Source of the DNA: Candidatus Ozemibacteraceae bacterium
GTDB lineage: Bacteria > Muiribacteriota > Ozemobacteria > Ozemobacterales > Ozemobacteraceae
Assembly (NCBI GenBank): GCA_937998695.1
Contig: CALLCO010000299.1
Span: 1 to 32,862, forward strand
Length of the DNA stretch: 32,862 nt
Direction: 5' to 3'
Every line of letters begins with the position of its first letter. Positions within the stretch are counted from its first letter, which is position 1. The notes below the pieces were generated by a model. The model saw only the letters and a program-made list of their open reading frames with translations. It was not told the origin of the DNA and made no database searches. A program made the translations under genes and the position numbers. Positions 1 through 32,862 of the stretch are shown here, one piece after another.

Positions 1-943
1 ACCAAGCCTGGTTGTTGTCGTAGATCAGCCGGACGACGGCATTGTCATCTTTGGCCCCGGTCGCTCCCGGGAAGAGATGGAAGACCACGTCCACCGGAGG
101 AACGTAGGGCGCGGCGAGCGCCTCGAACTTCACCTCGAACGCCTCGAAATCGTTCAACGACCGCTGGAAGGACAGCAGCTTGCCGACGTAGCCGGTCCAG
201 CGGAAGGCTTTCACCGGAAAAGCCAGCCAACTGGTATTCCGGTAGTTGGCGTAGGCCGCCTCCATGGCGTTGCGGCGCTGCCCGAGCGTCTCTTTCCACT
301 GCCCATACTGCCGGGTGGCCTCCAGGTATTTCAGGCGATCCTGGGCCAGGAGGGCGAACGTCCCGCCGTTGGGGTCGTTGGCGATCTGGGTCAGAACCTT
401 GGCGGATGCCGCGGGGTCAGCTTTCAGGTATTCATAGGCCTTGGCGACTTCATAGCGGGCCTGCTGCCCGTAGACGGAAGTGGGGTTGGCGGCGGCGAAC
501 CGTTCGAGCACCTTGATGGCCTGGTCGGCAATCTTTGGGCCTTTTTCGCTCCAGAGGGTGTTCAGGGTGCTGGAAAGGGCGGGCGGCATCTTGTCGGCCG
601 CGGAGGGAGCCGGGTCAGGGGTCGGAGCCAGCGTGGCAGAGCCGGAACCGCCCGGAACGGGCAGGGAGACGTCTTCGTTGGTGGCCCAGTCGTCGGTGGC
701 AGGAGGGGCGGTCTCGCCGATCGCCACAGCACCCTCGTAGGCGGCCCGGGCCTGGCTGAACGCCGTCGCCAGGGCCTTGACCTCGGCCTCGGGGGCGTTG
801 CGGGCCACGGCTTCCTGATAGTTCTTGTACGCCGCCAGATACTGATCGTAGAGGGCGCGGGTATCGTCGGCCGCCCAGAGACCGGCAACCGGAGTGAGCC
901 ACAGACAGACGATCAGGAGGGGCACCCAACGGGCGGCTTTCAT
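1..943 (-). CDS. Exported helical-repeat-like protein of unknown function (C-terminus off the window)
   Basis: The reading frame is open from an ATG at 943 to the left edge, giving 314 codons without a stop, so the C-terminus is missing. The start has a GGAGG ribosome site about 8 nt upstream. Residues 1-24 look like a Sec signal peptide: Lys/Arg near the start, a hydrophobic core, and a likely cut after LWA. After a helical stretch comes a Pro/Ser/Thr-rich linker near residues 80-120. Then follow helical segments with a tetratricopeptide flavour (alternating Ala/Tyr/Leu, such as AKAYEYLKADP). I do not recognise the family. It is the last of three minus-strand genes after clpB (124 nt after the neighbouring gene) and may be co-transcribed with them. 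A periplasmic scaffold or adaptor role is only a guess. The left part of the window has competing shadow frames, but only this one has a ribosome site plus a signal peptide. Confidence 0.75.
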   Translation of the reverse strand, partial: MKAARWVPLLIVCLWLTPVAGLWAADDTRALYDQYLAAYKNYQEAVARNAPEAEVKALATAFSQARAAYEGAVAIGETAPPATDDWATNEDVSLPVPGGSGSATLAPTPDPAPSAADKMPPALSSTLNTLWSEKGPKIADQAIKVLERFAAANPTSVYGQQARYEVAKAYEYLKADPAASAKVLTQIANDPNGGTFALLAQDRLKYLEATRQYGQWKETLGQRRNAMEAAYANYRNTSWLAFPVKAFRWTGYVGKLLSFQRSLNDFEAFEVKFEALAAPYVPPVDVVFHLFPGATGAKDDNAVVRLIYDNNQAW

Positions 944-1066
944 GTTCCGCACCTCCAGAGCTGATATGTTTCTCCCATTATACGGATCCAACCCTGGGAA
1001 GCGGAAGGGTGCGGTACCCCTGAAGAGCGAGCGAAGACCCCCGGCCAGCTCGAGGCCAGCGGGCGG

Positions 1067-1642
1067 CTACCCTGGCTGGGTGACCACCAGGGCGGAAGAC
1101 GGGGGAGTCGCCGGGCCACGTCGCCGCAGCAGGCCGATGATCAGAACCAGGAAGGCGGCGAACACCGGCAGGAAAAGCATGCGAGCGACAAATGGCCCTT
1201 GGAACAGGTAGATCTTGATCATTCCGGGGTTGTTCTGGGTGAGGCGAATGGTGTAGCTGCCGGATTCGGGAAGGCCGATCGTGAAGGTCTGCCACCCCTG
1301 GCGGGTGGCCGCCGCCGTCGGCTTGAGAATCTCCAGCTCGCGGTCGTAGACCGTCCGGCCCGAAGGCAGCAGCACCTCGACCCGGGCCCGGGTGCTGACG
1401 TCACGAGCACCAAGGGCGAATTTGACCGGGTCCCCCAGTTCCGCGCCGAACACCACCGAGGTGGCGAACGGCGTCTGGGGCGCCTGCGCCGGCTCGAGCC
1501 CGGCCTCGGCCACCGCCAGGGGCTGGTCGAAATAGAACGGGTCGACCATCACCATCACCAACACCAGCGCCAGAGTCAGCGCCACGATCTTGACGCCCGT
1601 CCAGATCAGGTACACCCCCCATCCCTCCGATTGGTCAGCCAT
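1067..1642 (-). CDS. Bitopic membrane protein with an extracytoplasmic domain, unknown function
   Basis: This encodes 191 residues. I start it at the ATG at 1642 (MADQSEGWG) because GGGAGG lies 5 nt upstream; a longer start at 1669 has no such site. One membrane segment spans about residues 9-32. A central domain of about 120 residues looks beta-rich (FTIGLPESGSYTIRLTQNN), like pre-peptidase or Ig-like C-terminal domains. A second membrane helix at about residues 155-180 is followed by an RRR motif and a short tail. Both ends therefore sit in the cytoplasm and the middle outside. It lies 106 nt downstream of clpB on the same strand. The gap contains a perfect 7-bp hairpin (1690-1696 with 1707-1713) without a T tract, so it may be read from clpB transcripts. 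No family was recognised. Confidence 0.7.
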   Translation of the reverse strand: MADQSEGWGVYLIWTGVKIVALTLALVLVMVMVDPFYFDQPLAVAEAGLEPAQAPQTPFATSVVFGAELGDPVKFALGARDVSTRARVEVLLPSGRTVYDRELEILKPTAAATRQGWQTFTIGLPESGSYTIRLTQNNPGMIKIYLFQGPFVARMLFLPVFAAFLVLIIGLLRRRGPATPPSSALVVTQPG

Positions 1643-1748
1643 TTTTCCCTCCCCTTTCCTGACACCCACCGCGGCCCAGGCTCTGGGTCCAGGTCGCCGT
1701 CAGACCCGACCTGCGGAGAGATCGCCCGACACCCCACCCGGGCTTTCC

Positions 1749-4385
1749 TTATTTTTCCCCAGCCTTGGCCGCGGCCGGCAAGTCTTTGCGCAGGACCAGT
1801 TGGCTGCCTTCCACGGCCAGGGTCAAGGTCGCCCCGTCGGGGATGCCGTTGGCGATCAGCGACCGGGCCAGCCGGGTCTCGACCTCCTTCTGCACGAGGC
1901 GCTTGAGGGGGCGGGCACCGTACACCGGACTGTAGCCCCGTTCGATCAGGTAGGTGCGAGCCTCATCGGTCAGCCGCAGGGTGATGCGGCGTTCGTCGAG
2001 CCGCTTCTGCAGGTCGGCCAGTTGCAGATCGACGATGCGGCTCAGTTCGGCCATGGTCAGGGGTTTAAACAGGACGATGTCATCGATGCGGTTGAAGAAC
2101 TCGGGCCGGAAGGTCGCTTTCACCTCGGCCAGCACCTCTTCACGCGTGGTGGCGTTAAGTTGCCCGTCGGGCCCGATGCCTTCGATCAGCCGCTGGGCGC
2201 CGATATTGCTGGTCATGATGATGACCGTGTTCTTGCAGTCGACGGTGCGGCCTTTGGCGTCGGTCAGCCGCCCCTCGTCGAGGATCTGCAGGAGCACATT
2301 GAAGACGTCGGGATGCGCCTTCTCGATCTCGTCGAACAGCACCACCGCGTAGGGTTTGCGGCGCACCGCTTCGGTCAGTTGTCCACCCTCGTCGTAGCCG
2401 ACGTACCCTGGCGGGGCCCCGACCAGCCGCGAGACGGCATGTTTCTCCATGTATTCGCTCATGTCGATGCGGACGATGCTCTCTTCCGTGTCGAACAGGG
2501 CCTGGGCGAGGGCTTTGGCCAGTTCGGTCTTACCGACACCGGTCGGCCCCAGGAAGATGAACGACCCGATCGGCCGCCGCGGGTCTTTGATGCCCGCCCG
2601 CGACCGCAGCACGGCGTCGGCCACGAGCTGGACCGCCTCGTCCTGGCCGACCACCCGCTGATGCAGCAGCGTGTCGAGGTTGAGCAGTTTCTCACGTTCC
2701 CCTTCCATGAGGCGGGTGACGGGAATGCCCGTCCAGCGGCTGACGATCTCGGCGATCTCCTCGTCGGTCACTTCTTCGCGAACGAGTCGGCCGGTGGTCT
2801 GCTTCCGTTTCAGTTCGGCCTCGAGGTTCTGCAGGCGCTTTTGCGCCTCGGGCAGGCGGCCGTATTTCAGCTCGGCGGCCAGGTTGAGGTCGTTGGCCCG
2901 CTCGGCGCCGGCGATCTCGAGCTGGATCTTCTCGATCTCCTCGCGCAGGGCCTGGCCCTTTTTAATGACCTCGCGCTCGCTTTCCCACTGGGCCCGCATG
3001 GCATCGCCCCGCTCGCGCAAGTCGGCCAGCTCTTTGCGCAGCTCGACGAGGCGGGCCGCGCTGTGTTCATCTTTCTCTTTGACCAGAGCCGCCTCCTCGA
3101 TCTGGAGCTGCATGGTGCGGCGGGTCACCTCGTCGAGTTCGGTCGGCATCGAGTCGATATCGGTGCGGATCATGGCGCAGGCCTCGTCCACCAGGTCGAT
3201 GGCCTTGTCGGGCAGGAAGCGGTCGCTGATGTAACGGTGCGAAAGGGTCGCGGCCGCCACCAGCGCCCGGTCATGGATGTGCACGCCGTGATGCACCTGG
3301 AAACGCTCCTTCAGGCCGCGCAGGATGGAAATGGTGTCGGGCACGTCGGGCTGGTCGACCAGCACGGGTTGGAAACGCCGCTCGAGGGCGGCGTCCTTCT
3401 CGAGGTGCTTGCGGTATTCGTCGAGAGTGGTGGCGCCGATGCAGTGCAACTCGCCCCGCGCCAGCATGGGCTTGAGCATGTTGCCGGCATCCATCGCCCC
3501 TTCGGCCTTGCCGGCCCCGACGATGGTGTGCAGTTCGTCGATGAACAGGATGATACGGCCCTCGCTTTGTTTGATCTCGGCCAGTACCGCCTTCAATCGT
3601 TCTTCGAACTCGCCGCGGAACTTGGCGCCGGCGATCAGAGCCCCCATGTCGAGGGCGAAAATCGTCTTGTCTTTCAGTCCTTCGGGCACATCGCGGGCCA
3701 GAATGCGTTGGGCCAGGGCCTCGACGATGGCCGTCTTGCCGACCCCCGGCTCGCCGATCAACACCGGGTTGTTCTTGGTCTTGCGGCTCAGGATGCGGAT
3801 CACCCGCCGGATCTCGGTATCGCGGCCGATGACGGGGTCGAGCTTCCCTTTCTGAGCCTCGCGCACCAGGTCTCGGCCGTATTTCTCGAGGGCTTCGTAG
3901 GTCTGCTCCGGGTTGGCCGACACGACCCGCTGGTTGCCCCGGATCTCGGTCAGCCCCTTGAGAATGCGGTCACGATCGACCTTGAAGGCCAGCAGCACCC
4001 GTCCGGCCGGCGTCTCGTTGCCGCTGGCGATCATGGCCAGCAGCAGGTGCTCGACGGAGAGGTATTCATCTTTGAGGGCTTTCATCTCCTCTTCGGCCTT
4101 CACCAGCACCGCCGACAGGGAGCGGGTGACGAAGATCTGGTCGGGCTTGGCGCCCGGCCCCGACACGCGGGGCTTGCGGCCGAGTTCGCCCTCGATACGG
4201 TGCTGCAGGGCATCGAGCGGCACGTTCAGGCGGTTCAGCAGCCGCGGGACCAGCCCGTCCTGCTGCCCGACCAGGGCCAGCAGCAGGTGCTCGACATCGA
4301 CCTCCTGGTGGCCGTACTGGACGGCCAGGTTCTGCGCCTGCTGCAAGGCTTCCTGCGATTTCTGGGTCATTTTGTTGATATCCAT
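1749..4385 (-). CDS. clpB: ATP-dependent disaggregase ClpB (Hsp100)
   Basis: ClpB is a cytoplasmic hexameric AAA+ disaggregase that works with DnaK/DnaJ/GrpE to pull polypeptides out of aggregates. The 878-residue product matches the usual length of about 860. Two Clp-N repeats occupy residues 1-150. NBD1 has Walker A GEPGVGKT at 211-218 and a FIDELHT Walker B. A long charged middle (M) domain spans about 405-530 and is the mark of ClpB rather than ClpA or ClpC. NBD2 has Walker A GPTGVGKT at 613-620 and [11 protein letters not shown]. The ClpP-binding IGF loop typical of ClpA/ClpX was not seen, which fits a disaggregase. The ATG at 4385 has GAGGTGA just upstream; Met6 is a possible alternative. 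The gene is divergent from the ATP-citrate lyase operon. No CIRCE element or clear heat-shock promoter was found upstream. Confidence 0.97.
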
Positions 4386-4860
4386 GGCTCACCTCGTTGG
4401 CACAGCGACTCGAGTTCGGGGAGGGGGAAAATCCCCGGGGCTCATCGCATGGGAGCACGGGCCCGTACGGGTACAAATCAAGAACCGTGCCAAAAGCGGA
4501 TGAACGGGCTGGAACCTGCATCCAAATGCGGTCCCGGAGAATACCCCTGGGCCGGCCAGGGGGTCTGCAACGTCGCACCACGACACCCGCTGCGACATTC
4601 CCGCCGCAGACGGGGGGCCCCATGACGGGTCCGCGGAGGAGCCCCATCCCTGGCGCCCGCGGCCCACTTCCGACCTCGTGTCGGTCGGGTTACGTTTACT
4701 TCCTCATGATGGCCCGCCCGGTCCGCTCCCTCCATTCCTTGGCCCCTTGACTCAAGCCAGGAGGATCGGGACTCTCAAGGGCACACGTCTTGACACCCGA
4801 GCGGCTCGCAGGCTATACAGGCTTGCCTACAAGGCACATCACACGGACAGGAGATGGCAG
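4386..4860. other. Divergent intergenic region between clpB and the acl operon
   Basis: These 475 nt have no supported gene. They hold the acl promoter at the right end. Two overlapping perfect 10-bp palindromes lie at 4457-4466 (ACGGGCCCGT) and 4462-4471 (CCCGTACGGG). A 7-bp stem with a 5-nt loop lies at 4544-4562 (CCCCTGG/CCAGGGG). I could not find a convincing promoter for clpB; the palindromes are about 75 nt before its start and could be operators. Confidence 0.5.
4790..4819 (+). promoter_or_regulatory. Sigma70-type promoter of the ATP-citrate lyase operon
   Basis: A perfect -35 box TTGACA (4790-4795) and a -10 box TATACA (4814-4819) are separated by 18 nt. Transcription should start near 4826, giving a leader of about 35 nt that contains the AGGAG ribosome site at 4849-4853. 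Confidence 0.75.
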
Positions 4861-6132
4861 ATGGCGCAACGCGGTATTCGTGAGTATCACGGCAAGAAGA
4901 TGATGGCGAGGCACCTGCCGACGTATCTGGGCGACGGGTTCGGGTACGACGGCAAGATCGTGCTGGTCGACCGGCACACCGACTGGGCCCAGTTGAAGGA
5001 AGAGAACCCCTGGCTGGGGAAAGAACCGCTGGTGGCCAAACCCGACCAACTGTTCGGCAAGCGAGGCAAGCACGGTCTGGTGCTGGTCAAGAAGAATTTC
5101 GACGAGACGAAGGCCTGGATCAAGGAACGGATGGGTAAGGAGACGAAGGTCGGCGAGATCACCGGCACCCTGACCCACTTCCTGATCGAGCCCTGCATCG
5201 CCCACGACCAGGAATACTACGTCGCCATCAAATCGGGAGCCGAAGGCGACACCATCTACTTCTCGCTCGAGGGCGGCATCAACGTCGAGGAGAACTGGGA
5301 GAAGGTCATCGCCATCCAGGTGCCGGTGCTCGAGGGCATCGAAGGCGTCGACGTCGAGAAGGCGCTGCCCAAAGACCTCGGCAAGAACCGCCAGATGGTG
5401 GCGACGTTCCTGGTCGGGTTGTACAAGATGTTCGCCGACCTGCACTTCGCCTATCTCGAGATCAACCCGTTCGCCATCGCCGACGGCAAGATCATCCCGC
5501 TCGACCTCGTGGCCAAGCTCGATGACACCGCCGAGTTCTGCGCCGGCAAGTTGTGGGGCGACGATATCGAGTTCCCGGCCGCCTTCGGCCGCGAACTGAC
5601 CCCCGAGGAGCAGAAGGTGCGCGAGCTCGACGCCCTGTCGGGCGCTTCCCTCAAGCTGACCCTGCTCAACCCCGACGGCCGGGTCTGGAACATGGTGGCG
5701 GGCGGCGGCGCCTCGGTCATTTTCGCCGATACCGTCTGCGATCTCGGCTACGCCAAGGAACTCGCCTTCTACGGCGAGTATTCGGGCGACCCGAGCACCC
5801 AGTTGACCTACGAGTATGCCAAGGTGGTCATGGACCTGATGACCCGCAAGGCCCATCCCGAGGGCAAGACCAAGGCCCTGATCATCGGCGGCGGCATCGC
5901 CAACTTCACCGACGTGGCCAAGACCTTCACCGGCATCATCATGGCCATGAAGGAATTCGCGGGCAAGCTGAAGAAGGTCAACACCAGGATCTACGTGCGC
6001 CGCGGCGGGCCCAACTACCACGAGGGGTTGGCCAATATCCGCAAGGCCGCCGAGGATCTGGGGCTGCCCATCGAGGTTCACGGTCCCGAGTACCACATGA
6101 CCCGCATCGTCAAAGATGCCTTGCAGGCATGA
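4861..6132 (+). CDS. aclB: ATP-citrate lyase, ATP-grasp/citrate-binding subunit
   Basis: ATP-citrate lyase cleaves citrate with CoA and ATP to acetyl-CoA and oxaloacetate. This 423-residue subunit corresponds to the N-terminal part of the animal enzyme (AclB in the Chlorobium naming, ACLA in plants, whose length it matches closely). An ATP-grasp fold covers residues 1-230, including a metal-site E-I-N-P at 200-203 and VAKLDD. The citrate-binding half contains GGGIANF (343-349) and RRGGPNY (380-386). Both closely match the animal enzyme's citrate site. I start at 4861 because AGGAG is 7 nt upstream; the frame is open further upstream, but only before the promoter. It is followed 28 nt later by the large subunit, the order known from green sulfur bacteria. 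The pathway direction (reductive TCA carbon fixation or acetyl-CoA supply) cannot be told from this window. Confidence 0.95.
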   Translation: MAQRGIREYHGKKMMARHLPTYLGDGFGYDGKIVLVDRHTDWAQLKEENPWLGKEPLVAKPDQLFGKRGKHGLVLVKKNFDETKAWIKERMGKETKVGEITGTLTHFLIEPCIAHDQEYYVAIKSGAEGDTIYFSLEGGINVEENWEKVIAIQVPVLEGIEGVDVEKALPKDLGKNRQMVATFLVGLYKMFADLHFAYLEINPFAIADGKIIPLDLVAKLDDTAEFCAGKLWGDDIEFPAAFGRELTPEEQKVRELDALSGASLKLTLLNPDGRVWNMVAGGGASVIFADTVCDLGYAKELAFYGEYSGDPSTQLTYEYAKVVMDLMTRKAHPEGKTKALIIGGGIANFTDVAKTFTGIIMAMKEFAGKLKKVNTRIYVRRGGPNYHEGLANIRKAAEDLGLPIEVHGPEYHMTRIVKDALQA

Positions 6133-6160
6133 CACCGCAGAGAAGGGAAGGAACGACACC

Positions 6161-8005
6161 ATGAAACGCCCCGATTACCTGCTGTTCGACCGCGACACCC
6201 GGTCCATCATCTTCGGCATGCAGACCAACGCCGTGCAGCGCATGCTCGACTTCGATTACTGTTGCAAGCGCGAGAAACCCTCGGTGGCGGCGATCGTCGA
6301 TCCCGGCCGCACCGACACCTTCAAGTGCTTCTACGGGAAGAAGGAGATCTTTGTCCCCGTCTACCCCGACCTCGCCGTTGCCTGCGCCAAACACCCCGAC
6401 GCCGATGTCCTGATCAACTTCGCCTCGTTCCGGTCGGCCTTCGAAACCACCAAGCAAGCGCTCGACCAGGACCAGCTGCGCACCATCGTGGTCATCGCCG
6501 AGGGCATCCCGGAGCGGTTCTCACGCCACCTGCGCGCCCTGGCGCTTCGTCGCCGCAAGGTCATCATCGGCCCCGCCACGGTCGGCGGTATCGCGGCCGG
6601 CGCCTTCAAGATCGGCAACACCGGCGGCACCATCGACAACATCGTGAGCAGCAAGCTGCACCGGGCCGGTTCGGTCGGCTTCGTCAGCAAATCCGGCGGC
6701 ATGTCGAACGAGGCCTACAACATCATCAGCCGCAACAGCGACGGCTTGTTCGAGGGCATTGCCATCGGCGGCGACGCTTACCCCGGTTCCACCCTCCTGG
6801 AGCATCTTCTCCGATTCGAAGCCAACCCGGCGATCAAGATGCTGGTCTGTCTCGGCGAGGTGGGCGGCGAAGAAGAGTGGCGGATCGTCGAAGCGGTCAA
6901 ACAGGGCCGCCTCAAGAAACCGCTGGTCATGTGGGTAACCGGCACCTCGATCAAGTACATGCCCAAGGGCATCCAGTTCGGGCATGCCGGCGCCAAGGCC
7001 GATGCCCGGCGCGAGACGGCAGAGGCCAAGAACCAGGCCCTGCGTGAGGTGGGTGTGATCGTGCCGGCCAGCTTCGACGACTTCGGCCAGGCGATCAAGC
7101 ACACCTTCGACAAGCTGGTGGCCGAGGGGCAGCACAAGCCCATCGCCGACGTCGACGCGCCACCCATTCCCATGAACTACAAGGAGGCGGTCGCCCGCAA
7201 CCTGGTGCGCCGTCCGACCAACTTCACCTGTACGATCTCCGACGACTCCGGCGACGAGCTTGTCTACGCCGGGCACAAGATCAGCAAGGTGATCTCCGAG
7301 AATTACTCTGTGGGCGAGGTGATCGGCCTGCTGTGGTTCAAGGAGCGCCTGCCCAAGTGGGCGGCCAGCTTCATGGAGAACGTGCTGAAGCTGTCGGCCG
7401 ACCACGGCCCCTGCGTCTCGGGCGCCCACAACACGATCGTCACCGCCCGCGCCGGCCGCGACCTGATGAGCGCCGTCGCCTCCGGGATCCTGACCATCGG
7501 CCCGCGCTTCGGCGGCGCTGTGGCCGGGGCCGCCCTGTCCTTCAAGGCCGCCTACGACGCGAAGATGACCCCCGACGAGTTCGTGGCCTCGATGAAGCAG
7601 AAGAACCAGAAGATCCAGGGGATCGGCCACCTGATCAAGAGCCTGAAGAACCCCGACATGCGCGTGGTGCTGCTGAAGAAGTTCGCCAAGGAGAACTTCC
7701 CGAAAACCCCGCTACTCGACTACGCCCTCGAGGTCGAGAAGCTCACCACCGCCAAGAAAGACACGCTCATCCTCAACGTCGACGGCGCCATCGGCGTACT
7801 CTCGGTCGACATGATGTACGGCCTCGGCTGGGACGAGGAACGCATCCAGAGCGTGGTCGACAGCGGCGGCCTGAACGGCCTGTTCCTGCTCGGCCGCACC
7901 ATCGGCATGATCGGCCACTACATGGACCAGACCCGCATGAAAGCGCCGCTCTACCGCCACCCCTGGGACGACGTCCTGTACGATCTGCCGCCTCAGGTCA
8001 AATAG
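6161..8005 (+). CDS. aclA: ATP-citrate lyase, CoA-ligase/citrate-synthase-like subunit
   Basis: This 614-residue subunit carries the catalytic steps: phosphohistidine, citryl-CoA formation and citryl-CoA cleavage. It equals the C-terminal half of animal ACLY. The succinyl-CoA-synthetase-like part (about 1-330) has the phosphorylated histidine at His275 in the motif FGHAGA. The citrate-synthase-like part (about 345-614) keeps His415 in ADHGP and Asp541 in NVDG, equivalent to the active-site His and Asp of citrate synthase and citryl-CoA lyase. The C-terminus GHYMDQ...YRHPWDD is typical. The start at 6161 is preceded by GGGAAGGAA; an upstream in-frame ATG at 6116 would overlap aclB and is less likely. 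The gene forms a two-gene operon with aclB and is followed immediately by a strong terminator. Gene letters are swapped in plants and fungi. Confidence 0.95.
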   Translation: MKRPDYLLFDRDTRSIIFGMQTNAVQRMLDFDYCCKREKPSVAAIVDPGRTDTFKCFYGKKEIFVPVYPDLAVACAKHPDADVLINFASFRSAFETTKQALDQDQLRTIVVIAEGIPERFSRHLRALALRRRKVIIGPATVGGIAAGAFKIGNTGGTIDNIVSSKLHRAGSVGFVSKSGGMSNEAYNIISRNSDGLFEGIAIGGDAYPGSTLLEHLLRFEANPAIKMLVCLGEVGGEEEWRIVEAVKQGRLKKPLVMWVTGTSIKYMPKGIQFGHAGAKADARRETAEAKNQALREVGVIVPASFDDFGQAIKHTFDKLVAEGQHKPIADVDAPPIPMNYKEAVARNLVRRPTNFTCTISDDSGDELVYAGHKISKVISENYSVGEVIGLLWFKERLPKWAASFMENVLKLSADHGPCVSGAHNTIVTARAGRDLMSAVASGILTIGPRFGGAVAGAALSFKAAYDAKMTPDEFVASMKQKNQKIQGIGHLIKSLKNPDMRVVLLKKFAKENFPKTPLLDYALEVEKLTTAKKDTLILNVDGAIGVLSVDMMYGLGWDEERIQSVVDSGGLNGLFLLGRTIGMIGHYMDQTRMKAPLYRHPWDDVLYDLPPQVK

Positions 8006-8023
8006 ACTTCGATCTGCGTATCG

Positions 8024-8062
8024 CCGCGGGGGCCCCAATCTAGGCCCCCGCGGTTTCTTTTT
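8024..8062 (+). terminator. Intrinsic terminator of the acl operon
   Basis: A perfect 11-bp GC stem (8024-8034 CCGCGGGGGCC with 8043-8053) and an 8-nt loop are followed directly by TTTCTTTTT. It begins 19 nt after the aclA stop. Confidence 0.92.
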
Positions 8063-8132
8063 CCCCCCGTCCCATCGCTCTTGCCTTGTCGGGAATTTTT
8101 GGGAACCTCCAGAGGCCAAACCCGGTCAAACA

Positions 8133-8161
8133 TTCAGCAACGAATGCCGATCTGGTATAAT
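8133..8161 (+). promoter_or_regulatory. Extended -10 promoter ahead of the structured leader
   Basis: A consensus -10 TATAAT (8156-8161) is preceded by TGG, forming an extended -10 (TGnTATAAT). A weak -35, TTCAGC (8133-8138), sits 17 nt upstream. Transcription should start near 8168 and give a leader of about 155 nt before the small gene at 8323. Confidence 0.65.
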
Positions 8162-8174
8162 TGACGTACAAGGG

Positions 8175-8298
8175 TTCGGAACGGCTGTTCCGAAGGGTGA
8201 TCCAGATGGTCGGGCCGCCATCTGTCCGTGCCGGCAAAGGTGTTTTTTCTTGCTCCGGTGCCGCCCCGCCGGCTGACCAGGACGGTCGAGCCCGTCCT
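8175..8298 (+). promoter_or_regulatory. Structured 5' leader with three perfect hairpins
   Basis: Hairpin 1 pairs 8175-8182 with 8187-8194 (TTCGGAAC/GTTCCGAA, 4-nt loop). Hairpin 2 pairs 8203-8209 with 8218-8224 (CAGATGG/CCATCTG). Hairpin 3 pairs 8279-8285 with 8292-8298 (AGGACGG/CCGTCCT) and ends 12 nt before the ribosome site. A run of six T (8243-8248) lies between hairpins 2 and 3. The layout fits a cis-regulatory leader or a small RNA, but I recognise no known riboswitch family. Confidence 0.5.
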
Positions 8299-8322
8299 GC
8301 TCCATGACACAGGAGGAACGCC

Positions 8323-8442
8323 ATGGATCAACCCACCCGCCCCACCCCCGAAAGCGAAGCCGCCGAACTGAAGATGAAGTTCATCTTCGCCGGCGTGGCC
8401 ATCGCCATGCTGGTCGTCAGCAAGGTCGTCTTCGGCTGGTAG
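8323..8442 (+). CDS. 39-residue single-pass membrane peptide
   Basis: A short frame has a textbook start: AGGAGG (8311-8316) lies 6 nt before ATG 8323, with an extended -10 promoter about 155 nt upstream. The peptide has a hydrophilic Pro/Glu-rich N-terminus (about 15 residues), Lys-x-Lys, then one hydrophobic helix from about residue 18 to 37, ending in FGW and a TAG stop. Its role is unknown; candidates are a small membrane-protein partner, a stress peptide or a leader peptide. It is followed after 49 nt by another membrane protein, with which it may be co-transcribed. The strong ribosome site and promoter are what make it credible despite its length. Confidence 0.72.
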   Translation: MDQPTRPTPESEAAELKMKFIFAGVAIAMLVVSKVVFGW

Positions 8443-8491
8443 TCGCTATTGTGAGCGGGTCTTCCCCCCCTCCGGCAACCCCCTGAGTCAG

Positions 8492-9310
8492 ATGGCTTCC
8501 CGCCTCCACGCCCCATGTCTGGTTTGTTCCATCTGGGGGTTTGGCTGCCTGGTGGTGGGACTCGTCTTCCTGCTGGCGCTCTCGAAGGTCGCCCTGTCGT
8601 TCCTGACCGGGATCATCGAATGGTTCTTCGGGGTCATCCAGCTCGGCGTCATGGGCATCGTCTCGACCCTGGCGGGGCTGTCCGCCTGGGCGGCCGTTCC
8701 CCTTGCCCTGACCCTCCTGATCGTCCTATTCTGGATGGTGCGCGGTTATGCCGAGCGCCGGCAGTGGCGTGGCCTCGAGCGGGTCCGCGAGGAGTTCGTC
8801 CCCCTGCAACGCTTGATGCGCGCCCGGGGACTTCGCACCTACCTGGCCCAACTCGACAAGGTGCGCCTCAAACTGTTCGCCGAGCGTGACCGGGTCGAGG
8901 CCGTCCAAGGCCTGCTCGACGAAGAGCTGCCCCGCATCGAAGCCCGCCTGGGCGAGCTGAGCGACCAACTCGGCAAGGCCGACCAGGAGGACGAACGGGC
9001 CGAGTTCCGCGCGCTCATGCGCGACCTCGCCGGCAACAGTGCCCGCCTGCGCGCCCGGCGCGGGGATCCCGAGCAGTTCGCCCGGGCCCAGATCCGGGTG
9101 GCTTCGCGGCTGAACCTGCTGCGCCAACGTCTCGCCGAGGTACCCCCCGAGGGCGGTGAGCTGCAGCCGGTCTTGGCTGACCTCGATTCGATCTCGCTGA
9201 TGGAAGACCTGTTCGAGGGTGGGCTGGCAGGGGATCGAGACGTTTGCGAGCCTATGGCACGAACTCCAGAACACGCCTCTTCCTCGGCACGATCTCCCAG
9301 CAAACCGTGA
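8492..9310 (+). CDS. Membrane protein with three N-terminal helices and a cytoplasmic coiled coil
   Basis: This encodes 272 residues of no recognised family. There are three hydrophobic segments (about 12-36, 38-60 and 64-86), with a CxxC near residue 9 just before the first. A long charged helical region follows (about 90-225), rich in Arg/Glu/Leu with heptad-like spacing, probably a coiled coil. The last 25 residues are Ser/Pro-rich. The ATG at 8492 has only a weak ribosome site, and an upstream extension is blocked by a stop, so translation may depend on the preceding 39-residue gene 49 nt upstream. It converges with the tricorn gene; no terminator with a T tract was seen between them. Confidence 0.7.
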   Translation: MASRLHAPCLVCSIWGFGCLVVGLVFLLALSKVALSFLTGIIEWFFGVIQLGVMGIVSTLAGLSAWAAVPLALTLLIVLFWMVRGYAERRQWRGLERVREEFVPLQRLMRARGLRTYLAQLDKVRLKLFAERDRVEAVQGLLDEELPRIEARLGELSDQLGKADQEDERAEFRALMRDLAGNSARLRARRGDPEQFARAQIRVASRLNLLRQRLAEVPPEGGELQPVLADLDSISLMEDLFEGGLAGDRDVCEPMARTPEHASSSARSPSKP

Positions 9311-9450
9311 CTGGTTCAGAGGTTTTGTCTCCTGTCCCGGAACTGAAACGGTTCTGCCACAAGGCGCGATTATTCCGGCCGTCACTATCGAAGTGACCAG
9401 AGCCGCCGACACCCAGCTCCGTTCTCGGCGACCAAAAGCCGGGATAGGTT

Positions 9451-9522
9451 CAGCGGTTGGCGCGACGGCCGCATGGGGAGAGCCCAAATAGCATCAGCGG
9501 TCGGCGCGACGGCCGCGCGGGG
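9451..9522. repeat. Imperfect 28-bp direct repeat at the tricorn 3' end
   Basis: The segment 9451-9478 (CAGCGGTTGGCGCGACGGCC...) recurs at 9495-9522 with few changes, a period of 44 bp. The second copy encodes the last residues and stop of the tricorn gene; the first lies just beyond it. This looks like a short tandem duplication of the gene's 3' end. Confidence 0.6.
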
Positions 9523-12500
9523 GAAGCCGGGGGCAGCTCAGGTCGGGACGGTTGCGAGCGAGGCCGGGAGGCCGTGACGGCAGGCGACGCAGAAGAGTCT
9601 GGGCTTCCTGCAGGGCCCGTTCAAGCTGGGGATCGCGACCCGCCCGCCAGTCCTGCGGAAGGTTGTCGACCTCGATGTCGGGGTCGGTGCCGTAATTCTC
9701 GACCTCGTAGCCGACATCCTGGAACCAGAAGCTGAACTCGGGCTGGGTGGTAAGACTGCCGTCGACGAACGGATGGCGGGGCCAGATGCCGATGACCCCG
9801 CCCCAGGTGCGCTTGCCGACGAGGGGGCCCAGTTTCAGCAGCTTGAAGCAGTGGGAGAAGATGTCGCCGTCCGAGCCGGCCAGTTCGTTGGTCAGGGCAA
9901 CTAGGGGTCCGCCGGCCGAGTCGGCGGGGTAGGGTTCGGTTCCGAACCAGCGGGTCTGGATGAAGGCGATGCGGCGGCGGGCCAGTTTTTCGAGGAGCAG
10001 CGAGGAGACATGGCCGCCGCCATTGTACCGGACATCGACGATCAACCCGTCGCGGTCGATCTCGGCCAGGAAATACCGGTGGAACTCGGCGAACCCACGC
10101 GCGCCCATGTCGGGGACGTGGACGTAGCCGATGCGCCCCTGGCTGCCCTGGTGGACGAAGCGGCGGTTGTGCTCGACCCAGTCGCGGTAGCGGGCGGAGG
10201 CCTCCTCGGGCAGCATGACGGCGCTGACGGTGCGGGGATTCCGACCGCGGGCGTCCCCGACCGTGAGGGCGACCTCGGCGTTGGCCTGGTTGACCAGGAG
10301 GGCTCCGGGGGGGGTGGTGGCGGACAAGGGGCGGCCGCCGATGGCGAGGAGCGTATCGCCGGGGGAGATGTCCAGGCCGGGGCGGTTGAGGGGTGAGGTT
10401 TTCTTGCTCTGCCAGGGGTCACCTTGCAGGATGTTGGTGATCTTCCAGGCCTTGAGCTTGGCATCCCAGGTCAAATCGGCGCCGAGCAGGCCGACGGCGT
10501 AGGACGGCTCGGGGCGGTAGTCGCCGCCGAACTCGTAGGCGTGGCTGGTGCCGAGTTCCCCCTGCATCTCCCAGAGGAGGTCGGAAAACTCGCCCCGGGT
10601 GGCGACGCGCGATAGCAGCGGGAAATACCGCTCGTAGACGGCGTTCCAGTCAACGCGCGACATGTCGGGGGTCCAGAACTGGTCGCGCTGCAGGCGCCAG
10701 GCCTCGCGGTAGATCTGCCGCCACTCGGCCTGGGGCAGGATGGACAGTTTGACCCGGCCAAGGTCGACCCAGCCGCTCTTCTTGCCGGGCGGTTCCTTGG
10801 CGGCGTTCTCGTCGGCCTTGTCGCCGGCCTTGATCAGGCGGAGGCGGTTGCCGATGCGCAGCAGGACGGTCTTGCGGTCGGGTGAGATGGCGAAATCGGA
10901 AATTTTGGAAGCGACCGTCTCGGTCTTGAGCGTGTCGAGGTCGAACATCTCGAGGGTGGCCTGGGCGGCGGGCTCACCGGGCAGCCAACTGCGGCCGAGG
11001 GCGCCCATGACGGGGACGTGGCTGAACAGCACCTTGCCCTTGATGGCGGCGATGCCCTGGTAGCGGGCCTCCGGCACGGGCAGGGCCTGCAGGCGGTGCT
11101 GGATGCCCTCGAGATCGATCTTCACCGGCGGGGGCGGGGCCTTGGCAGGGGCGGGCGCAGCCTTGCCGGCGGTGGTTCCGGTCGCCGGGGCAGCGGCGGG
11201 GGCGGCGGGCGGCGTCGCCGGGGCGGGCTTCCCCTTGTCGTCGCCCTCGGCCGGCCTGGGCACGGGCAGGAGCGGGCTGGGGGTATCCTTGGCCAGCACC
11301 AGCAGGTAGGGCCGCACCCCCTTGGGGAAGCCGAGGTCGAAGTGGAGGTTGTCGTAGACGGGGTCGAACTCCCGATAGGACAGGAAGAACAGGTATCTTC
11401 CGTCAGGGTCGAAAACCGGGGCGACGTCTTGCAGGACCGCGGGAGTAACTTGTACTGGTTTGCGTTTCTTGACATCAACCAGTTTGATCGCCGAGGTATG
11501 GCGCGAGAGGGCGCACCCGTAGGCCAGCCAGGCCCCGTCGGGGGACCAGTCGAAGCCATGGATGGGAGCCAGGCCGCTCCCGTCGAGCACGGTGACCCGG
11601 CGGGTCTTCAGGTCGACGGTGATCAGCTCGTTGCGGTGATTGGTCAAGGCCACGAGGTCGGCGACGGGGGAAACCTTGAGATCGAGGGGTCGCCCGATCG
11701 GCAGGGCGGGGAACCGCTCAGGCTTCCGGCGCAGATCGAGGTGGTGGATCTCGAGGCTCTCTTCGCCATCGGCGTCCGAGACGGTGACGAACCGCTCACC
11801 GTCGTTGAGCCAGCGGGTCAACCGGTAGCGCACCCCATCGGGTTCGCCGTGCTGCAGGACAGGGCCTTCCCAGTTGCCCATGGTCAGAATCTTGCCGCGG
11901 CAGACGAGGGCCAGCAGATGACCGCGGGGATGGAGTTCGGCATCTTCGAGATGGCGGGAGCCTTCGACGAATTTGCGGAAGAGCTGGGTGCGGGGGCTGT
12001 GGTAGGCGATCGCCACCTTCGTGCTCTGGTCGGTGGTCGGATCGAAGAGGTGAAGGTCGGCCCCGGCCTGGTAGACGATGCGCCGCCCGTCGGTGGCCGG
12101 GAAGCGGACATAGTAGTCCTCGTGGTGGGTGTGACGACGGACGTCCCGGCCGGAGGGCAGACAGGAATAGAGGTTGCCGATTCCCTCGTGGTCGGACAGG
12201 AAGAAAATACGGCCACCGACCCACATCGGGTGGGCGAGATTGCCGCGCAGGTCGAGCAGTTTGCGGAAGGTCCCCTTCCCGTCGGGGTCGATCAGGATAT
12301 CGCCGGCGGTGCCGCCGCGGTAGCGCTTCCAGCGGGCGGGATCGACCGCGTTGCGGCCGAGGACGCAGGCCCCGTGCGGCCCAAACGAGGCGGACATGGC
12401 GGGCCCCAGGCGCAGGGGTTCGGACGGGCCACCGTCGACCGGCACCAGGTGCAGGTGCAGTTCGCGAGGGAAGGGCTGGCCGGCATCGCTGGCCACGACG

Positions 12501-12799
12501 ACGTGGCGGGGGTCACGCCAGCCGACGACGCGGGTGAAGGACCCGAACCAGGTCAGGCGTTTCGGTGATCCCCCCGCGGCCGGCATCAGGAACACCTCGA
12601 GCGGCCCCTCGTCGCGGCCGGAGAAGGCCACCCATTTCCCATCGGGGGAAAGGGAGGGATACGAAGCGGCCCCCAGTCCGGAGGTCAGGCGTCGGGCGGT
12701 GCCGCCACCGGCGTCGACGGTCCACAGGTCATCTTCACTGACGAAGATGATCTGGTCATGGTGAATGGTGGGGTGACGGTAGTAGCCGGCCTGCGACAT
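9494..12799 (-). CDS. Tricorn protease
   Basis: Tricorn is a very large cytoplasmic serine protease that in archaea trims oligopeptides released by the proteasome. The 1101-residue product has the full layout: a six-bladed propeller (about 1-310), a second seven-bladed propeller (about 320-680), then the C1, PDZ and C2 regions. Catalytic residues align by motif with the Thermoplasma enzyme. Ser752-His753 lie in GTSHAYE, the nucleophile Ser976 and Asp977 in AGSDGD, and Glu1034 in VENYGTDPDIEV. There is no signal peptide, in line with a cytoplasmic enzyme. A Pro/Ala-rich insertion (about 511-557) interrupts the second propeller region. The C-terminal 40 residues are Arg/Pro-rich and probably disordered. 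The start at 12799 has GAGGAGG 6 nt upstream. It is monocistronic, convergent with its left neighbour and divergent from the right one. Confidence 0.93.
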   Translation of the reverse strand: MSQAGYYRHPTIHHDQIIFVSEDDLWTVDAGGGTARRLTSGLGAASYPSLSPDGKWVAFSGRDEGPLEVFLMPAAGGSPKRLTWFGSFTRVVGWRDPRHVVVASDAGQPFPRELHLHLVPVDGGPSEPLRLGPAMSASFGPHGACVLGRNAVDPARWKRYRGGTAGDILIDPDGKGTFRKLLDLRGNLAHPMWVGGRIFFLSDHEGIGNLYSCLPSGRDVRRHTHHEDYYVRFPATDGRRIVYQAGADLHLFDPTTDQSTKVAIAYHSPRTQLFRKFVEGSRHLEDAELHPRGHLLALVCRGKILTMGNWEGPVLQHGEPDGVRYRLTRWLNDGERFVTVSDADGEESLEIHHLDLRRKPERFPALPIGRPLDLKVSPVADLVALTNHRNELITVDLKTRRVTVLDGSGLAPIHGFDWSPDGAWLAYGCALSRHTSAIKLVDVKKRKPVQVTPAVLQDVAPVFDPDGRYLFFLSYREFDPVYDNLHFDLGFPKGVRPYLLVLAKDTPSPLLPVPRPAEGDDKGKPAPATPPAAPAAAPATGTTAGKAAPAPAKAPPPPVKIDLEGIQHRLQALPVPEARYQGIAAIKGKVLFSHVPVMGALGRSWLPGEPAAQATLEMFDLDTLKTETVASKISDFAISPDRKTVLLRIGNRLRLIKAGDKADENAAKEPPGKKSGWVDLGRVKLSILPQAEWRQIYREAWRLQRDQFWTPDMSRVDWNAVYERYFPLLSRVATRGEFSDLLWEMQGELGTSHAYEFGGDYRPEPSYAVGLLGADLTWDAKLKAWKITNILQGDPWQSKKTSPLNRPGLDISPGDTLLAIGGRPLSATTPPGALLVNQANAEVALTVGDARGRNPRTVSAVMLPEEASARYRDWVEHNRRFVHQGSQGRIGYVHVPDMGARGFAEFHRYFLAEIDRDGLIVDVRYNGGGHVSSLLLEKLARRRIAFIQTRWFGTEPYPADSAGGPLVALTNELAGSDGDIFSHCFKLLKLGPLVGKRTWGGVIGIWPRHPFVDGSLTTQPEFSFWFQDVGYEVENYGTDPDIEVDNLPQDWRAGRDPQLERALQEAQTLLRRLPSRPPGLARNRPDLSCPRLPPRGRRADR

Positions 12800-13126
12800 G
12801 GAAGCCTCCTCGTGGGGGTGGGTGAACGGATGCCGCCATTATAGAGATTCCCCGTACCAAACGCCACCCGTCACCCTTCAGGAGGGTCGAACTGGTCGCG
12901 GTGGACGCGGTTGTCGCAGCATCCGCGGGGCCCAGGGGCCATGCCAGGGAAAGTCGCATGGCCAGATGGTTCCCAGCCCTGGGGCAGACTTGGCGCGCAG
13001 GTGCGCCAGATCTGTCCAGGAGGGCGGAGAATCAGCCAGGACGGGCTTTGGATGAGACTTTATCGAGGCGGTACGGATCTTGGAGTATAGGTGCCCGCTC
13101 ACCGAAAACGAGCAGGAGGGGAAACC
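12800..13126. other. Divergent intergenic region between tricorn and the polytopic membrane protein
   Basis: These 327 nt have no supported gene. The left end carries the tricorn -10 box. On the plus strand a weak TATAGG (13086-13091) lies about 35 nt before the next start but lacks a matching -35. I saw no repeats or further sites in the rest. Confidence 0.45.
12838..12843 (-). promoter_or_regulatory. -10 box of the tricorn gene
   Basis: A perfect TATAAT reads on the minus strand about 39 nt upstream of the start, giving a predicted leader of about 30 nt. No good -35 box was found at 16-18 nt spacing, so an activator or another sigma factor may be needed. Confidence 0.45.
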
Positions 13127-14548
13127 ATGAACAGCGAGAAACGCGCCAAGACTTCCGAAGAACCGATGATCACCCACGCAAATCCCAGCCATGGTGACCA
13201 GGGCTCTTCCGAGCCGGTCGTCTCCACCGACCTGGCTCCCGCTGCCAACGGGAATGGCCGGCGGCCGCCGCCGTCGGTCCCGCCCACCCGGCGCTCCCGC
13301 CAGCAAGGCGGGGATGGCGAAGCGGCCGGCACGAACGGCGGCTTGTCCCAATGGTTCATCGACGCCAACCCCTTGTACCTGATCAGCGTGCTGCTGATGT
13401 TCCTGGGCCTGTTGCTGGTGAGTGGCGAAGCCAACACCAAGCAGGTCGGGGTCGAGACGGTGGCGTTGTTCTTCGGCATCCAGAATATCTATGAGATGTT
13501 GATGGTGGCGATGGGGATCTACCTGCTGCGCTCGTCGACCAACCTGCGGCATGGCAAGATCCTGCTGCTGTTCGTACTGATCTTCATGGCCGACCTGACC
13601 TTCTACCAGGTGCGCATCTCCGCCCTGAGCGCAGGATGGGGCCAGATGGTCTCGCTGCTCTATCTGTTGAGCGGAGCGGTTAAACTGGGCCTGGCGGTGC
13701 ACCTGCTCCGGATCACCCCCTATTGGGACCGCCTGCTCTTCCCCATGGGTGCCTTCGCCCTGATCTATTTCGCCCCCCAGTATGTCTACCATTCGATGGA
13801 CGCCGTAGGACGGGCGGGGGCCTCGGCCGCCGGGGTGCCCTTCTCGGGGGTCACCGAGATCTATATGATCTGGGTGCTGGCCGCGCTGATCCAGTTGCCG
13901 TTCATCGTCGCCACCTGGCGCCGCAGCAACCTCGAGGACAGCACCCCCCACGCCCTGCTCGGGACCGAGCAATCGTTCTACTGGGCGCTGCTGCTGGTGC
14001 CGTTCGTGGCCCTGCCGTTCCAGCTGGTCAAGAACATGATGGCGGATGCGATGGCCGCCAACCGGGCGATCGCCGACATGACCTTCGTCTACGTGCCCTA
14101 CCTGCTGGCTGGCCTGTTCTTCGTGCAAGCGTTCATCCAGAAGACCATCCGGCAGCAAGGGTGCCAGAACGGCTTCGACTTCGTCATGCTGATGGGCGTG
14201 GTCGGGTTCGCCTGGGTCACCTGGCAACCCGGCGAGATCATGGCCCCACTCGGCAAGGCCAACCTCCTGCTGGCGCTGGCCGGGCACATCGCCGTGGTCA
14301 TCACCCGCCAGAACCTCTACAGCGCGGGCTTCCTGACCATGATCGTGACCTGGCAGTTCTTCGGCTGGATCAAGGCCGGCATGCTGCGGGCCGCCGGGTT
14401 CCTGTCGGAACTGTCGAGCCTGGCCTGGGCTGGCATCCTGATGACCGGGTCGTTCATCTTCCTGGGCCTGGGCTTCCTGCTCAGCCTCAAGAGCGGCCGC
14501 CAGGGTGCCCTGGCCACAGGCGCCGGTTCCCCGGTCCAACCTTCCTGA
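13127..14548 (+). CDS. Polytopic membrane protein of unknown function
   Basis: This encodes 473 residues. The first 75 are polar, Pro/Ser/Arg-rich and probably disordered in the cytoplasm. The rest holds about 10-12 hydrophobic helices separated by short loops. The loop near FIQKTIRQQGCQNG is the most polar. No transporter or enzyme signature was recognised. The ATG at 13127 has AGGAGGGG ending 5 nt upstream. The gene appears monocistronic: a divergent gene lies behind it, and a set of strong hairpins follows its stop. The membrane core and Ala/Leu/Gly-rich loops resemble uncharacterised integral membrane proteins; no substrate can be proposed. Confidence 0.72.
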   Translation: MNSEKRAKTSEEPMITHANPSHGDQGSSEPVVSTDLAPAANGNGRRPPPSVPPTRRSRQQGGDGEAAGTNGGLSQWFIDANPLYLISVLLMFLGLLLVSGEANTKQVGVETVALFFGIQNIYEMLMVAMGIYLLRSSTNLRHGKILLLFVLIFMADLTFYQVRISALSAGWGQMVSLLYLLSGAVKLGLAVHLLRITPYWDRLLFPMGAFALIYFAPQYVYHSMDAVGRAGASAAGVPFSGVTEIYMIWVLAALIQLPFIVATWRRSNLEDSTPHALLGTEQSFYWALLLVPFVALPFQLVKNMMADAMAANRAIADMTFVYVPYLLAGLFFVQAFIQKTIRQQGCQNGFDFVMLMGVVGFAWVTWQPGEIMAPLGKANLLLALAGHIAVVITRQNLYSAGFLTMIVTWQFFGWIKAGMLRAAGFLSELSSLAWAGILMTGSFIFLGLGFLLSLKSGRQGALATGAGSPVQPS

Positions 14549-14557
14549 CGATGGGGC

Positions 14558-14602
14558 GGCCGCCCGAAACGACGGGCGGCCATCTCCGACACCTTCTGTC
14601 GG
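14558..14602 (+). terminator. Tandem hairpins downstream of the polytopic membrane protein
   Basis: A perfect 9-bp stem (14558-14566 GGCCGCCCG with 14573-14581, 6-nt loop) begins 9 nt after the stop. It is followed at once by a 6-bp stem (14586-14591 with 14597-14602). There is only a weak TT after it, so termination may be Rho-assisted or the hairpins may protect the mRNA end. Confidence 0.5.
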
Positions 14603-14612
14603 TTCCCCTCCA

Positions 14613-14738
14613 GCCGGCCCCTGTTCCGCTTCGCTCGCGGGATGGGGCCGGCCTCCTTTGCCGGGGTTTGTCGCCGGAGGCGGCACCCGCCCACCGAATG
14701 ATGCCGTCAGTCGAGACGGCTCAAGTGTCTCGGCTGAC
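14613..14738. other. Two further long hairpins before the exported NadD-like gene
   Basis: Hairpin A pairs 14613-14621 (GCCGGCCCC) with 14644-14652, 9 bp perfect, with an inner CCGC/GCGG stem. Hairpin B pairs 14706-14717 with 14727-14738, 12 positions with a single T-G wobble and a 9-nt loop. Hairpin B ends about 40 nt before the predicted -10 box of the next gene, so it could be an operator or a bidirectional terminator. Confidence 0.45.
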
Positions 14739-14775
14739 GAACCGGAGTCAAGAGGGAGACCGACCAGGGGGTGTG

Positions 14776-14784
14776 TGCTACACT
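14776..14784 (+). promoter_or_regulatory. Probable extended -10 promoter of the exported NadD-like gene
   Basis: TGCTACACT matches an extended -10 (TGn plus TACACT) 32 nt before the start codon, giving a predicted leader of about 26 nt. No good -35 box was seen. Confidence 0.4.
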
Positions 14785-14816
14785 GGGCGCGCACCACATC
14801 CGGGAGGATTCTCGAC

Positions 14817-16823
14817 ATGCGACGGACGACCGTTTCCCCTGTTTCTGGCCGGGCCCTGCTGCTCACCTTTGGCTGGGTCCTGGCCGGCCTCGCCGCTGTC
14901 TGGGCGGGCAATGTCGGCCTCTATTCGGGGACGTTCGACCCCCTGCATGGGGGACATCTGCAGGTGATCGATCGGGCCATCGACCTGCTTGGCCTCGACA
15001 CCGTGTATCTGTTACCCAACGTCGATCCGGCCGACAAGCCGGAGGCCTCGCCCTTCGGGGTGCGGTATGAGATGGCCCGCCTGGTGGCCGCCCGGCACCG
15101 GGCGGTCCGCCTGCCGGAGCGAGAGCTGATCGAAGATCTGGCCCGACGCGCCCCCGGGACCTACGTGGCCGATCTGATGGCGGAGATCATGCGCCGGGAA
15201 GGGCCTTCCCACACGTTCTTCCAGATCTGCGGGACCGACTCCTTCCAGAAGATGGTCGACAAGGGCTTCCTGCCCAAAGCCGGAGAACGTCGCATCGTGG
15301 CCGTCATGGCCCGCAAGGGCTACGAGCAGACGGTGCCGGCCGCGGCCCGGCCTCTCGTCGCGGAGGGCCGCGTGCGGTTTTTCGACCCGGATGCCCCCGA
15401 GCTGAGTTCGACCCGCCTGCGGGCCATCTTCCAGGCCGGGGAAGAACCGTCGGTCAGCGAGCTGCCCCCCTATCTGTTGCGCTACGTACAGCGGCGGCTC
15501 CTGTATGGGGCGACCCGGCCCCGGTTGCGGATTCCGCAAGGGTATCGGGCGGTACGGGGACGGTTCCCGGCAGGGAAAGGGGAAGCCGGGCAGAGCCTTC
15601 CCCTCGCGTCCCTCTTCCCGCCCGCCGTGTTGTCCGATCCGCTGACCATCGATATCGACCGCTATCTCGATCACAAGATCCCACGCGAGATCCAGGATCT
15701 GATCTTGAGCCGGGGCCTGCGGGTCATCGTGGTGGGGGGTCTGCTCGATGAAGCGCTCGCCTGGCTCGGGGCCCAGGGCTTCGAACAGGGGACGGTCTTC
15801 GTCCCGCGCGATCAGGCACAGATCGACGACTGCTATGTCATCACCGCCCGCCAGCGCATTCCCTACCTGGTGGTCACCAATCTGTTCGGGCAGGACCGGC
15901 TGGTGCAGACCGTCTTGCAATTCGCCCAGCTGCTCACGCGCAACCTGCTCCCCGCGTCCCACCTCGAGGTCTACACGGTGGCCGGATTTTCACGGCTGTC
16001 CGAGCATCTGTGCCGGGAGGCCCTGCGTCGGCTGACCGCCGACCAGCGCACCCTGGTCGTGCTCGGATATCGGGGTTCCCTGAACATCGTGGTTTCCGAC
16101 CTGTTGAAATTCCTGGAACTGCGGGGCTTCGAGGGGTACGCCCGGGTCACCCTCGAGGAACTGGACCGGTTCATCCAGCCGTTCGGGCAGCGCCATGTCT
16201 TGAAGGGACAAGCGGGCGGCAATGCCAACTTCCCGTATTGGGAGTATTTCCTGCCTGATGCCACCGGGCGGCTGACACGGATCGTGGCCTTCCGCAACCT
16301 CTACGGCGACCAGACCGGCACCGTGCTGCGGGAACTGGCCCGCAAGGGGTTCCGCCAGGTGGCGATGTTCGGGAATGCCGGGGCCCTGGCGCCCGGCCTC
16401 GAAATCGGGGAAGTGGTCGCTCCCGTTCTGGTGACGGACGCGGGACGCGCGGTCCCCGTGCGCAACGCGGCGGTGGCCGACTACCGGGCGGTGGCCGCCA
16501 CGACGGTGCCCTCGGTGCTGGTGGAGACCTGGCCGTGGCTGGACGCCCGGCAGGGAGCCCAGGTCGTCGAGGTGGAATTGGCCCATGCCGCGGCCGTCTT
16601 GCGGGACTGGCCGGGAATGAAGCTCTATGCCGCGGTTCTGATTTCCGACCGGCCGGGGCAGGCGGACATTTCGGCCCGGGATGAGGATTCCCCAGAGTTC
16701 GTCGCGGCCAAGCGGGCGTTCTTCTTTCGCCTGTTGCAGCGGATCATCACCGGCGAGCCCGCTGTCTTCCCCCGGTTCACGCCCCCTGACCGGGCGGGCC
16801 GGTCCACGGCTCACCAGTGGTGA
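14817..16823 (+). CDS. Exported NadD-like nucleotidyltransferase fused to a nucleoside-phosphorylase-like domain
   Basis: This encodes 668 residues. The start at 14817 has GGGAGGA 9 nt upstream. Residues 1-30 form a signal peptide or anchor (Arg2, Arg3, Arg12, hydrophobic 13-28, cut after VWA30). Directly after it begins a NadD/CoaD-type nucleotidyltransferase domain (about 31-230). It has the nucleotide-binding SGTFDPLHGGH with His44 and His47, and SSTRLR at 197-202, the family's second ATP-binding motif. A linker leads to a region from about 275 to 655. Its last part resembles the phosphorylase superfamily: FGNAGAL at 518-524, LEIGEVVAP at about 528-536, VEVE at 584-587 and ISD at 609-611, at the spacing of nucleoside phosphorylases. 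NadD normally makes the dinucleotide in NAD synthesis inside the cell; ATP is scarce outside. The exported location is therefore odd, and the true substrate is unknown. No in-frame start exists at the NadD boundary that would remove the signal. Confidence 0.8.
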   Translation: MRRTTVSPVSGRALLLTFGWVLAGLAAVWAGNVGLYSGTFDPLHGGHLQVIDRAIDLLGLDTVYLLPNVDPADKPEASPFGVRYEMARLVAARHRAVRLPERELIEDLARRAPGTYVADLMAEIMRREGPSHTFFQICGTDSFQKMVDKGFLPKAGERRIVAVMARKGYEQTVPAAARPLVAEGRVRFFDPDAPELSSTRLRAIFQAGEEPSVSELPPYLLRYVQRRLLYGATRPRLRIPQGYRAVRGRFPAGKGEAGQSLPLASLFPPAVLSDPLTIDIDRYLDHKIPREIQDLILSRGLRVIVVGGLLDEALAWLGAQGFEQGTVFVPRDQAQIDDCYVITARQRIPYLVVTNLFGQDRLVQTVLQFAQLLTRNLLPASHLEVYTVAGFSRLSEHLCREALRRLTADQRTLVVLGYRGSLNIVVSDLLKFLELRGFEGYARVTLEELDRFIQPFGQRHVLKGQAGGNANFPYWEYFLPDATGRLTRIVAFRNLYGDQTGTVLRELARKGFRQVAMFGNAGALAPGLEIGEVVAPVLVTDAGRAVPVRNAAVADYRAVAATTVPSVLVETWPWLDARQGAQVVEVELAHAAAVLRDWPGMKLYAAVLISDRPGQADISARDEDSPEFVAAKRAFFFRLLQRIITGEPAVFPRFTPPDRAGRSTAHQW

Positions 16824-17142
16824 TACATTCCTGTAAGAAGACACACAGCAGGGCCCCCGGCCCGGAGAATCCCCCACTTCCCACCCATTGTGAAATCATC
16901 CCCCCCGTCTCCCTCGTGGAATGCCGACCAAATGAGGGACGCCATGGTCACGGCGTGCGAACAACCGATTCATGCAATAGGCTCAATTGGGGCCACCAAA
17001 AGCTGGCCGTGCCACCGAGGGCGGCCGTGCCGCCCGCTCTGGCTCATTGCCATCTCCGCCCTCAGGCGGCTGTTCCGTCGGGGGCGGTGTGTTCGGGGAC
17101 ACAAAGAGGTGCGCAACCCCTGATCTGAAGCGGGCCTGAAAA
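16824..17142. other. Convergent intergenic region with one dispersed-repeat copy
   Basis: These 319 nt lie between two convergent genes. They contain a copy of the dispersed 76-nt repeat (16912-16985). A perfect 7-bp stem with a 3-nt loop follows at 17019-17035 (GGGCGGC/GCCGCCC). I saw no gene. Confidence 0.5.
16912..16985 (-). repeat. Dispersed 76-nt repeat, isolated copy
   Basis: On the minus strand it begins TGAGCCTATTGCATGAATCG and has GGTCGGCATTCCA 59 nt further on. This is the same spacing as in the two copies at 22489-22640. The middle is diverged. Confidence 0.65.
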
Positions 17143-17916
17143 TCAGGTTTGTGGAACGGGAACGGGGCGGAGGCCCACCTGGAAGAGGTGGGCCAGTTCG
17201 GGGGTGAAGCCGCCGTCGGCACGGTGGATGGTCAGGGCGGGCAGGGCCTGGTGGGGCCCGTTGTAGAAGCGTTCCGCCTCGACCAGAGCCAGATGCGACG
17301 GCTGGCCTTCCTTGGGGTGGACGAACTGGACGCGGCGCAGGCCGAACTGGACCGCCTTCAGGTGGTCGTTCAGCTCGTAGAAGCGTCCGGACGGGATGAT
17401 CATGGTCAGGCGCGATCCGTAGTTGAGCAACCAGGCGGCGGCCTCGACGAAATCCTTCAGGGTACCGGCCAGTTCGTGGCGGGCCAGGGCGCGGCCGGGG
17501 CGGTCGGGCAGGCGCCCCGTCCCCAGCGGGTAGTAGGGCGGGTTGGCCACGACCAGGTCGAACGACTCGGGCAGCAGGCGGGCCGGGATCTCGCGCACGT
17601 CGAGCAGCTCGAACGACAGGCCGGTCATCTGTGGGTTGAGCTGGAGGTTGCGGCGGGCCAGGTCGTCGAACTCGGGCTGGACCTCGAACCCGACCACTTC
17701 GAGGGCGGGCTGGCGATACTTCAGCAGGAAGGCCAGGATCCCGCTTCCCGAACCGAGGTCGGCCACGCGGGTGATCTCCTTCCCCAGGCGCACGAAGCGA
17801 GCCAGCAGCAGGGTATCGATGGCGAAGGCGGTGCCGTCAATCTTCTGGATCAGCCGCAGGTCCGTGCCCACGACCACATCCAAGCGTTCGTCGGTGTCGA
17901 TGAAGACGTCGGTCAT
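17143..17916 (-). CDS. TrmN6-like tRNA1(Val) adenine-N6 methyltransferase
   Basis: The 257-residue product is a class I SAM-dependent methyltransferase of the TrmN6/YfiC type, which methylates an adenine N6 in the anticodon loop of tRNA(Val) in E. coli. The SAM-binding ADLGSGSG is at residues 52-59, and the catalytic NPPYY of N6-adenine or amino methylases is at 125-129. The N-terminal QKIDGTAFAIDTLLLARF matches the family's substrate-side motif. The start at 17916 has no ribosome site, but a TATAAT sits only 14 nt upstream of the ATG, so the mRNA may be nearly leaderless. It is the last minus-strand gene after the neu cluster, separated from neuA by 231 nt. The exact tRNA target is inferred from the family. 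Confidence 0.85.
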   Translation of the reverse strand: MTDVFIDTDERLDVVVGTDLRLIQKIDGTAFAIDTLLLARFVRLGKEITRVADLGSGSGILAFLLKYRQPALEVVGFEVQPEFDDLARRNLQLNPQMTGLSFELLDVREIPARLLPESFDLVVANPPYYPLGTGRLPDRPGRALARHELAGTLKDFVEAAAWLLNYGSRLTMIIPSGRFYELNDHLKAVQFGLRRVQFVHPKEGQPSHLALVEAERFYNGPHQALPALTIHRADGGFTPELAHLFQVGLRPVPVPQT

Positions 17917-17930
17917 GGCGGGTGAGGCCG

Positions 17931-17936
17931 ATTATA
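17931..17936 (-). promoter_or_regulatory. -10 box very close to the methyltransferase start
   Basis: A perfect TATAAT on the minus strand ends 14 nt before the ATG at 17916. Transcription would begin about 8 nt before the start codon. No -35 consensus was found. Confidence 0.45.
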
Positions 17937-18147
17937 CCGTAATCGCCGGGTCTCCCGCGAGAGCAGGATGCCCCGACAACTCGAGGGAAAGATTGCACCG
18001 GCCACATCTGCCCCGAGTTCACGATGTCCGTCGGATGGGTGGGCCGGCTGGGATCCACCAGGTCACGCCTCGCCCCGGGGGCAGTCGTCCCGTCAGTTCA
18101 TGGGTCCGCCAGCCCGCACGCGCTCGACCCGCTGGAGCGACCCGGCA

Positions 18148-18858
18148 TCAGGAACCGCCGACCATCCGATGGCGCCGACGCAGCAGCTCCTCAGCGACGA
18201 TCAGGTCGATCTCATCGTCGATGTCGACCGATGATTCGCGTGACATCGCGAAGGCCACCGTTTCGGGGGAATCGAATCGCCGATTCCGTCTGATCCAGTC
18301 GGTGTGGGCGACATAGACCGCCCCGTTCAGGGAGACGTAAACGGGAAGATCCTGACGACGGGCAGCCCCCTCCACCGACGGCAGAATCGGACTCAGGCGG
18401 GCATCCTCGTCCAGGCGGAACGTCCAGTGGGGGTTCTTGGCCACCGGGCCCACCGAGACACAGGCGGGGGCCCCTCGATCGACGCACAACCGGATGGCCC
18501 CGTCGATGTCGGCGGCAGTGCGCAGGGGCGACGTGGGCTGCAGGAGGACGACCAGTTCATACCGCTCGGGCAGGGCATCGAGGGCATGCAACAGCGGGTC
18601 GATGCCCGGCGTGGTGTCAGCCGCCAGTTCGACGGGACGGACGAACGGCACCTCGCCGCCCAACGCCCGCATGGTGGCGATGATCTCGGGGTCTTCCGAA
18701 GACAGGATGGTGCGGTCGAGGAAGACCGACCCCTGCGCGGCGCGCCACGTCCATTCGAGCAGCGAACGCCCGGCGATGACGCGCAGGTTCTTGCGGGGGA
18801 TCCCCTTCGACCCGCCCCGGGCGGGAATGACGGCCAGAACTCGCTTTCCCTCGATCAT
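18148..18858 (-). CDS. neuA: Acylneuraminate (nonulosonate) cytidylyltransferase
   Basis: It activates a nonulosonic acid (sialic, legionaminic or related) with CTP to the CMP-sugar used by glycosyltransferases. The 236 residues are the usual length of short bacterial NeuA/LegF/PseF enzymes. The CTP-binding signature IPARGGSKGIPRKNL is at 11-25 and QPTSPLR at 107-113. The C-terminal SVDIDDEIDL (near 213-222) supplies the metal-binding Asp residues. The start at 18858 follows a 54-residue membrane protein by 31 nt in the same direction. It closes the cluster neuC-neuB-neuD-small-neuA. Sugar specificity cannot be read with confidence; the partner NeuC-type epimerase favours a sialic or legionaminic product over pseudaminic acid. 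Confidence 0.92.
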   Translation of the reverse strand: MIEGKRVLAVIPARGGSKGIPRKNLRVIAGRSLLEWTWRAAQGSVFLDRTILSSEDPEIIATMRALGGEVPFVRPVELAADTTPGIDPLLHALDALPERYELVVLLQPTSPLRTAADIDGAIRLCVDRGAPACVSVGPVAKNPHWTFRLDEDARLSPILPSVEGAARRQDLPVYVSLNGAVYVAHTDWIRRNRRFDSPETVAFAMSRESSVDIDDEIDLIVAEELLRRRHRMVGGS

Positions 18859-18889
18859 TGGTTGTCCTCCCGCCGTCCCCAGGCGTTCT

Positions 18890-19054
18890 TCAGTTTCCGC
18901 TCGGGGGCCTGAGAGAGCTTTTCAGCCAGGGAATCCCGACGGACACAGCCCCTGCCCCCCAAAACCCGGCCAGCCCACGCAGATAGACCAGGGTTGCCCC
19001 CAGACCGAAAAGCGCGGTCCCCATTCCCAGACCGATCTGGCGATGGTCCGACAT
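18890..19054 (-). CDS. 54-residue membrane protein inside the neu cluster
   Basis: I start it at the ATG at 19054 (MSDHRQIG) because GAGGGAG lies about 6 nt upstream. The frame is open further to 19117, but that start lacks a site. A polar N-terminus of about 8 residues is followed by a Gly-rich hydrophobic stretch (about 9-27) and a second one (about 30-43), so it could be a hairpin in the membrane. It lies 75 nt after neuD and 31 nt before neuA, which implies co-transcription. No family was recognised; it may help couple sugar synthesis to the membrane, but that is a guess. Confidence 0.55.
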   Translation of the reverse strand: MSDHRQIGLGMGTALFGLGATLVYLRGLAGFWGAGAVSVGIPWLKSSLRPPSGN

Positions 19055-19129
19055 CCCGATCTCCCTCGTTCCCTTCGGCCCGCGCACGGCAAGATCCGGG
19101 CGGCCTCTCTTGCCCATGAGGCCACGGAA

Positions 19130-19774
19130 TCAGCCCGACCTGGCCGGCGCCAGGGGCCGGGCGGGAACGCCAACCACCGTCACCCCGGGTGGAACATCGC
19201 GGGTGACGACGGCGCCGGCCCCCACCACGCACCCAGCGCCCAATCGCCGGCCCTGCAGCACGGTGGCGCCCACCCCGACGTGGACCTCGTCCTCGACGAC
19301 GACGTCGCCCGACAGCGTGACCCCGGGCGCCAGGTGGACGTGGGCCCCGATGCGGCAAGTGTGATCGACGGACGTGCGGGTGTTGACGATGGTGTCCGCG
19401 CCGATCACGACGTCGGGCTGCAGCACGCATCCTGCCATGATCTGGGCCCCTTCCCCCAGCGTGACGCGACTGCCCAGCACCGCCGAGGGGTGGATCAGCG
19501 TGGCGAAGGTGAAGCCCTTCTCCTTGAAGGTGCGGAAGATGCCGGCCCGACGGGCCATCGACCGGACCGACCCGACGCCGTTGACCAGTTCGATCGCCTG
19601 GGGGTCGAGACCGAACAGGGCGTTATTCGGCCCCAGGAAGGGAATGCCTTCCCAGGCGGGGCCGGCCGGAGTTTCCTGGGCGGAAACCCCTTGCAGCGAT
19701 CGCCCCGTCAGACGGATGACATCGAGCAGCACGGAACCGTGGCCGCCCGCCCCGATCAGGATCACAGGTCGCAT
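19130..19774 (-). CDS. neuD: Sialic-acid-type sugar O/N-acetyltransferase (NeuD/PglD family)
   Basis: The 214-residue product has a PglD-type N-terminal Rossmann-like domain beginning with VILIGAGGHG. From about residue 95 a left-handed beta helix of hexapeptide repeats follows (IHPSAVLGSRVTLGEG, VVIGADTIVNT). It ends in the usual GVPARPL tail. The catalytic His of the helix is probably in VDHTCRIG. Family members acetylate amino sugars or sialic acids with acetyl-CoA. Two adjacent ATGs exist: the one at 19774 is 7 nt from GGAGG, while the one at 19777 overlaps the stop of a short open frame upstream (TGATG). It sits between the neuB synthase and neuA, as in many sialic and legionaminic acid loci. 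Confidence 0.88.
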   Translation of the reverse strand: MRPVILIGAGGHGSVLLDVIRLTGRSLQGVSAQETPAGPAWEGIPFLGPNNALFGLDPQAIELVNGVGSVRSMARRAGIFRTFKEKGFTFATLIHPSAVLGSRVTLGEGAQIMAGCVLQPDVVIGADTIVNTRTSVDHTCRIGAHVHLAPGVTLSGDVVVEDEVHVGVGATVLQGRRLGAGCVVGAGAVVTRDVPPGVTVVGVPARPLAPARSG

Positions 19775-19776
19775 CA

Positions 19777-19992
19777 TCAAGCCTCCGTCACGAACGAACC
19801 GGCCGGCCCATGCCCTCGGCCATCGGCCATCGGCAGGCAAGCGCCATGCCCACGCGTGCCCATGGCGAAGGCGATGGCGACTGGACACTCATCTCGTCGG
19901 GCAAACATCTTGGCCATCATTCCAGCGGTCACATTGACCACGCTGCGCCAGGGCAGTGAGTGATCGATGGTCTCCAGGACTGCCAGGTCATC
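19777..19992 (-). other. Open frame continuing neuB after its stop codon, ending at the neuD start
   Basis: The 218-nt gap between neuB and neuD is open for 71 codons in the same frame as neuB, directly after its TAG. It ends at a TGA that overlaps the first ATG of neuD (TGATG). Codons are rich in G/C at the third position, like the neighbours. The peptide reads DDLAVLETIDHSLPWRSVV at first, then becomes Met/Gly/His-rich. The first internal ATG (19920) would give 47 residues. It may be a small coupled gene, a lost C-terminal extension of NeuB, or chance. Confidence 0.3.
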
Positions 19993-21084
19993 CTAGTCCT
20001 CCACCGGTTCGTCCTCGGCGAAGGCGCGGCGAGCGGGCTTGCCGAGGAGGTCGAAATACCGCATTGGCGAAAGGCCGGTTCCCGGCCTCTTGATCCCAAG
20101 GTTCTCGGGAGTGAACACTTCGCCCACCGCGATCGGGCGCCGCGCCACCAGGCTCTTGCGGGCGGCGGCGCGGTTGCGTATCTCGGCCGCCGCCAGAGGC
20201 CGGGTGGGGTCACCGAGCCCGGCCTCGACGGCCCGGATACCCTCGATCATGGCCCGCAACTCGTCGGGCTCGAGCGAGGCGCGGTGGTCGGGCCCTGGCA
20301 GGGTCCGGTCGAGGGTGAAGTGCTTTTCGACGATCGTCGCCCCGAGGGCGACCGCCGCGAGGGGAAGGGCGATCCCAGGGGTGTGATCGGAAAACCCGAC
20401 CTCGAGGCCGAAGGCGGCCCGCAGGGTCGCCAGCGCCCGCAGGTTCGCATCGGCAAAGGCGGCGGGATACTCGGTCGTGCAGTGCAGCACCCGCACCCGT
20501 TCGGCCACGCGCGCGCGAGCCGTCCGATCGAGCCAAGCCGCCTGGAACGCGGCCAGCGACGGGGAAACCGACCCCGAGGTCGTTCCCGCCTCGGTCACCC
20601 CATAGGCTATCACCCCAAGCGCGGTCTCTATCTCGGCCAGCGTCGCCATGCCCGTCGACAGGATCACCCGGCAACCACTGCGGGCCGCCGCCAACAGCAA
20701 CAACGGGTTGGTCAGCTCGCCCGAGCCCAGTTTGAGCAAATCGACCTGCAGGTCGCAAACGAGAAACTCCAGGCTCGCGTCGTCGAAGGGCGAAGCCAGG
20801 AACCCGACCCCCGCCTCGCGGCAAGCCCTGTGCAGTTCACGAACATCGTCGGGCGTCAGTTCCAGATCGCGCAACATGTCATACTGGGACTGGCCCTGAG
20901 GACCGTTTTTGGCCTGGTAGTCGGCCTTCGCGGCCGTCCGCGTCACCAGGGCATCAGCCCGAAAAACCTGGAATTTGACGTAATCGGCTCCCGCTCTGGC
21001 GGCGGCAGCCACCATCTCGCGGGCCCGAACGAGCGAGCCGTTGTGGTTGACGCCAGCTTCGGCGATGATGAGGGTGCGGGTCAT
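19993..21084 (-). CDS. neuB: N-acetylneuraminate/legionaminate synthase
   Basis: It condenses phosphoenolpyruvate with an N-acyl mannosamine-type sugar to form a nonulosonic acid. The 363-residue product has a TIM-barrel NeuB domain (about 1-285) starting with IIAEAGVNHNG. Further motifs are YVKFQVF, LSTGMA, LHCTTEYPA, VGFSDHTPG and IVEKHFT, which hold the metal and PEP ligands. A C-terminal SAF (antifreeze-like) domain from about 300 carries the KSLVARRPIAVGE signature. Its ATG overlaps the stop of neuC by 4 nt (ATGA), so the two are translationally coupled. The CTTEYP motif and the NeuC partner fit the sialic/legionaminic branch. The window contains a second, clearly different synthase at 29729-30772. 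Confidence 0.93.
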   Translation of the reverse strand: MTRTLIIAEAGVNHNGSLVRAREMVAAAARAGADYVKFQVFRADALVTRTAAKADYQAKNGPQGQSQYDMLRDLELTPDDVRELHRACREAGVGFLASPFDDASLEFLVCDLQVDLLKLGSGELTNPLLLLAAARSGCRVILSTGMATLAEIETALGVIAYGVTEAGTTSGSVSPSLAAFQAAWLDRTARARVAERVRVLHCTTEYPAAFADANLRALATLRAAFGLEVGFSDHTPGIALPLAAVALGATIVEKHFTLDRTLPGPDHRASLEPDELRAMIEGIRAVEAGLGDPTRPLAAAEIRNRAAARKSLVARRPIAVGEVFTPENLGIKRPGTGLSPMRYFDLLGKPARRAFAEDEPVED

Positions 21085-22262
21085 AATGCCCCTTTCTCGA
21101 GGTCGTGGAAGGCCTTGGTCAGGCAGTTCCGCAAGGGGAAGGTCTTCAGCACGCGCACGACCTCGCTGGCCACCTCGCCATCGCCGTAAGGGGACACGAC
21201 CCGGCGACAAGCCGCCCGGAAGGCCGGACGCAGCGCCTTGGCGATGGCGGCCTCGATGGCCGCGGGCGTCTCGGCGCAGTCGATGACCGAGGCGGCGCGG
21301 GGCCTTCCCTTCTGACGGTTCCCGATATTGACCGAGGGCACTTTCAGGAAGGGAGCCTCGATGATGCCGCTCGAAGAGTTGCCGATGACCGCCGCTGCTA
21401 GCCGCATGACCGCCACGTAACGGGCCACTCCCAGCCCTTCGACGAGCAACACCCGGTTGCGGTGCCGACCGGCGAACGCCGCGATGCGTTCGCGCAGGGC
21501 GCCTGCCCGCGGGTCGGCGTTTGGGCAGGTCCAGAGGAGGCGGGCCGCGGGAAAGCGTTCGAGGGCTTCCAGCAGCGCGTCGAGCCCGGCCTGGCCGGCA
21601 TCGTCACGCAAAGTCTCGGGATGCCAGGTGACGAGGAACAAGGGCGGCTCGAGGGAAAACTGCAGGTCGCGCTCGAGGGTGGTGCGACTGATACGGGGGG
21701 CGCGCCGCACCGCCTCGAGGCCGGGGGCCCCGACGGTGAAGACCCGTTCCGGGGACTCACCGAGCTGGATGACCCGCCGCCGGAACTCTTCGGCCGCCAC
21801 GAAATGCAAGTGGGCCATCTTGGTGAGGGAATGCCGGATCGCCTCGTCGATGGCCCCTTCGGTGCGCTCACCTCCATGCAGGTGGGCGATCGGCAGACGG
21901 GCCACCAGCGCCGCCTGGGCCGCCGCGAAAATCTCGTAGCGGTCCCCCAGCACCAGCAGCAGGTCGGGACGGCATCGGTCATACACCTCGGCAAACCCGA
22001 TGGTTCCCAAGGCGATCGCCTTGGCGACCGCGACAGGCGAGTCAGTGGCCAGCAACATCTCGACCCGGTCGCCGATCGACAGACCGGCTCGTTCCATTTC
22101 CGCCAGAGCCGCCCCGCGGCCACCCACCAGGTGGGTGCCGGTGACGACCAGGTGCAGGTCCAGGGCCGGGTCGGCCCGGATCGCCTTCATGATCCAAAAC
22201 AGCAAGCCGAAATCAGCCCGCGATCCGGTGACGACACAGATTTTCCGTCTTTTCACACCCAT
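21081..22262 (-). CDS. neuC: UDP-N-acetylglucosamine 2-epimerase (hydrolysing), NeuC/LegG type
   Basis: The enzyme epimerises and hydrolyses a UDP-HexNAc to give ManNAc, or the diacetamido sugar in the legionaminic pathway, as the substrate for NeuB. It is 393 residues, the usual length. GT-B-like features include the start KICVVTGSRADFGLL, HLHGGERTEGAIDE for UDP-sugar binding and catalysis, VTWHPET, and GNSSSGIIEAPF near the C-terminus. The ATG at 22262 has AGGACGG just upstream. It is the first gene of the neu cluster and shares an ATGA overlap with neuB. Its long leader carries a 9-bp tandem repeat and a 12-bp palindrome. Whether the substrate is UDP-GlcNAc or a bacillosamine derivative is not decidable here, because no dehydratase or aminotransferase is in the window. 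Confidence 0.93.
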   Translation of the reverse strand: MGVKRRKICVVTGSRADFGLLFWIMKAIRADPALDLHLVVTGTHLVGGRGAALAEMERAGLSIGDRVEMLLATDSPVAVAKAIALGTIGFAEVYDRCRPDLLLVLGDRYEIFAAAQAALVARLPIAHLHGGERTEGAIDEAIRHSLTKMAHLHFVAAEEFRRRVIQLGESPERVFTVGAPGLEAVRRAPRISRTTLERDLQFSLEPPLFLVTWHPETLRDDAGQAGLDALLEALERFPAARLLWTCPNADPRAGALRERIAAFAGRHRNRVLLVEGLGVARYVAVMRLAAAVIGNSSSGIIEAPFLKVPSVNIGNRQKGRPRAASVIDCAETPAAIEAAIAKALRPAFRAACRRVVSPYGDGEVASEVVRVLKTFPLRNCLTKAFHDLEKGAL

Positions 22263-22289
22263 CCGTCCTGTTCGGTGTAGCTCGAGCTA

Positions 22290-22343
22290 GCCGGGTCGGC
22301 CGGGTCAGCCGAGTCTGCCAGGTCTGCCGGGTCGGCGGGTGGA
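22290..22343. repeat. 9-bp tandem repeat in the neuC leader
   Basis: About six units of the type GCCGGGTCG (22290-22298, 22299-22307, 22308-22316, 22317-22325, 22326-22334, and a diverged 22335-22343). They lie between the predicted promoter and the neuC start. Confidence 0.65.
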
Positions 22344-22424
22344 CCGGGCAGGCGCGGGCTGGCGCGAGCGGGCGACGCCCTGTGCTCCGCTTTGCCATCC
22401 CCGCTGGGTCCAGGGTCCCCTAGC

Positions 22425-22453
22425 AGTCTACGTCGCTCTCCCCATCCGCGCAA
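22425..22453 (-). promoter_or_regulatory. Candidate promoter of the neu cluster
   Basis: On the minus strand TTGCGC (22453-22448), 17 nt, then TAGACT (22430-22425). The -35 resembles that of the pse operon (TTGCGA). The leader to neuC would be about 156 nt. Confidence 0.4.
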
Positions 22454-22488
22454 CCACCCAGCCGACAGCCTGCCATTCATTCCGCGGG

Positions 22489-22640
22489 TGAGCCTGTGGC
22501 ATGAATCGTTTTTTTGTTCGTCGTCTCCATATCGCCCCTAATCCAGTCGGCATTTCCACATGAATGAGCCTGTGGCATAAATCGGTTTTTCGCTCGTTGT
22601 GTACATTGCGCCCCTGATCCGCTAGGCATCTCCGAATGGA
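22489..22640 (+). repeat. Two tandem copies of the dispersed 76-nt repeat
   Basis: Copy 1 is 22489-22564 and copy 2 is 22565-22640. Both begin TGAGCCTGTGGCAT(G/A)AATCG, share a T-rich stretch, CGCCCCT(A/G)ATCC in the middle, and GGCAT(T/C)TCC 59 nt from the start. Confidence 0.75.
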
Positions 22641-22730
22641 CGGTACATGAAAATGGCTGTTTTGGGCATTCGCGCAACAGGCTCGAATAGGACAGGGAAG
22701 CGCACTGGTTGGGGCGTTCATGCCACAGCC
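22641..22730 (-). repeat. Two partial inverted copies of the dispersed repeat
   Basis: On the minus strand one begins at 22730 (GGCTGTGGCATGAACG) and the next at 22684 (GAGCCTGTTGCGCGAATG). Only the first 15-20 nt match the full copies well. Together with the two plus copies they form an inverted arrangement just downstream of the beta-barrel gene. Confidence 0.5.
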
Positions 22731-22772
22731 ACGGTTGGAAACGGATTTCGCGATTTCGGGGGGGAGTGCGGC

Positions 22773-23921
22773 TCAGAACTCGAAGCCGAAGGAGAGGCTG
22801 TAGCGGCGGTCTTCGCGGTCGCCGGGGCGGGGGCCCCGTTCGTCGGAATAGGTGGCGACATCGAGGCGAGCCTCGCGGAACTCGGCGGTGAACCCGGCGG
22901 TCGGATAGCCGCCGCGCAACCCGCCGCGCACCTTGAGCCAGGGATAGAGCAGGGCTTCGGCCCCCAGGCGCAGGCGCGAGAAGAAGGTGCCGTCGGTGCC
23001 GGTGACGTCCCAGAGGTCGGCGGCCAACAGCAGCTTGCGCTTGCGTTCGGGTGGGCCGCTGAGCGGCTTGATCGTCGCTCCGAGGGCCCATTCCCGGCGT
23101 AACCGGCCAATCGACGGGTCGATCTCCGACTCGAAGATGTTGGCGACCGCTAGGCCCAACGTGGTGTCCCAGTCGTTCTTCAACCGCCAGAAGGTCCCGG
23201 CGTCGAAATCGGCGGTGGCACCCTTGCGTTGAGCATCGCGCAGGTCGCTTTCGGAGAGCCGGGCAAAGTCGCGGGCATCGTATTCACGATCGAGGGAACG
23301 ACGCGACAGGAACTTCATCGTCGCTCCCCACCAGCCATAGGCGATGTCATTGAAGAGGTTGCGCTTTCCTCCGCGGAGAGGGCGGGCCACCGATCCCAGC
23401 AGGACCGAATCGATGTCACCCCGCACTTGAATGCGTGGACTGGTCGGCCGGACGACCCCGATCTCGGTCATCGCTTGGTATAAGAAAGCTCCCGCGAATC
23501 CGTGGCCGCCCTGGCCGCCGAGGTAGTAGGCCAGGTTGCCGGCCACCAGGCGGGCCTGCTGCCCCATCACATCCGACAGTTTGGCGTTGTTGGCGGCGCG
23601 CGACTCGGGCGTGTCAGCATCCGAAAGCCCGTCGGTGCGATTCTCGACCCGGCGGAAGTCCTGGTTCATCTCGCCATGGGCGTTGACCACCGCGTATCCC
23701 TTGTCGGTGATCTGGCACAGCCCGGCTGGGTTGGCGAACAGGGCCTGATGGTCGTCGGCGACAGCCACCACCGCCCCGCCCATGCCCTGAGTGCGCGGCG
23801 TTTCGTAGAACAGGCGATGGGCATAGCGGGCGTGGGCGGCGGGCGCCCAGAACAACCCCAGGCCCAAAGCGACCAACAAGCAGAGACGCATGAGGACCCC
23901 ATGGACAGACCGACGGCGCAT
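22773..23921 (-). CDS. Probable outer-membrane beta-barrel protein
   Basis: The 382-residue product has a signal peptide (1-31, RRR then a hydrophobic core, cut after AHA). It opens with TPRTQGMGGAVVAVADDHQALFANPAGL, the N-terminal pattern of PorV/FadL-like (OmpP1 or UPF0164-type) barrels: a Gly-Met-Gly turn, then Asp, then NPAGL. Alternating hydrophobic strands follow. The last residue is Phe in YSLSFGFEF, the classical signal for outer-membrane insertion. Its ATG overlaps the stop of the upstream lipoprotein gene by one base (TGATG), with GGAGGGG about 7 nt upstream, so the two are coupled. Cargo or function is unknown; a role in export or surface anchoring is inferred only from the fold type. 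Confidence 0.75.
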   Translation of the reverse strand: MRRRSVHGVLMRLCLLVALGLGLFWAPAAHARYAHRLFYETPRTQGMGGAVVAVADDHQALFANPAGLCQITDKGYAVVNAHGEMNQDFRRVENRTDGLSDADTPESRAANNAKLSDVMGQQARLVAGNLAYYLGGQGGHGFAGAFLYQAMTEIGVVRPTSPRIQVRGDIDSVLLGSVARPLRGGKRNLFNDIAYGWWGATMKFLSRRSLDREYDARDFARLSESDLRDAQRKGATADFDAGTFWRLKNDWDTTLGLAVANIFESEIDPSIGRLRREWALGATIKPLSGPPERKRKLLLAADLWDVTGTDGTFFSRLRLGAEALLYPWLKVRGGLRGGYPTAGFTAEFREARLDVATYSDERGPRPGDREDRRYSLSFGFEF

Positions 23922-24772
23922 CAGTCATCCCCTCCGTCGAGGTGCCGGATGGCCGCTGCGAAGCTGGCCACATTGACCTCGAAATAGGGGTGGGCCGCCT
24001 TCAGCCGCTCGACGAGATCGCCGACGGCCCGGATCGTGGCCCGGTTGCTGTCGGTGTAGGTGCCCGTGAAGGTCTGGCCAATGACCGGAGAGATCAGATT
24101 CCAGGTGTCACCCCGCCCGTCGAAGCCAATGGCGAGGTCGGCGAAAACCTGCTCGAGGGTCTCACCGTCGCTGGCGGGGCCGGTCACCAGATCCCGATAG
24201 AGGATGGGCCAAGGCGGAGTTTTCCCATCATTCGTGTCGAAATCGATCTCGTCGTTGGCGTCGAGGCGGCGGTTGTGGTTGGTGTCGTATTTGTCGATCA
24301 ACAGCCGGGTGGCGATGCCGACCTTCATCAGGGCCCGGGAAATGCGGTCGGGGCGGTCAGGCCGGGCCAGGCGGCTCATCCAGGTCAGGCCCTGGGCCAA
24401 CAGCTGCCGGTCACGAGCCAGCCAGGCGGTGCGGAAACAGACCGGGCCGCGATCGTAGGGCCCGATGCCATTTTGCAGGGCGTCAAGACTGCGCAACACG
24501 GCGAACCCCGCCTGGCCGGCCAGAGTCTCGCCCTTTCCTCGAATGACCGGGTCGCCGGCGTTCCCGCGCCCCAGCAACGTATCGAACCGCTCGGCGGCGG
24601 CGGCATAATCGGCCGAGGCGAGGGCGAGATTGCCTTCGGCGAGCAGATCCTCGTCGGTGCGGGCGGTCAGGGCGGAGTCGATCCCGTCATACAGATTGCA
24701 CCCGACCATCCCCGGCAGGCACAGCAGAATGCCCACCGCCAGAACGCCCACCTGGAAGGAAACGCGGGTCAT
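23921..24772 (-). CDS. Lipoprotein with an EF-hand-like loop
   Basis: The 283-residue product starts with a lipoprotein signal (hydrophobic 8-24, MVGC with the acylated Cys25). A helical TPR-like region follows (AEGNLALASADYAAAAERFDTLLGRGN, about 45-71). An EF-hand-like calcium loop lies at 163-174: Asp163, Asn165, Asn167, Asp171 and Asp174 in the right spacing. The C-terminal third is unassigned. GGGAG lies upstream of the ATG at 24772. It is coupled to the downstream beta-barrel gene (TGATG), which suggests an envelope pair. No named family was recognised. Confidence 0.72.
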   Translation of the reverse strand: MTRVSFQVGVLAVGILLCLPGMVGCNLYDGIDSALTARTDEDLLAEGNLALASADYAAAAERFDTLLGRGNAGDPVIRGKGETLAGQAGFAVLRSLDALQNGIGPYDRGPVCFRTAWLARDRQLLAQGLTWMSRLARPDRPDRISRALMKVGIATRLLIDKYDTNHNRRLDANDEIDFDTNDGKTPPWPILYRDLVTGPASDGETLEQVFADLAIGFDGRGDTWNLISPVIGQTFTGTYTDSNRATIRAVGDLVERLKAAHPYFEVNVASFAAAIRHLDGGDD

Positions 24773-25065
24773 GCAGGCTCCCGATCCGAGATTGCACCCC
24801 CCTCATCGGCAGAAGGCGCAAGATCGTTGAGTCATAGAACGGTGGGAACCATCGGTGGCCCGCGCCAGAGGCCAGCCGCCTGGGAAACGCCGCGCGTTCC
24901 CCAGGCCAGAAACAGGGTCCAGGGCCTTTGGCGGCACCACTCATCCATGCGAACATCCGCATCCGATAGCCCGGCCTGTCCTACGCCCGGCCTGTCCTAC
25001 GCCCGGCCTGCCTCACGCGCGGCCTGCCTCACGCCCGGCCTGCCTCACGCCCGGCCCGCTCCACG
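24773..25065. other. Gap between the lipoprotein and phosphatase genes
   Basis: The 272-nt gap (24773-25044) contains most of a 16-bp tandem array that continues into the phosphatase 3' end. No gene or clear terminator is visible. A TTGCGC with TGCAAT at 19-nt spacing upstream of the lipoprotein gene is too loose to call. Confidence 0.4.
24970..25065. repeat. 16-bp tandem repeat overlapping the phosphatase 3' end
   Basis: Six units of the type CCCGGCCTGCCTCACG. The units at 24970-24985 and 24986-25001 are identical, and the rest differ by a few bases. The stop codon of the phosphatase gene (25045-25047) lies in the fifth unit. The 16-bp unit is not a multiple of three. Confidence 0.8.
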
Positions 25066-26277
25066 CCCGTCCAACACCAGGACGGTCAGATCGTCGACCG
25101 GGTCGGAAGCGTGGGTATAGGCGAAGACGTGATCGACCAGAGCCCGCGCATGATCGGCGGGGGCCAGGGACGCATGACGTTGGCAGACATCGAGCAACCC
25201 TGCCTCGCCCAGGCGGCGTCCCTGCGGATCAGGGGACTCGGTCATACCATCCGAGCAGATGATGAGGCGCTTCCCGGCGAAATCGGGCAGATCGAGCGTT
25301 GCAAACTCCCGCGCGTCAAACAACCCGATGAGATCGCTGGGCAGTTCGAGAAACCGCCCGACCCCTTCGCCATCGAGCAGGATGGGGGGCGGATGCCCGG
25401 CATTGGCCAGTTGCAGTCGTCCCCCGATCGGATCGTAGACGAACGCCTGGGCCGAGTAATAATGGAAGGTCGAGCCCCCCTGCTCGTAGATGCGGGCCAG
25501 ATGCCGCAGGATCTCGACCGGCGAGGTCACCTTCCCCTCGAGGGGAATGAGATTGCTGACGAGGAAGCCGGTCACCAGCGCCGAGGCCACCCCATGCCCG
25601 GAGACGTCGGCCAGCAGACCGGCTACCGTCCCGCCAGCCCCGGGGAAGAGCCGGGTGAGATCGCCGCCGACCATCTCCGCCATACAGCAGGCATAGCCAA
25701 GGAACGGCCAGCGCGCCAGGTGCTCGGGGCCGGGTAGCCACTGGCGTTGCACCGTCTGGGCCAGTTCGAGATCGCGCACCTCGGACGCCGCTTCCCGAAA
25801 GACTTCGAGACCACCGACCACGACTCCGGCGGCGTCCTTGATCGGGGTGACCGAGACGGCCATCGGCACCCGCCCCCCTTCCTTGGAACAACTGAACACG
25901 AAGGTGCGGGGCGTGCCCGCCCGCCCCAGGTCCATGGCGATCGCGAGCGGGCAGACGGTCGAGTCGCAGAGACTGCGCCCATGCCGATCGACATGGCTGA
26001 GGACATTGTCGTGACAGCTCCGTCCCACGACCTCGGCCGCCGTGAAGCCGGTGATGCGGGCCGCCGCCTTGTTCCAGAACAGAATCCGGCGGGCGCGGTC
26101 GGTGATGTAGACCCCCAGATCCTCGAGGTTATCGAGCACCTCGCGCATCGAGAGGGAAAGAGCACCGAGCGGATCGCTGTCGCCTGGCGCCACGCCGATC
26201 GCCCGGTCGCTTCCCGGCCGGGACTGAGCCCCGGACGGCGGCCGGTCAGGCCCCGAATTCTTGCGTGAGCTGGTCAT
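25045..26277 (-). CDS. PAS domain-PP2C (SpoIIE/RsbU-type) serine phosphatase
   Basis: This encodes 410 residues. A disordered start (1-40) is followed by a PAS domain at about 45-165, reading LGVYITDRARRILFWNKAAARITGF, with Cys residues (SCHD, LCDSTVCP) resembling sensor PAS domains. A PP2C-type phosphatase of the SpoIIE group spans about 170-405. The metal motifs are intact: GGDL, ADVSGHG, CSDGMTE and DDLTVLVL. Such enzymes dephosphorylate anti-anti-sigma factors or related STAS proteins in response to a signal. Its ATG lies inside the Maf gene upstream (32-nt overlap, different frame), so it is the last gene of the pse operon. This suggests it may tune motility or surface glycosylation. The C-terminal residues come from a tandem repeat. 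Confidence 0.9.
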   Translation of the reverse strand: MTSSRKNSGPDRPPSGAQSRPGSDRAIGVAPGDSDPLGALSLSMREVLDNLEDLGVYITDRARRILFWNKAAARITGFTAAEVVGRSCHDNVLSHVDRHGRSLCDSTVCPLAIAMDLGRAGTPRTFVFSCSKEGGRVPMAVSVTPIKDAAGVVVGGLEVFREAASEVRDLELAQTVQRQWLPGPEHLARWPFLGYACCMAEMVGGDLTRLFPGAGGTVAGLLADVSGHGVASALVTGFLVSNLIPLEGKVTSPVEILRHLARIYEQGGSTFHYYSAQAFVYDPIGGRLQLANAGHPPPILLDGEGVGRFLELPSDLIGLFDAREFATLDLPDFAGKRLIICSDGMTESPDPQGRRLGEAGLLDVCQRHASLAPADHARALVDHVFAYTHASDPVDDLTVLVLDGRGAGRA

Positions 26278-28165
26278 AGGCCTTGTTCAACAGGTCGAGC
26301 GACAGTCGGCAGACGTCCGCGATGGTGGGGAACCACCGCCGCATCATGCGGATGGCCTGCAACTGGCAGCGTTTGCGGTCTTCGCACAGGGTCGGCAGTT
26401 CGTTGAAGTCCATCTCGAACTTCACGATGATCATCTGGACGATGTGCATCAAATACAGGTTGAAGTACTTGCCGAACTGGATGATCCGGCCGCGCTGCCG
26501 GGCCATCTCGTCGCAGACCTGCTCGAGACGGTCGGCGGGATACCGCGCCAGGAAATCCTCCAGGGCGCCGTAGCCCCCCTCGTTCAGCTCGGTTTCGAAG
26601 GCCGCCACCATCCGTTCCCCATCCTGGCAGAAGCGGATGACCCCCTCGACCTCAGTCCGCGTCTCCTCCATGATGCGTTTGAACTTGCGCCATTCGCGGG
26701 CGACCTCCGCCTCGGACGGCGCGGCCAGCACCTTGGGCAACCGGCTCCAGACATCGACCTCGCGTTGGCAATGGCGGTCGATGGCCTCCCGCAGGGTCAG
26801 GCGGACGGTGCCCTCAATGAAGGCCCCACCTTCGGTGGCGTTGATGCAGGTACCGCGATAAGCAGCCACGTCGGTCACAAAGGTCCTGCGAAAGAGATCG
26901 AAGATCTGATCGGTGTAGACCCATTCTTGTTCGTTTCCTTTCACTTGGAACAACTGCGACTGTTGCAGATCGAGCTGGGTGATGCCGCTCGCCCCCTCGG
27001 CGTGGGTCTTCTCGGCGTTCGGGAAGGAGCAGTCCTGGCCCACCAGGATGATCGGATCGCAGCCCAACGCTTCGAGCACTTTAAACGCCAGGTTCGAGCA
27101 CGACGGGCCGATGGGCAGCATTCCTTTCGGCATGTCGAGCCACTCGAAATGCGCAAACTGGCGGTAGACGATGACGGTGGGGCCCGTCCAGACCCGATAG
27201 ACCTGGGGCATGATGACCGGGGTCGCGGCCAGCCAGATATCGCGGCGCCAGTCCTCGGGCACGGGGGTGAACAGATCGGCCACCTCGGGAAGCCGTTCGA
27301 CGGAAGCGACGGCGTGGGGTTTGATCCCGTGGGCGTGCAGCACCTTCAGGGCGGAGTCGGCGCAGATCATCACGCACTTTCCCAGGGCCCGCGGCAATTC
27401 GGTAATGTTACGGTCGAGCGAAGGCCCGGTCGAGACCAACACTCCCGGCACACCGCGGAACGCGCCGTACGCCTGTTTGATCCCAGGGTTGCGGATGATC
27501 GTGCTGAGGTTGCCCATGATGTTCTCGACGCCGACCATCGAGTCTTTCGGGCAGTTCCCGTAGTTGAAGATAATGGTATGGGCTGCCTCGCGAAAGGCCC
27601 GCACCATGGCCCGGAAATAGTCGGCATGGATCTGCGCCAACACCGGATGTTCGAAAATGACCAGGGTCTTGAGGAACAGCTGCACGCCGACCCCGGCCTG
27701 CTGCAGCATCCCGTGCAACACCGCATAGGCCTCGGCCTCGGGCACCCCGACCACCCACCGGACCTTGTCCGATTCGAGTAGGTCGGTCAGGTCGACCGCC
27801 TCCAGAGCCGTTTTCATCGCCTGCAGGTCGGGCTCGATAACGATCAGACCCACGATTTCCGCCGCATGGTGCTGCAGACAGGCGCGCACCTGGTACCCCA
27901 GGCCCAGGCCCAGCACCATCATCAGGCGGGGATTGCGAAAGCGTTTGGCCTGCACCTGCTGCAAGGCCTCCCTGGCAGGATCGTAGCGACTATGCACCTG
28001 AAACGTCTTGTCGGCACGGCGCACCGCCAGGGTCGGCGCCCCGTTCCGGGCCTGCTCGGTCACATACGACACATCAGACGGGGCGCCGCTCTCGAGCGCC
28101 CGGGCCAGCAGCGGATGCCGCTGCCGCAGCACTTTCATATTGCGGGCGTACGGTCGCTGGGTCAT
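26246..28165 (-). CDS. Motility-associated (Maf/DUF115) glycosyltransferase
   Basis: Maf proteins transfer nonulosonic acids such as pseudaminic or legionaminic acid to flagellin before secretion. The 639-residue product has the DUF115 core: GVLVSTGPSLDRN, ICADSALKVLHAHGIKPHAVASVE and GPSCSNLAFKVLEALGCDPIILVGQDCSF, in order in the middle third. An N-terminal Rossmann-like domain (LMMVLGLGLGYQ, VIEPD) and a helical C-terminal region flank it. I start at 28165 (MTQRPY) because the ATG overlaps the stop of the methylase gene by 4 nt; an upstream in-frame ATG at 28231 would run into that gene. It sits among pse genes, which supports a glycosyltransferase for that sugar. Its acceptor (flagellin or another protein) is not in the window. 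Confidence 0.9.
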   Translation of the reverse strand: MTQRPYARNMKVLRQRHPLLARALESGAPSDVSYVTEQARNGAPTLAVRRADKTFQVHSRYDPAREALQQVQAKRFRNPRLMMVLGLGLGYQVRACLQHHAAEIVGLIVIEPDLQAMKTALEAVDLTDLLESDKVRWVVGVPEAEAYAVLHGMLQQAGVGVQLFLKTLVIFEHPVLAQIHADYFRAMVRAFREAAHTIIFNYGNCPKDSMVGVENIMGNLSTIIRNPGIKQAYGAFRGVPGVLVSTGPSLDRNITELPRALGKCVMICADSALKVLHAHGIKPHAVASVERLPEVADLFTPVPEDWRRDIWLAATPVIMPQVYRVWTGPTVIVYRQFAHFEWLDMPKGMLPIGPSCSNLAFKVLEALGCDPIILVGQDCSFPNAEKTHAEGASGITQLDLQQSQLFQVKGNEQEWVYTDQIFDLFRRTFVTDVAAYRGTCINATEGGAFIEGTVRLTLREAIDRHCQREVDVWSRLPKVLAAPSEAEVAREWRKFKRIMEETRTEVEGVIRFCQDGERMVAAFETELNEGGYGALEDFLARYPADRLEQVCDEMARQRGRIIQFGKYFNLYLMHIVQMIIVKFEMDFNELPTLCEDRKRCQLQAIRMMRRWFPTIADVCRLSLDLLNKAYDQLTQEFGA

Positions 28166-28776
28166 GCCTGACCCACTTTTTCGAACAGCCACCAGGTGGT
28201 GTCGTCCCAGACCTGTTCGGCGCGCTGCCACAGAAAGCCGTAATCAAGCAGGCGCAGACGGTCGCCATGGAGATCCCACAGCTCGCTGCCGAAATCACGT
28301 TTGTGCAGATGCCCGTCGAGACCGTGATAGGGCAGGTCCACCGGGTGGGGGTTGAAATACTCGTTGAGCAGAATGTACCGGTTTGTCAGATCGTACAAAC
28401 GCTGATACATGAGCGGCAGATCGGATGGCGGCAGGTGGATCAGCACCCCGCACGTCATCACCAGATCGAACGGTTCGGGCGGGGAATAGACCTGCAGGGC
28501 GGCCTGGGCGACCCGGATGAATGGTCGGGCGGCCATCTCGGCGCACGCCTTGGCGTTGATCTCGACCCCGGTCAGCCGGAACGCCGGGTTCAGGGAATGG
28601 AGCGCCTCGAGGTTGTAGCCCGCCCCGGCCCCCAGTTCGCCGATGGAGGAGATGCCCTGGGTCCGTGACAGCACATGCCGGAAAAACGGGCACCGGCCCC
28701 GCCAGTCGAGCCGCGTGCGCTCGAGATACGCATCGCCGAACGGTCCGGCCCAGAGGGCGGCTTGCCCGGTCATCAT
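28162..28776 (-). CDS. Pseudaminic acid biosynthesis-associated methylase
   Basis: The 204-residue SAM-dependent methyltransferase matches the PseMT-type family known only from pseudaminic acid loci. Motif I ELGAGAG is at 47-53, GVEINAKA at about 70-77, and FDLVMTCGVLIHLPP at 103-117. The conserved tail YILLNEYFNP...HKRDFGSELWD...DYGFLW...DDTTWWLFEK is present. It is thought to modify the sugar or its carrier, but the reaction has not been settled to my knowledge. Two ATGs are adjacent: 28776 overlaps the preceding stop (TGATG), while 28773 is one codon later; GGGAGG lies upstream. Overlaps on both sides show it is an integral part of the operon. Confidence 0.9.
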   Translation of the reverse strand: MMTGQAALWAGPFGDAYLERTRLDWRGRCPFFRHVLSRTQGISSIGELGAGAGYNLEALHSLNPAFRLTGVEINAKACAEMAARPFIRVAQAALQVYSPPEPFDLVMTCGVLIHLPPSDLPLMYQRLYDLTNRYILLNEYFNPHPVDLPYHGLDGHLHKRDFGSELWDLHGDRLRLLDYGFLWQRAEQVWDDTTWWLFEKVGQA

Positions 28777-29732
28777 CACCGCCCTCCCGGCCCCGGCAGG
28801 GGGGAAGCGGGCCGCGGGCGGCGCGTCGGATGTTCCTCCGCCGGCCCCTGCCGCCGAAAAACCAGGTGGGCCAGGTGATCGAGCACTAGCCCCCCTACGG
28901 TGGCGGTGGTCACGCCATAGCATTCGAACAGGCCGGGGTTCAACTCCAGAAACGCCTCGGTCGTGCTGGCTGCCCGCCGCAGGGCGAAAATGCCATCTTT
29001 AAAATGGGCCAGCAGTTCGGGCGGGATGCGTTCGGGCCAATCGCAGACGAATAGAGCCCGGGCTCCCGTGGCCAGAGCCTGGTCCTGGAGCTGGACCGAC
29101 AGCGGCGAGGAGGCCCCCAGCACCCCGCTGGCCGCGGTATCCCGCGAGAAGGGCTCGGAACGGACGATGAACCGGGGAGCGATCGCGAAGGTTTCCAGCA
29201 TCTCGAGCACCATGGCCAGCAGGGGGCCTTCCCCCTCGAGGCCGAACGGGTACTGGACGAACAGCGGGCTGATCGGCAGCCGCCACTCCACGTAGGCATG
29301 GCCCTGGCGGGTGCCATGCCCCATCAGCTTGAACCCGGCCCCCTTGAACAGGTTCATCGAGGCGGGATTGTCCTCGAACGTCTCGGCCCGCACCATGACC
29401 GCCCGGCGGGTCACCTCCTCGTGGTGGAGGGCCTGCCCGAGGAGCTCACGGCCATATCCCTTCCCGCGATGCTCCGGGGCGGTCATGATCGAGACGGTCA
29501 GGTGGCCGGGCTGATGCCCGGGGTCGAACCGGATGTGGGCCACCGCCAGACCATCGTCGATCAGCATCAACCCCACCCGGCGCGGGTCACCGAGCAGACC
29601 GCGGAACCAGGCCTCGTGGGCGGCCGGGTCGATGACCTGGTCGTCAAAACACCAGCGTCGGGTCTCGGGGTGGTTCCGCCAGGTCAGCAGCAGGCGGCAA
29701 TCGTCGGCACAGATCGGGCGAACGGTTTTCAC
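28776..29732 (-). CDS. PseH-like GNAT acetyltransferase with an unrecognised C-terminal domain
   Basis: I start at a GTG at 29732. It overlaps the stop of the synthase by 4 nt (GTGA) and has GGGAG about 7 nt upstream; an ATG in this frame occurs only far inside the previous gene. The product is 318 residues. Residues 1-150 form a GNAT domain with the acetyl-CoA loop RGKGYG at 89-94, and the PseH-like opening VRPICADDCRLLLTWRN and CFDDQVID. PseH acetylates the 4-amino group of a UDP-sugar on the way to pseudaminic acid. Residues 151-318 are extra: VCDWPERIPPELLAHF and similar segments resemble no domain I know. The gene lies between the pseI-like synthase and the methylase. Substrate is inferred from context. 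Confidence 0.85.
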   Translation of the reverse strand: MKTVRPICADDCRLLLTWRNHPETRRWCFDDQVIDPAAHEAWFRGLLGDPRRVGLMLIDDGLAVAHIRFDPGHQPGHLTVSIMTAPEHRGKGYGRELLGQALHHEEVTRRAVMVRAETFEDNPASMNLFKGAGFKLMGHGTRQGHAYVEWRLPISPLFVQYPFGLEGEGPLLAMVLEMLETFAIAPRFIVRSEPFSRDTAASGVLGASSPLSVQLQDQALATGARALFVCDWPERIPPELLAHFKDGIFALRRAASTTEAFLELNPGLFECYGVTTATVGGLVLDHLAHLVFRRQGPAEEHPTRRPRPASPLPGPGGR

Positions 29733-30772
29733 AGCATCTCCCAGGTGAGGATCTCGTCCTCGTCGATATCCCGGCGGGCCACCCGGCCCACCACGGTGTC
29801 GAGGAACTTGGTCGGAATGCCGTAGCCGGGGCGTTTGACGGCAATCATCGCCGGGGTCAGGCGGGTGCCGCGCGGGATCCGGCGGGCAGCCACCAGGCTG
29901 CGCCGGGCCAGACGGTAGAGCTCGGCCTCGGCCGGGGTCGCCTGCTTGACCGGGCTGCCGAGGGCGGCTTCGGTGGCGCGGACGGCCACGACCAGGGCGG
30001 TCAGCTCGGCGGGTTCGAGGGCGAAGGGGTGGTCGGGGCCTTCCTGGGCCCGGCTCAGGGTGAAGTGTTTCTCGAGGAGGCACGCCCCGCGCGCCACGGC
30101 GGCAACCGCCGCGTCATGACCCATCGTATGGTCGGAAAACCCGACCGGCACCTGGAAGGCCTGTCGCAGGGTATCCATGGCCCGCAGGTGCAGGTTCTCG
30201 GGCCGGGCCGGATACGCGATGGCGCAGTGCAGCAGGGCTACCTCGCCGCCGCCGGCCTCCCGCCAGACCCGCAGGGCCTCCTCGATGTCGGCCAGATCGG
30301 CCATCCCCGTCGACAGGATGAGGGGTTTGCCGGTGCGGGCGATGCGGCGCAGCAGCGGCAGGTGGGTGATCTCGAAACTGGCCACCTTGTAGGCGGTCAC
30401 GCCGACCGCCTCGAGCTCATCGACCGCCTCGAGGTCGAAGGGGGTGCACAGGAAGGTGAGCCCCGCCCGGCGGCAGGCCCGCACGAGGGCGGGCAACCAT
30501 TCCCGCGGGGTCTCCAGGCGGGCGATCAGATCGCACAGCGTTTCGCCCGGCCGCACCAGCTTGCGCTTCTTCAGGTAGGAAGGCAGCGGCGTCTGGCGGG
30601 AATACAGGTTCTCGGCCGCGAAGACCTGGAACTTCACGGCATCGGCCCCGGCCGCCGCCGCCACCTCGATCAGGCGGCACGCCGTGTCGAAGTCGCGGTT
30701 GTGGTTGCTGCCGGCTTCGGCGACGATGTAGCACGGCTGCCCGTCGCCGATCCGGCGTTTCCCGATCTTCAT
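29729..30772 (-). CDS. pseI: Pseudaminic acid synthase (PseI-type)
   Basis: It condenses phosphoenolpyruvate with a 6-deoxy-diacetamido-altrose to form pseudaminic acid. The 347-residue product has a NeuB-type TIM barrel with IVAEAGSNHNRD (16-27), AVKFQVF, LSTGMAD, LLHCAIAYPA, VGFSDHTMG and LLEKHFT. A SAF domain follows (about 290-347; RSLVAARRIPRGT, GIPTKFLDTVVGR). YKVASFEITHLPLL and the short loops fit PseI better than sialate synthase. Its neighbours, the PseH-like and PseMT genes, support this. The ATG at 30772 has CAGGAG upstream and a good promoter 35-70 nt away. PseB, PseC, PseG and PseF are not in the window; they must lie elsewhere or be missing. Confidence 0.9.
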   Translation of the reverse strand: MKIGKRRIGDGQPCYIVAEAGSNHNRDFDTACRLIEVAAAAGADAVKFQVFAAENLYSRQTPLPSYLKKRKLVRPGETLCDLIARLETPREWLPALVRACRRAGLTFLCTPFDLEAVDELEAVGVTAYKVASFEITHLPLLRRIARTGKPLILSTGMADLADIEEALRVWREAGGGEVALLHCAIAYPARPENLHLRAMDTLRQAFQVPVGFSDHTMGHDAAVAAVARGACLLEKHFTLSRAQEGPDHPFALEPAELTALVVAVRATEAALGSPVKQATPAEAELYRLARRSLVAARRIPRGTRLTPAMIAVKRPGYGIPTKFLDTVVGRVARRDIDEDEILTWEML

Positions 30773-30813
30773 CCCGGCTCCTGCGGGGCCGCTGACCGGC
30801 CCCTTCCAGCCCG

Positions 30814-30842
30814 ATTGTACGCCACCTTTTCCCTGATCGCAA
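30814..30842 (-). promoter_or_regulatory. Promoter of the pse-maf-phosphatase operon
   Basis: On the minus strand TTGCGA (30842-30837), a 17-nt spacer, and TACAAT (30819-30814). Transcription would begin near 30807 and give a leader of about 35 nt with the CAGGAG ribosome site. Confidence 0.65.
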
Positions 30843-30858
30843 TTGAGCCTCCAACCCC

Positions 30859-32851
30859 GCCGGTGGAGCGGATGGGATGGTCGCGGTCGAAGACCGGCTC
30901 GAGGCGCTCGCTGTTTTCCTGGCGGACGGCGTCCAGCACGTGCTGAATGACGCGGCTCATGCTGAGGGTGATGATGAGCCGGCGGCGCAGGCCGTCCTGG
31001 TAGAAGAGCGGCGGGGTGATGCGGATGCGGTCGGAGCGGATGAACTGCTCCACAATGCGGATGAGTTGGGCCAGCAGGACCTCGCGGCTGCCCCGCCAGG
31101 CGGTTTTCATCTGGTCGAAGACATCGCGCGCCGTCTCGAAGATGATGCGCTGGGTGCGGAATTCCCGCGCCAGGCGTTCCAGTTCGATGCGGTCCACCTG
31201 GGTCACATCCGGCTTGCCTTCTAGGATGGGCGCGAGTTCGGCAATTTGAGGGGTGTTGGCGGCGTCCAGGTCCAGCGGCGGCAGAGACGGCCAATCTCCC
31301 TTCAGCAGGGGCTGGAGGACGTGTTCGATGCGCACCACATTCGGCCAGCGGATTTCATAGGCGGCTTTGGCCGGGTCCCCCTGCACCAGCGTCTTGGGCT
31401 CGGGCGGCGGGGGCGGTCCGCTCTCGGTGCTTTCATGCGCCAGGGGTCGCATAATCCCTAAATCCGGATGCGCTGCGAGTCGAAAGCGTGTTTGAGGCGT
31501 GCCGCCGTTTCGGCGCGGTTGCAGACGGTGATCATGACCGGCGGGGTGGCAGACCGGCCGCCTGCCAGGCCTTGAGTGTCTCGCGCCAGTCGAAGCCGAG
31601 CAGGTAGTAGGCGTTGAGCACCAAGTCGGGCAGGGGTTCGTGCGGTTCGGCGCGGCGGTTGAGATCGTCCTTCACGTCCGGGTCGTTGTAGATGTGGTAG
31701 AGGCGCGAGCGGTAGGTTTTGGCATCTGGCACGATGTCGTCGCAGATGACCACGCGCGGGGTCTTGACCAGCCCTGATTCGATGGCGTCGTTCAGCCCAA
31801 AGTCGCTGACGATCCAGCCGAAGAGGGTCTCTGCGCGGCTCTTGCCGCCGGAGGGGGCAAAAGGCGTGGCGGAGAAGTCGTAGCATTTGAGGATGCCACA
31901 CGCGCGGTGCAGGCGGTCGAGGCCGCTGATCCAGACGGTGGCTTCTTCAGCGCTGTCTTTCAGGTCGCGCTGACGCAGGTACTTGTCGCGCGCTTCAGGG
32001 TTGACGCGCCAGGCGTGATGCGCTTCGTCGTTGATGACCAGAATGTTCCTCGCATTGGCCATCTCGCCCAGGACCTCGCGCGGGTAGGCTTCGTCGCTCC
32101 TGGGGCCGCGCTTGTCCACGCTGCGCCGCTTTTTGATCTTCTCTTCGCTCTCCCAGGCCAGGGCGTGCCAGTTGCGCACCAGCACGCGCCCTTGGCGCAG
32201 TTTGTCGAGCAGCGCCGACGGGACGATGTCGAAGGCTTCGTAGTAGTTGCCCTCTGCCGCCGGATGCAGCACTTCCAGCCGCTTTTTGACCGTCAGTTCC
32301 GGCGCGATGACCAGCACGTTTTTGGAAAAGCGCGCATCCTGCAGGTTGGCAACCTTGTTGAGCACCTGCCAGGCGATGACCATGGCCATCACAATCGTCT
32401 TGCCGCTGCCGGTGGCCATTTTGCAGCACTGACGGACGAAGTCGCCACCGTCGCCGGGGATTTCGAGGGCAGCGCGCTCGGCCAGGGTGGCTTCGGCCAG
32501 CCAGATGAGCATTTCGACCGCCTCCAACTGGCAGAAGAACTAGCGCCGCCGGTCGAAGTTCTCCGGGTCTTGCCAGTGTTCCAGCAGGCGCTTGGTGAGG
32601 CGGGTGACGCCCGGATAGCCCGCCTGACGGCAGGCTTTGAGGCGCGGACGGATGTGGTTGACCAGCGGAATTTCGACGAACTGGCCGGGGTCGTCGAAGG
32701 CCTTGGAGCCGGGGGTGGCGACCACGTAACCCGCCAGACGCCGGCCCACGGCCAGTTCAAACAGTTTCGAGGCCGGGTCGTAGCGCCAGTGGCGCGCCGG
32801 CTCCTCGAAGGGCGAGTTGATGATGAGGCGGTCAATGGTCGTGCGCGGCAT
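30859..32851 (-). pseudogene. Decayed type III-like restriction enzyme (Res/DEAD-box) gene
   Basis: The ATG at 32851 starts a protein that looks like the helicase-nuclease family of type III-like Res subunits (PRTTIDRLIINSPFEEP). An in-frame TAG at 32540-32542 interrupts it between FDRRR and FFCQLEAVE, in the same frame. The next piece (32539-31532) keeps Walker A MATGSGKT, NDEAHHAW (motif II) and SATPF (motif III). Near 31550 a frameshift moves the family sequence to another frame (TPPVMITVCNRAETAARLKHAF), which stops at 31458. A third frame (from about 31452) resumes with HESTESGPPPPPEPK and PIFETARDVFDQM-type sequence. The region between, which should hold helicase motifs IV-VI, is missing. 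Recognisable sequence ends near 30859 (PIRSTG). The last open frame continues to a stop at 30769, beside the pseI start. The nuclease end is also gone. It is therefore not functional as one protein. Family features and the missing part are recalled, not aligned. Confidence 0.85.
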
Positions 32852-32862
32852 CAGGCAATCTC

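Follow-up and report, generated by a model that had tools for sequence, protein, structure and literature searches.

Organization of the locus

The window, which is the whole stretch of 32,862 nt analyzed here, contains an ORF whose product (hereafter the window protein) comprises a signal peptide and three domains, designated N, M and P. This ORF, its parts and the gene upstream are as follows:

13091–14548, + strand: upstream ORF, a membrane protein by eye, unmatched in Pfam; its counterparts in the other two genomes of the genus are 85 % and 61 % identical
14803–14807, + strand: ribosome binding site (GGAGG), 9 nt before the ATG, from the sequence
14817–16823, + strand: whole ORF, 668 aa, signal-N-M-P, from the sequence and dN/dS
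14817–14906, + strand: signal peptide, residues 1–30, from a hydropathy test with controls, its end placed by eye
14910–15512, + strand: N, NadD-like nucleotidyltransferase domain, residues 32–232, with H44xxH47, K74 and SSTxxR (197–202), from Pfam, NCBIfam, PDB and alignment
15600–16037, + strand: M, orphan domain, residues ca. 262–407, from hhalign, PDB and Pfam
16038–16781, + strand: P, phosphorylase/nucleosidase-superfamily domain, residues ca. 408–655, with GNAGAL, VEVE (E587) and ISD (D611), from Pfam, profile and hhalign

An ortholog from Candidatus Ozemobacter sibiricus, L005, is 83 % identical to the window protein. Comparison with L005 gave a dN of 0.109 and a dS of 0.74 for the whole ORF, and each domain was constrained (for N, M and P, respectively, dN 0.071, 0.067 and 0.110, and dS 0.788, 0.52 and 0.897), the 31-codon signal region being less constrained than the rest (dN 0.198, dS 0.285). 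Judging from these rates, the ORF is coding and under purifying selection.

The first-pass annotation had proposed that this ORF joins a signal peptide, a NadD-like domain and a phosphorylase-like domain. This architecture was confirmed, by Pfam and NCBIfam for N, by a profile for P and by hydropathy for the signal, and the motifs it named are present in the protein (H44/H47, SSTRLR 197–202, GNAGAL 519–524, LEIGEVV 528–534, VEVE 584–587 and ISD 609–611).

A NadD-like domain with an altered pocket

Domain N is homologous at the family level to NadD (TIGR00482 / PRK00071; PF01467). Pfam family CTP_transf_like (PF01467) matched residues 35–203 with an E value of 6.4e-13, the NadD models of NCBIfam matched with E values down to 2.8e-20, the NadD hallmarks GxFxPxHxxH and SSxxxR are present, and the best PDB matches were NadD. 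The HxxH and SST motifs were each conserved in 13 of 14 exported N domains, with L002 as the exception. Unlike NadD, the exported family has a signal peptide, is fused, forms a separate clade, lacks an equivalent of W117, and scores under the cut-offs: N of the window protein missed those of all the NadD equivalog models listed from NCBIfam (best score, 73.2 bits versus 187; TIGR00482, 61.8 versus 112.45) and passed that of the domain model TIGR00125 (31.3 versus 27.7).

An excerpt of PMC8035330 describes residues W117 and H45 of E. coli NadD as stacking on the nicotinate ring. The Trp of this pocket was absent from all 14 exported N domains, being replaced in 13 and deleted in one, and was present in 13 of 15 other NadD. 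The KWY of B. subtilis NadD fell, in a profile alignment, opposite non-aromatic positions of the exported family, and the (S/P)YT of other NadD was replaced in exported N domains by a different, longer stretch. Since the nicotinate-stacking Trp is missing from every exported N domain, the earlier suggestion of NAD as a target is weakened, and NAD does not appear to be a favored substrate.

The same genome encodes a separate NadD whose C-terminal part differs and whose gene adjoins an ORF that is Obg-like by eye; YqeK, HD and Obg are the names that we presumptively gave, by eye, to the extension of this copy and to its neighbor ORF. This copy resembles the window protein in that a C-terminal extension follows the NadD domain, but it has no signal and its HD-like extension matches neither M nor P. 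Another gene of this genome (L002, 1423–2655 in G000:C280) codes for a signal-bearing NadD-like paralog that ends within M and in which the second His and SST have been lost; L013, a relative from G013 cut at its 5′ end, is similar to L002 and also lacks SST.

Domains M and P

Domain M is an orphan: a PDB search gave nothing better than an E value of 0.59, Pfam matches occurred only at E values of 0.03 or worse, each in one of 12 members, and hhalign gave 0.2 % against each of two PNP profiles and 1.1 % against P. Given these hhalign values, an internal duplication that would make M a partial copy of the phosphorylase domain was unsupported. The ca. 380-residue region, in the last part of which the first-pass annotation had noted phosphorylase hallmarks, consists of two units, M (ca. 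262–407) and the phosphorylase-like P (ca. 408–655).

Domain P shares the glycine loop, VExE and SD with the PNP_UDP_1 superfamily (MTAP/PNP, MTA/SAH nucleosidase, HpnG), from which it differs in being exported, in being preceded by M in the fused proteins, and in lying under the Pfam gathering score when taken alone (PF01048, E value 1.2e-4, 22 bits versus a gathering score of 25.1); HpnG was among its weak NCBIfam matches (E value 1.7e-4). At E ≤ 0.01, an 11-row profile retrieved 41 PDB sequences; every one is a phosphorylase or nucleosidase, matched over P positions, and the top match is an MTA phosphorylase (1e-7). In hhalign, P matched 19 PNP-type sequences (chosen by PF01048) with 93.2 % and an E value of 3e-7, and 11 short PNP-like ORFs with 98.5 % and an E value of 1.8e-15, although the latter comparison leans towards a match because those ORFs were picked by the family's own profile. 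From the profile and hhalign results, we assign P to the phosphorylase superfamily, in line with the first-pass annotation.

The Glu of VExE was conserved in 20 of 21 P domains and the Asp of SD in 19 of 21; in the window protein these are E587 and D611, which we take to be the ribose-binding Glu and the catalytic Asp. An Asn replaces the Asp in L010 and L096, and L010 also lacks the Glu. None of 26 rows has the phosphate-binding Arg before the glycine loop, but since the 19 PNP-type rows, inspected by eye, likewise lack it at that place, its absence is unusable as proof of a hydrolase.

Export signal

Export was evaluated as the highest mean hydropathy over 10 residues near the N-terminus, using the chosen starts. 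A strongly hydrophobic N-terminus was found in 20 of 20 family proteins (scores 2.2 to 3.7) versus 0 of 15 other NadD, 10 of which scored 1.34 or less upstream of the domain and 5 of which have only 6 to 8 residues there. We term these controls housekeeping because they match N more weakly and lack M-P; their set differs by two rows from the 15-row set used in the tree below. The test omitted L013 (cut at its 5′ end), L041, L106, and L090 and L095, which start outside the fetched stretch; the N-termini of L041 and L106 look hydrophobic. As for the fused proteins, the hydrophobic N-terminus was present in all 11 measured (L010 being cut at its 5′ end), and the twelfth, L041, has the same N-terminus as L040, so that both the fusion and the signal-like N-terminus are conserved among homologs. 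The window protein has a hydropathy peak of 2.2 with a net charge of +3 before it, and the end of its signal is uncertain, lying at residue 23 by a crude rule and at residue 30, between AWA and GN, by eye. Lipobox-like cysteines occur in L014 and L042. These results indicate that the family is apparently exported by means of a Sec signal-like N-terminus.

A mis-called start, which would turn the protein into a cytoplasmic NadD without a real signal peptide, is hardly credible and largely refuted. The starts were inferred from sequence, and in L006 the chosen ATG is preceded by two others, at distances of 9 and 21 codons; however, the L006 frame is closed by a stop 24 codons before the chosen ATG, and every candidate start yields a product that includes the hydrophobic segment. 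Also against this reading, a ribosome binding site precedes the chosen ATG of the window ORF, the hydrophobic segment recurs throughout the proteins measured, and the genome has its separate NadD.

Distribution and phylogeny

A tree constructed from 14 exported and 15 other NadD domains, without the 5′-cut L013, placed the exported domains on one side of a branch with support 100/99. This clade takes in both domain orders as well as a protein from outside the phylum, and the long branches of the tree were those of L010, L002 and G226.

In the phylum surveyed, which we take to be Riflebacteria, N is fused to M-P in 11 proteins from 10 of 39 genomes (G000, G001, G009, G010, G011, G016, G017, with two, G028, G029 and G030), three of which (G028, G029 and G030) have the order M-P-N; the profile matches of G001 and G010:C53 run into a stop at their ends. 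M-P stands without N in L008, from G010, and in two diverged proteins with a weak M, L098 from G036 (E value 7e-4) and L097 from G037:C4 (E value 3e-3), and P alone was detected in G037:C5 and G038. N occurs without P in L002, in the 5′-cut L013 and in L009. The follow-through of the survey left out the fragments G016:C52:168603 and G001:C156:6, the CCA-type gene of G030, and G038:C649.

Outside the phylum, scoring at most four candidates per genome, the fusion appeared in one of 342 genomes, G226. The profile was matched at E ≤ 1e-6 by 34 of these genomes, in 33 cases over P positions only, as an ordinary phosphorylase would; the match from G226 spans M and P (E value 4.9e-69), and its ORF is signal-N-M-P, the product sharing 37 % identity with the window protein along 617 residues. 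A set of 386 genomes related to G226, overlapping in part with the 342, yielded only G226 at 1e-20. A mobile-element origin was also considered and rejected: tblastn on plasmid records (E ≤ 1e-4) gave 11 records, over the NadD region only, none of them covering 80 %.

Short ORFs resembling N-M-P remnants with large internal losses occur in G000:C178 (L100, 1092–1613) and G006 (L099, 1504–2025), suggesting gene decay. In two other ORFs, from G010 (L091, 505–2814) and G005 (L093, 1–2334), a phosphorylase-like domain is accompanied by a different front part, and the N-termini look signal-like by eye. A long ORF from G046, outside the phylum (L111, 1–1974), carries a P-like domain towards its end, with no front part recognized.

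A probable second nucleotidyltransferase partner

In G005, G010, G011, G017, G028 and G029, larger ORFs carry matches to M and P late in their sequence, M being weak in these CCA-type proteins (E values 9e-9 to 0.03). The front parts of L089, L092, L094, L095 and L108 align, with invariant GG-T-VRD and DxD; that from G010 lies outside the fetched stretch and hence is not in this five-row alignment. Compared by hhalign with 25 CCA-adding-type reference sequences, which are PF01743 matches from the same phylum picked by motif, the front part gave 94.4 %, with an E value of 9.4e-8 for that single comparison; control comparisons with PNP, N and the short PNP-like ORFs gave 0.07 %, 0.70 % and 0.31 %. 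Pfam matches to PF01743 were below the cut-off (E values 0.032, 0.04 and 0.073 in three proteins), and no PDB match was obtained at E ≤ 0.5. The N-termini of L089, L092, L094 and L108 are signal-like. From the hhalign comparison and its controls, it is likely that a CCA-adding-like front, unrelated to N, is tied to a related exported M-P end.

Three of these genes lie in a three-gene cluster (L094, 94–6576 in G011; L089, 1853–8069 in G028; and L108, 2–6280 in G029), formed by an ORF related to phosphonate-type periplasmic binding proteins (Pfam E value 4.6e-44 for that from G011), a gene whose product combines a phosphorylase domain with a radical SAM region, and the gene for the exported CCA-like nucleotidyltransferase with M-P. 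The radical SAM region had below-cut-off Pfam matches in two of the clusters and none listed in that of G028, whose protein is 70 % identical to its counterpart from G029. An ORF situated ca. 6 kb upstream of the NadD-type fusion in G016 (L112, 544–1731) is 33–36 % identical to the binding-protein ORFs of the clusters; the same comparison found no counterpart in the window.

Genomic neighborhood

Within the genus, the surroundings are common to the three genomes and include the upstream membrane protein, a Tricorn-type peptidase and sugar-acid genes. Beyond the genus, where the ORFs of 15 loci were compared, no neighbor was strongly shared across genera, and a conserved operon was therefore discarded. 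An esterase gene adjoins the fusion in both G010 and G011, which are one genus, and cross-genus matches around NadD-type fusions were weak (one ORF from G011 to two from G030, with 26–27 % identity).

Possible function

NadD-type and CCA-adding nucleotidyltransferases, which normally transfer a nucleotide from an NTP, are regarded as cytoplasmic since they use ATP or CTP, and beyond the cytoplasm ATP is presumably scarce. An exported NadD-like fusion is thus odd, because the usual fuel of NadD would be scarce there. A search of the open-licence literature gave no title on an exported NadD or on a nucleotidyltransferase-phosphorylase fusion. The occurrence of an exported NadD-type clade and of exported CCA-like proteins, both on an M-P end, would imply nucleotide chemistry outside the cytoplasm.

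We give a probability of about 0.5 to the window protein being a Sec-exported bifunctional enzyme for the two-step processing of a nucleotide-linked substrate outside the cytoplasm. Domain N, with a NadD fold, intact ATP-site motifs and an altered acceptor pocket, would make a phosphoanhydride to a nucleotide or break one with pyrophosphate, P would break the base-ribose bond, and M may tether N and P or bind the substrate. This proposal builds on features read directly from the sequences (the fusion, the signal-like N-terminus, their conservation, the motifs and the altered pocket), and would additionally have both sites active, on the same substrate and in a defined order of steps. That NadD-type and CCA-type partners are both tied to an exported base-removing domain suggests sequential action on one substrate, and the existence of the fusion in both orders, N-M-P and M-P-N, also counts for a joint enzyme. 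Against it, the energy source is unexplained given the scarcity of ATP outside, active-site residues are lost in L002, L010, L013 and L096, no neighbor gene is strongly conserved across genera, and M is weak in the CCA-type proteins; moreover, joint action would not be obligatory, because M-P exists without a nucleotidyltransferase (L008 and the diverged L097 and L098).

The order of the two steps is more tentative. Attachment of a nucleotide followed by removal of its base, by which the acceptor would be left with a ribosyl-phosphate group, is a possible direction; we give it a low probability, but prefer it to salvage because it covers both unrelated nucleotidyltransferase partners and has a precedent in HpnH-HpnG. 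In the relevant excerpt of PMC12583986, HpnH adds the adenosyl and the putative phosphorylase HpnG then removes the adenine, converting adenosylhopane to ribosylhopane; the logic of attaching a nucleoside and stripping its base is alike, but HpnH is a radical SAM enzyme and the likeness is an analogy only. Extending the attach-then-strip direction to an extracytoplasmic system, in which both kinds of exported nucleotidyltransferase with M-P would leave a phosphoribosyl mark on a lipid, glycan or protein acceptor at the surface, is speculative and unlikely; if true, this would represent a novel type of surface modification, requiring nucleoside triphosphates outside the cytoplasm.

An exported salvage enzyme, somewhat unlikely in our opinion, would use N in the reverse or hydrolytic direction on released dinucleotides of the NAD, CoA or ApnA type, with P freeing the base for uptake. 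NadD-type reactions are reversible and P belongs to the right superfamily, but pyrophosphate is also scarce outside the cell, the CCA-type partner is poorly explained, and the absence of the NaMN-stacking Trp from every exported N domain argues against NAD in particular. Attached and trimmed nucleotides would constitute a new surface modification, and salvaged ones, an unusual nutrient route. The residues lost in L002, L010, L013 and L096 would fit a protein whose chemistry has decayed and which serves as a nucleotide-binding sensor or has a structural role; this is quite unlikely for the family, since most members keep the motifs (13 of 14 N domains and 19 to 20 of 21 P domains). The first-pass annotation had raised an effector role, and a protein secreted as an effector or toxin, which would affect other cells through nucleotidylation or by depleting nucleotides, would agree with the signal-like N-terminus, the multiple copies in some genomes and the variable partner domains. 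However, Pfam recognized no delivery or immunity gene among the 23 window ORFs scanned, covering all but the last ca. 2.8 kb, besides a below-cut-off TraF_2 match (22776–23921, − strand); this, together with purifying selection and surroundings conserved in the three genomes of the genus, makes such a role very unlikely.

Other genes in the window

The window also contains ATP-citrate lyase genes (4678–8005), which could fit a reductive TCA cycle. Sugar-acid surface glycan genes occupy positions 18148–28231, and include those for a cytidylyltransferase, a hexapeptide transferase, NeuB, a UDP-GlcNAc 2-epimerase and a Maf/MptE-type protein.
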